64,000 nt of DNA from Marinifilum caeruleilacunae (lineage in GTDB: Bacteria; Bacteroidota; Bacteroidia; Bacteroidales; Marinifilaceae): assembly GCF_013141825.1 (NCBI RefSeq), contig NZ_RZNH01000027.1, positions 1-64,000 on the forward strand. The letters run 5' to 3'. The translations under genes were made by a program, and so were the position numbers. The notes under the pieces were generated by a model that did no database searches, had not been told where the DNA came from, and saw only the letters and a list, made by a program, of their open reading frames with translations. Shown piece after piece: positions 1-64,000 of this stretch. Each line of letters opens with the position of its first letter. The stretch's first letter is position 1.

Positions 1-108
1 GCTACAAGGGAAGCTACAAAGAAATGGACGATGCCAATCAGAAACTGGGGAGTGATCTTAAATCAGTTTTTAACTATATTTGAAGAAAGGGTCAGGCTCA
101 ACGCCTAA
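1..108 (+). CDS. IS256-family transposase, C-terminal end only
   Basis: The window opens inside an open frame that ends at a TAA at 106-108. The last 35 residues contain KKWTMPIRNWG followed by a hydrophobic stretch and FEERVRL, the typical C-terminus of IS256/mutator-type DDE transposases. The catalytic part lies upstream of the window, so it cannot be judged whether the gene is intact. A terminal-repeat-like sequence follows 13 bases later, as expected for the right end of such an element. The family call rests on recognising the C-terminal motif by eye. Confidence 0.75.
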   Translation, partial: ATREATKKWTMPIRNWGVILNQFLTIFEERVRLNA

Positions 109-121
109 CCCTCTAAAATTT

Positions 122-149
122 CATTTACACACTTTGTGGGACAGTGTCC
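122..149. repeat. Probable right terminal inverted repeat of the IS256-type element
   Basis: Just after the transposase stop lies CATTTACACACTTTGTGGGA followed by CAGTGTCC. Read outward-in on the other strand it begins GGACACTGTCCCACAAAG, the form IS256-family ends often take. The left end and the target duplication are outside the window or cannot be identified. Confidence 0.6.
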
Positions 150-176
150 TTAACTTTTAACAAGTTAAGCTTTTTT
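150..176 (+). terminator. Weak A/T stem-loop with T-run
   Basis: TTAACTT (150-156) pairs with AAGTTAA (162-168) around a short loop and is followed by six T at 171-176. The stem has only A/T pairs apart from one G-C, so it is at best a weak terminator just outside the IS end. Confidence 0.3.
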
Positions 177-179
177 CTA

Positions 180-192
180 GAGGTCTCTGGCG
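180..192. repeat. Left arm of 13-bp inverted repeat bracketing the integrase module
   Basis: GAGGTCTCTGGCG here is the exact reverse complement of 3365-3377. The two arms enclose higA, higB and the tyrosine recombinase. The match stops abruptly outside the 13 bases. It could be a recombination crossover site; orientation is inverted, unlike the direct repeats of ordinary attL/attR. Confidence 0.6.
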
Positions 193-235
193 TAGCTATT
201 TCCAGTATTGCCTTTTGTTCAAAGAATGTATAAAT

Positions 236-1351
236 CTATAAGACTTCATTCACAATGTTTGATTTTAATTTATAATTATCAAAATGTCTGCAAAGTCTAC
301 CTTTAACTATTGCTGGATTTACTTCTTGAGTGTGTGAGAATTTATTTATAATATAATCGTTAAAGTTATAAATAGACTCTTCTTCACTTATAAAATTTTC
401 CCATTTATTTGGAGGAATAAGATTATTTTCCGCAAATAAGTTTGCTTCTATTTCTTCTTCAGATTTCTTGTACTTTTCATCTTCAAGAGAAGGATCGATA
501 TCTATATATTCTGCTTGATTGTTATTTAATAAATGTTCATAAATATGACCTAGTTCATGAAATAAGGTGAAAGCAAAATAATCTAATCTTTTATATCTTA
601 GTGACATTCCAATTGCTGGTTTTCCTTCACTCCAAAATGATACACCATCTATTGGGGTTTTAGATCCTTTATTTTGAATAATTAATTTAATACCAAATTC
701 TGCAAGAGTCTTTTCAGTTCTTTTTAAGACTTGGTTATTTTGAAAAAGTATAATTCTAAGATTATTTAATAGTTCATTTCTTAAGTCATTATCAAACTTG
801 TCTACTATTACCTGTTTTGCATTATATTGTACAAGTTTAACCCAAGCTATAACATTCTTATTGTCAATAAATTTACTTTTGTGCTGTCTGAATCTAATGT
901 AATTTGGTTGTACAGATAGTTTTGCCAATCCTTCAAAACACTTGATGTTATATATAGATTTAATAATTGGAATATCTTCTACTGGATCACCTGTGATTAT
1001 TTTTTCCTTTTTAAGAAAAGAAGTTGCAATGTGTGATTTTATTAGATTCCAATTTTCTATTGCTTCAAGACGATTTTGGTTTTTGGCTTCGATCTTTGCT
1101 TTGTCAAGGGAATAGTTTTTTTGTAGCTCAAGCCAATATTCAGCATCAATGCCTAGCGATTTTTCTAATAGAATTGCAAGATCTGCATTAATATTTCTTT
1201 TCCCTTTAATAATTTCATTTAATTGACTTTTCTTAAAACCGATAATTTTAGCAAATTCAGCTTGAGAGATTTCGTTTGCTTCAAGTTCATCAAGTAAAAC
1301 TTCTCCTGGATGAGTTGCATATTTTGGTGTTAGTGAGCTTAATGGGTTCAT
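236..1351 (-). CDS. higA: HigA-type antitoxin with C-terminal ImmA/IrrE metallopeptidase domain
   Basis: The 371-residue protein has a HigA-type helix-turn-helix at about residues 14-70 (HPGEVLLDELE..., a Q-A-E-F-A-K recognition region). Its C-terminal domain carries an ImmA/IrrE zinc-peptidase motif, HELGH at 265-269, with a downstream EEEIEANLFA stretch supplying the likely third ligand. The usual HigA antitoxin is about 100 residues, so this is the longer XRE-ImmA form. It is the second gene of a minus-strand pair behind the RelE/HigB-like toxin, 88 bp downstream. The role as antitoxin and autorepressor is inferred from family and order; the peptidase may cleave a regulator. It lies inside the inverted-repeat-bracketed integrase module. 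Confidence 0.85.
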   Translation of the reverse strand: MNPLSSLTPKYATHPGEVLLDELEANEISQAEFAKIIGFKKSQLNEIIKGKRNINADLAILLEKSLGIDAEYWLELQKNYSLDKAKIEAKNQNRLEAIENWNLIKSHIATSFLKKEKIITGDPVEDIPIIKSIYNIKCFEGLAKLSVQPNYIRFRQHKSKFIDNKNVIAWVKLVQYNAKQVIVDKFDNDLRNELLNNLRIILFQNNQVLKRTEKTLAEFGIKLIIQNKGSKTPIDGVSFWSEGKPAIGMSLRYKRLDYFAFTLFHELGHIYEHLLNNNQAEYIDIDPSLEDEKYKKSEEEIEANLFAENNLIPPNKWENFISEEESIYNFNDYIINKFSHTQEVNPAIVKGRLCRHFDNYKLKSNIVNEVL

Positions 1352-1439
1352 ATCTGTCGTATAGATCTGTTTTATTTAATCTGATTTCTTAGGGCTATGT
1401 TACGATATCTGTTCTTGGAACAGTAATGAGAGATTGTTA

Positions 1440-1760
1440 TTATTCATAGTGCTTGCTTAAGTCTTCAATTTCAAGTAAATCAATGGTTAAGCTGTTAGGG
1501 TCAGTCGAACATTCTCTAAATAATATTCTGTATTGTTTGTTGACCCAAACGGCACTAATTCCATCTAGATTTCCAACTTTCTTTTCATAGTGCAAGCTTT
1601 TTAATTGATAAAGTTGTTCAATTTTTGTGATACCTCTTAACTTATCAATTGTTTTGATGTATTGCTTAACTAGTTGTGGGTTAGATTTGAACTCTTTATG
1701 TTTATTTGTTTTGCCTTGATATATATCTTCAAGGTATCTTTTACTGAAATATATATTCAT
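1440..1760 (-). CDS. higB: RelE/HigB-family mRNA interferase toxin
   Basis: This 106-residue protein has the compact RelE/ParE fold pattern: an N-terminal helical part, then L-x-S-L-H-Y-E, a K-V-G-N-L-D-G strand, and the conserved Y-R-I-L-F core strand (residues about 77-82). HigB toxins cleave ribosome-bound mRNA. The toxin gene precedes the antitoxin gene, the gene order diagnostic of hig-type modules. Upstream, 1835-1862 is a perfect 12-bp palindrome beside a TATGTTTG promoter-like box on the minus strand (1825-1832), suitable for autoregulation by HigA. Toxicity itself is inference. Confidence 0.85.
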   Translation of the reverse strand: MNIYFSKRYLEDIYQGKTNKHKEFKSNPQLVKQYIKTIDKLRGITKIEQLYQLKSLHYEKKVGNLDGISAVWVNKQYRILFRECSTDPNSLTIDLLEIEDLSKHYE

Positions 1761-1834
1761 TTTGGGGTTTGCAAAATAATGTGTGATTAGAACTTTAAAT
1801 CTTCATACTATTAGATTTATACTACAAACATACT

Positions 1835-1862
1835 AAAAAGTTCACAAAAATGTGAACTTTTT
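1835..1862 (-). promoter_or_regulatory. 12-bp perfect palindrome: candidate hig operator and/or integrase terminator
   Basis: AAAAAGTTCACA and TGTGAACTTTTT are separated by AAAA. On the minus strand the hairpin lies 22 bp past the integrase stop and ends in a T-run, so it can act as a terminator. It also abuts a minus-strand TATGTTTG box at 1825-1832 that fits the Bacteroidota -7 consensus, 65 bp before higB, so it may be the HigA operator. Both roles are possible at once. Confidence 0.6.
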
Positions 1863-1884
1863 ATAAATAAATCAGCATATCGTA

Positions 1885-3165
1885 TTAAATAGTTTCATAT
1901 TTAAAAAAAGGATGAGCCGCTAATCTGTCTGCATGCTGCTGTTTGGTTACTTTGATATACTTCATAAATGAACTTTCTGTTTTATGAGTACTGATAGCCA
2001 TTATATCTAGTTTATCCACACCAGCGAGGTATGCATTGGTGCAGAAACTACGCCTTGCGGTGTGAGTAACAATAAGATCATGTTTAGGAATCATTTTACT
2101 AACTTTCATTCCTCCTTTAGTTTTAGCTACTCTAATTTTCTCATTTATTTCAGCGAGCTTACCTATTTTCTTTATTTCATCGTTAATGTGCTGTTCTGGC
2201 ATGCTTTTAGGAGGTTTGCCGTCGTATCTTTGTAAAATAGAGGATACAATAGGGTGGAGAGGGATTATTACTTTTTGTCCTGTTTTTTGGGTTTCTACCT
2301 GAAACATAACATCTGATCCAACTCTCTTAATGATATTGTCAGGTGTTAATTGTTTAAAGTCGGAAACTCTAAGCCCTGTAAAAGCGCCAATTAGAAATAA
2401 ATCTCTAGCTCTTTCTTGTTTCGGATTTTCAGTTAAATCCAATTTAAACATACTGATAAGCTCTTCCATGTTTAAATAAATGTTGTCTACATCTTCCTTT
2501 AGAACAATGAAATATTTACCTCGGAAAGCCATATTGTTAGTTAGGCCTAATTCAACGGCTTCACCCATGAATTTTTTTAGATTTTTAATGTGTTTTCCTG
2601 TATTATTCAAAGTGTAGTTTTTGGAGTTGCACCAATTCACAAAATCATTGTAAAACTCCTGTGTTATTGTTTCAAAGGATAGAGTGTAATTAACACTTTC
2701 GAATTTCTTTAAAGCTTCTTTCGTGCCTTTTAAACTTCGAATTGTACCGCTAGTAATTAGTGTTCCGGTTGTCGGATTTACTCGTGTAGATTCTTTTTCT
2801 ATTAAGTTATCGATAAAACTGAAAAAGCTTTTTTCTTCCTCGCTAATAGGGTTGAAGTAATCATCTAAAAACTGTTTTATTGAACCTTTTGAAAGAGGTG
2901 TAGACTTTACAATGCAATTATCTATAAAGCTTGTAACTTTGTTTTCGAGATCATTGAGTAGGCTGTTAATGCTTTGTTTGTTTTTAGCCGCTGCGACATT
3001 TCGAACTCTTTGTCTTGCTTTGTCCCAATGAATAGGAACAACTTTTACTTTTAGAGGGTAAACCAACTTTGCTCCCTTAAGTCGGTAAACTAAATGTATT
3101 GGGGTTTCATTTTCTTGCTTTGGAGAGCGTAACGTGAAGCGAACATTTGACATATCAAGGTGCAT
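1885..3165 (-). CDS. Tyrosine recombinase/integrase (phage-integrase SAM-like, Bacteroidota type)
   Basis: The 426-residue protein has an N-terminal arm-binding part beginning with the strand pattern typical of Bacteroidota integrases, a SAM-like core-binding domain (about 105-210) and a C-terminal catalytic domain. All catalytic residues are visible: R266 in FTGLRVSD, H368 and R371 in HTARR, H394 in STHK and nucleophile Y403 in FMKYIK. Such enzymes move integrative or mobilizable elements, or flip invertible segments. The next genes downstream are the hig pair. A 13-bp inverted repeat lies at 180-192 and 3365-3377 on either side. Nothing else that looks like element cargo is adjacent, so the element is minimal, degenerate or an invertible module. 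The start at 3165 is an ATG with a second in-frame ATG four codons later. Confidence 0.93.
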   Translation of the reverse strand: MHLDMSNVRFTLRSPKQENETPIHLVYRLKGAKLVYPLKVKVVPIHWDKARQRVRNVAAAKNKQSINSLLNDLENKVTSFIDNCIVKSTPLSKGSIKQFLDDYFNPISEEEKSFFSFIDNLIEKESTRVNPTTGTLITSGTIRSLKGTKEALKKFESVNYTLSFETITQEFYNDFVNWCNSKNYTLNNTGKHIKNLKKFMGEAVELGLTNNMAFRGKYFIVLKEDVDNIYLNMEELISMFKLDLTENPKQERARDLFLIGAFTGLRVSDFKQLTPDNIIKRVGSDVMFQVETQKTGQKVIIPLHPIVSSILQRYDGKPPKSMPEQHINDEIKKIGKLAEINEKIRVAKTKGGMKVSKMIPKHDLIVTHTARRSFCTNAYLAGVDKLDIMAISTHKTESSFMKYIKVTKQQHADRLAAHPFFKYETI

Positions 3166-3364
3166 TTAATTCTACTTACCAAAGGTAGGTTAAAATTTGA
3201 ATGTTGCCGCTTTTGTTGCCGTATTTTCTTAACCTTATTTAAATTGACCTAATCTAGTCTTAATTCTAAATCGATCTATAGTGTCCGTAAATATTAAAGG
3301 TGTGGGGTGATTTACTTAAAATATTGATATTTATATAATGGGTGTATTTAGGTTTGTTTGTGTC

Positions 3365-3377
3365 CGCCAGAGACCTC
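3365..3377. repeat. Right arm of 13-bp inverted repeat bracketing the integrase module
   Basis: CGCCAGAGACCTC is the exact reverse complement of 180-192. It lies 200 bp upstream of the integrase start and directly before a strong plus-strand terminator that has no plus-strand gene to serve, suggesting that insertion or rearrangement displaced a former upstream transcript. Confidence 0.6.
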
Positions 3378-3382
3378 AATTC

Positions 3383-3416
3383 AAAACCTCATTTGCTGAT
3401 GCAGATGGGGTTTTTT
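3383..3416 (+). terminator. Strong rho-independent terminator without a recognisable upstream gene
   Basis: AAAACCTCAT-TTGC pairs with GCAG-ATGGGGTTTT around TGAT (with G-U pairs), followed by six T on the plus strand. On the minus strand it could also help end the ABC operon that stops at 3503, though that side has a shorter T-run. The plus-strand region upstream is non-coding. Confidence 0.65.
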
Positions 3417-3430
3417 GTTATCTCCTTGTT

Positions 3431-3463
3431 GCGGCCTTGTAGCTCTTGCCCTGTGCATACATA
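3431..3463. repeat. Degenerate copy of a GC-rich hairpin repeat ending CCCTGTGCATACA
   Basis: The sequence from 3431, ending GCCCTGTGCATACATAAA, matches the 3' part of the better preserved element at 16247-16280. The hairpin stem is decayed here. It looks like a dispersed REP-like palindrome. The rest of 3166-3502 shows no gene. Confidence 0.4.
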
Positions 3464-3502
3464 AATGATCAATTGCAATCTACTAAATGGGGTTATTGAG
3501 GC

Positions 3503-4207
3503 TTATCCATTGTTCTCGCCAGGCTTTCCTCCCTTTGATAAGAATGCATTTTGTACTTTAGCCTGAATCATCTTTCGAACCTCAGTTTGCAATTTGGAAT
3601 AGTTCTCTTTCGAATAGATTTGGTCGATTTTACCCTTGCTTAAGTAGCCAATTTCATCGCATATTCTTGTTAAAGTCTCAATGATATGAGAAGAGATGAT
3701 GACTATTTTTCCCTGTTTACGCATCTCTATGATTAAACTGTAAAAGCACTCGACACTTTCAATATCAATTCCATTAAAGGGCTCATCTAAGATTACGATA
3801 TCCTTGTTCAGCTCAAAAACAGCCCAAAAAGCAAGTTTCTTTTTCATTCCTGTCGAATAATTATCAATTAACTCGTCGAGAGGGAGTTCAAATATTTGGT
3901 TGAGTTTGATATCAAAGGTTCCCTTTGTTACCAGCCTGATATATTCAATACCCTTCATGTAAGGGTAGAAGTAGTTTTGAGTTTCCAGGAAAGAAATGTT
4001 GGTATGTTTTGTACAATCACCATTCAATTTTATTTGTCCCTTTTCTAAAGCTATCCATCCATAAATGGCCTTAAACAAGGTGGTTTTCCCGGCACCATTC
4101 ATGCCTAAAATGCCAAATATGCTGCCTTTAGGAATACTAAGGTTCACACCATTCAATATGGGTTTATCTTTTTTATAGGAAACTCTTACATCTGTTAATT
4201 CAAGCAT
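3503..4207 (-). CDS. ABC transporter ATP-binding protein
   Basis: This 234-residue single nucleotide-binding domain has Walker A GMNGAGKTT (35-43), a signature YSTGMKK (about 117-123, in place of LSGGQ), Walker B IVILDEP (137-143) and the H-loop SSH near 172. It closely resembles ATPases of ABC-2 type exporters. Its ATG overlaps the stop of the upstream permease gene by 8 bases (ATGCTTGA), so the two are translationally coupled and form one transporter. The substrate is unknown. The operon lies behind a triple LytTR-like operator at 5198-5249, which suggests regulated export or self-immunity, as in peptide-bacteriocin systems (inference). Confidence 0.92.
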   Translation of the reverse strand: MLELTDVRVSYKKDKPILNGVNLSIPKGSIFGILGMNGAGKTTLFKAIYGWIALEKGQIKLNGDCTKHTNISFLETQNYFYPYMKGIEYIRLVTKGTFDIKLNQIFELPLDELIDNYSTGMKKKLAFWAVFELNKDIVILDEPFNGIDIESVECFYSLIIEMRKQGKIVIISSHIIETLTRICDEIGYLSKGKIDQIYSKENYSKLQTEVRKMIQAKVQNAFLSKGGKPGENNG

Positions 4208-5120
4208 GCTGTATTCTGTTTTTTGCTTTTTGATAGGTATATATCAAATAGGGAATTGAAATGGGTAAAATCGGGCAAAGGATCATAAATATTGCGGTTG
4301 GAACATGATTTGGAGAATCTTTGTACTGTGACCAGATACTATATTTATACACAATACAGTAGATCTGATAGAGAATGAAATACAAGAAAACTCCTAAAAT
4401 CACATGCCAATAGGAAGGATTGAAGAACAAAAACACTGCAATATGAGGCGTTAGAATTATGGCCAGGAAAGAAGTATTATCCCTTATTTTTGAAAGCAAT
4501 TGTTTTGCATTATTAGGACGTAATTCTTTGCCTTCTGAGGATTTGAATGTTGCTGATAGAATTGTGACAAACAAAAACACAAAAAAGAAATAAGCATACT
4601 CATGTACAGCAGAAAATGCTCCTAATGCCCACAATATAAATAATTTGTAATTGTAAAGCCGTATCGACTTTTTCCATTCAAAAAGGCTGTCGGGTATAAA
4701 GGGAATATGCCAATTTTTAGGTTTGAATGAACTTGTTACACGATACTTTACAAATACAAAGCATAAAAGGACGATCATCATATGTCCCGTTAAAGCAATT
4801 TGCCAGTAGGCATTCAGAAGAAATAAAAGAGATAAAGGAAAAGCCAATAAGCTGTACTCCAATAGGTATACCTTCAAGCTTGATACTTCTAATTTTTGTA
4901 AGAATAGCTTGTCCTTTCTTTGAGCATGACATAGTAGGATCACAAATGCATAAAGCAAAGCAAGGTAAGGACTATGCGCATTTTTGATTTTATCAACTAC
5001 TACAAGAATGAATGCGAATGCCAGCGGGCTTAGAATCAATAGTTTTATCCAGCCTATGGTCTTTAGAATGCGATAGAATTGTTTTATTCTGAATGCAATA
5101 ATTTCCGTTTCTGTATTCAT
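4200..5120 (-). CDS. ABC-2-like integral membrane permease, partner of the adjacent ATPase
   Basis: The 306-residue protein has about eight hydrophobic segments, beginning at residues 25-45 (IKLLILSPLAFAFILVVV) and continuing to the C-terminus, with short basic loops. There is no recognisable catalytic motif. It resembles the poorly conserved permease halves of bacteriocin- or antibiotic-type ABC exporters. It is the promoter-proximal gene of a two-gene operon and its stop overlaps the ATPase start. The nearest LytTR-like repeat ends 78 bp upstream of the ATG, with a TAATTTCC box in between. The substrate cannot be told from sequence. Confidence 0.8.
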   Translation of the reverse strand: MNTETEIIAFRIKQFYRILKTIGWIKLLILSPLAFAFILVVVDKIKNAHSPYLALLYAFVILLCHAQRKDKLFLQKLEVSSLKVYLLEYSLLAFPLSLLFLLNAYWQIALTGHMMIVLLCFVFVKYRVTSSFKPKNWHIPFIPDSLFEWKKSIRLYNYKLFILWALGAFSAVHEYAYFFFVFLFVTILSATFKSSEGKELRPNNAKQLLSKIRDNTSFLAIILTPHIAVFLFFNPSYWHVILGVFLYFILYQIYCIVYKYSIWSQYKDSPNHVPTAIFMILCPILPISIPYLIYTYQKAKNRIQHA

Positions 5121-5154
5121 TCTATCGTTTAATTTTGTTAGGAGGAATGTTAAG

Positions 5155-5345
5155 ACTATGAGGAAATTAGGGAATTCAATTGCCTGTTAAAAGCGATATC
5201 GACAAACAATAGCTGAGCATCGACAAACGCATGTGCTCAATCGACTTATCAGTTATTTATCTGCTTAATTTGGTGGGTGTTGTGTACTTTTTACTGCAAA
5301 TGCTAACAAAAAGCCACTTGCAAAATATAGCAGGTGGCTTGGGAT
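5155..5345. repeat. Dispersed ~190-bp repeat, copy A
   Basis: This stretch is nearly identical to 8312-8505, and its first ~95 bp to 18338-18434. It starts ATGAGGAAATTAG, contains the three 21-bp-spaced operator repeats, a TTTGGTGGGTGTTGTG segment, and ends in a hairpin AAGCCACTTGC...GCAGGTGGCTT (5311-5340). Copies A, B and C all lie upstream of minus-strand genes for membrane or lipid-anchored proteins, so the repeat probably is a duplicated promoter region. Confidence 0.8.
5198..5249 (-). promoter_or_regulatory. LytTR-like triple direct-repeat operator, site A (ABC exporter)
   Basis: ATCGACAAAC at 5198-5207 and 5219-5228 and ATCGACTTAT at 5240-5249 recur with an exact 21-bp period (two helical turns). 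In the sense of the downstream permease gene the order reads ATAAGTCGAT, GTTTGTCGAT, GTTTGTCGAT. LytTR response regulators bind pairs of ~9-bp direct repeats with this spacing. A TAATTTCC box lies at 5162-5169, about 28 bp downstream of the proximal repeat, as expected for activation. Assignment to the LytTR class is inference from spacing. Confidence 0.65.
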
Positions 5346-5412
5346 TCGAGTATTTTCGTTGAAAATAGATAGGCGCGGGACACTCGCACCAGCGGAGTGT
5401 ATAAGTTCGCGC
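5311..5412. repeat. Composite two-hairpin repeat, copy 1
   Basis: Hairpin 1 (5311-5340) is followed after about 30 bp by a two-tier hairpin: GCGCG (5373-5377) with CGCGC (5408-5412), and inside it CACTC (5381-5385) with GAGTG (5395-5399). The same arrangement recurs at 8473-8571 with compensatory base changes and in decayed form at 16323-16427. From 5413 to 5686 I see no gene or other structure. Confidence 0.6.
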
Positions 5413-5686
5413 TATCTGGGGAAATTTGTAAACTTCCTGATATAAATTTTTGATTCTAAAAATGAATTTTCTACAGGGGGTATTAAAATTGGGTTTAATG
5501 AGGGAGTAGTTTTAAACCTAGAGAGGCATTCTAGAAATATTTGTTAAGTACCTATGTATTTCCTTAGCAATATGCCCACAGTCTTTATAATCGTTATTTA
5601 AAGAGTATTATGAAGACGATGCAGTTGTTAAAGGTTTGAATTGTTCAATGTATTGAGTAAACACTTAAAAAACGTAAATGATAAAA

Positions 5687-5711
5687 AAAACCTCTCAATA
5701 TGAGAGGTTTT
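5687..5711 (-). terminator. Rho-independent terminator after the first lipoprotein cassette
   Basis: AAAACCTCTCA (5687-5697) pairs perfectly with TGAGAGGTTTT (5701-5711) around ATA. It lies 7 bp beyond the stop of the small membrane protein gene on the minus strand, with T-rich sequence following on that strand. Confidence 0.85.
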
Positions 5712-5718
5712 ATTAGTG

Positions 5719-5943
5719 CTAATCTAAATAAAGATTTTTCAAGTATTTGATTCCGTAAAATGGAATAAAAATTTTAAAATAATCCGCAATACTCATTTTT
5801 AGATGAATCATTCTAATTGTCAAAACAATAAGTAGATAAGGTACGATAAAATATAACATATTTGACACAGGAATAATATCAGCAAATACGTTGATAAAAA
5901 TAAATGGTAAAACGGTTAAAATTATAAAAACTACTTTATTCAT
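5719..5943 (-). CDS. Small two-helix membrane protein, putative partner/immunity protein
   Basis: The 74-residue protein consists of two hydrophobic helices (about 4-22 and 26-44) and a short basic-aromatic tail. No family is recognised. It starts 17 bp after the stop of the lipoprotein gene 5961-6653 and ends in a clear terminator, so the two form a bicistronic unit. The same arrangement, exported protein then tiny two-helix protein, occurs at 7220-8047/7040-7213 and 8804-9379/9406-9570. Small two-helix proteins often act as immunity proteins for membrane-active peptides; that is only an inference here. Confidence 0.7.
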   Translation of the reverse strand: MNKVVFIILTVLPFIFINVFADIIPVSNMLYFIVPYLLIVLTIRMIHLKMSIADYFKIFIPFYGIKYLKNLYLD

Positions 5944-5960
5944 AATGATTTATTTTTTAG

Positions 5961-6653
5961 TTATAAGGAAGCTTTTATGGCGCAGCCAATTGAGGTTCCA
6001 ACAGCACAAGATGGGCCGAATGCAACACACACCATGGCTTCAATACTTCCGTAAACAGTTCCACTAGACATGCGATCCATAGCAACACCAACGCAATCGC
6101 CCCATCCGCTCCAAAATCCTTTAGTTTGGCTTTGATTGCTTAATTCTTCATAAGTTGTAAAAGATATAACATCTTCTCCTTTTACATGCAATTTAAATAA
6201 AAGTTTTGAATTGCTGTAAATTGATGTGATTACTTCTGTATCGGTAATGAAATCTTGAGTAATCAATAAACTTTCTTCAGAAACTTCATCTTCTTTTACA
6301 TAGTGAACTAAAGTGTATTTAAGATCGGAGTTTCCAGATCCCTCAGTTAATAATGCCTTTGCATCGGTATTTGAATATTCGCAAACCAAGGTATTCTCAA
6401 AGTCAAAATATACTATATCTTCAATAGATTTTGTGCTGACTTCATCTTCCAAATATAGAAGTTGTATTTCTGATGCAGCTTTTTGTTTTAAACTTCCTAA
6501 GATGCTCTCATTGCTTAGTTTAAATGTGTTAGTTGGTTGAAATTTAGTTGTTGTGTCAACTTTCTCTTCAATGATATTGTCGTTGCTGTCACAAGACAAT
6601 AAACTACAACCTAAGAATGTTCCACCTAAAAGGAATAGAAAAATTTTCTTCAT
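5961..6653 (-). CDS. Lipoprotein with Cys/Gly-rich hydrophobic C-terminus, bacteriocin-like architecture
   Basis: The 230-residue protein begins with a lipoprotein signal ending LLSC (cysteine about residue 21). Its middle is polar and acidic. From about residue 181 (KGFWSGWGDCVGVAMDRMSS) the C-terminus changes to a Gly/Cys/Ala-rich hydrophobic tail with four cysteines and no charges until the last lysine. That split resembles a precursor carrying a membrane-active C-terminal peptide, but no known bacteriocin family is recognised. It is followed at 17 bp by a two-helix membrane protein gene. The upstream 325 bp (6654-6978) are AT-rich and contain no LytTR-like triplet that I can see. Confidence 0.75.
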   Translation of the reverse strand: MKKIFLFLLGGTFLGCSLLSCDSNDNIIEEKVDTTTKFQPTNTFKLSNESILGSLKQKAASEIQLLYLEDEVSTKSIEDIVYFDFENTLVCEYSNTDAKALLTEGSGNSDLKYTLVHYVKEDEVSEESLLITQDFITDTEVITSIYSNSKLLFKLHVKGEDVISFTTYEELSNQSQTKGFWSGWGDCVGVAMDRMSSGTVYGSIEAMVCVAFGPSCAVGTSIGCAIKASL

Positions 6654-6978
6654 AATAAATTTGTTTAGTTAATTAATATCACCCCTTAATTCTACCTTTA
6701 AGAGAAAGGTAACCCTGCCTTTTAAATATTATTATGTGTTGTAGAATATGGTTTAAATTGCTGTTTTGTCTAAACATATTATAATAATATGCTTATCAAT
6801 AAGTTGACAGTGTGCGTTTTTTTTAATGGAAGTTTCTTTTTGACTGTTTAAATTCGTATTGTTCCGAATAACTTCTATAATTTTGTTGGTACAAATCGAG
6901 CTATTTATGCTAACTCTATTTGTTCCATAACAAGCCAATTTCACACTCCCTACCCAAAAACCACCCCATAACGAACGC

Positions 6979-7003
6979 AAAAATGCCGCCTAAGCAGGCA
7001 GCG
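6979..7003 (-). terminator. Terminator of the second lipoprotein cassette
   Basis: TGCCGCCT pairs with AGGCAGCG around AAGC (6984-7002, one mismatch), and on the minus strand it is followed by five T (rc of 6979-6983). It lies 37 bp past the stop of the 57-residue gene. The 6654-6978 stretch holds no convincing gene. Confidence 0.7.
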
Positions 7004-7039
7004 TTTAAATTATGCTTATCGCAAAAAGTTGGGGATTTG

Positions 7040-7213
7040 TTATTTCTTGTTGTTGATAAAGGGAATTTTTGGTAAAAAAAACATTATAGCTGTGATTATT
7101 ACAGAAATGATAATTGATTTGTATAATTCTTCTGAACTGGCCCACTGAAATAAGCTTGTTAATAAAACAATCGATATTAGTGGAAGAATATAATAAAATA
7201 CAATTTTTCTCAT
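7040..7213 (-). CDS. 57-residue two-helix membrane protein, putative partner/immunity protein
   Basis: Reading the minus strand from the ATG at 7213 gives MRKIVFYYILPLISIVLLTS, a short loop containing SSEEL, a second hydrophobic helix (IIISVIITAIMFFLP) and a basic end FINNKK. The start lies 6 bp after the stop of the 275-residue lipoprotein gene, so the genes are probably co-translated. It is too short for most gene callers. It matches the size, topology and position of the proteins at 5719-5943 and 9406-9570 but shares no obvious sequence with them, a pattern typical of immunity proteins. Function is inference. Confidence 0.75.
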   Translation of the reverse strand: MRKIVFYYILPLISIVLLTSLFQWASSEELYKSIIISVIITAIMFFLPKIPFINNKK

Positions 7214-7219
7214 AACTAT

Positions 7220-8047
7220 CTACCACAAACCCAATATCATACGTGCTGCAGAGGCCTGTAAACCTCTCCCAACTACAACCAAACCTATACCAGCCCAACC
7301 TGCAGGACCTGCAGCAGCCATAGCAGCTCCTGTTCCTGATACAGCTAATCCTAAACCTGCTAAAGCAGCACCACCAACATCAGCTTGACCAGCAGCTTTC
7401 CAGTCTAAGCTTTTAAGGCTTTGATCATTTAATTTTAACCATTCCTTATAGTTAGCACTCCAATAATCTAAAGTGCTTTTTGCTACAGATGAAGTTGATA
7501 ATATCAAGAACTGCTCCTCAGTATTTAATGTTTGAATAGCTTTCTCCTCAATGGCTGAAATCCTTGACTTTAATGAGGATAGGTTCATATCCGAATCATT
7601 CATAATATCGAAGAGATTATGAAGTTGATTTTTAGCATCAACTGATATTTTTGACAACAAACTATCTGGTATAAAGTTATTTTGGGTAGATTTTAATTTG
7701 AGATCAAAAGAATTATAATCATTTATTCCATCTTGAATTTGCGAAATTGCAATAGCTTTGAGTTCGTCAGAACCAATTTGTTCATTAACAAATTTGATTG
7801 AAATATTTTTTTGTAATTCAATAAGACTTTCCTTTTTAGATAATTTTGAACCTTTTAGATTAAAGTCCATACTTTTTAACTCTTCTAAAGACAATTCCAA
7901 GCCTTGATTGTGCAATTTTCCAATATATTCAAAATCTGAAACTTTTAATTTTTCATTCTTAAACTCAAGTTCATCTGACTTATTACAAGAAATAATTGTG
8001 ATGCCAATGATTGCTATACTTATTAAACTATAAATAAATTTTTTCAT
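7220..8047 (-). CDS. Lipoprotein with Gly/Ala-rich glycine-zipper C-terminus
   Basis: The 275-residue protein starts with a lipoprotein signal ending IISC (about residues 18-21). Residues about 25-220 are polar, Lys/Glu/Ser-rich and helical. The last ~55 residues switch to an uncharged, Gly/Ala-rich region (ADVGGAALAGLGLAVSGTG, then AGPAGWAGIGLVVVG) ending in RMILGLW. Such glycine-zipper tails are seen in pore-forming peptides and in some secreted bacteriocins. No known family is recognised. A 57-residue two-helix protein follows 6 bp downstream. Site B of the LytTR-like operator lies about 310 bp upstream, so a long 5' leader or a second promoter is implied. Confidence 0.8.
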   Translation of the reverse strand: MKKFIYSLISIAIIGITIISCNKSDELEFKNEKLKVSDFEYIGKLHNQGLELSLEELKSMDFNLKGSKLSKKESLIELQKNISIKFVNEQIGSDELKAIAISQIQDGINDYNSFDLKLKSTQNNFIPDSLLSKISVDAKNQLHNLFDIMNDSDMNLSSLKSRISAIEEKAIQTLNTEEQFLILSTSSVAKSTLDYWSANYKEWLKLNDQSLKSLDWKAAGQADVGGAALAGLGLAVSGTGAAMAAAGPAGWAGIGLVVVGRGLQASAARMILGLW

Positions 8048-8311
8048 AATTTTGAAATTTTAGTAAAGCATATAGAAGTTATGCTTTTGTTGGTTAAGTA
8101 AAATTTGTTTACTCTCTCGATTTTCAACACATTATTTCGGCTATTCTCTTATTTAATGTCGCTTTTCACTTTCACAAACTCGACGTTGGATGGTTAGTCC
8201 AATAATAACCCATATGTATAGTTTTCAAAGAAATGCAGAGATGTCGCAGCTCACCCTTTTCGTTCAACATAGTTCGAAGTCTCAAGCACAGGTAGGTAGT
8301 TGAAAATGCTT

Positions 8312-8505
8312 AGATTATGAGGAAATTAGGAAAATGAAATGCTTGTTAAAAGCGATATCGACAAACAATAGCTGAGCATCGACAAACGCATACGCTCAAT
8401 CGACTTATCAGTTATTTATCTGCTTAATTTGGTGGGTGTTGTGTGTGCTTTTTACTGCAAATGCTAACAAAAAGCCACATAAATCTTACTGCATGTGGCT
8501 GGGAT
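8312..8505. repeat. Dispersed ~190-bp repeat, copy B
   Basis: It matches 5155-5345 across its length: ATGAGGAAATTAGG, TTAAAAGCGATATCG, the operator repeats, TTGGTGGGTGTTGTG and a hairpin AGCCACAT...ATGTGGCT (8473-8500). The hairpin loop differs between copies while the stem is retained. Confidence 0.8.
8357..8408 (-). promoter_or_regulatory. LytTR-like triple direct-repeat operator, site B (lipoprotein cassette 2)
   Basis: ATCGACAAAC at 8357-8366 and 8378-8387 and ATCGACTTAT at 8399-8408 recur with exact 21-bp period. The TAATTTCC box of copy A is kept downstream. The orientation towards the minus-strand lipoprotein gene is the same as in site A, although 310 bp separate it from the start codon. 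Confidence 0.65.
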
Positions 8506-8571
8506 AACATTGTTTTCTATAAAAATTATTACGTGCGGGAAGCTCCCACTATCTGGGGGAGTACTCGCACG
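8473..8571. repeat. Composite two-hairpin repeat, copy 2
   Basis: Hairpin 1 is AGCCACAT/ATGTGGCT. Hairpin 2 is two-tiered: CGTGCG (8532-8537) with CGCACG (8566-8571), and CTCCC (8543-8547) with GGGAG (8557-8561). Compared with 5373-5412 both stems have changed sequence but kept pairing, which argues that the folded form matters, as RNA or as a REP-like palindrome. Confidence 0.6.
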
Positions 8572-8654
8572 GATGCACCGACATACGAAAGAACCCCTTT
8601 TCTAACAGACTGAAATACTCCCACTTATTCCTATATCTCTCCATACTATTTTTC

Positions 8655-8706
8655 ATAAATCGATTTCCAGTACACGTTTGTCGATGCTCAATACCTGTTT
8701 GTCGAT
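8655..8706 (+). promoter_or_regulatory. LytTR-like triple direct-repeat operator, site D (outer-membrane protein cassette)
   Basis: This copy is inverted relative to A-C: ATAAATCGAT (8655-8664), GTTTGTCGAT (8676-8685) and GTTTGTCGAT (8697-8706), again 21 bp apart, followed by ATCGCTT. It faces the plus-strand gene at 8804, 98 bp from its ATG, so its orientation to the target matches the other copies. Only the operator core is shared; flanks differ from the ~190-bp repeat, which supports selection on the core. Confidence 0.68.
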
Positions 8707-8803
8707 ATCGCTTGGTCAAGGGGAATGGTTGATTTATTATTAGTTAATAGAATGATGCTCAGGTAAATCAATTCACTTTAATAACTTCATAAAATCCATT
8801 TGT

Positions 8804-9379
8804 ATGAAAAATAAAATTAAGAACAGAACTACGCTGATACTTCTTCTGCTTTGCCTTAGCAGTTGGGTTTATTCACAAAGCGAAGAATATGACTTTCATA
8901 AAATCATTATTGAACCCGATTTTACATTTAAATTGCATCAATATGCCTTGGACAATTCTGGTAAAGAGTTTAAGGTAATTAATAAGGCCGATCATTTTTT
9001 TGCTATGCGCATTACCAATGCATTTTTTATTAATGAAAATTTTTCTGTCGGGTTTGGAATCGGACTGGAAATGGCTCCAGTTACTGAATTTCCAGTTGTT
9101 ATCGATCTAAGAAACTACTTTGGGAAAGGAGAAAACCGAAACTATCTCTCTTTAAATTTTGGAAAAGCCTTTCATGGCTATTCCAATTTTAAAACCTGGC
9201 TGGGCGAAATAGGAGGTGGACGAAGTTTTACATTGAGCAAAAAATCTTCACTCAATATAAGTGTTAATTATCAGTTCACTTACCTCAACAGTGATTTTAT
9301 CAGACATGATGGTCGTAAGAAATGGGTGAAAGAACTTTATACCGGCTCTCTTGCTTTGAAAGTTGGAATTATGTTCTAA
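8804..9379 (+). CDS. Small outer-membrane beta-barrel-like protein
   Basis: The 191-residue protein has an N-terminal signal peptide (hydrophobic core about 11-21, likely cleavage after VYSQ). The mature part is rich in alternating aromatic strands (FAMRITNAFFI, FSVGFGIGLEM, LNFGKAF, LNISVNYQFTYL) and ends LALKVGIMF, consistent with an eight-stranded outer-membrane barrel with a terminal aromatic residue. No specific family is recognised. It follows LytTR-like site D by 98 bp and is followed by a 54-residue membrane protein gene, repeating the cassette pattern of the two lipoproteins. Confidence 0.75.
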   Translation: MKNKIKNRTTLILLLLCLSSWVYSQSEEYDFHKIIIEPDFTFKLHQYALDNSGKEFKVINKADHFFAMRITNAFFINENFSVGFGIGLEMAPVTEFPVVIDLRNYFGKGENRNYLSLNFGKAFHGYSNFKTWLGEIGGGRSFTLSKKSSLNISVNYQFTYLNSDFIRHDGRKKWVKELYTGSLALKVGIMF

Positions 9380-9405
9380 AAAATAGGCTTACTTTAATTA
9401 TAAAA

Positions 9406-9570
9406 ATGAAAAAATATCTACCACATATACTTTTTATAGCTTCTTTAATATTTCTATTTTTTTCAAAATATATTTCAGATCAAGTTTTTACAATTAATAA
9501 AGTATTTACAATTGTTTTGTTGTTTTGGGTAATTATGAAAGTATTCAAATTAAGGAGATTAGATCAGTAA
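9406..9570 (+). CDS. 54-residue two-helix membrane protein
   Basis: From the ATG at 9406 the frame gives MKKYLPHILFIASLIFLFFS, a short loop, a second helix (VFTIVLLFWVIMKVF) and a basic tail KLRRLDQ. An upstream in-frame start within the barrel gene is possible but would add a tail of a different nature, so the ATG is preferred. It begins 26 bp after the barrel protein stop and ends before a strong terminator. Size and topology match the proteins at 5719-5943 and 7040-7213. Function is unknown. Confidence 0.65.
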   Translation: MKKYLPHILFIASLIFLFFSKYISDQVFTINKVFTIVLLFWVIMKVFKLRRLDQ

Positions 9571-9624
9571 TGAAATTTCCTAATAGCCAAAGTAACTCCA
9601 CAGGATACGAATACAAATGAGTTA

Positions 9625-9654
9625 AAAGCAGCCACAATTTGGAGTGGCTGCTTT
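9625..9654 (+). terminator. Strong rho-independent terminator
   Basis: AAAGCAGCCAC (9625-9635) pairs perfectly with GTGGCTGCTTT (9644-9654) around an 8-base loop, followed by GTTTGT. It ends the barrel/two-helix operon. The next ~220 bp to 9873 are AT-rich leader of the following defence operon with no other gene. Confidence 0.85.
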
Positions 9655-9873
9655 GTTTGTGCTTGGTTTTTTGAGTGCTTAAAAGACCTGGTTAAACTAC
9701 TACACGTATGGTTAAACGTTGATTGCTACTAAGCTGCAAATCATGTTATTTGGAATTAATCTATATTTCAGTAATTATATTATGATCCTATTATAATTAA
9801 TAATCAATATTTTAATTTTAGTAAAACATTAGTGTTTAATGAAAATATTACTACTTAAATAAGTTTAAAATTT

Positions 9874-10158
9874 ATGGCTTTAATAAAAATAAAAGAATCA
9901 AGAAGCGCAGCCGACTTCAAGGTGTGTGAGGTAACTTCAAGGTCGATCGCAGATTTATTAGTATGTAAAGTTGACTCTAGAAGTCCTGCACGTGGAAATG
10001 ATCACCTTTGGTGTTTTATTGATTCATCATCAATTGCAGATTCAAAAGTTTGCTTTGTGGATTCTCGTTCAGTTGCAGATTTATTGATTTGCTTTGTAAC
10101 ATCAAGAAGTGTAGCTGGGTGGAAAAAAGATCATCCTTTAAAAGGGAGGATTGGATAA
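9874..10158 (+). CDS. Short internal-repeat protein (DUF6150-like)
   Basis: The 94-residue protein is made of about five copies of a ~16-residue unit of the form S-R-S-x-A-D-(L/F/S)-(L/K)-(V/I)-C-x-V-(D/T), for example SRSIADLLVCKVDSRS. Such repeats of alternating hydrophobic residues are typical of small beta-strand repeat proteins known from Bacteroidota as DUF6150; the family assignment is from memory. Each unit carries a cysteine (C18, C31, C47, C60 and C73 by count), unusual for a cytosolic protein this small. The next gene starts 1 bp after its stop, so the two are translationally coupled. Role unknown; position suggests a defence-linked partner. Confidence 0.65.
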   Translation: MALIKIKESRSAADFKVCEVTSRSIADLLVCKVDSRSPARGNDHLWCFIDSSSIADSKVCFVDSRSVADLLICFVTSRSVAGWKKDHPLKGRIG

Positions 10159-10159
10159 A

Positions 10160-10651
10160 ATGACACTACCAATAAGACCACGTGCTCATGTTTTAGAAAG
10201 AGAATCAATAAACAATCTGCATGAAAATATTCCTAATGAATGGGTTATACAGCAAATTCCAAATGATTATGGTGTTGACAATTTCGTGGAAATTGTACAA
10301 AATCAAGAAGTAAATGGTAATGTTTTCTCAATACAGCTAAAAGCTACTGATAATGTGTTTGAGAACCAAGATTATGTTTCAGTTAGAATGAGAACGCCAA
10401 CAATAAGGTATCTAATGAATCGTGTTGAATTGGTGATGATTATTTTATTTGTTTCTAATGAGAATCAATCCTACTGGATTTGGTTAAGAGATATTGCAGA
10501 ACATGTAAATTATGACAACGCAACATTAACTGTAAGAATCCCTAAACAAAACAGGTTGAACACAATAAATTGGAACAGAATTATGGAATTTACTGAACTT
10601 ATTAGGAATGCAAAGGTTGAGGCGGCTAGAGATATGAACTTTAATTATTAA
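10160..10651 (+). CDS. DUF4365-domain protein (nuclease-like)
   Basis: The 163-residue protein contains the DUF4365 signature: a conserved D in YGVDNFVEIV and the strand motif FSIQLKATD, which correspond to the acidic and QxK residues of PD-(D/E)XK-type nucleases. The C-terminal part includes the conserved YWIWLRDI strand. An unusually good GGGAGGA (10144-10150) fixes the start at the ATG at 10160 rather than at a TTG nine bases upstream. DUF4365 proteins are recurrent in anti-phage islands. Here it is coupled to the repeat protein and precedes the NDT-like and Hachiman genes. Cleavage activity is inferred from family. Confidence 0.8.
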   Translation: MTLPIRPRAHVLERESINNLHENIPNEWVIQQIPNDYGVDNFVEIVQNQEVNGNVFSIQLKATDNVFENQDYVSVRMRTPTIRYLMNRVELVMIILFVSNENQSYWIWLRDIAEHVNYDNATLTVRIPKQNRLNTINWNRIMEFTELIRNAKVEAARDMNFNY

Positions 10652-10748
10652 TAATGGCCAGCGTATACTTCATTTTGACCTGACAATAATAAGTTTGTGT
10701 ATTTAGATAATATCCTTGCTAAGGTAATCAAAATAATATCCTGTAAGT

Positions 10749-11936
10749 ATGAGAGATAAAGGAATTGCATTTGTTATAATGCAAATTGGGAATCCAGAAC
10801 TGGACAAATTATACGATGAAATTTATGTTCCTGCTATTGAAAAAGCTAATTTGATACCAAAACGAATAGATCAAGACAACTCTGGTTATCTTTTAAAAAA
10901 GGAGATTATTTCATTTATAGAAGATGCGGAAATCATAATAGCTGATTTGACTAATGAAAGACCAAATTGTTATCTAGAAATTGGATATGCAATGGGGTTG
11001 GATAAGTTTCAGAATTTAATTTTCACGGTTAGAGAAGATCATTTTCCAGAGAGTAAAAACTTTCAGAAAGGAGGGCCTAAAATACATTTTGATGTGAGTG
11101 GTTATGAAATTTTATCTTGGGATAAAAATGAACTCAATAAATTTAAAAATTCATTAACCAATAAAATTAGTAGAAGATTAACTACGGTGAAACCTCAGCA
11201 AAAGGGTGTTGTCAAAAAAAAATGGGATCAGAATTGGTTAAAAGATAAGAGGGAGTATGCTCAAAAAAAAATGGATGCATTAGAAATAGGAAGGCAAATG
11301 GAAGTTCTTGTTTCAACTGAAGATCATATTTCGCTTTCTCAAACTCAACTATTAGAAATTGCAAATGAGTGTCAAATGGATATTTTAGGTTGGCCAATTG
11401 CTCCTGTAATCCCTCATTTACCGATTTATAGTCCAAAGCCTAAGGTAGATGGTCTCTACTCAGAAATAATTAGAAATGAAGGAGTGTTAAGTTTTGACTA
11501 TACTTATTATCTAAAAAGTGGAAAAATTTTTATTGCGAAAAGTATTTTTGAAGAACATCATTTTAAAAATTGCATTATTGTACCTATTCGAATAAAACGG
11601 TCAACAGAATTGTTGATGTACATATTAAAGTACTATTATAAATGTGGTTTATCCCCATCTAATAAAATAGAGATTGAAGTCAGATTTTGTGGAATTAAGG
11701 ACAATGAAATAAGTTATGGATCAGAGGGATTCGTTATGAGAAGTTACAAATCAAAAGAGAATGAAAGTTATTGTAAATTAACGACAACTCTTGGGGATAT
11801 TGAAAATAATTTAACAGACTTAGTATATCAGCTTTCTAATGAATTATTCGTTTTGTTTGACTTTTTTAGCATAAATGAAGAGCAAGTTGAATCAATAGTA
11901 AATTCATTTGTTAATGAAAAGCGAAATGCTTTCTGA
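10749..11936 (+). CDS. NDT/TIR-like nucleotide-processing domain protein with unknown C-terminal domain
   Basis: Residues 1-130 form a Rossmann-like domain of the nucleoside 2-deoxyribosyltransferase/TIR-like superfamily. AFVIMQIG comes at the start, then IIIADLTNERPNCYLEIG, where the E of NxYxExG is the usual catalytic glutamate. Such domains bind or hydrolyse nucleotides, and several act as abortive-infection effectors. Residues about 150-395 form a second domain with no recognisable family, beginning with a Lys-rich helix around 160-180. The gene stands alone 98 bp after the DUF4365 gene and 128 bp before hamA. It could be an independent single-gene defence system or an accessory to Hachiman; sequence alone does not decide. 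Confidence 0.78.
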   Translation: MRDKGIAFVIMQIGNPELDKLYDEIYVPAIEKANLIPKRIDQDNSGYLLKKEIISFIEDAEIIIADLTNERPNCYLEIGYAMGLDKFQNLIFTVREDHFPESKNFQKGGPKIHFDVSGYEILSWDKNELNKFKNSLTNKISRRLTTVKPQQKGVVKKKWDQNWLKDKREYAQKKMDALEIGRQMEVLVSTEDHISLSQTQLLEIANECQMDILGWPIAPVIPHLPIYSPKPKVDGLYSEIIRNEGVLSFDYTYYLKSGKIFIAKSIFEEHHFKNCIIVPIRIKRSTELLMYILKYYYKCGLSPSNKIEIEVRFCGIKDNEISYGSEGFVMRSYKSKENESYCKLTTTLGDIENNLTDLVYQLSNELFVLFDFFSINEEQVESIVNSFVNEKRNAF

Positions 11937-12039
11937 TATTAAGATTGAACAAATAGGAATGATAATTTGGTTATAGAATTCAAGACTATTCTATAAGTAT
12001 ACGTCGGATGAAAAATGGATAAGAAGTATTTATTTTAGT

Positions 12040-12047
12040 TACCTTTG
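12040..12047 (+). promoter_or_regulatory. Putative -7 promoter box of hamAB
   Basis: TACCTTTG fits the Bacteroidota -7 consensus TAnnTTTG and lies 16 bp upstream of the hamA ATG, implying a very short leader. No clear -33 TTG was found at the right distance, so confidence is limited. Confidence 0.4.
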
Positions 12048-12063
12048 TTGAAGATCTAAACCT

Positions 12064-12894
12064 ATGCATAAATTTAAGAAAATTGATATACCAGTTAAAG
12101 CTTCTTTTATTGATAAGTTTGCACAAAAGTATTTAGAGCAACGTTCTCAATGTCAAGATGACTTATCTGCCATTGGGGAGCAAACATTGTTTAATAATCT
12201 AGGGTTTAGTACGGATACATTAAAGAAAATCATTGAGAAAAGTGCTGTTGCCATTGATAAAAAAAGAGAAGATGGATTGGAGCCCAAGATTCTAAATGAT
12301 ATATATCGTAGCGATTTAGGTGAGTTGTTAATGACTTATTATTTTGAGGAAAAGTTACCGGAAGGTGAACGATTTATAATTCCACTCAAAAATATTACAT
12401 TTAGAGAAAGAGAAGATTTACCTGGAAGAGGATTGGATGCAATTGGCTACAAGCAAAACTCTATAGAGAGGGTAGAAATACTTTTAGGAGAGGCAAAAGT
12501 GTCAGAAGATAAAAAATCTCCTCCTCCGGTAGTAGATTCAAATAAAGATTCCATTTTTAATACTCAATTGAAACATAAAAATGATACTCCGATTGTTATT
12601 CGAAGGTTGTCTGATTATGCGCGGAGGTTAAATGTGAAAGATGCAGCGATTTTAGGATTTGCGATAGTTTGTTTGGATCAAGGATTATCTGATAAGATTG
12701 AAATTACATATGGATGTACATTAATTAGAGATTACACATGTGTAAATGAGAGTTTGGATTATGGCAAAATGAAAACCAATGAAGAGAAATTTGATCCAGA
12801 TAAAATAAATTTCTCCATATTATCTTTTAGTGATAAAAGTATAAAAGAAACTGTTGAATTATTTTATAAGAAAGTACAAGAGTTGATTTCCTAA
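12064..12894 (+). CDS. hamA: Hachiman anti-phage system nuclease HamA (DUF1837)
   Basis: The 276-residue protein carries the DUF1837 signatures: RSDLGELLMTYYFEEKL near 83-99, PGRGLDAIGY at 120-129 and EILLGEAKVS at 138-147. D125, E143 and K145 form a PD-(D/E)XK-like nuclease site. In Hachiman, HamA is the effector nuclease held inactive by HamB and released to degrade DNA when the helicase senses aberrant DNA. It is the first gene of a two-gene operon, 4 bp ahead of hamB. The length is typical and no key residue is missing. Confidence 0.92.
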   Translation: MHKFKKIDIPVKASFIDKFAQKYLEQRSQCQDDLSAIGEQTLFNNLGFSTDTLKKIIEKSAVAIDKKREDGLEPKILNDIYRSDLGELLMTYYFEEKLPEGERFIIPLKNITFREREDLPGRGLDAIGYKQNSIERVEILLGEAKVSEDKKSPPPVVDSNKDSIFNTQLKHKNDTPIVIRRLSDYARRLNVKDAAILGFAIVCLDQGLSDKIEITYGCTLIRDYTCVNESLDYGKMKTNEEKFDPDKINFSILSFSDKSIKETVELFYKKVQELIS

Positions 12895-12898
12895 TAGC

Positions 12899-15800
12899 AT
12901 GAGCAACTTTATCAATTCCATATTAGAAAAGGATGCAATTATTTCACTTCTCAATGAAAGTGAAAGAGGGTATGTTTTTAATCAGTTAAAACTACCTTAT
13001 AGTGCTGATGTTGACAATGGTGAATTATTAAGATTTACTTTTTTTCTAATTAACTCTATTTACAATGAAGAGAGTGAATCTAATAAGAATACAAGCAAAA
13101 TTGTATATAAGCTATTAAAATTAATTGATATAGATACTAAGGAAGAGTTGTATCAGTTTGGGGAGGTATTCGGAATACAAGGAATTGATTCAAAAACTCT
13201 ATACTATCTTTATTTAGCAAATCTTGCATTAAAAGCGGAAAAACAAATAAGTATCCGAATAGATCTAAAAGAATTTAGAATTTCGGTTGAAGAAATTTCA
13301 AATTGGAAGTATCGATTATTGAACAAAGCGATAGAAGCATATATTCTTTTAGTTCGTAAACAAAACGGTTATAAAGATATTGAAGATGCATTATCGATTA
13401 TTGAAGGTTTAAAAAAGGATCAAAAGGATTTTGAAGAGAAGTATCTTAAAAAATTCAATATAGCTAATGAAGTAAATGAGGCATATGATTTACTATCATT
13501 ATATCACTTATCTAAAGCGGTAATTGAAACAGCTAGTTACTTAATAAAAGGCTACGATTATAAAGGTCGATTAGATGCAGTCATTAGACAACATATCGAT
13601 ATTGCAAAGAAGTTAGTTAAAACTGAACCTAGGTTAACTAGTGTCTTTAATCTAATTGAGTTTGGATTAAACGAGATGTATAAAAATGCAATATGGACAA
13701 ATACTAGATTTAATGACAAAATTAAACAGCTCTGTAGGAAAAAAGCTAATCTTGGTATGATTGAGCTATTACCTTCTCAGAGAGAGGCATTGTCTGAAAA
13801 ACTACTAGATGTAGCTGCCAATGTTACTGTTTTACAAATGCCTACAAGTGCAGGAAAAACTCTTCTTGCTGAATTCAATATTATTGTAACCAAGGCATTA
13901 ATGTCCGAGGCAAAAATAGTGTATATTGTTCCTTCTAGAGCTTTAGTAAATCAGGTTTATTATGATTTAAAATCAGATTTATCAGAATTAGATTTTTCCA
14001 TTGAGAAAACATCTTCAGCGATAGAAATTGATCCTACAGAAGATACTTTTTTAAGTAGTGATGAAAAAATTGACATTCTCATTTCAACACCTGAAAAACT
14101 AGATTTATTGATAAGAAGGAGACATCCATCCGTTGAAGATGTTTCAATGTTTATTTTGGATGAAGCTCATACAATTCAGAATGGAGAGAGAGGGGCTAAG
14201 TTGGAGTTATTAATGGCAATTTTGCGAAGAGAAAGACCCAATGCTAAATATATGTTATTATCTCCTTTCATTAAAAATGCTAATGAAAAAATAACTGATT
14301 GGCTTGGTGGGGGTAATTCGATTTCTGTAGATTGGAAACCTTCGGAAAAATTGATATTAGGCGTTAATACAAAGAAAACAAAACGAAAGGATGAAATTCA
14401 TATTGAGGTTCTTCCTTCCCCTTATGATTCAATAAAACCTATTGAGAAGACGGTAATTGAAAACCCTCATTCATTAGTTAGTACAGGGATCAAAAATAGG
14501 ATACTAGAATTTTCAATTAAACAATTTGCTGAGCCTGAAAAAACAATGTTAGTATTATGCTACGGTAAAGGTACAGCTAATAGTAGAGCGAATTTTATAT
14601 ATGACAAAGTTGAAAATTATACTCCTAATGATGATGTAAGACTTGTCAAAAAATTTATAGAAGATGAAGTTGGAAGACAAACTACTCTTTCTAAGGTAAT
14701 AGAGAAAGGAATAGTCACTCATCATTCAGGAATGTCTGATGAGACAAAATTACTAGTTGAACATTTGGTAAGACAAAAGCAAATACAATTTGTATGTGCT
14801 ACAACTACAATTGCCGAGGGTGTAAATTTTCCAGTATCTACTGTTTTTTTTGATGATTATAGGAGAGGAAGGTATAATAAGCTTGATTCTAATGATTTCT
14901 GGAACATAGCGGGGAGGGCTGGTCGTACACTTGTAGATAATTATGGTAAAATTATTCTTCCATTTAATAGCGATACAAATATTGATAGTGGAAGAGGATT
15001 GATCAAGGATAGTGCAAATGTTTTATCAAGTGTGCTCGCTGACCTTTTTGAAAATGCAGACTATATTGAGCAGAAATTAGAAGAATCAAATGGGTTATCA
15101 GAATTATTTCGTAATTATTCAGATTCGTTATCACCTCTTATTCAATATTTTGTTCATTTACTGACTGTTGGAGAAAAAGAGTATTATGTATCTGAAATTG
15201 AAGATCTTTTTAAAGATTCTTTGGAGTATTACCTTTTGGACACTGCTGTTAAAAAAGAGCGATTCATTTCAATATGCAAATCAATATATTTAAATCTTCA
15301 ATCTAGATTTCAAGATAAAGGAGTGTTAACTTTTGCTGATAAAACAGGTTTTTCGGTTCCATCTGTTTTAACTGTTATGAATGAAGCATCTAAAAATTGG
15401 GAAATTAGAAATATAGATGGTTGGTCAAAAGAGCAAATGTTTAATAGTCATAATCTGGACAATTTGACAGAAAAGATTAGAGTTATTGCGGCTCTAAGAG
15501 AAACTCAGTTAGGAATTGATTCAAGTAGTACTCCTTTTAACCCAGAACTTTATGCAAAGATTATAATTGGTTGGGTACAAGGTAAGAAATTGTCTAACAT
15601 TGCAGATCAACACCCTAGTTTCAATACCCAAGATGTTGATGAAGTTTTGAAAGAAAAACGAATTACGGATTTTGTCAAGAAAATGAATGATATAAGGTTC
15701 AAGGCATCTTGGGGATTAAGTGCTCTTGAAGGAATAGTAAGAGGAAATGAAGAGATAAAAGATTCACATATTCCATCTTTGGTATACTTTGGTGTAGATA

Positions 15801-16018
15801 ATGAAAAATCTTTAGCTTTTAGAATGATCGGAGTTCCTAGGACACTATCTTTTACATTGCAGAATATAATTGAGGGAAATTTAAATCAGTATTCATATCG
15901 TTCATTAAGAAAAAGAATTAATAATTTATCAAATTCTGATTGGGATGGTTTAAAACCAGTAAACTCATCTTTAAGTGGGATGGAATGGAAAAGAATTTCT
16001 GAAATACTCATTAAATAG
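12899..16018 (+). CDS. hamB: Hachiman anti-phage system helicase HamB (SF2, Ski2-like)
   Basis: The 1039-residue protein has an N-terminal extension of about 290 residues, then a complete SF2 helicase core: Q-motif PSQREAL, motif I MPTSAGKT (about 313-320), motif II DEAH (about 420), motif III-like LLSPF, and motif VI region WNIAGRAGR (about 666-674). The C-terminal ~350 residues are family-specific. HamB uses ATP to survey DNA ends and controls HamA. Direct adjacency to hamA in the same orientation confirms the system. The coding sequence is uninterrupted. Confidence 0.92.
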   Translation: MSNFINSILEKDAIISLLNESERGYVFNQLKLPYSADVDNGELLRFTFFLINSIYNEESESNKNTSKIVYKLLKLIDIDTKEELYQFGEVFGIQGIDSKTLYYLYLANLALKAEKQISIRIDLKEFRISVEEISNWKYRLLNKAIEAYILLVRKQNGYKDIEDALSIIEGLKKDQKDFEEKYLKKFNIANEVNEAYDLLSLYHLSKAVIETASYLIKGYDYKGRLDAVIRQHIDIAKKLVKTEPRLTSVFNLIEFGLNEMYKNAIWTNTRFNDKIKQLCRKKANLGMIELLPSQREALSEKLLDVAANVTVLQMPTSAGKTLLAEFNIIVTKALMSEAKIVYIVPSRALVNQVYYDLKSDLSELDFSIEKTSSAIEIDPTEDTFLSSDEKIDILISTPEKLDLLIRRRHPSVEDVSMFILDEAHTIQNGERGAKLELLMAILRRERPNAKYMLLSPFIKNANEKITDWLGGGNSISVDWKPSEKLILGVNTKKTKRKDEIHIEVLPSPYDSIKPIEKTVIENPHSLVSTGIKNRILEFSIKQFAEPEKTMLVLCYGKGTANSRANFIYDKVENYTPNDDVRLVKKFIEDEVGRQTTLSKVIEKGIVTHHSGMSDETKLLVEHLVRQKQIQFVCATTTIAEGVNFPVSTVFFDDYRRGRYNKLDSNDFWNIAGRAGRTLVDNYGKIILPFNSDTNIDSGRGLIKDSANVLSSVLADLFENADYIEQKLEESNGLSELFRNYSDSLSPLIQYFVHLLTVGEKEYYVSEIEDLFKDSLEYYLLDTAVKKERFISICKSIYLNLQSRFQDKGVLTFADKTGFSVPSVLTVMNEASKNWEIRNIDGWSKEQMFNSHNLDNLTEKIRVIAALRETQLGIDSSSTPFNPELYAKIIIGWVQGKKLSNIADQHPSFNTQDVDEVLKEKRITDFVKKMNDIRFKASWGLSALEGIVRGNEEIKDSHIPSLVYFGVDNEKSLAFRMIGVPRTLSFTLQNIIEGNLNQYSYRSLRKRINNLSNSDWDGLKPVNSSLSGMEWKRISEILIK

Positions 16019-16246
16019 CAGCACATGCAAAACTTTTTGATGGTACAGAAAATAAATATGAGGTAGTTCACTTTCTAGAAATGTTACTCACTATTTAATT
16101 CAAATACAGTAAGAATCCAATTGAACAATCAGAAGGGTAAACTAGCATTAGCTAATTTTTAAACTTTCAAGCACAGCCTCTAAGTAACTTTTATATATAA
16201 GAAAGATTGATACGTCATAGTTATTCTTATTGATACACCCACGATG

Positions 16247-16280
16247 GCGCGAGCTTTCAGCTCGTGCCCTGTGCATACAG
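16247..16280. repeat. GC-rich hairpin repeat ending CCCTGTGCATACAG
   Basis: GCGCGAGCT (16247-16255) pairs with AGCTCGTGC (16259-16267) in an otherwise AT-rich gap, followed by CCTGTGCATACAG. A decayed relative lies at 3431-3463 and a fragment (TGTCCTGTGCAAACAG) near 17755. It looks like a dispersed REP-like palindrome. The gap 16019-16582 shows no gene. Confidence 0.55.
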
Positions 16281-16322
16281 AAAAACTTAATTACAAACAG
16301 CACTTCTATTGCCCCAAAATAA

Positions 16323-16427
16323 AAAGCCACTCACATCTTAGAGCAAGTGGCTTGGGATTCTTAATTTTTTAAAATAGAAAGGAAGGAGATGCTCGCACCA
16401 GCAGTTTATATAAACTCGCGCCAACCA
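16323..16427. repeat. Composite two-hairpin repeat, copy 3 (decayed)
   Basis: AAGCCACT (16323-16330) pairs with AGTGGCTT (16345-16352), followed by GGGATTCT as in copy 1. About 30 bp on, GCTCGCACCAGC and AACTCGCGCC recall the second hairpin of copy 1, but the outer stem is partly lost. No LytTR-like repeats accompany this copy. Confidence 0.5.
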
Positions 16428-16582
16428 GGCTTTTGGGTTTTATGCCTGACGGATTTTCAATGTGTTTATTCTAAAATAAAAACTCCTCTTATTTTAATTT
16501 ATTTCATTTTTTTAAAATTACTGACCTTTTTAGTTTAAATTTATACTAAAATCTAAAATTAAAACTTTTCAATTTTAATATC

Positions 16583-17704
16583 ATGAAAGATTTTAAAGCA
16601 GGACATATCATCAATCAAGGAACTTATAAAAGTTTTGAGCCCGAACTAATCAATAGAGAATGGCATGTGGATGATATGGAGATTGTAAGCTTGCTTGACA
16701 AGGCTAATAGGCATCTAGGTAGGTTGGATATGTTTTCTGAATACATTCCAAATATAGATTTGTTTATTAGTATGCACGTCTTAAAAGAAGCTACTCAATC
16801 AAGTAAAATTGAAGGAACACAGACCAATATTGAGGAAGCTTTATTAGACAAAGAAGATGTTAATATTGAGAAACGAGATGATTGGGAAGAAGTTCAAAAC
16901 TATATTTCAGCTTTAAATGAAGCGGTTAGTTCACTTCATACATTGCCATTTTCATCAAGATTGATCAAGGAAACTCACAAAACACTATTAAAAGGTGTTA
17001 GAGGCAAACACAAACTTCCCGGATCTTTTAGAACCAGCCAAAACTGGATTGGAGGAGCTTCTATAAATGATGCAATATTTGTTCCTCCGGTTCATACATC
17101 TATCAATGATTTAATGGGAGATCTGGAAAATTTTGCACACAATACTGATTTCTATTTTCCGGATTTGCTTAAAATTGCATTAATACATTACCAATTTGAA
17201 ACAATCCATCCATTTCTTGATGGCAATGGAAGAGTTGGACGCTTGTTAATAACACTATATCTTGTTGAAAAAGGCATTCTTAAAAGACCAATTTTATATT
17301 TGTCTGATTTCTTTGAAAGAAATAGAACCTTATACTACGACAACCTTTCAAGAGTAAGAGAAAAAGATGATATCACTCAATGGTTTAAATTCTTCCTGGT
17401 GGGGATGATTGAAACAACACAGAATGGGATTGAAACTTTTGATAGGATTCTGAAATTGAAAAATGAAGTAGATAGTAAAATACAATCGTTAGGAAATCGC
17501 TCAAAAAATGCATTTAAATTAATGGATACATTATATAGAAAGCCATTGGTTGCAGCTTCTAAGGTAGCTGAAATTACAGAGACATCGGATGCTACAGGAT
17601 ACAGTTTGGTAAAATCTATGGTTCAGCTTGGGATCCTAAAAGAAATAACCGGAGGCAAAAGAAAAAAGATCTATGCATTCAGTGAATATTTAGATTTATT
17701 CTGA
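16583..17704 (+). CDS. Fic-family protein (class II), AMPylase/cell-signalling type
   Basis: The 373-residue protein has a complete Fic core motif, IHPFLDGNGRVGRLL, with catalytic H209. In the N-terminal part the inhibitory helix motif (S/T)xxxE(G/N) is seen in SSKIEGTQ (about residues 73-80), which marks class II Fic enzymes whose helix blocks the ATP site. The C-terminal ~90 residues contain a winged-helix-like region (ASKVAEITETSDATGYSLVK). Fic enzymes transfer AMP or other phosphate groups to proteins. The gene stands alone, next to the defence island. It is a distant paralogue of 49162-50304, which lacks the His. Confidence 0.9.
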   Translation: MKDFKAGHIINQGTYKSFEPELINREWHVDDMEIVSLLDKANRHLGRLDMFSEYIPNIDLFISMHVLKEATQSSKIEGTQTNIEEALLDKEDVNIEKRDDWEEVQNYISALNEAVSSLHTLPFSSRLIKETHKTLLKGVRGKHKLPGSFRTSQNWIGGASINDAIFVPPVHTSINDLMGDLENFAHNTDFYFPDLLKIALIHYQFETIHPFLDGNGRVGRLLITLYLVEKGILKRPILYLSDFFERNRTLYYDNLSRVREKDDITQWFKFFLVGMIETTQNGIETFDRILKLKNEVDSKIQSLGNRSKNAFKLMDTLYRKPLVAASKVAEITETSDATGYSLVKSMVQLGILKEITGGKRKKIYAFSEYLDLF

Positions 17705-17800
17705 TATAGCAATACTACAAAAAATCCCCGCTGAGGGAAGTTTGTTTCTTTTGTCCTGTGCAAACAGCTTCAACTTTCGTCATATGGGAGATGAGCTTTT

Positions 17801-18256
17801 TTACTGTTCAAAATAACTCAGCACCACCTCAATTTCTTTCTGTTTCCTGGGTCTTTCAATAATCGCATGGTACTGCACACTTGTGGCCACTGTGGTAAAG
17901 GATCGCAAAACAATTACGGTATAAACAATGCTGTTATTGTTTTCTTCAACTTTCTGGGAGTATAGTGTATTGCCATAGCTATAACTTTTTTCTCCTATTA
18001 TGAGCATATACTTCGAATAATCAATTTGGGGAATGCAATTTATTGTGATGTATTCATCTAGTTCTTCATTTGAGTTCACTACGCGATAAGTATCCGATAA
18101 TTCAGATTTGGCATCCCATATTGGGTCTTCACATTCAAAATCGGTGAATTTCAGGAAATTGATTTCTTCCAGTTCTTCATCACTACTGCTACTGCAAGCA
18201 GAAAGAAATAGAGCAAGGCAGCTAAAGCACAGAAAATATTGAAATGCTGTTTTCAT
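17801..18256 (-). CDS. Lipoprotein, paralogue of the 18467 gene
   Basis: The protein starts MKTAFQYFLCFSCLALFLSA followed by the lipobox cysteine (LSAC). The ATG at 18256 is preferred over one five codons upstream because the paralogue begins with the same MKTA(F/I)QYFLC. The mature part shares with 18467-18952 the order E-I-(N/D)-F-L-K-F, C-E-(D/N), LSDT(Y/F)R(V/I)VNS, EELD, I-N-C-I-P-Q-I-D-Y-S and a final beta-rich segment, with two conserved cysteines. No known family is recognised. It lies behind LytTR-like site C, whose proximal repeat ends about 127 bp from this ATG. It converges with the Fic gene. Confidence 0.8.
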   Translation of the reverse strand: MKTAFQYFLCFSCLALFLSACSSSSDEELEEINFLKFTDFECEDPIWDAKSELSDTYRVVNSNEELDEYITINCIPQIDYSKYMLIIGEKSYSYGNTLYSQKVEENNNSIVYTVIVLRSFTTVATSVQYHAIIERPRKQKEIEVVLSYFEQ

Positions 18257-18337
18257 GATTCTTGTTCTCATTGGGATTTATCCGTTTTTTTATACAAAAC
18301 TAGTAGTCTTAAACACTGGTGAGTAAGTGAAATGAAT

Positions 18338-18434
18338 AGATTATGAGGAAATTAGAAAAATGAAATGTTTGTTAAAAGCGATATCGACAAACAATAGCTG
18401 AGCATCGACAAACGCATGTGCTCAATCGACTTAG
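18338..18434. repeat. Dispersed repeat, copy C (truncated)
   Basis: The sequence is nearly identical to the first ~95 bp of copies A and B, from AGATTATGAGGAAATTAG through the third operator repeat. Similarity stops there, without the downstream hairpins. Confidence 0.78.
18383..18434 (-). promoter_or_regulatory. LytTR-like triple direct-repeat operator, site C (lipoprotein)
   Basis: ATCGACAAAC at 18383-18392 and 18404-18413 and ATCGACTTAG at 18425-18434 recur with 21-bp period. In the sense of the minus-strand lipoprotein gene the arrangement, and the TAATTTCT-type box about 28 bp downstream, are the same as at site A. It separates the two paralogous lipoprotein genes, so only the downstream one has it. 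Confidence 0.65.
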
Positions 18435-18466
18435 CAGTTTGCATAAACATGTACTTTCAGCAGTTT

Positions 18467-18952
18467 TTATTTGATATCGAAAACAACTTCAAGCTTTTTT
18501 TGTTGAGGGGGAGTCTTTACAACAAAATGATAATTGATATTAGAAACTTCAAAAATTAAACTTTCATACTTCCGATAAGTTAATGTATACACAATCCTGC
18601 TGTTACTCTCTTCTACTTTTTCATCGATAAATTCCATGCCGTGCGGATAGAATTGATTGCCAATAATAAGGGAGTACCTGGAATAATCAATTTGAGGAAT
18701 GCAGTTGATTCTAATGTATCGATCCAGTTCTTCAATTGAGTTTACAATGCGAAAAGTATCCGATAATTCGGGATTGGCATACCATTCCGCGTTTTCACAT
18801 CCAAAATCAGAGAATTTTAAGAAATCAATTTCTTCCAATTCGCTCTCTATGGGTACCGATTTTGCCAGTTCTTCTTCGTTGTTGATGTCGCAAGCAGAAA
18901 GCAAAAGGCCAAGGCAGCTTAGGCAAAGAAAATATTGAATGGCTGTTTTCAT
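18467..18952 (-). CDS. Lipoprotein, paralogue of the 17801 gene
   Basis: The 161-residue protein has a signal MKTAIQYFLCLSCLGLLLSA with lipobox LSAC and an acidic linker. The globular part is collinear with the neighbouring 17801-18256 product (LSDTFRIVNS, EELDRYI, NCIPQIDYS), including the two cysteines. The pair arose by tandem duplication and has diverged. The function is unknown; nothing in the sequence suggests an enzyme. Its upstream region (18953-19207) lacks the triple operator that precedes its sister. Confidence 0.8.
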   Translation of the reverse strand: MKTAIQYFLCLSCLGLLLSACDINNEEELAKSVPIESELEEIDFLKFSDFGCENAEWYANPELSDTFRIVNSIEELDRYIRINCIPQIDYSRYSLIIGNQFYPHGMEFIDEKVEESNSRIVYTLTYRKYESLIFEVSNINYHFVVKTPPQQKKLEVVFDIK

Positions 18953-19207
18953 GATTTTATTTCTTGTTTGGATTTATATGTTAATTTACAAAGATTCAGG
19001 CAATTGGGAAATAAAAAAGGCAAATCATTTCCTTCTGCTTTGCTTAAAAAATGCTGATTATCAGTCTTAAAGAATGTTTTATTCGGATATTTCAGGTCTC
19101 TTTGTACGGATACCGGGGCATGCAGGCATTTACATTCTGCCTTCAACTTTTGTTTAATTCCTGCAAAAAGTGTTATCTTACAAGCAGTTAACCCATACCA
19201 CCACTCT

Positions 19208-20332
19208 ATGAAAAAATTTTACATCTCTCTATCCATATTTTTTGCCCTTTCTGTTTCGATTTGTTTTACGGCTTTTTCGCAGTGCACCTATCAGCACAAA
19301 CTCGATAGTGTGGTAGAATTGCTGGATCTGCCAGGAGCAAAATTTTCCATCATTTTCCAGGATGGCCGACAGGAGAACTATGCAAGCGGTTATGCCGACT
19401 CTATCCGTAAGGAAAGAATGAACCTGCAACACGTGATGTTTTCGGGAAGCATTGGCAAAACCTATGCTGCGGCGGTTCTGTTTCAGTTGGTAGAGGAGGG
19501 AAAAGTGGATTTAAAAGAGAAGTTTTTCAATTACTGTAAAGATGAGTGTTGGCTCTCGAAGCTACCCAACATTGGCGATATTACCGTTGAAATGCTCTTG
19601 CAGCATACCAGCGGATTGCCTCGATACATCGAGAATGAGCAGGTGTGGATCAGCATGAGTAAAAATCCCGATAAGGTATGGAGCTACAAGGACCGCTTGT
19701 CGCATGCATTCGAAATGGATGCCGTGCACAAAGCCGGCGAAGGCTGGGCCTACTCCGATACCAACTACCTGCTAATTGGAATGTTGATTGAGAAGGTGAC
19801 CAAGATGGATTTTTACGAAGTAGCCAATGCCAGGATTCTGGCTCCATTGGATTTTGAGGAAACCTATGCTTCCTTGCGTCGCGATATCCCAAGACTACCT
19901 AACGGATATTCGGGTTTGGATGATTTCTTCCACATGCCCAAACAGATGGTGGCAGATGGCAAGTATGCCTTTAATCCGCAAATGGAATGGACAGGTGGAG
20001 GTTTTGCTTCAACCACCTCCGATTTGGCCAAATGGGCGAAGTTATACTACGAAGCTTTGCCATTTTCCGATGAAACCCTTGAAATGATCATCACCCCAAA
20101 TCCGAACGGGGTATTGAGCGAATACGACTCCTATGGCATGGGCAGTTTTATCTTTAAAACCAGCCACGGAAAAGCCTATGGTCATTCAGGATTTGTTCCG
20201 GGATTCCGCTCTATTTTTGTCTATTTCCCCGATCATAAAATTGCGGCAGCCTTTCAAACCAATTGCGATACCCACAAGGGCAAAATGACCTTGCTGCACT
20301 GTGTCGACGAAATTTTAAAGGCTGAATTTTAG
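19208..20332 (+). CDS. Serine hydrolase of the beta-lactamase/class C (ESTHER-type) family
   Basis: The 374-residue protein has a signal peptide (MKKFYISLSIFFALSVSICF, cleavage near FSQ). The SxxK nucleophile motif is SIGK (about 79-82) in FSGSIGKTYAA, a YSDTNY segment stands where YxN is expected (about 181), and HSGFVPG (near 327) supplies the HxG triad. This is the penicillin-binding-protein-like fold of periplasmic esterases, D-amino-acid peptidases and class C beta-lactamases; substrate cannot be assigned. The base composition is richer in G+C than its neighbours. Stands alone on the plus strand. Confidence 0.88.
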   Translation: MKKFYISLSIFFALSVSICFTAFSQCTYQHKLDSVVELLDLPGAKFSIIFQDGRQENYASGYADSIRKERMNLQHVMFSGSIGKTYAAAVLFQLVEEGKVDLKEKFFNYCKDECWLSKLPNIGDITVEMLLQHTSGLPRYIENEQVWISMSKNPDKVWSYKDRLSHAFEMDAVHKAGEGWAYSDTNYLLIGMLIEKVTKMDFYEVANARILAPLDFEETYASLRRDIPRLPNGYSGLDDFFHMPKQMVADGKYAFNPQMEWTGGGFASTTSDLAKWAKLYYEALPFSDETLEMIITPNPNGVLSEYDSYGMGSFIFKTSHGKAYGHSGFVPGFRSIFVYFPDHKIAAAFQTNCDTHKGKMTLLHCVDEILKAEF

Positions 20333-20500
20333 TTTCCTTTCTCTTTTTTTGAATAGATCTGTATAAGCACTTTCGGGGCGAACTTTTGCTGCTGAAAGTA
20401 GCTTGGCATCCTAATTTTTTTAAATTTGATACTTGTACGGAAGGTCGGTATTTACTGCCTTTTAAGAGTTGTAAACCCCTATTTTATTAAACTATTGAAT

Positions 20501-20854
20501 ATGAATGTTTTTACGAACAAGGATAATGGCCCTAAAACAAGTTTTACCGCTTTGGAATTGATGGAGGAGATGGAGAAGCGAGACGACATCCTGCTGATCG
20601 ATATCCGCGAGCCACACGAACTGGCTAAGGATGGAATTGCGAATTCAATGCATATTCCAATGGGAGATATCCAAAACAGAATTCCCACCCTGCCCAAAGA
20701 CAAGGACATTATTATTTTCTGTCACTTGGGCTTCAGAAGCAAGCAGGTAAGAAACTACCTTCGTAAAATTGGTTTCCACAAGGCGGCCCACCTTAAAGGC
20801 GGTTTGTTTAGCTGGAATCGCCAGTTGAGAAGAATGAAAAGCATGTCTTTCTAA
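20501..20854 (+). CDS. Single-domain rhodanese-like sulfurtransferase
   Basis: The 117-residue protein, from the ATG at 20501, has the rhodanese pattern: LIDIREPHEL, HIPMGDI, and the active-site loop CHLGFRS with the catalytic cysteine, then LKGGLFSW. A longer frame from 20426 would add a tail without family similarity, so it was not used. Rhodaneses carry sulfane sulfur; the partner is unknown. A clear paralogue (37079-37432) lies at the other end of the efflux operon, and this gene converges with the last gene of that operon across a shared terminator. Confidence 0.88.
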   Translation: MNVFTNKDNGPKTSFTALELMEEMEKRDDILLIDIREPHELAKDGIANSMHIPMGDIQNRIPTLPKDKDIIIFCHLGFRSKQVRNYLRKIGFHKAAHLKGGLFSWNRQLRRMKSMSF

Positions 20855-20860
20855 AAATAC

Positions 20861-20892
20861 AAAGGCTCAATAATCTTACTTATTGAGCCTTT
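20861..20892. terminator. Bidirectional rho-independent terminator
   Basis: AAAGGCTCAATAA (20861-20873) pairs perfectly with TTATTGAGCCTTT (20880-20892) around TCTTAC, with T-runs on both sides. It lies between the convergent rhodanese gene (plus) and the last gene of the efflux operon (minus). Confidence 0.88.
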
Positions 20893-20911
20893 TTTGATCT
20901 GTATCTATATC

Positions 20912-21619
20912 TTACACAAACTTCTCTCTTCGTTGTAGGTTAATTAAACTCCAGAGTACCGAAATTACCGAACCGATAATTAGCATCAAACGGTTTTGGT
21001 ACAAAACATTCTGCCAAATGCTGTGGCTCATATCACTGGGTACGTTAAAAGGATTCAGGAAAATGTTCCACTTGCTGTACTCCAATGGTTCGGCCAGAAT
21101 TAAGAAGACCAAACCCAAAACCACCATAAGCACTGCAGCCCCGTTGGCATTTTTAATTAAGGTGGTGAACAGGAATCCCAAACTTGCCAAAAACAAAAGG
21201 CAGTACATGAGCTCGTAAACCATGTTGAGCACCGGAATGTTAATCACCAAAATTACGCTCAACCATGCCATTACAAAGAGGGTACATACCAGCAAAAGTA
21301 TGCTCAGGGCAAAGCGCACCAGATATACCTTATAGCGGTAGTTGGGAATTCCAAACAGAATTTCAAGCATTCGGGTATCCTTATCGCTCTGTATCAAAAA
21401 AATTACGGGGTAAAACAAAATTAATATGCCCGGAAAAATAATACTTGCGTAGATATCCGACTCATCGGGACTGGCATCGCTAAAAAGCATGATGCCCATT
21501 ACCATTAAAAAGAATGCAAAAGCTGCAATCAGGAAATAGATGAACTTGTTCGCAAATATGATTTTCACATTGTAGCGAATAAAGTTTGTAATGAGTTGTA
21601 TTTGTTCTATTGCTTTCAT
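20912..21619 (-). CDS. ABC-2 type permease, last gene of the efflux operon
   Basis: The 235-residue protein has six predicted transmembrane helices (first about 25-48, last about 208-226) and the ABC-2 pattern: an amphipathic N-terminal helix, helix 1, a short loop, then KDTRMLEILFGIPNYRYKVY between helices 2 and 3. It has no ATPase domain of its own. The nearest ATPase in the operon is the one fused to the RND pump directly upstream, so that domain may energise it (inference). Unlike the other operon genes it is separated from its neighbour, by 454 bp that consist of a tandem repeat copying its own start region. Confidence 0.85.
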   Translation of the reverse strand: MKAIEQIQLITNFIRYNVKIIFANKFIYFLIAAFAFFLMVMGIMLFSDASPDESDIYASIIFPGILILFYPVIFLIQSDKDTRMLEILFGIPNYRYKVYLVRFALSILLLVCTLFVMAWLSVILVINIPVLNMVYELMYCLLFLASLGFLFTTLIKNANGAAVLMVVLGLVFLILAEPLEYSKWNIFLNPFNVPSDMSHSIWQNVLYQNRLMLIIGSVISVLWSLINLQRREKFV

Positions 21620-22074
21620 GTTTTTATGATTTAACCACGAAGGATTCTCAAAGTATTTTCACAAAGGCACACAAAGTTTCTGATCATTGCTCAGCAATTT
21701 TTAAGCTTTGTGTAGTCTCAACAAATTATATTTCCTTAGATAGGGAATTACATTTTTTCTTTGTGAGACTTCGTGATGTCCTTTGTTCTACTTTGTGTTT
21801 CAAATTAAACATTCTATTGCTTTCATGTTTTTATGATTTAACCACGAAGGATTCTCAAAGTATTTTCACAAAGGCACACAAAGTTTCTGATCAGTGCTCA
21901 GCAATTTTTAAGCTTTGTGTAGTCTCAACAAATTATATTTCCTTAGATAGGGAATTACATTTTTTCTTTGTGAGACTTCGTGATGTCCTTTCTTTTACTT
22001 TGTGCTCAACTTAAACGTTCTGTTGCTTTCGTTTTTAATTTTTAACCACTAAGGATTCTCTTTGTGGTTCAACT
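21605..22074. repeat. ~207-bp tandem duplication (2.2 copies) covering the permease start
   Basis: Unit 1 (21605-21811), unit 2 (21812-22017) and a partial, more diverged unit 3 (from 22018) follow head to tail; units 1 and 2 differ at only a few bases. Each full unit includes ATGAAAGCAATAGAA, the first codons of the permease on the minus strand, plus a segment of the AACCACGAAGGATTCTC.../CACAAAGGCACACAAAG type that is widespread in bacterial intergenic repeats. Only the copy at 21619 continues into an open frame; in unit 2 the frame stops after eight codons. Confidence 0.9.
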
Positions 22075-25000
22075 TAAACATTCATCATGGTAATTTTATT
22101 TTCACTCGTATCATTCAATAAGCACAAATAGGCATCTTCGAGATTGGCCTTGGTGTTTACTGCCCCGTAACCCGGATTTTCATCGGCAAGGCAACGAACA
22201 CGAATGTGATCATTGTCGCGCATATGGTGAATAATCACATGCTCCTTTTTAAACTGTTCGAATTCTTCTGGCGATATTTTCAGCATCCAGACTTTTTCGT
22301 CGGCAATGCCGGCCATATGCACAGGTTCGCCCAGGTATTTCAGTTCACCTTTTTTCATTACGGCTACGCGGTTACACGAACTTGCCACATCCTCGATAAT
22401 ATGGGTTGAAAAGATCACGATTCTCTTCTTACTCAATTCCACCAATAGGTTTCTGAAACGGATTCTTTCGCGAGGATCGAGACCGGCTGTAGGCTCATCA
22501 ACCACCAGTATTCTTGGCAAATGAAGGAGGATTTGAGCAATCCCGATTCGCTGTTTCATCCCGCCCGAAAAAGAGCCAATTTTCTCATCTTTCTGATCGA
22601 GCATGTGCACTGCATCCAGTACATATTTCACACGTTCGCTGCGCTCATCGGCTTTATGAATCTTCTTTAAAATGGCCATATAATTCAGGAAATCCCAGGC
22701 CGACATATTCTCGTACATGCCAAATTCCTGTGGGAGGTATCCAATTAATCCCTGCAGTTCTTCACGCTTTTCGCGAACATCAATTCCATTAATGGTAATT
22801 TGTCCGTAGCTCTGTTCCAGAATTCCACAAACAATACGCATTAAGGTCGATTTTCCTGCACCATTCGGTCCAAGCAATCCGAACATGCCATTTCCAATGT
22901 CGAAAGAAACGCTTTTCACGGCTTTAAAAGGCACTTTCTGTTTCCCGATAATCGGGATAATCAGAACAAAGCGGTAGAAGAATTTTCGAATTCCCTTAAA
23001 TCTGCCGCCAATGCGATTGATGTTGATCTTTTCGCGATAAATCTTGTCTGATGTTTTCTTAATCAGCAAGGCAAAATACCAAAGCACCGCCACCGGAATG
23101 GCCAATCCGATTAAATCGTATTTGTTGTTGAAATAGGCCAATACAAGCAATGGGAATATCCAGTAAATGAATTTATGGAATGCGATAATTACGAATCTGC
23201 CCAGCTTGCTTTTGCCATTTTCGATCAGGTGTTTTCGATATTCCATGATTGGCGCCATAAAATACAGCAGCATGATCTGGAACATAATCGACAGCAATAG
23301 CAACCAATACTTATTTTGTAGGTGATAGTACACGAAAAATACCATAAAGGCTATGAGTGGCAGCTGCCATATCAGCGTAAGAAAATCGCGCAAGCGAGTG
23401 TAAGAATGTTTTAATCCCAGGCGCTCTCGAATGCGCAAGCCTGATTTCCATTCGCGCATAAATCGGCCATCCCAATCGTAAATTTTTACCAGGTTCCTGA
23501 TTTGGATATGCAGATCGGCATCGGCAGCAATGAGCTCTTCGTTGGCTTTTCGCAGGCTGGCCTGTATAAAGTAGATACAAGCCGGTACAGCAAGCAGAAG
23601 TACCAGGAAGTCGATGATTTGCCATATGGTACTGTCTACCTCGGTATAAATAAACCATGAGCCGCTGATCCAGATGCCAAACTGTATGATTTTTACCCAC
23701 AGCTGCTGCTCGCGCATCCACTGTAAACTGGTTTGCAAACCCGTGTAAAGGGTTGGAATAAATACCAGGGTTAATATGGTGCTTAAACTCAAACCTCCAA
23801 TTACGGTAATGGCAAAAGGAACTCCAATTTGAGTGACATATTCAGCTCTTCCCAAAGCCAGGGGCATTAGTGCGATAATTGTAGTAATGGCCGTAATCAG
23901 AATTGGACGAATACGTGCCAGTCCGGCCATCATTAATGCTCTCGACTGACGGTAGCCTCTCTTTTGGAGCACATTGGAATAATCGATCATGATAATTCCG
24001 TTGTTCACCACAATTCCCAGCAGGATAATTAAGCCTGTGAATACATTGGCATTCATAAGCGATGTTCCCGTAAGGATGAGGGCAATGAGCGAACCAATCG
24101 CTGCCATAGGAATGGAAAACATCATTACAATTGGCATGTTAAACGATTCGAATACCGAGGCCAATATCATGAAAATGAGAATAAATGCCATTAAGAATAG
24201 GAAGCTGAACTCGCCCAGGCTATTTTCTTCGTGAACAATTTCAACGGCAATTCCCGAAGGCAAACTCATGCGGGCCACCAATTCATCAATTTCAACACGC
24301 GAAGCGGTAAGCAAATCTTTTTCGTCGTTTACTTCATCGATAAACTGGTAGGACACCACCAACTGCTTTTCCTGGTTGGTTCTTTTGATGCTCGACAATC
24401 CATCGGTGAAATTGAATTTGCTGATATTTTCCAATTCAAATTCGGCTCCCTGCGTACCGCGAACGGTTAGCTTGCGCAGATCTTTTGCATCTCTCGTCAC
24501 TTCCGGGTTTTCGCCAATGGTTTTAATCACGATATCGTACTCTTCGGTACCATCTTTAAAAACCACATTACTCGAAAATTCCTTTTGGAAGGAGTTGAGC
24601 TCCGACAGTACAGAATTCACAGGAATATCGTAAAGTGCCATTACCTGCTTGTCGAATTCAAGCAGTAATTCCGGTCGCTTGGAAGGAATCTGTATGTCAA
24701 CACTTTTAATGGAAGTCAGCTGATTCAGGTAGTAATCCAGGTCTTCCGAAAGGTCCAGCATTTTATCGAAATCCTGACCTTTAATAATCAGTTTTTCGCG
24801 TTGTGTACCAATGCCCAGCATTTCCATGAAGGGATCGTCGCCTCCGCCGAAGCCACCACCGCCTCCGCCGCCAAATCGTCTTCCTTGTGCCGGTGGTTCC
24901 CAGCTAAAGGAAGAGCGTGGCAAACCATCAAGGCGTTCCATAATGTTCTTCTTAATGCCCGGAATGCTTAAGTTTTGCTTTTCGCGATAATCATCAACCA

Positions 25001-26819
25001 GCGTAATGGTAAGCATTGCTTCCTCTTCGTAAATCTGGCTGGTAATGTCTTTTTTCTCTTCCAGGGCTGCCAGCTTTTCTTCTACCTGCTGAACAAACAA
25101 ATCGGTATTTTCCAGTGTGGTTCCTCCCGGAAGATTTACGTACAGGTTTAGGTCCTTGGTTTCGGTCTCTTCGGCCGAGATAAAGCTTAAGCCTAAACTG
25201 ATGAGCAAGGTGACAAAAAACAAGCCCAAAGCGCCTAAAACGGTTCGGCCCGGATGACGCATACATGATTTTAAAAGCACCAGGTAGACTTGCACCAATC
25301 GGTTGTGATAGGAGATATTTTCGAAGTTTACCTCCTGGAACTTGCCTCTTCGTCGCAGAAAAGTGTGGGTAATCATTGGTATAAGCAGCAAGGCCACCAC
25401 CAATGAAACCAAAAGGGTTGAAATAATGGATACCCCGATGTGTTTTCCCATTAATCCCACAAGGAAATTAGATGAGAATACAAAAGGCAGAAATACGGTA
25501 ATGGTAGTTAGGGTGGCGGCAAAAATGGAGCGCCATACTTCCTTGGTTCCCTGTATCACGGCAGTGTTTGCATCCTTTTTTTGTGCTGCAAGCCGGTAGA
25601 TGTTCTCGAGGACGACAATGCTGTTGTCGAGCAACATACCAATGGCCAGTGCCATTCCCAGCAGGGTTAAGGTATTGATACTAATTCCGTAGGCATAAAA
25701 GAAGTTAAAAGCGGTATAAACCGATATGGGTATGGCTAAGGCAATGGCAGTAACCAAACGCAAATTTTTCAGGAAAATCCACAGGATAAAAATGGCCAGT
25801 ATCCCTCCAACCAAAGCCAGTTCGATAATTAAATCGATATTGGTTTCCATGGTTTCAGCCATGTTAAGCTGTACCACCATTTCAACATCTTTGCTTTCCA
25901 GCTCTTTGTTCAGCTCATCGATTTTGGCAAGGGTAACATCCGATAGTTCGATGATGTTGGACTGCGCATCGCGGGTTAACTGCAAGGTAACTGCCTCCTT
26001 GCCATTTACACGGCTGTAGGAGGTTTGCGTTTTCACGCCATAATGAATGTAGGAAATATCTTTCAGGCGAATGTTTCCATCCTCTTTTACCACCAGTTCG
26101 TGTAGTTGATTGATATCGGAAAACTGGGAAACCACATTTACAAAGTTGAGCTGATCTTTATCGACCACCTTTCCTGCAAAGCTGCGAATGTTTCCATTTC
26201 GGTTCAAAACCGATCGAACATCTGATGGACTGATGCCGTAGCTCTTGCAAACATCATCGCGCAAGAGGATTTCTACAGACTTTTCCCGCCCGCCAAAAAT
26301 GGCAGCATTGGCAATGCCGTCGATGTTCTGAATCTTGTTCAGAATTTCGTTTTCGGCAATTTGTCTCACACGGTCAACTCCACCACTTCCACGAACCTGT
26401 ATATTCATGAACATGTTGTTGAGTTGTTCCATGTCGAATTTTAAAACCTGAACCTGGAATTCGGGAGGAAGGTCTTTTTTCACCTCCTCCACCTTTTCGG
26501 CCAGTTTCAGGTAAGCATATTTAATGTTTGTGCCCTGTTCAAAGGAAATCTGTATGCTTCCACGCTGCTGACCGGCGGTAGATTCGATTTTTTCCACACC
26601 TTCAAGTCCACCGGCAACTCCTTCCAAAGGAATAATTGCCTGGCTTTCCATATATCTTGGATCTACCTCGATACCGGTTCCAACCTGAACAAAAAGCATA
26701 GGAAGGTTCGCATTGGGAATCAGCTCCACAGGAAGCTGCTTGTAGGAGAAATATCCCAGCATGCTTAATCCTGCGAAGAGCATCGCAATTAAAACCTTTC
26801 TTTTGATAATGAAGTTCAT
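22074..26819 (-). CDS. RND efflux pump fused to a membrane linker and an ABC ATPase domain
   Basis: The 1581-residue protein is a single open frame. Residues 1 to about 1040 are a full HAE1/AcrB-type RND permease (N-terminal helix, two periplasmic blocks, TM4 with GMLLDNSIVVLEN, and a Gly-rich run of seven G in the second periplasmic block near residue 650). About 1045-1285 contain three pairs of extra hydrophobic helices with basic loops. About 1285-1510 are a complete ABC nucleotide-binding domain: Walker A LLGPNGAGKST (about 1311), signature FSGGMKQR (about 1418), Walker B ILVVDEPTAG (about 1436) and H-loop STH. Fusing a proton-driven pump to an ATPase is highly unusual. The ABC part closely resembles the stand-alone ATPase at 35949-36833. 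It follows the first RND gene by 25 bp. Confidence 0.9.
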   Translation of the reverse strand: MNFIIKRKVLIAMLFAGLSMLGYFSYKQLPVELIPNANLPMLFVQVGTGIEVDPRYMESQAIIPLEGVAGGLEGVEKIESTAGQQRGSIQISFEQGTNIKYAYLKLAEKVEEVKKDLPPEFQVQVLKFDMEQLNNMFMNIQVRGSGGVDRVRQIAENEILNKIQNIDGIANAAIFGGREKSVEILLRDDVCKSYGISPSDVRSVLNRNGNIRSFAGKVVDKDQLNFVNVVSQFSDINQLHELVVKEDGNIRLKDISYIHYGVKTQTSYSRVNGKEAVTLQLTRDAQSNIIELSDVTLAKIDELNKELESKDVEMVVQLNMAETMETNIDLIIELALVGGILAIFILWIFLKNLRLVTAIALAIPISVYTAFNFFYAYGISINTLTLLGMALAIGMLLDNSIVVLENIYRLAAQKKDANTAVIQGTKEVWRSIFAATLTTITVFLPFVFSSNFLVGLMGKHIGVSIISTLLVSLVVALLLIPMITHTFLRRRGKFQEVNFENISYHNRLVQVYLVLLKSCMRHPGRTVLGALGLFFVTLLISLGLSFISAEETETKDLNLYVNLPGGTTLENTDLFVQQVEEKLAALEEKKDITSQIYEEEAMLTITLVDDYREKQNLSIPGIKKNIMERLDGLPRSSFSWEPPAQGRRFGGGGGGGFGGGDDPFMEMLGIGTQREKLIIKGQDFDKMLDLSEDLDYYLNQLTSIKSVDIQIPSKRPELLLEFDKQVMALYDIPVNSVLSELNSFQKEFSSNVVFKDGTEEYDIVIKTIGENPEVTRDAKDLRKLTVRGTQGAEFELENISKFNFTDGLSSIKRTNQEKQLVVSYQFIDEVNDEKDLLTASRVEIDELVARMSLPSGIAVEIVHEENSLGEFSFLFLMAFILIFMILASVFESFNMPIVMMFSIPMAAIGSLIALILTGTSLMNANVFTGLIILLGIVVNNGIIMIDYSNVLQKRGYRQSRALMMAGLARIRPILITAITTIIALMPLALGRAEYVTQIGVPFAITVIGGLSLSTILTLVFIPTLYTGLQTSLQWMREQQLWVKIIQFGIWISGSWFIYTEVDSTIWQIIDFLVLLLAVPACIYFIQASLRKANEELIAADADLHIQIRNLVKIYDWDGRFMREWKSGLRIRERLGLKHSYTRLRDFLTLIWQLPLIAFMVFFVYYHLQNKYWLLLLSIMFQIMLLYFMAPIMEYRKHLIENGKSKLGRFVIIAFHKFIYWIFPLLVLAYFNNKYDLIGLAIPVAVLWYFALLIKKTSDKIYREKININRIGGRFKGIRKFFYRFVLIIPIIGKQKVPFKAVKSVSFDIGNGMFGLLGPNGAGKSTLMRIVCGILEQSYGQITINGIDVREKREELQGLIGYLPQEFGMYENMSAWDFLNYMAILKKIHKADERSERVKYVLDAVHMLDQKDEKIGSFSGGMKQRIGIAQILLHLPRILVVDEPTAGLDPRERIRFRNLLVELSKKRIVIFSTHIIEDVASSCNRVAVMKKGELKYLGEPVHMAGIADEKVWMLKISPEEFEQFKKEHVIIHHMRDNDHIRVRCLADENPGYGAVNTKANLEDAYLCLLNDTSENKITMMNV

Positions 26820-26844
26820 ATATTAATCAGCTTTTAGCTTGTAT

Positions 26845-29800
26845 TTACTCTTTCACATATTTCATTCTCTCTTCCCGCGAACTTGTGATAAAGCTCTGTA
26901 TTCTATCAAATGCATAGTACACACAAGGAATCACCACCAAACTCAGTAAGGTAGAAGTTACAAGTCCGGAAATTACGGCAATTGCCATAGGAGCGCGAAG
27001 AGCGGCACTTTCACCAAAACCAATGGTCAATGGCAGCAGCGCCAAAATTGTGGTTACACTGGTCATGATAATTGGCCTGATTCTGTTTTCTCCAGCCATA
27101 ATCACCGATTCGCGCAAGGAGTGACCTTGCTGCTTGAACTGGTTGATGGCATCGACCAATATGATGGAGTCGTTTACTGCAATCCCACCCAGCATGATGA
27201 TTCCGATGTAAGCCATAATGTTCATTGGAATGCCCAGCATAAAGAATGCCCAGACAGCACCAACTCCCGCCAATGGAATGGTCAGAAGAATGGTAAATGG
27301 ATGAATGAGTGATTCGAACTGAGAAGCCATCACCATATAAACCAAAATTACCGATAGCATGAGTGCAAAGCTCAGGTTCGACATGGCTTCCTGTCTTTTC
27401 TGTTCTTCTCCAATCAGGCCAATATTATAACCTGTTGGCAGTTCCACATTGGCCAGTTTGGCATTGATTTTACCTACTACCTGGTCAAAGGCCAGATCGC
27501 CTCGAATATCAGCACTAATTTTTCCAATACGGTTCTGATTTCTTCGAAGCATTTGCTTTGGCGATGAGGATTTCTCAATGTTTGCCACCTCGTACAAAGG
27601 AATTTCTGAATTGCCCGACTGAAGCATGAGGGAATTCAATTCCGAAATACCAATCTCAGGCAACTGAACGGTGATATCGCTCATTTCGCCACCATGTTCG
27701 TATTTACCGGCTTGTTTTCCCATGAGGATATCCTGCAACTGACCGGCAATGCCTTCGGTAGTCATATTAAAAATTCCGGCTTTGTAGCGATCTACCACCA
27801 CATTTACCTCAGGAGCACCTTCTTCGATATTGGTCTGTACATTGGCCAATTCAGGAATTTCCAACAGGTTTTGCTTTATTTCATTCGACAAACGTTCCAG
27901 GATTTCCATATCCTTTCCCTTCACTTCCACTTCGATTGGAGCATCTTCGGTTCCAATGGTCGATTGCAAAGCAGTTTCGTCTCTTACAATAGAAATTTCG
28001 GCATTGGGAATATCGCCAACCAATTCACCCACATTGTTCAGAATGTCTTCCGATTGGGCAATGAATTCTTTCTTCAGTTTAATTTTGATATTGGCCGTAT
28101 TCTCATTCTGGAAAACTGCCTTATCGGATGCACTCCCGGTATCGGGACCAATTTTGCTGTACACGGTTTCAATCTGATCGCCCATGGCTTGCCATAGCAT
28201 CGATTCAATGGCTTCAACTGTTTTTGAAGTGCGATCGAGCTGTGTTCCTTCCTGCAGTTCAATGTCAAGGCTGAATTCTCCAACACCACTTTTGGGCAGG
28301 TATTCGTTTCCTACCATTGGCAGGATTAATCCGGTTGCAACCAGTAAAACGCAGGCTCCAACAATTACAAAAGCTCTCTTTTTTAGAAGTTTGCCAAGCA
28401 AATCGCCGTACCAGCCAATCTTTACCGATTTAAATTTGATCTCTTTTTTACTGCCTTTGTATGCATAGTTAAAAAGCATTGGAATAAAGAGGATGGCCAC
28501 AAAAAGTGAAGCAATCAGCGAAAATGCAACGGTCCATGCCTGGTCTTTGAACAAAGCACCCGAAGCGCCATGCAAATACACAATTGGTAGGAACACCACA
28601 ATGGTGGTTAGGGTAGAGGCAACAATGGCTCCACCAACTTCCGAAGTTCCTTCAATGGCAGCATCTTTCACCGATAGGCCCAGTTCCATTTTTCTGAAAA
28701 TGTTCTCGATTACCACAATGGCATTATCCACCAACATACCTGCACCCAATGCCAGTCCGCCCAAAGTCATAATGTTCAGGCTGAGTCCGTTGAAATACAT
28801 CAGGTTAAATGTTGCGATAATGGATACCGGAATGGCAAAACTTACTATGGCCGTTACCTTAAACCTTCGCAAGAAAATGAAGAGAACAAAAATAGCGATC
28901 AGCACACCAATGAGGGCTGTTTCCTCTACTTCGTCTATGGCTTTTTGAATAAACTGCCCCTGGTTTTGCACGATAATGAATTGATAGCCCGGCAATGCTT
29001 TCCTGATGGATTGCATGGCTTCATCGAAATCTTCAACGGCCTTCACCGTATTCGATCCGGTCTCTTTGTATATGGACAGGCCAACGCAACGTTCACCATT
29101 GATTCGAACAATATTTTGAGCCTCTTTGGGTACAAATTTCACCTGCGCTACATCTCTGAGTAAGATAGGCACTTTGTTTTTTACAGGAACCTGGCTGCTT
29201 TGAGATGCATTCGCCTGGGTTGGAACATTTGACTGAAGGTTTTTTGTACCAACAATTACATTTTCGATTTCCTGTATATCACGAATTAAACCAGCACCTT
29301 TAATAATGTATTTGGTACCCATTTCAACAATGCTACCGCCCGATACATTCTGGTTCAGGCTCTGAATCTTCTGTACAATCTGATCAACCGTTAAGCCGTG
29401 AGCATCCAGCAGATACTGATTGGTTTCGATGCGAATTTCTTTTTCGAGTGCACCCGTAAGTTCAACTTCTGCAATTCCTTCCAACCGGATGAGCTCATTT
29501 CGAATGTAATTTTCACCAATTTTTCTCAGCTCATCCATATCCTTAATTTGCGGATGTAGCATTCCCATAATCAGAATAGGCGATGCATTCGGGTCGTGCT
29601 GGGTAATGGTAAATTCATCGATATCGGCATTCTGAGAGTAGGTGGTAAGTGCTTTCTGCAGATCGAGAAAAGCTTCGTCCATATCGCTTCCCCAGCTGTA
29701 TTCAACTGTAACACGTGCTGCACCAACCATGCAAATCGACGATACCTGGCTCACACCTTTTTGCCTGATGGCCTGTGATTCTATACTTTCAATGAATTGC

Positions 29801-29985
29801 TTCTCGATCTCTTCAGGCGGCCTTTCACCTGCCTTTATTTCCACAAAAATGCGCGGAGCATTCATTTCAGGAAACAGATCTACACTCAGTTTACCCAGCG
29901 AAACATAGCCAAGCAGTAAAATGGCCAATACAATCATGGACACAGTTACCGGGTAATTGACTGAAAATTGAGTTATTTTCTTCAT
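26845..29985 (-). CDS. RND-family efflux permease (HAE1/AcrB type)
   Basis: The 1046-residue protein has the 12-helix RND plan: helix 1 at about 12-30, a large periplasmic loop, TM2-6 with LGAGMLVDNAIVVIENIFRK in TM4 (proton-relay aspartate), a second periplasmic loop and TM7-12 with GGIAVNDSIILVDAINQF and RIRPIIMTSVTTILALLPL. Standard length. It works with the membrane fusion protein whose gene ends 6 bp upstream and the TolC protein before that, moving substrates across the outer membrane on proton-motive force. A second RND protein is encoded next, so the pump may be a heterotrimer, as in MdtBC (inference). Confidence 0.93.
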   Translation of the reverse strand: MKKITQFSVNYPVTVSMIVLAILLLGYVSLGKLSVDLFPEMNAPRIFVEIKAGERPPEEIEKQFIESIESQAIRQKGVSQVSSICMVGAARVTVEYSWGSDMDEAFLDLQKALTTYSQNADIDEFTITQHDPNASPILIMGMLHPQIKDMDELRKIGENYIRNELIRLEGIAEVELTGALEKEIRIETNQYLLDAHGLTVDQIVQKIQSLNQNVSGGSIVEMGTKYIIKGAGLIRDIQEIENVIVGTKNLQSNVPTQANASQSSQVPVKNKVPILLRDVAQVKFVPKEAQNIVRINGERCVGLSIYKETGSNTVKAVEDFDEAMQSIRKALPGYQFIIVQNQGQFIQKAIDEVEETALIGVLIAIFVLFIFLRRFKVTAIVSFAIPVSIIATFNLMYFNGLSLNIMTLGGLALGAGMLVDNAIVVIENIFRKMELGLSVKDAAIEGTSEVGGAIVASTLTTIVVFLPIVYLHGASGALFKDQAWTVAFSLIASLFVAILFIPMLFNYAYKGSKKEIKFKSVKIGWYGDLLGKLLKKRAFVIVGACVLLVATGLILPMVGNEYLPKSGVGEFSLDIELQEGTQLDRTSKTVEAIESMLWQAMGDQIETVYSKIGPDTGSASDKAVFQNENTANIKIKLKKEFIAQSEDILNNVGELVGDIPNAEISIVRDETALQSTIGTEDAPIEVEVKGKDMEILERLSNEIKQNLLEIPELANVQTNIEEGAPEVNVVVDRYKAGIFNMTTEGIAGQLQDILMGKQAGKYEHGGEMSDITVQLPEIGISELNSLMLQSGNSEIPLYEVANIEKSSSPKQMLRRNQNRIGKISADIRGDLAFDQVVGKINAKLANVELPTGYNIGLIGEEQKRQEAMSNLSFALMLSVILVYMVMASQFESLIHPFTILLTIPLAGVGAVWAFFMLGIPMNIMAYIGIIMLGGIAVNDSIILVDAINQFKQQGHSLRESVIMAGENRIRPIIMTSVTTILALLPLTIGFGESAALRAPMAIAVISGLVTSTLLSLVVIPCVYYAFDRIQSFITSSREERMKYVKE

Positions 29986-29991
29986 GTGGAA

Positions 29992-31053
29992 TTACTTTAC
30001 AATCTTAATTTTTGATCTGTTTCGAAGGGTTTCAAAACCTTTTACAACCAATCGATCTTTCTTCTCTAAACCTGAAATGATTTGTACCTCGTCAGGATTT
30101 TCAAGACCAAATTCAATGACTCTTTCCTCTGCCAATCCTTTGTGAACAACAAAAACAACATTTCCTTTCTGCTTGTTTAGAATTACATTTTTTGGGATCA
30201 CCAATGCCGAATCGCTATGAGCCACTACAATCTCGCCTTTGGCAAACATACCCGGACGAAGCAATAGTTTCGAATTATCGACATTTACCACCGCTTTAAA
30301 CGAACGGGTTTCGGCATCAATGGCAGGAGAAAGCTGTGCAAGAACGCCATTTAGCGTATCACCAGGAATGGTATAGTTTACAATGTTTACAGACTGTCCT
30401 GTTTTAATCATGGCAATGTTTTTCTCTGCCAGGTTAATTTCCATGTGCAGCTTGCTGTAATCCATCATGCTAAGCACTGGCGAAGCCGCTTCAATTCTGG
30501 TATTCTCGGTATAATAATTCAGGTTGGTAATGATGCCCGAGAATGGCGCTTTTACCTTTAGTTTCTCCAATCGGAACAATGCATCTTCGTAAGAATATTT
30601 GGCATTGATCAGTTCAATTTCAGCATTCTTAAGCTCCGACAGGGTTACACCACCTTTTTTGTAAAGCGATTGCTGTTTTTCGAAAGTTTGCTGCGAAATT
30701 TCCAATCTCAATTCCAAAGATTTAATCTTGATATTGTTCTCATATTCTTTGTCTTCCAATAGAATTACCTGGGTTCCTTCCTGAACGTAATCGCCCAACT
30801 GAAATTTTCTGCCGGTGCGCGGATTATTAAGCAAGCGGTATTTTCCGGCTACTTCCGATTTTAAATCAACTGTTTTAATCGGTTCAACCGTTCCGGTGGT
30901 ACTAATGTATTTTTCGATGCTTTTGGGTACAATTTCCTGTACCGATACCTGTACTGCGATATCTTTATTCAAATCAGCTTTGTTATCGTCGCACGAAGCG
31001 AAAAGGGCAGCACCCAGAAGTAAAAATGCAAATCGTTTCATTGTAAAGGCCAT
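29992..31053 (-). CDS. Periplasmic membrane fusion (adaptor) protein of RND efflux
   Basis: The 353-residue protein is a lipoprotein (FASC lipobox near residue 23); translation could also begin at the Met four codons later. It shows the adaptor order: beta-barrel/lipoyl halves flanking a helical hairpin (QEGTQVILLEDKEYEN, then a coiled coil at about 120-175), the lipoyl strand VKAPFSGIITNLNYY, and a barrel region AIDAETRSFKAVVNVDNS with RPGMFAKGE. It links the TolC channel with the RND pumps. Tight spacing of 6 bp to the RND gene downstream and 29 bp to tolC upstream. Confidence 0.92.
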   Translation of the reverse strand: MAFTMKRFAFLLLGAALFASCDDNKADLNKDIAVQVSVQEIVPKSIEKYISTTGTVEPIKTVDLKSEVAGKYRLLNNPRTGRKFQLGDYVQEGTQVILLEDKEYENNIKIKSLELRLEISQQTFEKQQSLYKKGGVTLSELKNAEIELINAKYSYEDALFRLEKLKVKAPFSGIITNLNYYTENTRIEAASPVLSMMDYSKLHMEINLAEKNIAMIKTGQSVNIVNYTIPGDTLNGVLAQLSPAIDAETRSFKAVVNVDNSKLLLRPGMFAKGEIVVAHSDSALVIPKNVILNKQKGNVVFVVHKGLAEERVIEFGLENPDEVQIISGLEKKDRLVVKGFETLRNRSKIKIVK

Positions 31054-31082
31054 TCTATTTTATTTTATCATTGATTTATTAA

Positions 31083-32576
31083 CTATTCCATTCTTAAATT
31101 TTCCTGAAGCTCAAGAGGAACGAATGATTGGTTCTTCTCGAAATCCCATAAGGATTGAATTTTCAGGTTCAAAAGCTCCAGCTTGTAGTTGATCAGCGAA
31201 TTAGCAAGATTCATTTTTTTCTCTGATAACTGGTTCTGGAATCGCTCCAGGTCGATACTTGTAAGGTCACCATTTCGGTATCTTTCAAGGTTGATATCGT
31301 AGGTCAACTGGGCATTCTTCTCATTCTGTTTGGCAATATCAATTTGCTGAATCAGGTTTTGAAGGTTGCGATAGATCTTTCGAATGTTGATGGTAATATC
31401 ATCCTTCAAACTGTTTTTATCGATTTCCCTGCTTTCTACCTCTAATTCTGCAGCCCTGATTCGTGCTCTTCTTTCACCCCAATCAAAAATTGGAATGGAG
31501 AAGGTTACCCCAACTCTCGGACTTTTGGTTGGTTTGTCGTACACATCGGCAAGATTTTTATTGTTGCCCATAATCCCCATCGAGAGGCTGATATTTCCCT
31601 TAAACTCATTAATGGCTGAGGTTTCGATCAGGTCGAACTTTGCATTGTTCAAATCAATTTCTCTTTGGGTCAATTCCAATCGTTGGGTCAATCCGTTCTC
31701 AATTGCTTTTTCAAGATCAACCACCACAGGAATGTACTGTATGTTTGTCGAAACCGAAATGTCTTCATACAATGAAATTCCCAATAAAAGTTTGAATTCA
31801 TCTTTGGCATTTTCAAGCTCTACACGATTGTTATCAAGTGTCGATTTACTGGTTGCCAGGTTCAGTTCGGCCTGGTACAATTCTTCCTTAGCCGAAAGTC
31901 CGCCTTCTACCTTGCTGGCAATAATCTCCTTGCTGGTTTTCTGGTTTTCGTACTCTTCTTCCGAAATTTGCAGTGCCATTTGCTTTTGGTAAATGGTGTA
32001 GAAAGCCTGGTTTACCTGTCGCTCGATATTGAGCATCTGAATGGAGTAGGAAAGCGTTGCATTTTCAAGGTTCAACTCGTTTCGGGTAAGATCCATTTTG
32101 GTTTTGTTGAAGGTGAAAATAGGCTGATCGTACTGCATGTACAAGGAGTTATTGTATCCCGAATAGGAAGAATTACTGGATTCCGAAGAGTTATCCTGGT
32201 AACCGAATTCATTTCTTAGAGATAACCTACCATCGGTTAGTTTAATGGGCTGAGAAACGGTAAAAGTACCACTGGCACCTTTGTTTTCAGATGTGTTCCA
32301 GGTTGAAAAATACTCGTTGTACGATTCGGTTTTTTCGTAGGAAAGCGGCGTAACATCAAACGAGAAACGCGAACGCAATGATGCCAGCTGGGCATTCAAT
32401 CGTTCCTTGTTCTGTTCCATGTTAATCTTCGACTTTTTAATGTCGGGACTGTTGTCGAAGGCGATTAATAATGCTTCCTCCAGGGTAAGCTGCTTTTGAG
32501 CCGAAGCACAAAAGGAAGCCAGGAGTAAAATCCCCGTTAAGGCAAATGTTTTTAATGTAAGCTTGTTAAGAATCAT
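31083..32576 (-). CDS. TolC-family outer-membrane efflux channel
   Basis: The 497-residue protein has a signal peptide (cleavage near CASAQK), then the repeated long-helix pattern of outer-membrane factors: LTLEEALLIAFDNSPDIKKS at the start of repeat one, a central strand region rich in Ser/Tyr, and a second half with LEKAIENGLTQRLELTQREI. It trimerises into the exit duct of the efflux system. It is the third gene of the operon, 17 bp after the ABC permease gene. Confidence 0.93.
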   Translation of the reverse strand: MILNKLTLKTFALTGILLLASFCASAQKQLTLEEALLIAFDNSPDIKKSKINMEQNKERLNAQLASLRSRFSFDVTPLSYEKTESYNEYFSTWNTSENKGASGTFTVSQPIKLTDGRLSLRNEFGYQDNSSESSNSSYSGYNNSLYMQYDQPIFTFNKTKMDLTRNELNLENATLSYSIQMLNIERQVNQAFYTIYQKQMALQISEEEYENQKTSKEIIASKVEGGLSAKEELYQAELNLATSKSTLDNNRVELENAKDEFKLLLGISLYEDISVSTNIQYIPVVVDLEKAIENGLTQRLELTQREIDLNNAKFDLIETSAINEFKGNISLSMGIMGNNKNLADVYDKPTKSPRVGVTFSIPIFDWGERRARIRAAELEVESREIDKNSLKDDITINIRKIYRNLQNLIQQIDIAKQNEKNAQLTYDINLERYRNGDLTSIDLERFQNQLSEKKMNLANSLINYKLELLNLKIQSLWDFEKNQSFVPLELQENLRME

Positions 32577-32593
32577 GCTATAATGTTGTTAGA

Positions 32594-35500
32594 CTATTTG
32601 TTTTCTACCCATTTAATTGCGTCGGCGAACAGATATGCGCCAACCGATTTGTTGTTCAGTTCAACTTTTGCAGTTTCAGGAGTGATGTAGTAACTACCCA
32701 GGTAATTCCAACCGTTTTCAAGTTCCTGATCCGATTTATTTACTTCTTCAAATCCATCTTCATGATAGATTTTAAAATTGTAATCTGTTTTGGTTTTTTT
32801 TCTGCGGCCCCAGCGTTGCTCAATTTTTTCGACATGGCAATAAACGTCGTAGTAGCCATCATTTTTCAATTCGGCATTCCAGCTTGCCGTGCGATCGCCC
32901 ACACCCGATTTTGTAAAAAATGCCGAGCGAACATACTTTCCGAAAAATCCCGATCGAAGTACATTCTTCCATTCGTTTGGTGGGTTCCAGGTTCTCAATC
33001 TCGAATATTCTTCGGTCACTTCTCTTTTGCTGTCGACCCATTGTTTTAGCTGACTTTTATTCGAAACCTGAACGTATTCGAAGCCTTTGTCCTCATTATC
33101 TACCACAAATTCGTTGGCATCTAAAACCCCTTCGAACAGTTCGCACTCTTTGGTTTCATTAAAGAATTTGCTTCGCTTGGTTTCTGCAAATGAGCTAAAA
33201 TCGTATATCAAACTGTTTGGCAGGTTTTCAGATACATGAGTAAAGATATTCATCCTGCCAGGTTCAGCTGGAAATACAAAGCCCACCTCTTTTGCCGAAT
33301 GCGCCGGAACAAAAACTGCTTTGGTAAAATCGGGCTTATTATTGCCTCCAAATCGCCTGTTGCGACGGCGGTTTTGTCCTCCCGTTTCGATATTGATACT
33401 CACAATGCCATCTACCGATTCGGGATTGGAAATCTTAAATCGAATCTGATACTTGATGTGATCGCCATCTTTTACCTTGTAGGTTTGAAGATCTTTCAAC
33501 AAGAATCCTGGCAGTTTGGTAGTGGTAAACCAGGTTTCTATTTCCGATTGTACCGATGTGTCGAAATTTGCAATTATCAAGCTATCAAACTGACTGAAAT
33601 CGAACTTTTGATATCGATTTTCTGCAATAAATTTTTGAAGAACCTTATTAAATTCCTCTTCGCCATATCGCGCTTTAAACAAAGAGAACAAGTGATTTCC
33701 CTTTACTCTCATGATATCATTCAGAATGATTTGATCATCCCAATCTTTTTCCTTCGGCAGTTTTGTTTCTGCAATATTTTGTAGGGAAGTATTTTTCAAT
33801 AAGAGGTTGATTCTTTCCGCTTTGCTGATGCCTTCCCACCTCCAGCGGGAAAAGGTTTGTGACACTTCCTGGTTTTCTTTCATGTAAACACCCAGTGCCA
33901 TATTCAGCACGGGGAACTCCTTCGAATACAAAGCCGAAGCGTGAGTGAAATAATTTGGGAAAAGCGAAAATGTATTGCGATCGACATGATCGAATTGGTA
34001 CCACTCTGTAGCCGGCGGATTAAAATTCCCATGAACGAATCGCTTAAAAATACGTGCCTGAAGTTCTTCTTCCGAAACTTCTTCATTGTCTCGTTTCATT
34101 CTTTTCTCGAAGCGTTTTTTTCGCTTCTTGAAATCTGTCTCTTCCATTACCACTCCCTTTTCGGGATAAAAGACAATTTCCGGTTGAATGGCATCGCTGG
34201 CAATCGACCAATTGTGCTTGTCTAAGGCAAACTGTATTGGCACTTCTGCCAATGATAATCTTTTGAAAGGATAGCTGTATCCATGTGCACTTTCGTATTC
34301 ATTTTTGAGTTCACGAATTAAGGCAGGTAAACTATCCTGAATTACATCAAAATGTTTCAGGAAAAACTGATTGCCCTGAATGGAATAGATGGAATAATCA
34401 ACCGAATCAACTTTAATGCTGTGCTTTTGATAATCTCCAATTAGCAGGCTAATTTTTGGAAGAGCATATTCGGGAGCAAAGGAAAATACCCCATTCTCCT
34501 CTTTTGTAAGTTTACCCTGCGATACAGCCACTAAATCTTCTTTGGTTTTTACGTGTAGCTGATAGTTTGCAAAATTGGGAGAATAAAGTCCCGGGTACAA
34601 AGAAGAGTAGCCAACACCAGAAATTGGATACCACAAAGCGTCGTGGGTAAGGCATACGAAATTGTCGTTCAAATAGGAAAATCTTTTCCTGATTCGGAAC
34701 ATTTCTGCCGTAAAGTTATCGGCCACCAGTTCGGGATCTGAATCAAGAAAATGCACTCTTTCATCAATTGTTCCTTCATAGGCAATTTCAATTTGCAATT
34801 CTTCTCCAGGAGAAAGCTTTTCTTTGGGAAGAATTTTGACTACCTGTTCGTTGCGCTGAAATGCTACCTCTTTTTTATCAATGTAAATGGAATTGATTTT
34901 TAATTGCGGGTTTAGGCTGAATAGTAAGGTGTCTATGGTTTTTTCGTTTGAATTTACAGCTTTTAGCTGTGCTGTGGCAGCTATGTTTTCACCTCTATGT
35001 TCCAAATCAATTTTACAGCTGGTAACTTCCAATTTGGCATGATCTACATATTTGTCGTTAATGGATATCAGCTTTTCGCGATAGTTTTCGCCACCAATTT
35101 TTAAATCGAGGTACTGATATACAAGTCCGCCAGCAACTGCAAAACTGATAAATGCAAGATATATGGGCAGCGAAACCAGTTTTTTCGACTGTGGCAAGCG
35201 TGGCAGTTTCCAAATGGTAAAGAGGATTAAGCCAATACCAAGGAAAAAATAAATGCCTCTATGGATCACCACTTCCTGAATGTTTCCAAATCCACCAATG
35301 GTAGAATTCATCATAGGAATTTGGTAGGCGATATAATCGAACAAATGGTAGAATTTCGTATTCAGATAAAAAATACTGAGTGCAATGTACCCCAGTAAAA
35401 CAATGAATGTAATGGCCTGATTTTTCAGTAAAATCATCATGAAAAAGGCCAATCCCAGAATAAAAACCAGGGTAGGAATGGATATCAGTAAAGGATAATA

Positions 35501-35941
35501 AAGTAATACCCAAATGCTTTGCGATGATTCGTTACTCAGGAAAGAAAAGCCAATGCCCATGGCCAGCATAATGATGTTTAAAATGACGAACACCATGATA
35601 ATTCCGATGGATTTACCCAGAATGTATTCGCTATTGGTCATCGAACGGGCATAAATTACCTCTACAGTATCGTTTTTACTGTCCTGTTTTAAGAATTCGG
35701 AGGCCAGGAAAACGGCAACAATGGCCTGACCCAAATTTAAAATAATCAGGTTGGCATAAGGAATGGCTGCTGGCAATGCCCTGTAAATCCATGGTGCACC
35801 ACTTCCTTCAACAAAGGCAGCAATATTAAAGCCACCAATGGAAAAGATGGCCAGCAATGCAAATATCCTGAAAAACCAGGACCGCAGTAGGGTCTTGGTT
35901 TCGAATTTGGCAACGGAGCGTATGGTGTGTATCGAAATCAT
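32594..35941 (-). CDS. ABC-2 permease fused to an M1-like domain without a zinc motif and a golvesin-like C-terminus
   Basis: The 1115-residue protein starts with six to eight transmembrane helices (about 20-270) of an ABC-2 permease (ASEFLKQDSKNDTVEVIYAR between helices). A large periplasmic part of about 700 residues resembles the N- and C-terminal domains of M1 aminopeptidase-like proteins that are fused to permeases in Bacteroidota, but I find no HExxH motif, so it is probably not a peptidase. The last ~130 residues (YYDVYCHVEK..., ELENGWNYLGSYYI, GAYLFADAIKWV) match golvesin C-terminal-like domains. Its ATPase is the preceding gene, 7 bp upstream. Together they may form an export or maturation module. 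Confidence 0.82.
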   Translation of the reverse strand: MISIHTIRSVAKFETKTLLRSWFFRIFALLAIFSIGGFNIAAFVEGSGAPWIYRALPAAIPYANLIILNLGQAIVAVFLASEFLKQDSKNDTVEVIYARSMTNSEYILGKSIGIIMVFVILNIIMLAMGIGFSFLSNESSQSIWVLLYYPLLISIPTLVFILGLAFFMMILLKNQAITFIVLLGYIALSIFYLNTKFYHLFDYIAYQIPMMNSTIGGFGNIQEVVIHRGIYFFLGIGLILFTIWKLPRLPQSKKLVSLPIYLAFISFAVAGGLVYQYLDLKIGGENYREKLISINDKYVDHAKLEVTSCKIDLEHRGENIAATAQLKAVNSNEKTIDTLLFSLNPQLKINSIYIDKKEVAFQRNEQVVKILPKEKLSPGEELQIEIAYEGTIDERVHFLDSDPELVADNFTAEMFRIRKRFSYLNDNFVCLTHDALWYPISGVGYSSLYPGLYSPNFANYQLHVKTKEDLVAVSQGKLTKEENGVFSFAPEYALPKISLLIGDYQKHSIKVDSVDYSIYSIQGNQFFLKHFDVIQDSLPALIRELKNEYESAHGYSYPFKRLSLAEVPIQFALDKHNWSIASDAIQPEIVFYPEKGVVMEETDFKKRKKRFEKRMKRDNEEVSEEELQARIFKRFVHGNFNPPATEWYQFDHVDRNTFSLFPNYFTHASALYSKEFPVLNMALGVYMKENQEVSQTFSRWRWEGISKAERINLLLKNTSLQNIAETKLPKEKDWDDQIILNDIMRVKGNHLFSLFKARYGEEEFNKVLQKFIAENRYQKFDFSQFDSLIIANFDTSVQSEIETWFTTTKLPGFLLKDLQTYKVKDGDHIKYQIRFKISNPESVDGIVSINIETGGQNRRRNRRFGGNNKPDFTKAVFVPAHSAKEVGFVFPAEPGRMNIFTHVSENLPNSLIYDFSSFAETKRSKFFNETKECELFEGVLDANEFVVDNEDKGFEYVQVSNKSQLKQWVDSKREVTEEYSRLRTWNPPNEWKNVLRSGFFGKYVRSAFFTKSGVGDRTASWNAELKNDGYYDVYCHVEKIEQRWGRRKKTKTDYNFKIYHEDGFEEVNKSDQELENGWNYLGSYYITPETAKVELNNKSVGAYLFADAIKWVENK

Positions 35942-35948
35942 GAATGTT

Positions 35949-36833
35949 CTAGATTAAACTTGTTGATTTTTCCATGAAATAAACATAGGCATGTTCCAGA
36001 TTGGGTTCCAGTTCGATGGCATTCTGAAATTTGCTTCCATCGCCAATCAATTGAACTTCCCAACCATCTTTGGTTGGAATGGTAGAAACTACCGCATGCT
36101 GTTCTTTAATAAGGTCGTATTCGTAACCCGAAGTATTTACTTGCCAAACATGTCCCCTGGCTTGCTCGATAAGTTCTTGTGGCGAACCACTAAAAGCCAG
36201 TTGTCCGGTGTTTAGCAAGGCCAAACTGTTACAAACACTCGAAATGTCGCCAACAATATGAGTCGATAGAATAATGGTAACTTCCTGCTGACTTATTTCG
36301 GAAAGAATGTTCCTGAAACGGATTCTCTCTTCGGGATCTAATCCTGTTGTAGGCTCATCCACAATAATTACCTTCGGATCTCCAATTAGGGTTTGTGCAA
36401 TTCCAAGTCTTCTTTTCATACCGCCCGAAAGTTTGTTGGCATCTCGCTCCCTTACATCAAAGAGCCCAACTTTTTCGAGCCATTCATCCACTTTTTTGTG
36501 CCTGATTTTTTTACTTCTAATGCCGGCGAGTGATGCGGCATAATCCAGGAATTCCCAGGTTTTTAGTTTGGTGAAAAATCGAAAATCCTGAGGCAAATAG
36601 CCAAGAATGTTTCTGATTTCCTTTCGATCTGTCTTTAAATCAAAAGAATCGAATTTTACATTTCCCTGGCTGGGTTCCATCAGGGTAACCAATATCCGCA
36701 TTAAGCTTGACTTGCCCGCACCATTTGGGCCTAGCAATCCAAACATGCCGTTGCCAATTTCCAGGCTAACATTGTCAAGTGCTTTCTTACCATTGGGATA
36801 TACCTTACTCAAAGAGTCTATTTTGATCTGCAT
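35949..36833 (-). CDS. ABC transporter ATP-binding protein, first gene of the efflux operon
   Basis: The 294-residue domain has Walker A LLGPNGAGKSS (about 33-43), Q-loop LPQDF, signature LSGGMKRR (about 137-144), Walker B VIIVDEPTTGLDP (about 157) and H-loop STH. A C-terminal extension of about 80 residues ends with a YFMEK-type element (LEHAYVYFMEK) that is also present, as LEDAYLCLLND, in the ATPase part of the RND fusion, showing common origin. It pairs with the permease/M1-like protein. A promoter box lies at 36904-36911. Confidence 0.93.
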   Translation of the reverse strand: MQIKIDSLSKVYPNGKKALDNVSLEIGNGMFGLLGPNGAGKSSLMRILVTLMEPSQGNVKFDSFDLKTDRKEIRNILGYLPQDFRFFTKLKTWEFLDYAASLAGIRSKKIRHKKVDEWLEKVGLFDVRERDANKLSGGMKRRLGIAQTLIGDPKVIIVDEPTTGLDPEERIRFRNILSEISQQEVTIILSTHIVGDISSVCNSLALLNTGQLAFSGSPQELIEQARGHVWQVNTSGYEYDLIKEQHAVVSTIPTKDGWEVQLIGDGSKFQNAIELEPNLEHAYVYFMEKSTSLI

Positions 36834-36903
36834 TCGTAGCGTTCAATTAGTTATAATTGTTGGTTGGTGTATTCTGTATGCATAATGAATTGAGATCGCT
36901 TAC

Positions 36904-36911
36904 CAAATTTA
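36904..36911 (-). promoter_or_regulatory. Putative promoter (-7 box) of the efflux operon
   Basis: On the minus strand TAAATTTG fits the TAnnTTTG -7 consensus exactly. TTTA, close to the -33 TTTG, stands 18 nt upstream. The leader to the ATPase ATG would be about 65 nt. No operator was recognised nearby. Confidence 0.5.
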
Positions 36912-37078
36912 CAATTTATGCTAAATTTTTAAATACACAGTGTTTATTATTCGATAAACGAAGCTCTTCACTCGATCTATGTAAATTATCAGACAAGAAA
37001 TGGGTAAGAAAGGTTACAAATAATGGAATATTTTTCTTGTTCTGTTTATCTTTACTCTAAATCAATAAAGGTAAAGCT

Positions 37079-37432
37079 GTGGGTTTTAGTATAAAAAATG
37101 ATGCTTCTGGTAAAAGCGATTTAACTCCACTTGAAATTATTCAGGAAATGGAGAAGAGAAAAGATATGATGATGTTGGATGTTCGTGAACCGGTAGAAGT
37201 TCAGATTTGCCACATCGAAAATGCCAAACATATCCCTATGGGTGAGATTCCATCTAAGATAGAAGAATTGCCGCGAGATAAAGACCTGGTAGTGTTCTGC
37301 CATATGGGCGTTCGAAGCAAACAGGTAATGAATTATCTTCGAAGAAATGGATTCTCGCGTGTCTACAATCTAAAAGGTGGAATCGATCGTTGGTCGGTTG
37401 AGGTTGATCCGAAAGTGCAGCGATACAGGTAA
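37079..37432 (+). CDS. Single-domain rhodanese-like sulfurtransferase
   Basis: The 117-residue protein begins at a GTG (37079); no ATG lies in a suitable place. It has MLDVREPVEV, HIPMGEI, active-site loop CHMGVRSKQV with catalytic cysteine, and LKGGIDRW. It is collinear, residue for residue in most motifs, with the rhodanese at 20501-20854. It is divergent from the first gene of the efflux operon, whose promoter lies between them. Sulfur-transfer partner unknown. Confidence 0.88.
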   Translation: MGFSIKNDASGKSDLTPLEIIQEMEKRKDMMMLDVREPVEVQICHIENAKHIPMGEIPSKIEELPRDKDLVVFCHMGVRSKQVMNYLRRNGFSRVYNLKGGIDRWSVEVDPKVQRYR

Positions 37433-37578
37433 ATTTTACAAAAGTTTCCTGTTTCAACTTTATCGGAACACTTGCAGAAAAAATTTACCTCTCCCATACG
37501 ATTCGGCCAATCGCATAAATTGAACCGACATGTAATCATTGAACTGACAGAATGTATGTAAATGGAGAGGTAAAAGAA

Positions 37579-37603
37579 AAAGGTTTGAACTGATCAAACC
37601 TTT
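37579..37603. terminator. Bidirectional terminator between rhodanese and nfeD
   Basis: AAAGGTTTGA (37579-37588) pairs perfectly with TCAAACCTTT (37594-37603). T-rich sequence follows on both strands. It lies 19 bp from the stop of the minus-strand NfeD gene and about 150 bp after the rhodanese. Confidence 0.8.
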
Positions 37604-37622
37604 GGTTTTAGGGTTAAAATAT

Positions 37623-38063
37623 TTAGATTTCTTTAACGGTTAATTCTATCTCGTTCGAATCAACAATTTCGACAAATGCTCCTTTGGGTATAATTTCTCC
37701 CGAAATTGCAATTGCTTTCTTTCCGGTGCCACCAATAATTACTTTTCCGCGTCTTTTTTGCGGATTGATTTCTTCCATTACATAAGCTTCCCGTCCGATA
37801 AAATTGGTTCCGATACTTACTTTTACTCCGGTTTTACTCACTAACTTTTGCTGTAAATATGGTTTGAGTAAAAATATTCCCAGTAATGCTATTGTAATGA
37901 ATACAACGAGCTGGACAGAGATTGAATAATTGGCATAAGAAAGAATACCTGCACTTAAAGCTCCCACTCCAAAGCACAAGGAAGAGAATGTTGATGTAAT
38001 GATCTCAACAATAAATAATCCGATCGATAGTAACATCCATAAATGCCAAATTTCCAGCTCCAT
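37623..38063 (-). CDS. NfeD-family membrane protein
   Basis: The 146-residue protein has three to four N-terminal transmembrane helices (about 8-30, 32-48, 50-68) and a C-terminal soluble OB-fold of about 60 residues with G-x-E-A-Y-V-M-E, GKVIIGG and GAFVEIVD. This is the short NfeD form that normally partners a flotillin-like or slipin protein in membrane quality control; no partner gene is nearby. It stands alone, divergent from the mevalonate operon. The 292 bp to fni contain only a possible promoter. Confidence 0.88.
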   Translation of the reverse strand: MELEIWHLWMLLSIGLFIVEIITSTFSSLCFGVGALSAGILSYANYSISVQLVVFITIALLGIFLLKPYLQQKLVSKTGVKVSIGTNFIGREAYVMEEINPQKRRGKVIIGGTGKKAIAISGEIIPKGAFVEIVDSNEIELTVKEI

Positions 38064-38251
38064 AATTACAATTTGTTTTGCATCGAAAAGTAAAATTATG
38101 GCAAGTTTGTTCTTGATCCTAGTGTCAAAAATGTCAAGTTCATGAAATCTATCTAAATAGACACATTATCAGCAAGTAAGAAGTTTTTAAACTCCATCCT
38201 TATTAAGAATCGTTCAAAATAAATTTAGAGTTCAACTTAAGATTGCTTAGA

Positions 38252-38280
38252 TTTGCGTTTCGATTATTGTGTTATCTTAG
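38252..38280 (+). promoter_or_regulatory. Possible promoter of the mevalonate operon
   Basis: TTTG (38252-38255) and TATCTTAG (38273-38280) are 17 bp apart and lie 75 bp upstream of fni. The -7 box deviates from TAnnTTTG at two positions. Confidence 0.3.
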
Positions 38281-38355
38281 TAAACACTAGAAAATTTATT
38301 TTGACTGGTTTGGCAAAAAATAAGTTGCTGTCAAAAATTAAATATCCATATCAGA

Positions 38356-39348
38356 ATGACCGATAGAAAAAAAGATCATATCGACCTGGCTTTTCGTTCT
38401 CAAATAGAGCAAACTTTATTAGATGATAGGTTTTATTATGAGCCATTTATTGACTCTCATCCTCAAGATGAATTGAAGCCATTCACTTTTTTAGGGAAAG
38501 AATTGAGAACACCAATTTGGGTTTCCAGCATGACAGGAGGAACACAACTTGCTGGCAAGATCAATAAAAATCTGGCTAAGGCTTGTGCCGAATTTGGTAT
38601 GGGTATGGGATTAGGTTCGTGCCGATCTTTATTGGATAGCGATGAGCACCTGAAGGATTTCGATGTGAGGCACATAATTGGAGCTGACCTTCCTTTATAT
38701 GCCAACCTGGGAATTTGCCAGTTAGAGGAATTGATTGCAAGCAAGGAATTGCAAAAGCTTATCGATATGGTAGGTAAACTTGAGGCCGATGGTTTAATTA
38801 TTCACGTAAATCCAATGCAGGAATGGCTTCAGCCCGAAGGAGACCGCATATTGCGCTCGCCAATAGAATCGATTAAAGAACTTCTTAGAAGCGTCGATTT
38901 TCCGATTATTGTGAAAGAGGTTGGGCAAGGTTTCGGACCCGAAAGTTTAAAACAATTGTTGAGATTGCCCCTACAGGCGATAGAATTTGCCGCTTTTGGA
39001 GGTACCAACTTCGCAAAAATTGAGATGCTTAGAAATCCTGATGCCCAGGTCCAGCTCTTTGAGCCTTTGGCTAAAATTGGTCATTCGGCAGAGCAGATGT
39101 TGAATTGGACCAACGAAATTGTTGAGAGCAATAAACATATCAAATGCAAGGAAATTATTATTTCTGGCGGAATCCACAGTTTTATTGATGGCTACTATTT
39201 GACCGAAAAGAGTAAACTTCCGGCGATTTATGGGCAAGCTTCACAACTGTTAAAATATGCCAGGGAATCCTACGAAGATCTGCAAAAATATCTTCACACT
39301 CAGGTAGAAGGACTGAAAATATCGAAAACTTATTTAAAAGTGAAGTAG
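38356..39348 (+). CDS. fni: Type 2 isopentenyl-diphosphate delta-isomerase
   Basis: The 330-residue protein is an FMN- and NADPH-dependent TIM-barrel isomerase that interconverts IPP and DMAPP. Seen in the sequence: N-terminal RKKDHIDLA, SSMTGGT (about 55-61), SCRSLL, the substrate motif HVNPMQEWLQPEGDR (about 157-171), VKEVGQGF (about 192), and the phosphate-binding loop ISGGI near 274. Length is standard. It is the first gene of a plus-strand mevalonate operon, 121 bp before the HMG-CoA reductase gene. Confidence 0.93.
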   Translation: MTDRKKDHIDLAFRSQIEQTLLDDRFYYEPFIDSHPQDELKPFTFLGKELRTPIWVSSMTGGTQLAGKINKNLAKACAEFGMGMGLGSCRSLLDSDEHLKDFDVRHIIGADLPLYANLGICQLEELIASKELQKLIDMVGKLEADGLIIHVNPMQEWLQPEGDRILRSPIESIKELLRSVDFPIIVKEVGQGFGPESLKQLLRLPLQAIEFAAFGGTNFAKIEMLRNPDAQVQLFEPLAKIGHSAEQMLNWTNEIVESNKHIKCKEIIISGGIHSFIDGYYLTEKSKLPAIYGQASQLLKYARESYEDLQKYLHTQVEGLKISKTYLKVK

Positions 39349-39469
39349 ACCGGAATTGTTAAAAATCCTTTCCTGATTTGGGTTCGCTGAATAAAAAATG
39401 TAATTTAGGACCTGTAAGTATTTTATTATTTACGGATTTTTCTCTAACACGGGAATTAAATTTTGATTT

Positions 39470-40792
39470 ATGAAGCGAAAATCGATAATATCAGGTTTTT
39501 CCAAATTATCTCGAGAAGAAAAGCTTGCCGCACTTACTGGCAGTGCCGATAAAATAAAGTCGCAGCTGGATAGTTTCCGACTGCAGGATAAAGAGCAACA
39601 AGACTTGCTCGATGAGATCAGTGAGAATACCCTTTCAAATTTTTACTTGCCATTTGGTGTTGCACCAAATTTTGTGATCAACAAGCAATTGTACCATATT
39701 CCAATGGTAATTGAAGAAAGCTCTGTGATTGCTGCTGCATCGCGTTCGGCAAAGTTTTGGGCAAATCATGGCGGATTTCAGGCAAGAGTGGTTTCTGTGG
39801 TAAAATCAGGACAAGTTCATTTTTTATGGAAAGGGGAGAAAGATCGACTGATCGATTTATTGCCTGAGCTTAAATATGAACTGTATAGAGCAACCAAAGA
39901 GCTGACCAGGAACATGCGACAACGCGGAGGCGGTATCCAGAATATTCGTTTGGTCGACCTCTCGAATGAAATGGATCACTACTATCAGCTTCATGTCGAT
40001 TTTGATACAGTAGATTCTATGGGTGCCAACTTTATCAATTCCTGTCTTGAGCAGATGGCGCAAACCATGAAGAAGTTCTTTAGGTATTACAAAGAATTGA
40101 AAGAGATTGAACGCGATTGCGAGATCATCATGTCAATTCTATCGAATTACACACCAGATTGTTTGGTAGAATGTTGGGTGGAGTGCGATATTGCAGAATT
40201 GGATAATATTGAGCCAGGCATGAGTGGAAAAGAATTTGCTGAGAAATTTTCCAAGGCTTCAAAAATTGCAGAGATTGATGTATTTAGAGCGGCAACTCAC
40301 AATAAGGGAATCTTTAATGGAATAGATGCCGTGGCACTTGCCACCGGAAACGACTTTAGAGCAATCGAAGCAAATGGTCATGTTTGGGCGTCGAAAAGTG
40401 GTAAATATAAGAGTCTTACACAAGCCTCGATTTCTCGTAATCGCTTTAAATATAAACTTACAATTCCTCTTTCATTAGGAACTGTTGGTGGATTAACAAG
40501 CCTTCACCCTTTGGCAAAATTTGGCCTTGAACTCTTAGGGAAACCATCGGCTAAAGAATTAATGATGATTACTGCTACAGCGGGTTTGGCCAATAATTTT
40601 GGAGCTTTAAGATCATTGGTGACTACCGGAATTCAATATGGTCATATGAAAATGCACCTATCTAATTTGTTGAATGCCTTAAAAGCCGATTACGAAGAAA
40701 AGAAACAGGCCTTAGAGTACTTTGCTCACAAAACTGTATCTTATAGCGAGGTAGAATCATTTATTAAATCCATTAGAACCAAGTTACGCTAA
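39470..40792 (+). CDS. mvaA: Hydroxymethylglutaryl-CoA reductase, class II
   Basis: The 440-residue enzyme makes mevalonate from HMG-CoA. Features of the class II (bacterial) enzyme: PFGVAPNFVIN, substrate-binding VIEESSVIAAAS with the catalytic Glu (about 82), the catalytic lysine in THNKGIFNG, the aspartate in GNDFRAIEANGH, and LGTVGGLTSLHPLAKFGLE. The C-terminal flap MKMHLSN carries the His. Class II enzymes usually have 420-430 residues, so this is full length. It is followed at 1 bp by the GHMP kinase, so it is translationally coupled to it. Confidence 0.93.
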   Translation: MKRKSIISGFSKLSREEKLAALTGSADKIKSQLDSFRLQDKEQQDLLDEISENTLSNFYLPFGVAPNFVINKQLYHIPMVIEESSVIAAASRSAKFWANHGGFQARVVSVVKSGQVHFLWKGEKDRLIDLLPELKYELYRATKELTRNMRQRGGGIQNIRLVDLSNEMDHYYQLHVDFDTVDSMGANFINSCLEQMAQTMKKFFRYYKELKEIERDCEIIMSILSNYTPDCLVECWVECDIAELDNIEPGMSGKEFAEKFSKASKIAEIDVFRAATHNKGIFNGIDAVALATGNDFRAIEANGHVWASKSGKYKSLTQASISRNRFKYKLTIPLSLGTVGGLTSLHPLAKFGLELLGKPSAKELMMITATAGLANNFGALRSLVTTGIQYGHMKMHLSNLLNALKADYEEKKQALEYFAHKTVSYSEVESFIKSIRTKLR

Positions 40793-40793
40793 A

Positions 40794-41714
40794 TTGTTAC
40801 CTGTTAAGAAATATTACTCGAATGCCAAATTCCTAATCACTGGAGAGTATTTGGTTTTGCATGGCTCATTATCATTAGCTATTCCGCTAAGATTTGGTCA
40901 ATTCATGGAAATTTATGAATCTGATTCGAAAGATTTGGAGTGGATTGCTTTGGATCGAGCCCAGGAATGGTTGCATTTTTCAATATCGGAGGATGAGGTT
41001 TTACAAGCAGATCAGAAAGGAAAAACTGAGAAAGATTTTGTTTGTTTTCTTCTGAAGCAGGCAAAACAATTGAATCCTGAATTTTTGAAGAATTTTTCGT
41101 GGAGGGTAAAATCGGAAATTAACTTCGATAGAAAATGGGGATTGGGATCTAGTTCGAGTCTGATTAATAATGTTGCTCAATGGGCAGATGTAAACCCTTA
41201 CGAGTTGCATGCAATGGTTTCTAAGGGATCTGGTTATGATATTGCCTGTGCAAACTACTGTTTGCCTATTTTATTTCGAAGAAATGGATCACATCCCATG
41301 ATCTATCCAATTAAATTTCAACCTAAATTTTCTGAGCAACTTTACTTTGTTTACCTGGGAAATAAGCAAAATAGCGAAGAGAGTGTTGCAAAGTTTTTGA
41401 ATGGCAATCCTGTTACCAAAACACAGGTTGAAAGCATATCACTTTTGAGTAAAAAACTCTTGCAATCGGAAAATGCATTTGAATTTGATGCACTCATTTC
41501 GGAACATGAAAGATTTATTTCAGAGGTTTTGAATTGTGATCCAATTAAGTCTGAAAGGTTCTCCGATTTTAAGGGTTCTATAAAATCATTAGGTGCCTGG
41601 GGTGGCGATTTTATCCTGGTACGATCTGATGATGGTAAGCGAGAAGTTCATCGCTATTTTTACGAAAAAGGATTAAGCACAATATTCTCCTGGGACGAAA
41701 TCATTTTAAGTTAA
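40794..41714 (+). CDS. GYDIA-family GHMP kinase, candidate phosphomevalonate kinase
   Basis: The 306-residue protein has the GHMP order: N-terminal KFLITGEYLVLHGSLSLAIP, P-loop-like WGLGSSSSL (about 119-127) and the name-giving GSGYDIACANYCLPI (about 144-158), but the third motif is degenerate (SLGAWGGDFILV). It starts at a TTG 1 bp after the reductase stop; no ATG precedes the first motif. It sits between reductase and decarboxylase genes, where a phosphomevalonate kinase is otherwise missing. That function is inferred from position only. Confidence 0.82.
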   Translation: MLPVKKYYSNAKFLITGEYLVLHGSLSLAIPLRFGQFMEIYESDSKDLEWIALDRAQEWLHFSISEDEVLQADQKGKTEKDFVCFLLKQAKQLNPEFLKNFSWRVKSEINFDRKWGLGSSSSLINNVAQWADVNPYELHAMVSKGSGYDIACANYCLPILFRRNGSHPMIYPIKFQPKFSEQLYFVYLGNKQNSEESVAKFLNGNPVTKTQVESISLLSKKLLQSENAFEFDALISEHERFISEVLNCDPIKSERFSDFKGSIKSLGAWGGDFILVRSDDGKREVHRYFYEKGLSTIFSWDEIILS

Positions 41715-41725
41715 AAAACAAGTTA

Positions 41726-42775
41726 ATGAATAAAGGAACTGTGGCTTGGGAAAGCCCTTCAAATATTGCTTTGATTAAATACTGGGGAAAAAAAGGAAGA
41801 CAAATTCCTCGCAATCCTTCGGTGAGTATGACCTTAAAAAATGCTGTTAGCAAAACCTGGCTGTCATACTCGGAAAGAAATAAAGAATGGCTCACTTTCG
41901 AATTTGAAGGCAAAAATGTTCCGGCATTTGCCAAAAGAATTGAAAAATTTCTGGAAGGAATAAGTGAAGATCTTCCTTTTATCAATGACTATACATTTCA
42001 TATAAAGTCGGAAAATACATTTCCACATTCTACAGGAATTGCAAGTTCGGCTTCGGCAATGAGTGCGCTGGCCATGTGCTTGTGCAGTATGGAGGAACAA
42101 GTTACCGGCAAAAAGCTGGAAGCAAATGAATTCATGCGAAAAGCCAGTTATATTGCCCGTTTGGGTTCGGGTAGTGCTTCTCGATCAATTTACAATTCTT
42201 ATGCAACCTGGGGCGAAAGTGTGGCTTTTTCAAAAGCATCTAACGATTATGCAACACCCTTTTCAAAATACATCCATCCCATATTTAAAGATTACCAGGA
42301 TTTTATCCTTATTGTAAGTGGCGAAAAGAAAAAGGTGTCAAGTACTGCAGGGCACGCATTAATGAACGACCATCCGTTTGCACAGGCAAGATATGAGCAG
42401 GCCAATGCAAACTTTGAAAGAATGTTAGGGATTTTGCGTAGTGGTGATCTGGAGAGTTTTATTGAAGTTCTGGAAAACGAAGCTTTAAGCTTACACGGCT
42501 TAATGATGAATTCAAATCCATCATTTACGCTTTTACGTCCAAATACTTTGCAAGCAATCGAATTGATCAGAGATTTCAGGGAATCAACAAAAATACCACT
42601 GGGATTCACACTTGATGCTGGCCCAAACATTCATTTAATGTTCCCAAAAAATGAAAAAGAACAAGTAACAAACTTTGTTGAGGCGGAACTGAAATCCTTG
42701 TTAGAGGGAGGCAGATACCTGAAAGACGAAACAGGTTCGGGACCCAAATTATTAACGATTGCTAATGGTAAATAA
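41726..42775 (+). CDS. mvaD: Diphosphomevalonate decarboxylase
   Basis: The 349-residue enzyme converts mevalonate 5-diphosphate to IPP with ATP. The family motifs are present: SPSNIALIKYWGKKG (about 12-26), ATP-binding STGIASSASAMSALA (about 99-113), SGSASRSIYN near 151, and the decarboxylation aspartate in FTLDAGPNIHLM (about 292-303). It starts 11 bp after the GYDIA kinase gene and overlaps the mevalonate kinase gene by 11 bp. Confidence 0.95.
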   Translation: MNKGTVAWESPSNIALIKYWGKKGRQIPRNPSVSMTLKNAVSKTWLSYSERNKEWLTFEFEGKNVPAFAKRIEKFLEGISEDLPFINDYTFHIKSENTFPHSTGIASSASAMSALAMCLCSMEEQVTGKKLEANEFMRKASYIARLGSGSASRSIYNSYATWGESVAFSKASNDYATPFSKYIHPIFKDYQDFILIVSGEKKKVSSTAGHALMNDHPFAQARYEQANANFERMLGILRSGDLESFIEVLENEALSLHGLMMNSNPSFTLLRPNTLQAIELIRDFRESTKIPLGFTLDAGPNIHLMFPKNEKEQVTNFVEAELKSLLEGGRYLKDETGSGPKLLTIANGK

Positions 42776-43703
42776 GGCAGACAATTGGGTATATGGAAAA
42801 CTTCTCCTTTTTGGGGAATATTCTGTGCTTATGGACTCAATGGCACTTAGCATTCCTTGTCATCAGTTTAAGGCACGACTTCGTTTTGAGCCCTATAAAG
42901 AGAGTGAGATTAGCAGAAACTCAAACGATCAATTGCAGATTTATTTGAAGTATTTGCTGTCACATTCGGATTCTTTTCAATCCATTCTCGATTTATCAAA
43001 TCTGGAAAGAGACATACGTTCTGGAATGTACTTCGATTCGAGCATTCCGATTAGTTATGGAGTGGGAAGTTCTGGAGCATTGTGTGCAGCCCTTTATCAA
43101 CGATATGGAAATTCCCAACAGGTAGATAATCATGATTTATCATCCTTAAAAGAAATATTGGCTATGATGGAGGGAGGATTTCATGGCAAAAGTTCTGGTT
43201 TGGACCCTTTAATATCTTACTTAAACCAAGCTGTCATTCTTTCTTCCAAAAATCAAATCAATATTGTTGATATTCAGGTGGATGAAATGGCTGGCGAAAA
43301 TGCCCTGATTTTAATAGATACCCAACAAAAAGGGGATACAGCTCCTTTGGTAACAAGTTTTCTTAATCGTTGTAATAATGAAAAATACAACAAGTTGATA
43401 AGAAATGAACTGATCCCGATTACCAATAAATGCATCAGCAGTTTTTGTAATCATGATTCAGACTTGTTCTTTCAGTCGATTCAAGCCTTATCAGGATTTC
43501 AGTACAATCATTTTGCCGACAAAATTCCAATTGGTTTTAAAGAGTTATGGAAAACCGGTATCGATTCCCAACAATTTCATTTAAAACTTTGTGGATCTGG
43601 AGGTGGAGGCTTTTTATTGTGTTTCACCAGAAACGCCTCAGAAACGGAATTGTTTCTCAGTAAAATGGGATATTCACACCAAAGACTTGCTCTTAATTTT
43701 TAG
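42765..43703 (+). CDS. mvk: Mevalonate kinase (GHMP family)
   Basis: The 312-residue protein has the three GHMP motifs: GKLLLFGEYSVLMDSMALS, YGVGSSGALCAAL (about 106-118) and LCGSGGGGFLLCF (about 275-287), plus FHGKSSGLDPLISYL, which supplies the catalytic Asp. Phosphorylates mevalonate at C5. The ATG at 42765 is preferred to a TTG six bases upstream; it overlaps mvaD by 11 bp. The gene converges with, and overlaps by 11 bp, the minus-strand sensor-kinase gene. HMG-CoA synthase is not in the window. Confidence 0.88.
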   Translation: MVNKADNWVYGKLLLFGEYSVLMDSMALSIPCHQFKARLRFEPYKESEISRNSNDQLQIYLKYLLSHSDSFQSILDLSNLERDIRSGMYFDSSIPISYGVGSSGALCAALYQRYGNSQQVDNHDLSSLKEILAMMEGGFHGKSSGLDPLISYLNQAVILSSKNQINIVDIQVDEMAGENALILIDTQQKGDTAPLVTSFLNRCNNEKYNKLIRNELIPITNKCISSFCNHDSDLFFQSIQALSGFQYNHFADKIPIGFKELWKTGIDSQQFHLKLCGSGGGGFLLCFTRNASETELFLSKMGYSHQRLALNF

Positions 43704-45606
43704 AATTCAAGATGGGGATGGTATAAGTAACCATGGTTCCACTCTTATTCTGGTCGATGGTTTTCATATCCACAATTTCAAAGTACATTTTTTTTGATGA
43801 TTTAAAATTGTAGATTTTTACTCGGTCAAGTGCAATTTTAGTGGCCAATGATTTATGCTGCTTTTTACTTGCTTGTTTTTTGGCTTCATCAATTCCAATG
43901 CCATTATCCCGAATACTAAAACGAAGCAGGTCACCATTTTCCGATTTTGAAATCTTTAGCTCGATATGTGCCTCTGGATTATTTCTCAACTTCCCATGAA
44001 TCAAAGCATTTTCGATAAAAGGTTGGGCCAGCATCGGGGGAACCAGTACTTCGGTTTGATCCAAACTTGCATCTACTTCAAACTGGTAGGAAATGTCATT
44101 ATCGAATCGGAGTTTTTGAAGTCCGATATAATCTTCTAAAGTTCTTAATTCGGTTTCGAGTGACACAAACTCTTCCCTCGAATTCTCTAAAATCCCTCTT
44201 ACCAAACTCGCCAGTCTCGATAAGTAATTATTGGCTTCACTGTTTTTTTCATCAAGTATAAAACTTTGAATGGCAGTTAATGAGTTGAAAAGGAAATGAG
44301 GATTCATTTGGGTGAGCAAAACTTTCTGGCGCAGGTCCATAATTTTATGATCGGCCCTTAATCGGTTAATTCTAAGCGAAACCAATACAGCCACCACGCC
44401 CAAAATAATAACTACCAGGAGAACAATAATCCATGCATTTTTTTGACCGATTTCAAGATTTTGAATTTGGGTTCTTTGCTGTAAAAGTTCAAACTCCTGT
44501 TTCTTTTTTTCATTTTCGTAAGTCGCAGCCATTTCTGCAAACTTATTTTCTATGCTGATCGTGTTCAGCGAATCTTTAACCTGTATTCCACCAGATTGAT
44601 ATTTGTATGCCTTTTCAAATTGCTTCTGATCATCATACAAGGAGGCCAGGCCAAATAAAATATCAGGCAGAACAAGATCATGCTCCAATTGTTTAGCAAG
44701 TTCTAATGCCTCTAGTAAGTATTTTTCACTTTGTCCGTAATTTTTTAACTCTAAATAGGTTGTCCCAAGACGTAATTTTACATTGATCAGTCCGTGATGG
44801 TTCTCTAATTCAATTCTAAGCTTTTCGGCCTTGTTAAGGTAAACAATAGCCGAATCAAACTGTTTGTTCGACTGGTATAAATATCCAATATTAAAAAACA
44901 ACTTGGAATCAAGAAGTTTGCTGCCAATTTTAGAATTTTCCTCTAAGGCAAGTTCGTAATACTCCATACCTTTCGAAAATTCCTTTTGCTTTTCGCAAAC
45001 GGCTCCCAAATTGCAATAGGCTTTCGCCGTTTCCAACGAATTTTCGTGCTTCTGGAAATTTTGCAAAGCAAGCATGTAATATTTTTTAGCGTATTCAAGG
45101 TTGTTTATAATCTGATGCAGATTCCCCAGGTTGTTATAAACACTGCCCAAACCTTTAACGTAGTTGGCTTCTTCGTAGATCTCTAAATTTTCGAGGTAAA
45201 ATTCCAAGGCTTTGTCATACTGTGCCTGACTTTTATATAACAGTCCGATATTACCTATTACCTTACCAACGTCGATTTTTGAACCCAGTGCTTCAAACTG
45301 AGGAATGGCTTTGTTATAATACAGGAAGGAAGAATCAACATTGCCCGAATAGAAATAATTGATTCCTTGTCTTTTGTAGGCTTTTGACAAATATACCGGA
45401 TCTTCGGTTTCTTCAGCCAAATAAATTGCCTTTTGGCAGATCTCAATACTTTTAATAAGCGAATTATTCCTTAATAAAACCGATGAAGAATCGAGGTAAG
45501 CTGTAACTTGTTTCTGCAGCTCGGAACTGCTTACTTTTTTATTCGATTGAGCAATGGCATTGCAAAAAACCAACAAAAAAGAAATGGTATATAATGTTCT
45601 AATCAT
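43693..45606 (-). CDS. TPR-containing LytS-type sensor histidine kinase (1)
   Basis: The 637-residue protein has a signal peptide, about six to seven TPR units in the periplasmic part (residues 30-370), a coiled coil, one transmembrane helix (about 395-415) and a C-terminal His_kinase domain. The phosphoacceptor is H434 in LLTQMNPHFLFNSL; then come the N-box QPFIENALIHG and G-box IRDNGIGID. This class typically signals to LytTR response regulators. No regulator gene is adjacent. The kinase half is almost identical to that of the next gene while the TPR halves have diverged. Confidence 0.92.
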   Translation of the reverse strand: MIRTLYTISFLLVFCNAIAQSNKKVSSSELQKQVTAYLDSSSVLLRNNSLIKSIEICQKAIYLAEETEDPVYLSKAYKRQGINYFYSGNVDSSFLYYNKAIPQFEALGSKIDVGKVIGNIGLLYKSQAQYDKALEFYLENLEIYEEANYVKGLGSVYNNLGNLHQIINNLEYAKKYYMLALQNFQKHENSLETAKAYCNLGAVCEKQKEFSKGMEYYELALEENSKIGSKLLDSKLFFNIGYLYQSNKQFDSAIVYLNKAEKLRIELENHHGLINVKLRLGTTYLELKNYGQSEKYLLEALELAKQLEHDLVLPDILFGLASLYDDQKQFEKAYKYQSGGIQVKDSLNTISIENKFAEMAATYENEKKKQEFELLQQRTQIQNLEIGQKNAWIIVLLVVIILGVVAVLVSLRINRLRADHKIMDLRQKVLLTQMNPHFLFNSLTAIQSFILDEKNSEANNYLSRLASLVRGILENSREEFVSLETELRTLEDYIGLQKLRFDNDISYQFEVDASLDQTEVLVPPMLAQPFIENALIHGKLRNNPEAHIELKISKSENGDLLRFSIRDNGIGIDEAKKQASKKQHKSLATKIALDRVKIYNFKSSKKMYFEIVDMKTIDQNKSGTMVTYTIPILNSKN

Positions 45607-45619
45607 GTATTACGCCCCC

Positions 45620-47533
45620 TTAAGTAATAATTGGTATAGAATAACTTACTTTTGTACCTTTTAGTTTCTGATCCAGCTTAAATAAATCGATAATTTCAAA
45701 ATTCATCTTTTTGGATGATTTAAAATTATAAATCTTCACTCTATCCAAAGCAATGGATGTAGCCAATGATTTATGCTGTTTTTGGTTAGGCTGACTTTTG
45801 GCTTTATCAATCCCAATTCCATTATCAATAATACTAAATTTTATCGACTTTTCATCCTCAGTTTTAGTCACTTTGATATTGATACAAGCATTGGGGTTAC
45901 TCCTAAGTTTACCATGAATCAGCGCATTTTCTACGAAAGGTTGAGCCAACATAGGTGGCACCATGATTTCATCCTGATCCAGACTTGCATCCACTTCAAA
46001 TTGGTATGCAATATCATTCTCAAATCTTAATTTCTGCAGCCCGATATAGTCTTCAAGAGTTCGCAATTCGGTACGCAAAGAAACAAACTCTTCCCTCGAA
46101 TTTTCCAGAATTCCTCGCACAAGACTTGCTAACCTGGACAGATAATTATTGGCATCATCGTTTTTTTCGTCCAGAATAAAACTTTGAATGGCAGTTAGTG
46201 AATTGAACAGGAAATGAGGGTTCATTTGGGTGAGCAAAACTTTCTGTCGCAAGTCCATAATTTTATGATCTGCCCTTAGGCGATTAATTCTGAGAGAAAC
46301 CATCACAGCTACAATACCAAGAATCATTACAACCACTAATACGATGATCCAGGCATTCTTTTGTCCCAGTTCAAGATTTTGAATTTGAGTGCGTTGTTGC
46401 AGCAATTCAAATTCTTTCTTTTTCTGCTCCGTTTCAAATTTCGCAGTTACCTCGGCAAGTAAATTTTCATTGATAATTGCATTTAATGAATCTTTCAGAA
46501 TGTAGAACTTTTTGAAATAGGCAATAGATTCCTTTGGCTTGTCAATCGATTCGAGCAGTTTGGAATAATGATGATATGTGGTAGCCAAATCCTCGGAAAG
46601 ACCTTGTTCCTGGCAGAAAATTTCAGCTTTTTGAAAGTAAGCTTCCGCATTTTTATACTGCTCGAGCTTCTGCAATACAATGGCTTTTTTAATGTACAGC
46701 TTCCCTAGTCCCCAGATGTCATTTAGCTGTAGCCTGATATCTTCACATTTGTTAAAGTATTCAAGAGCTTTTAATGGTTTTTCCAATGCCTGGTAACACT
46801 CCCCGATATTCAATTGAATAATCGCTTTGTGTTGCAACATTCCATCCATTTTATTTAATCTTAAAGCTTCAAGCTGATACTCCAACGATTCGTTGTACAA
46901 TTCTTTTTCAAACTTAATCACACCAATATTGGTCAGCACTCTTGAATACCTTTGGGTTTCTCCAATTTTTGCATAAATGTTTTTTGCCTTAATGTAGAAT
47001 TTCAAGGCTTTGTCAATATCGTTTAAGGTTTGATACAGGCCGCCAATATTGGTGTAGGCTCCTGCTATTCCTTTCTGATTTTCTAATTCTTCGTAAATAT
47101 CAAGCGCCTTAAGGTATTGTTGAAGTGCTTTATCGTATTGATTGGTTCTTCGGTAAACAATACCAATATTCGAATCCAAAATGGCAACATTTAAGCTATC
47201 ATTTATCGATTCAAATTCTTCTCTTGCTTTGATGTAATGTTGGTAAGACGAATCAAATAATCCCTGGTAGAAAAAAGTGATTCCTTGCGACTTGTGTGCA
47301 AATGCGATTACATCTGCTTTTTCTGTTTTACCGGCCAGCTCAATGGCTCTTCTTCCAACTTCTGCACTTGCATCGTAAGAAGAATCTCTTAAAAGTTTGG
47401 CTTTTTTTAAAAGCTCATCAATTTGTGCTTCCGCCTGATTTTTAGGGGTGTCGTTTAGTAAGATTCCTGCATTTGTACCGATTGAAATGGATACGATTAG
47501 AACGAGTAAAGCGAAGTATTTCATATTGGGCAA
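45620..47533 (-). CDS. TPR-containing LytS-type sensor histidine kinase (2)
   Basis: This second 637-residue kinase has the same plan: signal peptide, TPR repeats (e.g. ALQQYLKALDIYEELENQKG), one membrane helix (about 397-417), H436 in MNPHFLFNSL, N-box QPFVENALIHG and G-box IIDNGIGID. It lies 13 bp upstream of the first kinase gene in the same orientation, so the two are one operon formed by tandem duplication. Near-identity from the coiled coil through the kinase core suggests they may phosphorylate the same regulator in response to different inputs (inference). Confidence 0.92.
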   Translation of the reverse strand: MPNMKYFALLVLIVSISIGTNAGILLNDTPKNQAEAQIDELLKKAKLLRDSSYDASAEVGRRAIELAGKTEKADVIAFAHKSQGITFFYQGLFDSSYQHYIKAREEFESINDSLNVAILDSNIGIVYRRTNQYDKALQQYLKALDIYEELENQKGIAGAYTNIGGLYQTLNDIDKALKFYIKAKNIYAKIGETQRYSRVLTNIGVIKFEKELYNESLEYQLEALRLNKMDGMLQHKAIIQLNIGECYQALEKPLKALEYFNKCEDIRLQLNDIWGLGKLYIKKAIVLQKLEQYKNAEAYFQKAEIFCQEQGLSEDLATTYHHYSKLLESIDKPKESIAYFKKFYILKDSLNAIINENLLAEVTAKFETEQKKKEFELLQQRTQIQNLELGQKNAWIIVLVVVMILGIVAVMVSLRINRLRADHKIMDLRQKVLLTQMNPHFLFNSLTAIQSFILDEKNDDANNYLSRLASLVRGILENSREEFVSLRTELRTLEDYIGLQKLRFENDIAYQFEVDASLDQDEIMVPPMLAQPFVENALIHGKLRSNPNACINIKVTKTEDEKSIKFSIIDNGIGIDKAKSQPNQKQHKSLATSIALDRVKIYNFKSSKKMNFEIIDLFKLDQKLKGTKVSYSIPIIT

Positions 47534-47618
47534 GTGTTATTAGAAAATCATTGCAAAATATGAATATTCGATGAAAATAAAGCCCTATTGACCAAAAAAT
47601 AAATTTATGCTAATAAAA

Positions 47619-47646
47619 AAAAGCCCGGTACAAGACCAGGCTTTTT
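47619..47646 (-). terminator. Terminator of the fadL-like gene
   Basis: AAAAGCCCGGT pairs with ACCAGGCTTTT (one mismatch) around ACAAG, with A/T runs on both sides. It lies 20 bp beyond the stop of the minus-strand porin gene. Confidence 0.75.
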
Positions 47647-47665
47647 TAGGTATTTTCAGTTGAAA

Positions 47666-48931
47666 TTAGAAGTTGTAAGTAATTCCAACACCTGGTAACC
47701 AGGCTCTGTATTTGTATTCTCCCGCAAATCCTGCAGGACCATAAATTGCTTGTGAAGTTGGATTCGATTCAGTTGCAGTAACTTTTTCTCCTTCATTGTA
47801 AAGAACAGTTGCATCCAGGCTAAGCTTATCAGTAAGTTTATATGAGAAACCTAAGGAAATACCTACCTTATCTGCTCCAGGAGTTTCCGGAGAATAGTAC
47901 ATTTTATTTGTTGGTGTTTTGTCAAAATATAAACCAGCATACAAATCTAATTTTTCGTTAGCTGTATATCTTGTACCAAATCTCCAGGTCATTGTATTGT
48001 CCCAGTCTCTGGTGCTATTAGAATCATCTAAAGCAGGAGTGTTTGTTTCAAAATCAAAATTTAATGATTCGTATTCACTCCATTGGATAAAGTTAACATC
48101 GGCAGAAACCAACCACTTTTCATTAATCTGGTATGCAACACCTAAATTAAAACTTGCTGGAAGAGGTAAAGCAGCAGCTACATTGCCATCAGGTAAAAAT
48201 GAATCGAAAGCAGCAGGTACAGTAAAATCTACATCTGCATCGCTATAATCTAATTCTACATCTACTTGAGATCTGTAGGAAAGACCAATATTTAATTTTT
48301 CAGTTGGTTGTAAAAATACACCAAGGTTGTAACCGTATTGAATTTTACTTCCGCTAATATTTACTTTTCCGTCAGGAAGAAGTGATCCATCAGCTGGGTT
48401 TCTCAAAGGAACAGCTCTGTTTAAATCAACATCACCATAAACAATGTTTAAACCAGCACCAACGCTTAACCAATCATTAAATTTATAAGATACTGTTGGT
48501 TGGAAGTAAATCGCTTTAACACTGATATCTTGAATTAGATATCTTCCTGACCAATCATCTCCCCATTTCATGGTATTTCCGAATGGTGTGTAAGCTCCTA
48601 AACCAATTGCTAACTTGTCGTTAACTTTCATTGCTCCATAAAAATAAAATGGAGGTCTTACATCATTATCTGTTTCGAATTCACCTCCAATACCTGTGTA
48701 TTCAGCTTTTGTTAAAGTTGCAAATCCTCCTAAAGAGAAACTATATTTGCTGTCTAAGGTCGCAAGTGCACCTGGATTCCATTGCATACTACTTGCGTCA
48801 AAATTCAATGCAGTACCTACGTGTCCCATACCGGTTTGTTTGACACCTTGAAGATTAACTGCATAACCTTCAGCTTTTACATTGTATGCCATTGCAATAA
48901 TGGCTATGGCTAAACAAATTCTTTTAATCAT
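47666..48931 (-). CDS. OmpP1/FadL/TodX-family outer-membrane transporter
   Basis: Starting at the Met at 48931 (MIKRICLAIAIIAMAYNVKA, a proper signal peptide) the protein has 421 residues; a longer frame to 49078 has no signal and is not used. The mature N-terminus EGYAVNLQGVKQTGMGHVGT, followed by the WNPGALA segment, is the hatch region of FadL-type porins, and the C-terminus ends in a beta strand with terminal Phe (VGITYNF). The family takes up hydrophobic compounds such as fatty acids. Stands alone with its own terminator. Confidence 0.9.
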   Translation of the reverse strand: MIKRICLAIAIIAMAYNVKAEGYAVNLQGVKQTGMGHVGTALNFDASSMQWNPGALATLDSKYSFSLGGFATLTKAEYTGIGGEFETDNDVRPPFYFYGAMKVNDKLAIGLGAYTPFGNTMKWGDDWSGRYLIQDISVKAIYFQPTVSYKFNDWLSVGAGLNIVYGDVDLNRAVPLRNPADGSLLPDGKVNISGSKIQYGYNLGVFLQPTEKLNIGLSYRSQVDVELDYSDADVDFTVPAAFDSFLPDGNVAAALPLPASFNLGVAYQINEKWLVSADVNFIQWSEYESLNFDFETNTPALDDSNSTRDWDNTMTWRFGTRYTANEKLDLYAGLYFDKTPTNKMYYSPETPGADKVGISLGFSYKLTDKLSLDATVLYNEGEKVTATESNPTSQAIYGPAGFAGEYKYRAWLPGVGITYNF

Positions 48932-49161
48932 AAGTTGATGTTTTAAAATTCGGTCTGAATATAAAGCAAAATCTTTGTCAAGCAAGTTATAAACCATTAG
49001 GTTAAGAAGAACGCTTCTGTTAAGTCTCAGAAAATCAAAATAATGCAAGTATTTAGATTTGTCGATAAGAAAAAGCAAGTCATTTTATAAGCAGTGTTTT
49101 ATTAAATTTTAATACTTTTATCTTGAATAAGATATCTTTATTCAACTAAAAGATTACAAAC

Positions 49162-50304
49162 TTGAATAATAAAATCTCAGGAAATTACACCTATCAAAGT
49201 TTTAAAGAGGGATACAAAAGTGTTACGCCATCTTTAATTAACCGCTCCTTTGAGTGGAAGGATAAACAAATAAATATCCTGCTGGAACAGGCCATGCTTG
49301 AACTTGGAGAGTTGAACGCATTTTCGAAATTCTTTCCAAACATAAGCAGGTACATTCCTCTTTTTGTTGCCCAGGAAGCTGTAGCCTCTAATATGATAGA
49401 GGGAAGTAAATGTAGCTTACCCCAGGCATTTGTTCCCGAAAACTCAAGAAGTTTTAAGAGAATCTACGAACAAAAGGAAATTACCAACCATATTGATGCA
49501 ATTAAATGGGGAGTAAAAGAACTGAAACGTTTTCCTTTATCCATACGTTTGGTGAAAGAAGCCCATAAAATTATTTGTTCGGACTTGCCTCAAATGGAAG
49601 ACTTTGGAGGTAAAATTCGCCCTTTCTTCAATTCAAAAGACAACAAATTCGATTCGAGTTTTGAATATACTCCACCCAATAAGCATGAGCTTAAGATCTT
49701 AATTAACGACGCCAAGAAATTCTGGAGAAATGATAACCTGGAGTTGCCTTTATTGATCAAAATGGCCATTTCACTATATCAGTTCGAAAATATTCTTCCT
49801 TTTTTGGATGGTAATGGAAGAACGGCCCGAACCCTTATTTTATTTGAAATGATGGAGCTGAATTTTGTGCACAAACCTGTTTTTTGTCTGTCTGTATTTT
49901 TTGAGCGTAACAGGTTGGAATATTATCATCGCTTGAATTTAATTCGATCGAAGAACGACATTGAACAGTGGATTCGTTTTTTCCTTACCGGGATCAAGGA
50001 ATCGGCAAGGTATAGCAAAGAAATCTTAGGGCAGATTAAGTTATTATCGGATCGTAACGAAAAGTTGATCGAGGATAAAATGGGGAAAAAGAGACACCAA
50101 TCAGCCAAACAATTGGTTACTGAGTTTTACTCCAAGCCATTTTTATCTGTGAACGAAGTGAAAGAGAAATTGGGCTTAAGTTTCCAATCGGCCAATCAAT
50201 TGATTAAGGAATTCGAAAATGTTGGCTTGGTTAAAGAGTTGGTTGGAGCCAGACGAAACAGGATATTTTACCTTTGGGAATATTTGCAATTATTTGAACT
50301 ATAA
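49162..50304 (+). CDS. Fic-family protein with catalytic His replaced by Leu
   Basis: The 380-residue protein starts at a TTG (49162); alignment with the Fic protein at 16583 (TYKSFEP...LINR against TYQSFKEG...LINRS) supports this start. The core motif reads ILPFLDGNGRTAR: the canonical HPFxDGNGR has L212 (CTT) in place of His, one base change away from CAT. The inhibitory motif SNMIEG (S-x-x-x-E-G) is intact and the C-terminal winged-helix-like part remains. The rest of the nucleotide-binding loop is preserved, so it can perhaps still bind nucleotide but should not AMPylate by the usual mechanism. Ends at a shared terminator. Confidence 0.9.
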   Translation: MNNKISGNYTYQSFKEGYKSVTPSLINRSFEWKDKQINILLEQAMLELGELNAFSKFFPNISRYIPLFVAQEAVASNMIEGSKCSLPQAFVPENSRSFKRIYEQKEITNHIDAIKWGVKELKRFPLSIRLVKEAHKIICSDLPQMEDFGGKIRPFFNSKDNKFDSSFEYTPPNKHELKILINDAKKFWRNDNLELPLLIKMAISLYQFENILPFLDGNGRTARTLILFEMMELNFVHKPVFCLSVFFERNRLEYYHRLNLIRSKNDIEQWIRFFLTGIKESARYSKEILGQIKLLSDRNEKLIEDKMGKKRHQSAKQLVTEFYSKPFLSVNEVKEKLGLSFQSANQLIKEFENVGLVKELVGARRNRIFYLWEYLQLFEL

Positions 50305-50308
50305 ATAA

Positions 50309-50339
50309 AAAAAGCCGATTCATTTAGAATCGGCTTTTT
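50309..50339. terminator. Bidirectional rho-independent terminator
   Basis: AAAAAGCCGATTC (50309-50321) pairs perfectly with GAATCGGCTTTTT (50327-50339) around ATTTA. It separates the convergent Fic gene and sucD. Confidence 0.92.
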
Positions 50340-50356
50340 CATTATTTATTAGGTTT

Positions 50357-51232
50357 CTAACCCAAAACTTCTTTCATTTTCTTTCCAATATCAGCTGGCG
50401 ATTTTACAACGTGAATTCCAGCTGCCGCAAGAGCTTTCATTTTTTCCTCGGCAGTTCCTTTTCCACCTGCAATAATCGCACCGGCATGTCCCATACGTTT
50501 TCCAGGAGGAGCGGTCTGACCAGCAATAAATGCAACTACAGGTTTGTCAACATTATTGGCAATGTATTCTGCAGCTGTTTCTTCATCAGAACCTCCAATT
50601 TCACCAATTAATACAATGGCTTCTGTTTTAGGATCTTCGCTTAGTAATTTCACTGCATCGATATGTTTGGTTCCAATAATTGGATCACCACCAATTCCAA
50701 TTGCTGTTGATTGTCCAAAACCTGCTTCGCCCAATTGGTGAACCGCCTCGTAAGTTAAAGTACCCGATCGAGAAACAATACCAATGGTTCCTGGCTTATG
50801 AATAAAGCCTGGCATGATACCAATTTTGGCTTCTCCCGGCGTAATTACACCCGGACAGTTAGGACCAACTAAGGTGGTTTTCGGATATTTCTTCAAGAAT
50901 TCATGAACCTTAAGCATATCAAAAGTTGGAATTCCCTCAGTAATACAAATTACCAGTTCAACACCTGCTTCGGCAGCTTCCATAATGGCATCGCCTGCAA
51001 ATGGAGGTGGAACAAAAATTACGGAAGCATTAGCCCCGGTTTTTTCTACAGCACCTTTCATGGTATTGTAAATTGGAATTTTATCCATGAATAGTTGACC
51101 ACCTTTACCTGGGGTAACACCGGCAACTACATTTGTTCCATATTCAATCATTTGCTGGGTATGGAAAGCCCCTTCGGAACCAGTGATTCCCTGAACCACT
51201 AGTTTTGTATTTTTATCTACTAATACACTCAT
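50357..51232 (-). CDS. sucD: Succinyl-CoA ligase (ADP-forming), alpha subunit
   Basis: The 291-residue subunit binds CoA ([14 protein letters not shown] near 16-29) and carries the phosphohistidine in [17 protein letters not shown] (His about 248). [11 protein letters not shown] and [10 protein letters not shown] are family signatures. TCA-cycle enzyme forming succinyl-CoA/succinate with ATP. The start codon shares one base with the sucC stop (TAATG), so the pair is translationally coupled. Confidence 0.97.
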
Positions 51233-52401
51233 TACGCTTCAATTGTTTTAAGAGTTCCTACTACTTTTTCAGCTGCATCTTTCAATTCAGTAGCTGCAAT
51301 AATATTCATTCCTGATGCTTCCAGAAGTTTCTTCCCTTCTTCGGCATTGGTTCCTTGTAATCGAACCACAATTGGTACTTTAGTATCGATATTTTTAATT
51401 GCCTCGATCACCCCTTTGGCTACACGATCGCAACGTACAATACCTCCAAAAATATTAATCAAAACTGCTTTTACATTTTCATCCGAAAGAATGATTCTAA
51501 AGCCTTTTTCAACGGTTTCGGCAGATGCTCCACCACCAACATCAAGGAAGTTGGCAGGCTCGCCACCTGTAAGTTTAATGATATCCATGGTTCCCATTGC
51601 CAAACCGGCTCCGTTTACCATACAGCCAATATTACCTTCTAGTTTAATGTAGTTCAAACCTGAGCGTCCGGCTTCGATTTCCAGTGGCTCTTCTTCATCC
51701 AAATCACGAAGCGCAACAATATCCTTATGACGATACAATGCATTCTCATCGAAATTTGCTTTGGCATCAAGAGCAATTACATCACCCTCTTTGGTAACTA
51801 CCAATGGATTGATTTCGAAAATAGAAGCATCGGTTCCCATATAAGCTTTATATAGTGCCATAAGAAACTTCACGCCATTTTTAAAAGCATCGCCAGTTAG
51901 ATTTAGGGCAAAAGCCATCTGTCTGGCCTGAAATGGCTGAAGGCCAACAGCTGTGTCTACTACAACTTTAACAATTTTCTCAGGAGTTTCTTCAGCTACT
52001 TTCTCAATTTCCATACCTCCTTCTGTCGATACCATAAAGGTCACAGCAGAAGTTGCACGGTCCATCACAATACCTGCGTACAATTCGCGATCGATATTCG
52101 AAGCGGCTTCAATTAAAACTTTCTTTACTAATTTTCCTTCTGGGCCAGTTTGATGAGTAACCAGTGTCATTCCCAAAATGTCGTTCGCATATTGGGTAAC
52201 ATCTTGAGCAGTAGGTGCAAATTTAACACCACCACCTTTTCCTCGTCCACCAGCGTGAATTTGGGCTTTTACTACTACGGGTAGGCCAAGTTCGGCTGCA
52301 GCTTCTTCAGCTTCCTTTACCGAAAAGGCAATTTTGCTTTCTGGCACAGGAACGCCAAACGAGCGTAAAATTTCCTTTGCTTGATATTCGTGAATCTTCA
52401 T
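51232..52401 (-). CDS. sucC: Succinyl-CoA ligase, beta subunit
   Basis: The 389-residue subunit has the ATP-grasp domain [20 protein letters not shown] with [17 protein letters not shown] (about 45-61), FEINPLVVT near 198, and the C-terminal CoA-ligase part [28 protein letters not shown]. Standard length. It is the first gene of the minus-strand sucCD pair. It is divergent from the AraC-type regulator gene. Confidence 0.97.
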
Positions 52402-52750
52402 TCTATAAAAATTTTTGTTAGGCTTGGAATGACCTGCAAAAGTTCTGCTGGTATTGTTTTTACTTGATTTTGAACAGATTTAGGCAAGTCGATTAATAAT
52501 GATACAAATGTTAATTTTTAGATGAACTTAAATATATAAATATCTGCATGGAATAAAAAGATGATTCCAATGAAATTTAAGGATTTTCGCATCTTTAATT
52601 GACTGATAGATGTAAGTGATTGATTTGCACCGTGTAGGTGTGCTGTTATTCTTTTTCGATGCCTTGATAGATTTCGACAATCAGTTCACTCACTACGGAT
52701 ATGAGAATATTTCATCAGAAAGACTTAACTTCATAGCAAAATATGATTTT

Positions 52751-53905
52751 ATGTATCCGATAGAATTACGCTTAAATATCTTTTCCTTATTAATTTTGTT
52801 AGGAATCTGCCAGGGATTCTTCCTCACTTTCTTCTTTTTTAGTAAAGAGAACCGGAAAATATTGGCGAATAAGCTATACGGATTTTTTATTGCCGCACTC
52901 TCATTAATGATATTGGAGCATTGGTTAAACTATACCGGTTATCTGCCAAAAGTAATAGAGATTGATAACTTTTCTGAGCCGCTTAATTTTTTTATTGCTC
53001 CTATGGCCTTCATCTATGTGAAGGTATGCATTCGTTCAGAATTTAATAGGCGAGATTTATGGCACCTGGCATTTTTTGCTTTTTATTTGATTTACTCTTT
53101 CGGATATTTTTTACAGACCAACGAATTCAAATTCAACTCTTTCCTTTGGGTCAATCATCCAGAACTACCTAGAATTGAGGCTGAAGAAATTTTTAAATCG
53201 GATATTCTTGGATTGCGAAGCATTGTGAACGATTTGACTCTGCTAAGTTTTCTGGTGTATACCGGCCTGTCTTTAAGATTGGTGATTAAAGAGATAAAAA
53301 AGAGGAATTTACAATTTTGGAAGCTGAAAGATGCACAATTGAGTTGGTTGAGAAATTTGGTTTTGCATTTTTCTGCAATCATTGTCATTTTTATATTTGC
53401 CAAATCTTTCTTTGGCCGCGATTTGGGCGATCACCTCATAGGTGCCTATACTGCGATTATCATGTACCATATTAGTATACAAGTATTTCGCGAATCTCAA
53501 TTCTTTAGAAAATCGGCAAGTTCTGAAATTGCCGGAAAATATTCCAAATCATCCCTTAGCGAAGAGCAAAAAGATGAAATTCTTCAAAAACTAAAACAGG
53601 TAATGAATGAAGAAGAATATTTTGCCAGTAATATGGCTTCTTTACCTGAGTTGTCTAAAAAAGTCTCATCGGTTCCGCACCATGTATCGCAGGTAATTAA
53701 CGAACGCTTACACAAAAGTTTTTTTGAGTGGCTTGCCGAACAAAGAATCGAAAAATCGAAAAGTATCTTATCTAATCCGGAAACGGCAAAAATTACCATC
53801 GAAGAATTGGCCGAGGTGGTTGGATACAATTCAAAATCGTCATTTAATAAGGCATTTAAAAAACAAACTGGCCTTACACCAAGTCAATTCCGCAATAACA
53901 CTTAA
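52751..53905 (+). CDS. AraC-family transcriptional regulator with N-terminal membrane domain
   Basis: From the ATG at 52751 the protein has 384 residues: six to seven transmembrane helices in the first ~230 residues, then a C-terminal AraC DNA-binding domain with two helix-turn-helix units (ENMASLPELS...HHVSQVINERL and ITIEELAEVVGYNSKSSFNKAFKKQTGLTPSQFR-type end). An upstream GTG at 52616 would add 45 residues that look unlike a signal or membrane segment. Membrane-anchored AraC regulators sense extracellular or membrane signals. The target is unknown; the divergent sucCD and the following acyltransferase are the neighbours. Confidence 0.82.
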   Translation: MYPIELRLNIFSLLILLGICQGFFLTFFFFSKENRKILANKLYGFFIAALSLMILEHWLNYTGYLPKVIEIDNFSEPLNFFIAPMAFIYVKVCIRSEFNRRDLWHLAFFAFYLIYSFGYFLQTNEFKFNSFLWVNHPELPRIEAEEIFKSDILGLRSIVNDLTLLSFLVYTGLSLRLVIKEIKKRNLQFWKLKDAQLSWLRNLVLHFSAIIVIFIFAKSFFGRDLGDHLIGAYTAIIMYHISIQVFRESQFFRKSASSEIAGKYSKSSLSEEQKDEILQKLKQVMNEEEYFASNMASLPELSKKVSSVPHHVSQVINERLHKSFFEWLAEQRIEKSKSILSNPETAKITIEELAEVVGYNSKSSFNKAFKKQTGLTPSQFRNNT

Positions 53906-54050
53906 CTGCCAGTAAATCAGAATGTAGAAAAAGTGTGTGGTGTGCCCGCCTATAAACAAACACGGTGCGCCAATAGGGAGAGTTTACAATTTTCCTGAAT
54001 CTGAACGTACTTTGATTCAAATAAAAGTCGCAAACTAAATAAATAGAATC

Positions 54051-55205
54051 ATGGAACGAACAGATAGAAGATACGAGGTAGATTGGTTACGAATCTTACT
54101 AATATTAAGTGTATTTATTTTTCACATCGGAATGTTCTTTAATACATTTGGCTGGCATGTAAAAAACAATGTGCAGACAACAGATTTAAATGCATTAATG
54201 TCTTTCCTGCATATTTGGAGAATGCCACTCCTATTTTTTATCTCAGGTGCAGGAACCTGTTTTGCTTTGGGCAATAAATCGCTTGGGAGATATGCTTCGG
54301 AACGCAACAGAAGACTTATGATTCCATTCTTGTTTGGAATTTTTACCTTGGTTCCCATACAAGTGTATCTCGAAAAGGTGGATCAATACTCTTCATTACT
54401 TGATTTTTACACCCACATGTTTGAAGGAACCTATCCTGAAGGGAATATGAGCTGGCACCATTTATGGTTTATTTTATACCTGTTTTTTATTTCTATGGTG
54501 GCCATTCCTGTAATCAGTTGGCTAAGAAGTACCAATGCTGCATCTTTTTTCACTTTTGTTGATAAACTGGTTAGTAAAAAAGGTGGCTTATTACTTTTGG
54601 TCATTCCTATCCTAATTTCACAACTGATACTAAGACCACATTTCCCCAATAGTACACATGGTTTTGTTGACGATTGGGCATATATGGCGCTTTATTTCAT
54701 CTTCTTTATTTATGGATTTATTTTTGCAAAAAGTAAGATGTTTGCGCAGAATCTGATCAAACAACGATATATCAATCTAATTGCAGCCATTGTGGCAACT
54801 GTTCTTCTTTTTAGCAGAAATTATATCAGTGAAAATGATATGTGGCAAAACTACTCATACCTGCTAACATCCATTTTGGTGGCCTGGTTTGTTGGACTGG
54901 CAGCTCTGGGTTTTAGTTTCAAATACCTAAACTTCAACTCTAAATTCAGAAAATATGCCAACGAAGCAATTTATCCATTCTACCTTTTGCATCAGCCCAT
55001 TATTCTTTTAATAGGTTTTTATATGAAAGATTTAGAAATGAGCATTGCACTTAAGGCCTTTTACCTTACCTCTTTATCTTTGGTTGCAAGCATAGGTATT
55101 TATGTATTCCTGATAAGGCCATTTAATTGTATGCGAATTGTTTTTGGCTTAAAAGCCCGTAAAAAAGAACAGCTGCAAGTAAAAGTCATACCGACTAAAT
55201 CCTAA
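54051..55205 (+). CDS. Acyltransferase-3 family membrane protein
   Basis: The 384-residue protein has about ten transmembrane helices and the family hallmarks: RRYEVDWLRILLILSVFIFH with the conserved Arg and His in helix 1, an SGAGTCFALG loop, RRLMIPFLFG and the late YPFYLLHQPIILLIG. Such enzymes transfer acyl groups to envelope sugars or lipids (OafA/OpgC-like). The acceptor cannot be told. It follows the AraC-type regulator by 146 bp in the same direction and could be its target (inference). Confidence 0.88.
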   Translation: MERTDRRYEVDWLRILLILSVFIFHIGMFFNTFGWHVKNNVQTTDLNALMSFLHIWRMPLLFFISGAGTCFALGNKSLGRYASERNRRLMIPFLFGIFTLVPIQVYLEKVDQYSSLLDFYTHMFEGTYPEGNMSWHHLWFILYLFFISMVAIPVISWLRSTNAASFFTFVDKLVSKKGGLLLLVIPILISQLILRPHFPNSTHGFVDDWAYMALYFIFFIYGFIFAKSKMFAQNLIKQRYINLIAAIVATVLLFSRNYISENDMWQNYSYLLTSILVAWFVGLAALGFSFKYLNFNSKFRKYANEAIYPFYLLHQPIILLIGFYMKDLEMSIALKAFYLTSLSLVASIGIYVFLIRPFNCMRIVFGLKARKKEQLQVKVIPTKS

Positions 55206-55220
55206 TAAATACAGTTTAGA

Positions 55221-55247
55221 AAAGTTCACTCATCGGGTGAACTTTTC
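55221..55247 (+). terminator. Rho-independent terminator after the acyltransferase
   Basis: AAAAGTTCAC (55221-55230) pairs with GTGAACTTTT (55238-55247), followed by CTTTTTTTT. It ends the acyltransferase transcript. Confidence 0.88.
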
Positions 55248-55396
55248 TTTTTTTACCAGCATTATAGATCAAAAACAAGGAAAACATGTAAAAACTCCCA
55301 TTTATCGATTTTTTTGAAGATTCTCCCGATTAAATGTCTGTTGAACGCTTTGTATTTTGTAATTTCAAACTCAAACGAAGAAAACGAGAACCAAAC

Positions 55397-55460
55397 ATTA
55401 TCATTTAGTGGCCATAGATGATAATTTTTAATCCAGAAGCCTTAAATACCATTCTGGATT
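55397..55460 (+). promoter_or_regulatory. Two stem-loops in the leader of the PspA operon
   Basis: ATTATCAT/ATGATAAT (55397-55404, 55418-55425) and AATCCAGAA/TTCTGGATT (55430-55438, 55452-55460) form successive hairpins 60-125 bp before the first gene. No T-run follows, so they are not terminators; a leader-RNA role is possible but unproven. The remaining gap 55248-55396 shows nothing clear. Confidence 0.35.
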
Positions 55461-55522
55461 ATTTCTCAGAGCCAATAAATTGTTCTAATTTTAATTAATT
55501 CAATTTTAAAACTGATAAAAAA

Positions 55523-55918
55523 ATGAGCGCATATTTTAGCAAGGTAAAAGATTACCTATTGAACTTAGAATACAACATTGTACAGGAAGATTTAGCAGAA
55601 GAACTATTTGTAGTTGAAAATCCTGATGGAGGAATTGCAAACCTGGTTGTTGATTGTGAAGATCCGATTCTGATTATTGAAGGATTGTTATTCGAAATTA
55701 GTGGTGATAAGGATGATATATTTAAATCGCTATTAATGAAAAACAGGGAAATAGTACATGGTGCTTTTACTCTTGACGAAACGGGAACAAAAGTATTGTT
55801 CCGCGATACTCTTCAACTTGAGAACCTTGATCAGAATGAATTGGAAGCTACTTTAAATTCGTTAGAATTGCTACTTAGCGAGTACTCCGAGGAAATTATT
55901 TCATTTTCAAAATTGTAA
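55523..55918 (+). CDS. YbjN/DUF2170-like small acidic protein
   Basis: The 131-residue acidic protein has the compact alpha-beta plan of YbjN-like chaperone folds: helix SKVKDYLLNLEYN, strands LFVVENPDGGIANLVVDCED and PILIIEGLLFEI, helix IFKSLLMKNREIVHGAF and the strand TKVLFRDTLQ. In the E. coli yjf operon the PspA paralogue is preceded by the small DUF2170 protein YjfI, and this gene holds the same position, so it may be its counterpart (inference; similarity is weak by eye). It is the first gene of an eight-gene plus-strand operon, 23 bp before the PspA gene. Confidence 0.65.
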   Translation: MSAYFSKVKDYLLNLEYNIVQEDLAEELFVVENPDGGIANLVVDCEDPILIIEGLLFEISGDKDDIFKSLLMKNREIVHGAFTLDETGTKVLFRDTLQLENLDQNELEATLNSLELLLSEYSEEIISFSKL

Positions 55919-55941
55919 ACGACTAAAAGATTAAAAAAGAT

Positions 55942-56646
55942 ATGGGAATTTTTAGCAGATTATTTAATGTGGGTAAAGCAGAAGCTCACGCAGCTATAGA
56001 TAAATTGGAAGATCCTATTAAGATGACCGAACAAGGCATCAGAGATCTTAAAAAAGACCTGGATAAAAGCTTACAAGCTTTGGCTGAAGTAAAAGCTTTA
56101 GCCATTAGAAGTAAAAGAGAATTGAACGAGCAAAAGTCGATGGGACAGAATTATGAGCAAAAAGCCATTCTCCTATTGCAAAAGGCCGAAAAAGGTGATT
56201 TAGATGTTGCTGAAGCAGAACGTTTGGCAACAGAAGCACTGGCCAGAAAAGAAGAAGCGATTGCCAATGCAGCTCGTGCACAGGAAGAAGTAAATCGATT
56301 CGATCAGAATATCAGTCAGCTTGATGCCAACGTGAAGAAGTTGAAATCAACAATTTCGCGTTATGAAAACGAATTGCGTACCTTAAAAGCTCGTGCTCGC
56401 GTAAGCTCGGCAACACAAAAAATTAACAAGCAACTTTCTGGTATCGATAGTTCGGGAACCGTTTCGATGTTAGAAAAAATGAAAGATAAGGTAGCACAGC
56501 AAGAAGCAATGGCCGAAGCTTACGGGGAAATTTCTGTTGAGAACAAAAGTTTAGATGATGAGATTGATGCAACACTAAACGAAACAAATGTGAAAGCTTC
56601 GAATGCCTTGGAAGAATTAAAGGCAAAGATGAAGAATAAGGAATAG
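55942..56646 (+). CDS. PspA/IM30 (YjfJ-like) family protein
   Basis: The 234-residue protein is almost entirely coiled coil, with the family opening MGIFSRLFNVGKAEAHAAID and the conserved DPIKMTEQGIRDLKKDL. PspA/Vipp1 proteins form rods or rings on the inner face of the membrane and stabilise it under stress. Pattern and context (DUF4178, DUF350, polyamine genes) match the YjfJ branch rather than the classical pspF-controlled PspA. Typical length. Confidence 0.92.
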   Translation: MGIFSRLFNVGKAEAHAAIDKLEDPIKMTEQGIRDLKKDLDKSLQALAEVKALAIRSKRELNEQKSMGQNYEQKAILLLQKAEKGDLDVAEAERLATEALARKEEAIANAARAQEEVNRFDQNISQLDANVKKLKSTISRYENELRTLKARARVSSATQKINKQLSGIDSSGTVSMLEKMKDKVAQQEAMAEAYGEISVENKSLDDEIDATLNETNVKASNALEELKAKMKNKE

Positions 56647-56674
56647 CTGTTTTACAAATTGAACGAAATTAAAA

Positions 56675-57214
56675 ATGGGATTAGCCGATTTTTTTAGAAA
56701 GAAAAAACAGCCCACGTATGACAGCACCAATATCCGGGTAACCGACCTGGATGTTGGTTTTGTTTTTGAATACGACCTTGAATCCTGGGAAGTTCAGGCT
56801 TGTTTTGAGTACGACTGGGGAGATAATTTTTTCACACAGGAGTTTAAAATTTTTAACGGAACAAAAACCAGGTTTCTGTCTGTAGAAGATGATGATGAGC
56901 TGTATTTATCTGTTTCGGAAAAAATAAAAACCCGTCAATTGGGTCAGGAAGTTCATGAATCTTTGCTTGATAAACAAAAAGCTCCTGCATCTTTCGAATA
57001 CGATGGTAGAAAATACTTTATGGACAAAGAATCGCCAGGCTTTTATAACGATGTAGCCAAGGGAGATGAATGGGTTGAGTTCATTTCATGGGATTACGAA
57101 GATGAATCGGGCGAGTATATTGTGTGTATCGAGCAATGGGACGAACAGGAGTTTGAAGCCTCTGCAGGAAAACGAATCAAAGAATTCGAAATCTCTAATA
57201 TCTTACCAAAATAG
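56675..57214 (+). CDS. DUF4178-domain protein
   Basis: The 179-residue cytosolic protein starts MGLADFFRKKKQ and continues with the strand-rich DUF4178 pattern (VGFVFEYDLESWEVQACFEY, WVEFISWDYEDESGEYIVCI, and a W-x-x-x-E ending). The domain function is unknown, but it is consistently found in clusters with PspA, DUF350 and aminopropyltransferases. The E. coli counterpart in the yjf operon would be YjfK. It lies 28 bp after pspA. Confidence 0.78.
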   Translation: MGLADFFRKKKQPTYDSTNIRVTDLDVGFVFEYDLESWEVQACFEYDWGDNFFTQEFKIFNGTKTRFLSVEDDDELYLSVSEKIKTRQLGQEVHESLLDKQKAPASFEYDGRKYFMDKESPGFYNDVAKGDEWVEFISWDYEDESGEYIVCIEQWDEQEFEASAGKRIKEFEISNILPK

Positions 57215-57230
57215 AAAAAGGAATTGTGGG

Positions 57231-57271
57231 TTATGAATTAAAAATGATCAAATCGGTCGTTTAATTCATAA
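57231..57271. repeat. 12-bp perfect inverted repeat inside the operon
   Basis: TTATGAATTAAA (57231-57242) and TTTAATTCATAA (57260-57271) form a perfect A/T-rich stem between two operon genes, followed by further ATAATTGATAATTC repeats. It could stabilise or process the mRNA. Similar AATTACGAATT/AATTCGTAATT stretches fill 59050-59170. Confidence 0.6.
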
Positions 57272-57301
57272 CTCATAATTGATAATTCAAAATTAGATTT
57301 T

Positions 57302-58144
57302 ATGAATAGCACAGCAAAAGTTGTACTTGGGATTTTAGTGATGTTTTTTATTGTGAAAACTTGTGGAAGCTGCGATTCTTCTACCTCACGTCAACAAACA
57401 TCGAGCTCTCAGGTTGCAAAAACATGGAAAAAATCTCCGGTTGATGAATTGATCAAAGAACTAAATGGAGAGCAGAATTTCTCGATTATTTTATTCGATA
57501 TGGATGCCAATGAATCGGGAAGTGACTACAGGCATCAATACCAGGTATTGATTCAAAAACCTGATACCGTTCTTGAGAAAAAGACAGATTGGAAAGAGGT
57601 TGATGAGGCATTTTTCTCTCAGCATATCAATGATATGGGAATGGAAATTGCCACGAAAAAAGATGGTAAACTCACCAAGCAAGCAGTTCCTGCAGGTTAC
57701 AATCATTATGTAGGGAACGAAAAATATGGACGCTGGGAAAACCGCGGAGGTTCTTCATTTTGGGCATTTTACGGGCAATATGCTTTTATGTCGTCGATGT
57801 TTAATATGATGACTTATCGTCGTTCTTATTGGGACGATTATAATCGTGGTGGATATTATGGCGGATCGAGAGGGTATTATGGCCCAAATAGCAGCAACCC
57901 GGTTTATGGAACCAAAAGTTATACCTCCTCAACTTCTGGGAAAAGCAGTACTTGGGGAAGTAAGCCAAATACTTTTAAAGATCGTGTAAGAACCAAGGTG
58001 AGCCGCTCTTCCAACCAGTCGAGCAGATTTAGCTCTACTCGTTCAAAATCTTCCAGTACAGTAAATAAGAGAACCAGCAGAAGTTCTTCAAGGTACAAAT
58101 CGAGTCGCTCTACACGCTCACGTAGTGGTGGATTCGGAAAATAA
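57302..58144 (+). CDS. Membrane-anchored protein with Ser/Arg-rich C-terminus, function unknown
   Basis: The 280-residue protein has one N-terminal hydrophobic segment (VVLGILVMFFIVKTC, about 6-20) next to CGSC, perhaps an anchor. Residues about 40-150 form a soluble domain. A Tyr/Gly-rich stretch with YYGGSRGYYG follows and the last ~100 residues are Ser/Arg/Lys low complexity (SRSSNQSSRFSSTRSKSSS). It resembles in place and composition the proteins of unknown function next to YjfL in such operons (E. coli YjfM, a lipoprotein). The basic tail might bind nucleic acid, lipid headgroups or be modified. No family recognised. Confidence 0.65.
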   Translation: MNSTAKVVLGILVMFFIVKTCGSCDSSTSRQQTSSSQVAKTWKKSPVDELIKELNGEQNFSIILFDMDANESGSDYRHQYQVLIQKPDTVLEKKTDWKEVDEAFFSQHINDMGMEIATKKDGKLTKQAVPAGYNHYVGNEKYGRWENRGGSSFWAFYGQYAFMSSMFNMMTYRRSYWDDYNRGGYYGGSRGYYGPNSSNPVYGTKSYTSSTSGKSSTWGSKPNTFKDRVRTKVSRSSNQSSRFSSTRSKSSSTVNKRTSRSSSRYKSSRSTRSRSGGFGK

Positions 58145-58174
58145 AAACGGTGTATAACTCATAGACTTAAAATT

Positions 58175-59047
58175 ATGATTTCATTATCAGAAATTTCCTA
58201 TATCATTTATGATGCTGTGGTATATATCGCCGTGGCTTTTATTATTTTCCTGATTGGAAAATTTGTGTATCAGCTTCTTCATCCATCCTTTAAGGTAAAA
58301 GAAGAGTTGGTGAAGAAAGATAATTTCGCTTTTGCAGTTGCACATGTTGGCTATTATATTGGTTTGCTACTTGCAATTGGGAGTGCAATTGTTGGTCCTT
58401 CGAACGGATTGCTAAACGATGTAATTGATATTTTCGTTTACGGTATGTTGGCCATTGTCCTTTTAAATTGCTCTATTTTCCTGTCTGATTATTTAATGCT
58501 TCGAAATTTCTCTATCCGTAAAGAAATTATCGAAGATCAGAATGCCGGTACGGGAATTATTGAAGCTGCGGTTTCCATTGCTTCAGGTTTGATTATTTTT
58601 GGAGCCGTATCGGGCGAAAGTGGCGATATGCTATTCGGAATTTTAACAGCAGTAGTATTCTGGGCATTTGGTCAGTTGGCCTTAATCCTTACCACGCGTT
58701 TCTACAATTGGATTACGCCATACAATATTCACGACCATATCGAAAAAGACAATGTAGCGGTAGGAATCGGATTTGCCGGGGCAATTATTGCCATTGGTAA
58801 CCTAATTCGATTTGGCTTGGTTGGCGATTTTGAAGGATGGCTTCCTTCTTTTGCTGAAACAGGTTTTGAATTGGTGGTGGGTTTAATTCTATTGCCTGTA
58901 ATGCGTTTAATTACCGATAAGATATTGCTTCCGGGCGAAAAATTAACCGATGAAATTATCAACCAGGAGCATCCAAATGTTGGGGCAGCATTGGTGGAAG
59001 CCTTCGCATATATTGGAGGATCGGTATTAATTACCTGGTGCTTGTAA
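58175..59047 (+). CDS. DUF350 (YjfL-like) membrane protein
   Basis: The 290-residue protein contains two tandem DUF350 units of four transmembrane helices each (about 10-140 and 145-290), a duplicated arrangement seen in the family. The repeated element is a helix followed by KKDNFAFAVAHVGYYIGLLLA in the first half and EKDNVAVGIGFAGAIIAIGN in the second. The function is unknown. It is 30 bp downstream of the Ser/Arg-rich gene and 126 bp upstream of the aminopropyltransferase gene. Confidence 0.9.
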   Translation: MISLSEISYIIYDAVVYIAVAFIIFLIGKFVYQLLHPSFKVKEELVKKDNFAFAVAHVGYYIGLLLAIGSAIVGPSNGLLNDVIDIFVYGMLAIVLLNCSIFLSDYLMLRNFSIRKEIIEDQNAGTGIIEAAVSIASGLIIFGAVSGESGDMLFGILTAVVFWAFGQLALILTTRFYNWITPYNIHDHIEKDNVAVGIGFAGAIIAIGNLIRFGLVGDFEGWLPSFAETGFELVVGLILLPVMRLITDKILLPGEKLTDEIINQEHPNVGAALVEAFAYIGGSVLITWCL

Positions 59048-59173
59048 GTAATTACGAATTCCAAATTAATAATTACGATATCGTGAAAAACTGGAATGAT
59101 AAATTAAAGGTTTAATGGTTGAAATTGCTATTCAACTCGTAATTCCTAATTCGTCATTCGTAATTTAATCTTT

Positions 59174-60712
59174 GTGTTTAAGAATAAATCGACATTATTA
59201 AAGGCAGCAATTTTTGCCACAGGTTTTTCTGGTGTAGTAGCAGAGTATATTCTATCTACACTGGCTACCTATTTTCTTGGCGACTCCAATCTCCAATGGG
59301 TAATGACCATTTCATTGATGTTATTCTCCATGGGACTCGGTGCCCGTTTCAGCAAGATTTTCGAGAAGAATTTGCTGAAGGTTTTTTTGTTGCTGGAGTT
59401 TACATTATCGGTTCTGGTTTCGTTCGCACCATTACTCGTTTATACAGCATCGGCATATACCCAGGCAATTGGAATACTGATATATACATTAGCCATTTTT
59501 GTTGGTTTGTTAATTGGGATGGAAATACCATTGGTCATTCGCATTAATGACGATTACGAAAAGCTAAGGTTCAATATTTCCAATATTTTGGAGAATGATT
59601 ACTATGGCAGTTTGCTGGGAGGTATCTTTTTTGCGTTAATTGGCCTGCCGATATTTGGATTGATTTACACGCCATTTATTTTAGGCTTTGTAAATTTCTC
59701 TGTTTCAATCGTTGTCCTGATTTTTCTTTGGGACTTGTTGCAATCGCAGGAACGTAAAAGCATTACAACAATAGGAGCATTAATTTTGGTATTACTCACT
59801 GTTGGGATATTTATAACCGACCCGGTAATTCGATACGGAGAGCAACAAAAGTACGCCGATAAAGTGGTTTATTCAGAGCAGACCAAATATCAACGCATTG
59901 TAATTACTCAATGGAAAAACGATTACTGGTTGTACCTCAATGGAAACCAGCAACTGTGTACCCGCGATGAGGTAATGTATCATGAACCATTGGTACACCC
60001 GGCGATGAGTTTGCATCCAAATCCGGTGAATGTTTTGGTGCTTGGAGGCGGCGATGGCTGTGCAGTTCGCGAAATCCTGAAGTATCCAAAAGTTGATAAA
60101 ATCACTTTGGTAGATTTGGATCCAGCCATGACAAAATTGGGTAAATCACATCCAATATTAACCGAACTGAACGAAAACTCGCTGCACCACGAAAAAGTAG
60201 TGATTCACAATGCCGATGGATTTACTTTTCTGCAGGAAAATGATGACTATTACGATATCGTTATCATTGATCTTCCCGATCCACGTTCGGTTGAGTTGGG
60301 CAGGTTGTACTCATTTGAGTTCTACAAACAGTGTTATCGACACATGCGACCTGGTGGGGTTATTGTAACGCAGGCAGGAAGTCCATATTTTGCAACAAGA
60401 GCATTTTCCTGTATTGTAGAAACCATGAAAAGTTCAGGTTTTGAAACCGTTCCTATGCACAACCAGGTAATTACACTTGGCGAATGGGGTTGGAGCCTGG
60501 GCGTAAAACAAGCCAATGGCGATGTAAAAAAGAAGTTAAGACAATTAGAGTTTGATGTACCAACCCGTTGGATCAACAATGAAGCCATGGCTTTAATTAC
60601 CTCTTTCGGAAAAGATTATTATCCGTGGGAAAAAGATACTGTACTTGTAAACCGTATTCACGAACCAGTATTGTATAAATATTATTTAAAAGGAAATTGG
60701 GATCTGTATTGA
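59174..60712 (+). CDS. Membrane-anchored polyamine aminopropyltransferase (spermidine synthase-like)
   Basis: The 512-residue protein starts at a GTG. Residues 1-205 hold about seven transmembrane helices (first: AAIFATGFSGVVAEYILSTL). Residues about 215-512 are a spermidine synthase domain with YQRIVITQW, LNGNQQLCTRDEVMYHE, the AdoMet-binding GGGDGCAVREI (about 290) and the catalytic IIDLPDPRS (about 363). It transfers aminopropyl from decarboxylated AdoMet to an amine. Direct linkage to an AdoMet decarboxylase gene supplies the donor. The membrane fusion suggests that acceptor or product acts at the membrane (inference). Confidence 0.9.
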   Translation: MFKNKSTLLKAAIFATGFSGVVAEYILSTLATYFLGDSNLQWVMTISLMLFSMGLGARFSKIFEKNLLKVFLLLEFTLSVLVSFAPLLVYTASAYTQAIGILIYTLAIFVGLLIGMEIPLVIRINDDYEKLRFNISNILENDYYGSLLGGIFFALIGLPIFGLIYTPFILGFVNFSVSIVVLIFLWDLLQSQERKSITTIGALILVLLTVGIFITDPVIRYGEQQKYADKVVYSEQTKYQRIVITQWKNDYWLYLNGNQQLCTRDEVMYHEPLVHPAMSLHPNPVNVLVLGGGDGCAVREILKYPKVDKITLVDLDPAMTKLGKSHPILTELNENSLHHEKVVIHNADGFTFLQENDDYYDIVIIDLPDPRSVELGRLYSFEFYKQCYRHMRPGGVIVTQAGSPYFATRAFSCIVETMKSSGFETVPMHNQVITLGEWGWSLGVKQANGDVKKKLRQLEFDVPTRWINNEAMALITSFGKDYYPWEKDTVLVNRIHEPVLYKYYLKGNWDLY

Positions 60713-60756
60713 TAATGATTCATGAGATACGGACAGTGCATTAAAAATTGAATGCA

Positions 60757-61110
60757 ATGGAAAAAACTAAAATATTAGCAGCAAAAATACACAACCTAAG
60801 GTTTTGGGTCACAGAGTGCGATCCGATGCTTTTAAAGGTGAGATTTCAGAACTACCTTGAGGAGGTAGGTTTTGTTATTCTAAACTGTGCCGATCATCAT
60901 TTTCCTGTGCAAGGATACACTGCACTTTGGATGCTGGCGGAATCGCACCTGGCCATTCATACTTTTCCCGATAAAGGTTACGCCTATATTGAGTTAAGTT
61001 CTTGTAACCAAAGTAAATCCGAGCACTTTAAAAGCTTGATCGAAAAAAGCGATTTGCAGGTAAATTGGAATGGCGAAGGAATAGAGATATGTAAGCCTTC
61101 TGAAAATTAA
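60757..61110 (+). CDS. speD: S-adenosylmethionine decarboxylase proenzyme (SpeD-like)
   Basis: From the ATG at 60757 the protein has 117 residues. The class 1B signature AESHLAIHTFPDKGYAYIEL is present: self-cleavage between E62 and S63 would create the pyruvoyl group. A cysteine follows in SSCNQ as in other proenzymes. It produces the aminopropyl donor for the enzyme encoded 44 bp upstream. A TTG nine bases earlier is the alternative start. Length is typical. Confidence 0.88.
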   Translation: MEKTKILAAKIHNLRFWVTECDPMLLKVRFQNYLEEVGFVILNCADHHFPVQGYTALWMLAESHLAIHTFPDKGYAYIELSSCNQSKSEHFKSLIEKSDLQVNWNGEGIEICKPSEN

Positions 61111-61125
61111 TAACAGACCAACAAG

Positions 61126-62151
61126 ATGCGTAAGAAACTGATATACCTGGCTGCATTTGCAGTATATGTTATGGCCATTCTTTCGATTCAATGGTTCGAA
61201 AGCCAATCGGCCGATTCGAATATCAAAACCATTGGCGATGCATTTTGGTATGCAATTGTTACGCTAACCACAGTAGGTTACGGCGATTTTTACCCGGTTA
61301 CACTACCTGGAAAGATCATTGGCTTACTGGTAATTATTGGTAGTTTAGGAATATTAGGTTTTTTAATTGGTGAAATAACGGTAAGATTTAATCAGTATAT
61401 GGAAAAGAAAAAAAGTGGTTTTTGGGGAACCGATTTCGAGAATCATTATGTGATCATTGGTTGGAACGAATTTGCACAAAAAGTAGCAAATCAAATCATT
61501 CATGCCGGACAAAAAGTGGCAATTGTTACCAATTCTAAAACCGATTTAGACTTAATATCAGATCTCTATTCATCGAAAGATGTCTTTTCTCTTTTTGCCG
61601 ATTATTCCAATATTGAAGCCTATCAAAAAGTGAATATTGATCGTACCAAGCGTGTTTTTGTAAATTTCGACAGCGATTCGGAAACCCTTGTGTTCGTCAT
61701 CAATCTAAAGAAGCAATACCCCATGGCAAATGTTGTGGTGCGCTGCTCAAATCCTAGTTTGAAAGAAACTTTTTTAAATGCCGGAATCGATCATGTGATT
61801 GCACAAAACGAGGTCGCTTCCAAATTGGTGGCTTCCTATTTGTTCGAACCACATGTGGCAACTTATACCGAAGATCTTATTGCAACCAGTGTATCCGAAG
61901 ATGATAACGATATTCAACAATATTTAATTACCCAGGAATGCCAGTTTGCAGGATCCGATTATATGGATGCATTCTTAAAATTAAAAGTGGATTTTAATGC
62001 CATTCTAATTGGTTTGGTGCAGGATGGAAAAATCATCAAAAATCCTGTTAAAGGAACAAATGTACAAACCAATAATTACCTGATATTAATATCAAGCGGC
62101 GATACAAAAAAGGCACTGGAAAACTTTTTTGGCGTAAAAGAGGGAGAATAG
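61126..62151 (+). CDS. Two-TM potassium channel with RCK/TrkA-N domain
   Basis: The 341-residue protein has two transmembrane helices (about 6-22 and 61-80) around a pore with the selectivity filter TTVGYGD (T48-D54). A cytosolic RCK domain begins near 106 (HYVIIGWNEFAQKVANQI) with a Rossmann nucleotide pocket; a TrkA-C-like part follows from about 260. Such channels are gated by nucleotides or Ca2+. It is the last gene of the PspA/polyamine operon; polyamines are known blockers of K+ channels, so the linkage may be functional (inference). Confidence 0.92.
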   Translation: MRKKLIYLAAFAVYVMAILSIQWFESQSADSNIKTIGDAFWYAIVTLTTVGYGDFYPVTLPGKIIGLLVIIGSLGILGFLIGEITVRFNQYMEKKKSGFWGTDFENHYVIIGWNEFAQKVANQIIHAGQKVAIVTNSKTDLDLISDLYSSKDVFSLFADYSNIEAYQKVNIDRTKRVFVNFDSDSETLVFVINLKKQYPMANVVVRCSNPSLKETFLNAGIDHVIAQNEVASKLVASYLFEPHVATYTEDLIATSVSEDDNDIQQYLITQECQFAGSDYMDAFLKLKVDFNAILIGLVQDGKIIKNPVKGTNVQTNNYLILISSGDTKKALENFFGVKEGE

Positions 62152-62183
62152 AACCACAACAACATCTTAATTGTTTTACATTT

Positions 62184-62290
62184 GGGCGTTTCCCTGGCGG
62201 GTCGGGCTTTCCGTTCAAACTCCTCGCTCGTTCCTCGCTGTGGGGTTTCCACTACAATCCCTAACGCAGGGCCGAATCCCTAATCGCAGG
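62184..62290. repeat. Dispersed GC-rich intergenic repeat (GGGCGTT...GGGTCGGGCT type)
   Basis: The segment GGGCGTTTCCC, GGGTCGGGCTTTCC, CTCCTCGCTCGTTCCTCGCTG and CCCTAACGCAGG is much richer in G+C than its surroundings and of a type I have often seen between genes in Bacteroidota genomes. No open frame. It carries short inverted elements (GGGCG.../GTCGGGC). The mobilising agent, if any, is not in the window. Confidence 0.65.
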
Positions 62291-62324
62291 AAAATATAAA
62301 GTTTTCGCAAAAAAAAAAGATCTT

Positions 62325-62783
62325 CTAATCAGGCGAGTAACCCACATCATCAGGTAGGTTTGGAGCTTGAGAGGCCATAACAGCCAACTCGTCGGCACGT
62401 TCGTTGCCAGGAATATTGGCATGTCCCTTTACCCAAACAAATTTTACATTGTGTTTCTTATATATTTCAAGAAATCGCATCCATAAATCAGCATTTTTTT
62501 TACCCTTAAAACGCTTTTTTACCCATCCAAATACCCATTTTTTTTCTACCGAGTCAATCACGTATTTCGAATCGGAGTAAATGGTGACGTCGCATCCCGG
62601 GTTTTTAAGCGATTCCAAACCAACTATAACAGCCAGTAATTCCATACGGTTGTTGGTGGTAAGCTTGTAGCCCTGGTTTAAATCCTTACGATGTTTGCCC
62701 GAAATTAATACAACTCCATATCCTCCCGGACCCGGATTTCCACTTGCTGCACCATCGGTAAACATTGTAATTTTTGCTGACAT
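62325..62783 (-). CDS. rnhA: Ribonuclease HI
   Basis: The 152-residue enzyme has the four catalytic acids of RNase HI: D10 (MFTDGAASGNPGPGGYG), E48 (NNRMELLAVI), D71 (IYSDSKYVID) and D131 (GNERADELA), plus the basic handle region KKRFKGKKNADLW. It removes RNA from RNA-DNA hybrids. Standard length. Single gene on the minus strand. Confidence 0.97.
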   Translation of the reverse strand: MSAKITMFTDGAASGNPGPGGYGVVLISGKHRKDLNQGYKLTTNNRMELLAVIVGLESLKNPGCDVTIYSDSKYVIDSVEKKWVFGWVKKRFKGKKNADLWMRFLEIYKKHNVKFVWVKGHANIPGNERADELAVMASQAPNLPDDVGYSPD

Positions 62784-62880
62784 ATTGTATTGCTTTGGTT
62801 TTCTAATTCAAAAGTAGGCTTTTTCTGCTAAACTTGAAGTTTGAGAAGGAACACTTTCCCTTTTTCAAGGAAATAAAAAA

Positions 62881-62908
62881 AAGGATGTCCGAAAAATCAG
62901 ACACCCTT
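62881..62908 (-). terminator. Terminator of the S46 peptidase gene
   Basis: AAGGATGTCCGA pairs with TCAGACACCCTT with two mismatches around AAAA. On the minus strand it is followed by a run of eight T. It lies 23 bp past the peptidase stop. Confidence 0.75.
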
Positions 62909-62931
62909 AATAATATGTTGTGAGTGGTTAA

Positions 62932-64000
62932 TTACTTCACGATAGTCAATTCGTCGATGATGTTTTGTGCACCGGCAAACTTGTCGATGATGAAAAGCGT
63001 GTAACGAATATCAAGGTTAATACATCTTTGAAGATTTTCTTCGAAGTCGATATCACCCGACATAGCTTCTGAGTTTCCATCGAAAGCAGTACCAATTAAT
63101 TCACCATTTCCGTTAATTACCGGAGAACCAGAGTTACCACCTGTAATGTCGTTGTTGGTTAAGAAACAGGTTGGTAATTCGCCATTTTTATCGGCATACT
63201 GACCGTAATCTTTAGCCTTGTACAGTTCCTTCAATTTAGCTGGAACCTGGAATTCGTGGCTAGTTGGATCTTCTTTTTCCATTACACCTTTCAAAGTTGT
63301 GTAGTGATAGTAGTATGCACCATCTCTTGGCTCGTAACCACCTACATTACCGTAAGTTAAACGAAGTGTAGAGTTTGCATCAGGAGCCATTAATTTTTTC
63401 TTGTTGATTTGTAATAAACCATCAACAAACAAACGTCTTCCTTTATTTAATTCTTCAGTTCCTTTGCTTGCAGCCTGGTAAGCACTCATGTGAGCTTTCG
63501 AAATAGAACTACCTGTTCTGTACAAGAAGTCATTTTCCAATACTTCAGCATCTGGAGCTTCAAGGAATTCGTTGAATTTCGCTTCTGTTGCAAATACAGA
63601 GTTTGCATATACAGTTTCAGCAAATTTGTTAAAATCGTTATCGTATTCTTTTTCGATAATTTCAAAAATCGACGGACGATTCTCCATAGCAATGTGATCT
63701 GCATAGAAAGCAAACAAACCAGCCATTAATTTCTGATCGGTCGGAGCATTGTAATCCTTATAAAATTTCTTACCCGATTCCTTCATCGCTTTAAGCACTT
63801 TTTCAATGGCTTCAGCATCTTGAGTTTCAGCTTTAAGAAGTTTTAATAATCTTCCAGCTCTTGCTGCAAAACCTGGAGCTTCAGCACCTCTTGCCAATGC
63901 TTCTCCAATGTATGAAGCCTGGTAAGCAGCATCTTTTCTGTCGGCATAAACTTTCTTAATCATGTTAAGAGCTTCGCCATACATAGCAGCACGTTTTGGT
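62932..64000 (-). CDS. S46-family dipeptidyl-peptidase (DPP7-like), C-terminal part
   Basis: The frame is open to the window edge, so the N-terminal half (signal peptide, catalytic His and Asp) lies beyond 64000. About 355 C-terminal residues are visible, mostly helical, then the catalytic serine loop in TGGNSGSPVINGNGELIGTA. In S46 enzymes the residue 25 positions after the catalytic Ser sets P1 preference, Gly in DPP7 and Arg in DPP11. Here it is the Gly of EAMSGD, pointing to hydrophobic P1 (DPP7-like). Periplasmic dipeptide release feeds peptide catabolism. Confidence 0.9.
   Translation of the reverse strand, partial: PKRAAMYGEALNMIKKVYADRKDAAYQASYIGEALARGAEAPGFAARAGRLLKLLKAETQDAEAIEKVLKAMKESGKKFYKDYNAPTDQKLMAGLFAFYADHIAMENRPSIFEIIEKEYDNDFNKFAETVYANSVFATEAKFNEFLEAPDAEVLENDFLYRTGSSISKAHMSAYQAASKGTEELNKGRRLFVDGLLQINKKKLMAPDANSTLRLTYGNVGGYEPRDGAYYYHYTTLKGVMEKEDPTSHEFQVPAKLKELYKAKDYGQYADKNGELPTCFLTNNDITGGNSGSPVINGNGELIGTAFDGNSEAMSGDIDFEENLQRCINLDIRYTLFIIDKFAGAQNIIDELTIVK

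Follow-up and report, generated by a model that had tools for sequence, protein, structure and literature searches.

The promoters governed by LytTR-domain proteins carry direct repeats of about 9 bp, set 10–13 bp apart (PMC11347149). The operators of the one-component LytTR regulators RcoM1 and CoxC, according to the same source, consist of three direct repeats, as does the array described here. Those of RcoM1 are 8 bp long with spacers of 12–13 bp (period 20–21) and lie upstream of the −35 element, like the present array, while CoxC is a membrane-anchored LytTR protein without a receiver domain, like the candidate regulator P0001 discussed below. Both systems differ in their half-sites (TTCNNGCA or TTNNNGCN), in sensing CO and in serving one target cluster, and CoxC acts as a repressor; the host genome, in contrast, has about 29 promoters with the half-site GTTYGTCGAT and a candidate regulator with a putative 7TMR-DISM sensor. 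In HdrRM and BrsRM, LytTR Regulatory Systems (LRS) of S. mutans, repeats are located 4–11 bp upstream of −35, the system is autoregulated and bacteriocin genes belong to the regulon (PMC6193735), all of which has an observed or probable counterpart in the host. The LRS-like operons of Bacteroides encode a TM-LytTR regulator and have 11-bp repeats, 11 bp apart, before TGTA-19-TATCTTTG. The LRS nevertheless have two repeats of another sequence and a separate membrane protein gene (PMC6193735), whereas no separate membrane inhibitor gene is found beside P0001, which is itself a membrane protein.

Two response regulators complete the comparison. AlgR of Pseudomonas aeruginosa recognizes the cores CCGTTCGTC and CCGTTTGTC, which have CGTTYGTC in common with the host half-site, but its sites occur in either orientation and at widely varying distances (PMC4064291). 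AgrA binds direct repeats upstream of the promoter, the promoter-proximal ones being centred near −60, and differs in having two half-sites of another sequence (PMC4227749); by our estimate the two proximal half-sites of the host array are centred near −56. The TAACTGA repeats of PMC4679880 lie close to start codons and are a different thing. Subscription papers and preprints aside, no description of the present motif or regulon was among the literature matches listed for the half-site, for LytTR with Bacteroidota, or for LytTR with 7TMR-DISM.

The window, a 64,000-nucleotide stretch of Marinifilum caeruleilacunae (contig NZ_RZNH01000027.1), holds four such arrays:

5198..5249, minus strand, putative operator (half-sites: distal 5240-5249, middle 5219-5228, proximal 5198-5207)
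8357..8408, minus strand, putative operator (distal 8399-8408, middle 8378-8387, proximal 8357-8366)
8655..8706, plus strand, putative operator (distal 8655-8664, middle 8676-8685, proximal 8697-8706)
18383..18434, minus strand, putative operator (distal 18425-18434, middle 18404-18413, proximal 18383-18392)

A sequence-only reading had proposed a triple 10-mer with a 21-bp period, of fixed orientation and mostly close to a gene start, at these places. The triplet search recovered all four, against a mean of 0.00 in 100 shuffles. The triplet as first written matched on the plus strand with 0 mismatches at 5198-5245, 8357-8404 and 18383-18430, and on the minus strand with one mismatch (ATCGAT for ATCGAC) at 8659-8706. 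The period is exactly 21 bp, all four sites have one and the same orientation towards the gene they precede, and the last half-site lies 77, 97, 111 and 309 bp from the start codon, which bears out the proposed proximity for three of them. Shared sequence extends over 102–246 bp (84–91% identity) in three of the four copies and over some 60 bp (80%) in the remaining one, so the four sites are not fully independent.

In the direction of the gene, the half-site is (C)GTTYGTCGAT, and the array is TNAAGTCGAT-N11-GTTYGTCGAT-N11-GTTTGTCGAT, with 10-bp half-sites and 11-bp spacers; the gene-distal half-site, TNAAGTCGAT, is degenerate. The spacing stands out in the fetched loci, where [GA]TCGAT pairs occur 55 times at 21 bp and 27 times at 42 bp, and every remaining distance within 60 bp has 4 counts or fewer. 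LytTR half-sites in general follow the pattern GTTN[AG][TG], which fits 17/27 of the middle, 23/27 of the proximal and 3/27 of the distal half-sites. The half-site had been taken to differ from LytTR sites, a view that does not hold in gene sense, where the AlgR core CGTTYGTC (PMC4064291) is found in the middle or proximal half-site at 19/27 sites. Three half-sites are likewise no novelty, RcoM1 and CoxC being precedents (PMC11347149). Conserved bases (CTCA) are also present in the spacer.

The host genome contains 27 triplet sites and two weaker ones, both on contig C11, which took no part in building the model; the motif search gave 39 matches against 3 in the reversed control. Contig-end duplicates were counted once (C3:131406 = C173:73; the end of C175 = the start of C174), and five model matches with E between 0.1 and 0.5 were excluded. 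Three other matches were left out as well: C2:132955 falls within an ORF of 275 codons on the opposite strand, C129:29511 (19.1 bits) falls within one of 142 codons, and at C35:4169 (25.8 bits) the closest large ORF downstream, of 379 codons, is encoded on the other strand. A same-strand gene follows 29/29 sites (27/27, and 2/2 on C11), with its start 52–442 bp past the last half-site under the ORF rule of this analysis. The checks proposed with the original reading on genome-wide copies, fixed orientation and exported targets came out in its favour, and the regulon-like set is real. The flanks are mostly unrelated among 26 of the 27 sites (median upstream identity 0.32 over 325 pairs), five further site pairs have 53–90% identity over 60 bp upstream, and one site, on C185, has a fourth 21-bp unit.

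A gapless stack of the 27 sites reveals a core promoter in fixed register with the array. The array end is followed after 4 bp by a −33-like CTTG, and a −7 element TAnnTT lies at one fixed distance, 28 bp past the array end. In this register at least three of the four bases are present at 26/27 sites, while the next best offset reaches 7/27. T at +64 occurs in 27/27, A at +60 in 23/27, TTG at +36 in 16/27, CTTG in 15/27 and the full TAnnTT in 10/27; the C11 sites align without gaps through the same −7 element. The Bacteroidota sigma-ABfr consensus has TAnnTTTG at −7 and TTTG at −33 (PMC7366714). Compared with it, the TAnnTT register is clear and the final TG is not conserved. The sites look like complete, activator-type promoters, and the alignment predicts the following elements in the window:

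5164..5193, minus strand, predicted core promoter (−33 box 5190-5193, CTTT; −7 TAnnTT 5164-5169)
8323..8352, minus strand, predicted core promoter (−33 box 8349-8352, CTTT; −7 8323-8328)
8711..8740, plus strand, predicted core promoter (−33 CTTG 8711-8714; −7 8735-8740, TATTAT, 3/4 bases)
18349..18378, minus strand, predicted core promoter (−33 box 18375-18378, CTTT; −7 18349-18354)

The genes behind these promoters are as follows:

3503..5120, minus strand, target operon of a membrane protein (4200-5120, no Pfam match) and an ABC ATPase (3503-4207)
7220..8047, minus strand, 275-aa lipoprotein with a Gly/Ala-rich hydrophobic C-terminus, no Pfam or NCBIfam match
7040..7213, minus strand, 57-aa small membrane protein, with a counterpart (44% identity) encoded in a second operon of the regulon (L053)
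5961..6653, minus strand, 230-aa lipoprotein, sharing 48% identity with the first C129 target (L059)
8804..9379, plus strand, 191-aa protein with a signal-like N-terminus
17801..18271, minus strand, 156-aa lipoprotein, target of the 18383-18434 site

The earlier label "outer-membrane protein" for 8804-9379 is unproven because it has no Pfam match. The 275-aa lipoprotein appears bacteriocin-like and the 57-aa protein is a candidate immunity protein; a parallel for such lipoprotein operons comes from antibacterial proteins of Bacteroides whose genes are followed by one for immunity (PMC9308784, PMC8406203). The gene for the 230-aa lipoprotein may be the last of this operon, although it lies 387 bp away. 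A 53% paralogue of the 156-aa lipoprotein is encoded at 18467-18952, directly upstream of the operator. Across the genome, the targets include bacteriocin-like lipoproteins, TonB receptors, an ECF sigma factor and, on C177, a predicted grasp-with-spasm RiPP operon, classed by its ATP-grasp (TIGR04192, 234.5 bits, cut-off 230) and SPASM (TIGR04193, 271.5 bits, cut-off 175) proteins; its precursor is weakly matched (17.4 bits, cut-off 33).

One triplet site (C174:76-127) lies 214 bp upstream of the gene for P0001, a receiverless, putative 7TMR-DISM-LytTR protein, which thus has the repeats before its own promoter. The LytTR domain of P0001 scores 56.3 bits, DISMED2 24.0 bits (cut-off 22) and the 7TM region 21.6 bits (cut-off 29), and there were 0 matches to PDB sequences at E 0.01. 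A TPR-LytTR protein, P0002, is its neighbour, and the next genes encode a 473-aa protein without Pfam match and an OmpA_like protein; the upstream neighbour is inferred, since P0001 stands at a contig start with its site in the overlap with C175. The host has 17 LytTR proteins, against 8 to 15 in each sampled congener. For seven of the 17, the congeners examined contain no clear orthologue, and P0001 is therefore not distinguished by privacy alone. The receiver domain is missing from only P0001 and P0002 among these seven; the other five (L032, L035, L038, L046, L047) have receiver and LytTR domains. On these grounds P0001 is the best candidate regulator, and its choice is tentative. That another LytTR protein acts in trans and P0001 is just a target is possible but somewhat less probable; the likeliest such protein would be one of the five private regulators with a receiver. 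AlgR, whose core resembles the half-site, is a response regulator (PMC4064291), yet no listed site adjoins any other LytTR gene, and P0001 is favoured by autoregulation, a typical trait of LytTR systems.

The LytTR class of the regulator, proposed from the start, is well supported by the 21-bp repeats, the AlgR-type core, the place before −33 and the LytTR gene behind one site, and is highly probable. It is improbable that a non-LytTR protein reads the repeats and that the AlgR-like core is a coincidence. Operators built of direct repeats also serve regulators outside the LytTR class, as BldC illustrates (PMC5859096), and the likeness covers part of the unit, with the spacer bases conserved as well; the array nonetheless agrees with LytTR operators in its spacing and sense, in how far it lies from −33 and in its core sequence, and a LytTR gene carries a site. 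A repressor site, at which LytTR protein bound beside −33 would block RNA polymerase, is just as doubtful. CoxC, a membrane-bound LytTR protein with three repeats, represses in this manner, and the array is very close to −33. The CoxC repeats, on the other hand, overlap −35 (PMC11347149), whereas here the last half-site stops short of CTTG, and both the −33 and the −7 element depart from consensus, as those of activated promoters do. The sequence common to the window copies and to the five further pairs, together with an imperfect inverted pair of 16 nt flanking the 5198 site (5030-5045/5444-5459), might suggest copies of a MITE- or REP-like mobile element without regulatory role. This reading is rejected as very improbable, given the single sense relative to genes, the fixed −7 register, the mostly unrelated flanks and the lack of inverted repeats common to the copies in three window stretches. 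An iteron or attachment site was likewise rejected because the sites precede 29 scattered genes.

The explanation of the set as about 29 LytTR activator promoters forming one regulon, with P0001 as the most likely regulator, is therefore considered likely as a whole; LytTR binding, activation and the regulator's identity are what we infer from sequence. Each site would be an activator operator with three LytTR half-sites, whose two-turn spacing would align the LytTR domains on one face of the DNA, and the array would end before the −33 (CTTG) and −7 (TAnnTT) elements of the housekeeping Bacteroidota sigma type. The promoters would be under one regulator, most likely the receiverless membrane protein P0001, with its 7TMR-DISMED2 sensor, putative 7TM region and LytTR domain. 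The site before P0001 would provide feedback, probably positive, and P0002 may be its partner.

The site set was found in none of 5 congeners and 51 further family genomes, and in none of 394 other genomes of the class sample, where 7 had 1–2 matches (a total of 9, while the reversed control gave 3). A family profile search with stricter filters gave matches at E 0.1 or better in 33/57 genomes including the host; outside the host all were weak (at most 21.8 bits) and most partial. The only motif occurrence noted in other family genomes is one isolated pair in G006 (18.1 bits), not distinguished from chance. By our reading this pair lies between divergent genes; on one side a histidine kinase gene precedes that of a response regulator, whose DNA-binding domain falls beyond the sequence examined. 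None of the 56 other family genomes encodes a full-length relative of P0001; its matches in the family, the class and the genome contigs cover the C-terminal part only, and the class search, which scored at most 3 candidates per genome, may have passed over weak ones. In G403, two LytTR ORFs (583 and 593 codons) lie side by side, and we estimate that the 21-bp repeat pair behind them does not exceed chance level. For one gene, the transporter target on C2, the locus of the G005 orthologue (75%) contains GTCGAT just once, without any repeat of it. Homologues of 33% occur in four other congeners.

It is conceivable, though rather unlikely, that a genome-private global regulon arose after the split from the sampled congeners, with about 29 competition and envelope promoters under an orphan, autoregulated 7TM LytTR receptor and an operator-plus-core-promoter cassette spread by duplication and 21-bp unit expansion; the set may instead have been lost from the congeners or acquired from a relative outside the sample. 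Few targets are named for Bacteroidota LytTR proteins in the literature, among the matches listed, and the present set offers a regulon with putative operator, predicted core promoter and candidate regulator, in which a putative 7TM receptor fused to LytTR would be tied to genes for RiPP and bacteriocin-like products. Since none of the congeners searched has this set, it also lends itself to the study of rapid regulatory rewiring and, if truly private to this genome, it would document in nature how an entire regulon is assembled quickly.

Four copies of a triplet of 10-bp half-sites with a 21-bp period had been described in the sequence-only reading, and a pattern search returns all four, compared with a mean of 0.00 matches in 100 shuffles:

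5198-5249, minus strand, operator
8357-8408, minus strand, operator
8655-8706, plus strand, operator
18383-18434, minus strand, operator

The triplet is absent elsewhere in the 64-kb window, where single half-sites were also searched, and sequence comparison within the window reveals longer flanks common to three of the four copies. A second intergenic repeat adjoins two operators (5305-5412 and 8466-8505) and recurs without an operator at 16318-16421, with 74% and 80% identity.

The window corresponds to C81:1-64000 of the host, a 5.27 Mb draft genome of 202 contigs (C-numbers) whose gene content points to Bacteroidota. In this genome, a two-half-site pattern with one mismatch gave 39 matches versus 3 in a reversed control. 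After overlapping matches and contig-end duplicates were merged and one match inside an ORF was removed, 27 sites were kept. The profile R1 was made from these sites, and so recovers them by construction; run on the genome, it adds two C11 sites, which score 33.7 and 30.3 bits and precede two genes for TonB-dependent receptors, giving 29 sites. Contamination is an unlikely source, since operator-bearing contigs also hold genes with close congener orthologues; for instance, LytTR genes on such contigs show congener identities of 87% (C2), 86% (C3, one congener), and 76% (C102).

The fixed orientation claimed for the window copies extends to the genome: a same-strand ORF lies downstream of 27/27 sites, and the C11 pair agrees. 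Opposite-strand ORFs of at least 80 codons start within 500 bp of two sites, both being 87 codons long and inside the target gene. The ORF overlapping the C129 site is the target ORF itself, extended upstream, and a 123-codon ORF without support overlaps the C177 site. Two weak R1 matches break the rule: C35:4169, whose nearest large downstream ORF is on the opposite strand, and C129:29511, which is located in an ORF. The first in-frame ATG lies 52-442 bp past the last half-site, with starts allowed from 10 bp before its end in one count or 25 bp after it in the other, and thus every chosen start lies at or after the predicted transcription start. At C49:155346, the first gene is either a 90-aa ORF, 240 bp away, or a lipoprotein gene, 460 bp away.

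The anatomy was read from a gapless gene-sense stack of the 27 sites. The distal half-site, TNAAGTCGAT, is followed after 11 bp by the middle half-site (C)GTTYGTCGAT, then by 11 bp containing a conserved CTCA, the proximal half-site GTTTGTCGAT, and ATCGCTTG. At the fixed distance of +59 to +64, TAnnTT has at least three of its four bases in 26/27 sites and all four in 10/27, the best alternative offset reaching 7/27; TTG occurs at +36 in 16/27. This layout is near to the Bacteroidota promoter, given as -33 TTTG and -7 TAnnTTTG in PMC7366714. Among the fetched loci, 55 half-site pairs are spaced at 21 bp and 27 at 42 bp, and no further spacing of 60 bp or less occurs in more than 4 pairs. The C185 operator contains four half-sites and an exact duplication of 21 bp.

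The expected enrichment of exported-protein genes was borne out: a lipobox or hydrophobic N-terminus is found in 24/29 first genes vs 142/273 other ORFs of the same loci (Fisher P 0.001), by a crude export rule, with four target starts trimmed and a background that takes in operon partners. Under this rule, a lipobox is present on 10/29 vs 38/273 (P 0.008). First genes include lipoproteins, secreted proteins, and membrane proteins. Named first or second genes encode an ABC ATPase, an MFS transporter, DUF302, TonB receptors, thioredoxin-like and SnoaL-like proteins, peptidase C10 with I69, DsrE, DUF1573, DUF4221, and Sigma-70 ECF; many others have no Pfam match. A grasp-with-spasm RiPP operon is also among the targets. 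Several operons pair a lipoprotein bearing a Gly-rich hydrophobic end with a small hydrophobic protein of 57-74 aa:

window 7220-8047/7040-7213, lipoprotein and small hydrophobic protein
fetched locus L060, lipoprotein and small hydrophobic protein
fetched locus L059, lipoprotein and small hydrophobic protein
fetched locus L056, lipoprotein (divided between overlapping ORFs) and small hydrophobic protein

The scanned proteins of these pairs match no family model, and the make-up of the pairs suggests a putative toxin with its immunity protein.

Several further features lie in the window. Downstream of the first target operon, 236-3165 (-) holds in a row an HTH-M78 protein, a protein weakly matching a HigB-like toxin (25.0 bits, cut-off 27), and a tyrosine recombinase, a possible integrated element. 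At 12064-16018 (+), a HamA-like protein (PF08878, 21.5 bits, under the 25-bit cut-off) adjoins a HamB-like helicase (PADLOC PDC-M23B, E 2.5e-191), a putative Hachiman-like defence pair, next to which lies a Fic protein at 16583-17704 (+) (PADLOC SoFic, E 6.8e-121). Two 193-bp direct repeats, 98% identical and spaced by 207 bp, occupy 21605-22004, mostly in an intergenic gap. At 22074-26819 (-), RND efflux permease (ACR_tran, 544 bits) and ABC ATPase (101 bits) domains are encoded by a single 1581-aa ORF; this fusion is an unusual combination.

The genome encodes 17 LytTR proteins. Ten have a full-length congener relative with at least 75% identity, and seven have a best congener identity of at most 45%, in a comparison that covered five congeners and 59 of their 62 LytTR matches (three from the congener G005 left out). 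Five of these seven are receiver-LytTR response regulators; the other two are P0001 on C174 and P0002, a TPR-LytTR protein sharing its locus. P0001 (531 aa; LytTR 56.3 bits, 7TMR-DISMED2 24.0 bits, 7TM region under cut-off) is the only one of the 17 with an operator upstream, and this points to it as a candidate regulator of the operators. Directly upstream of that operator, L063:3547-13395 (+) encodes a 3282-aa repetitive protein with Shr-like_HID matches in 8 stretches of its first 1484 aa.

The half-site pair is found in 0/5 congeners, and only 1/51 other family genomes has even one. The top R1 score outside the host is 21.8 bits vs 49.6-72.4 for 26 host sites scored whole, the C185 site being split by its fourth unit. 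In the class sample, 7/394 other genomes have one or two matches, little above control.

Membrane-bound and triple-repeat LytTR systems are known, namely CoxC and RcoM1 (PMC11347149). PMC6193735 describes autoregulated LytTR systems driving bacteriocins in streptococci and a Bacteroides form resembling the LytTR Regulatory System (LRS), with 11-bp repeats and 11 bp between. LRS membership fails here because no separate inhibitor gene is seen beside P0001. The core of the AlgR site, as given in PMC4064291, matches the half-site core. Compared with these systems, the present set differs in regulon size, sequence, and candidate 7TMR-DISM receptor, and is confined to one of the genomes searched. 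The operator set is predicted to work like a LytTR activator system.
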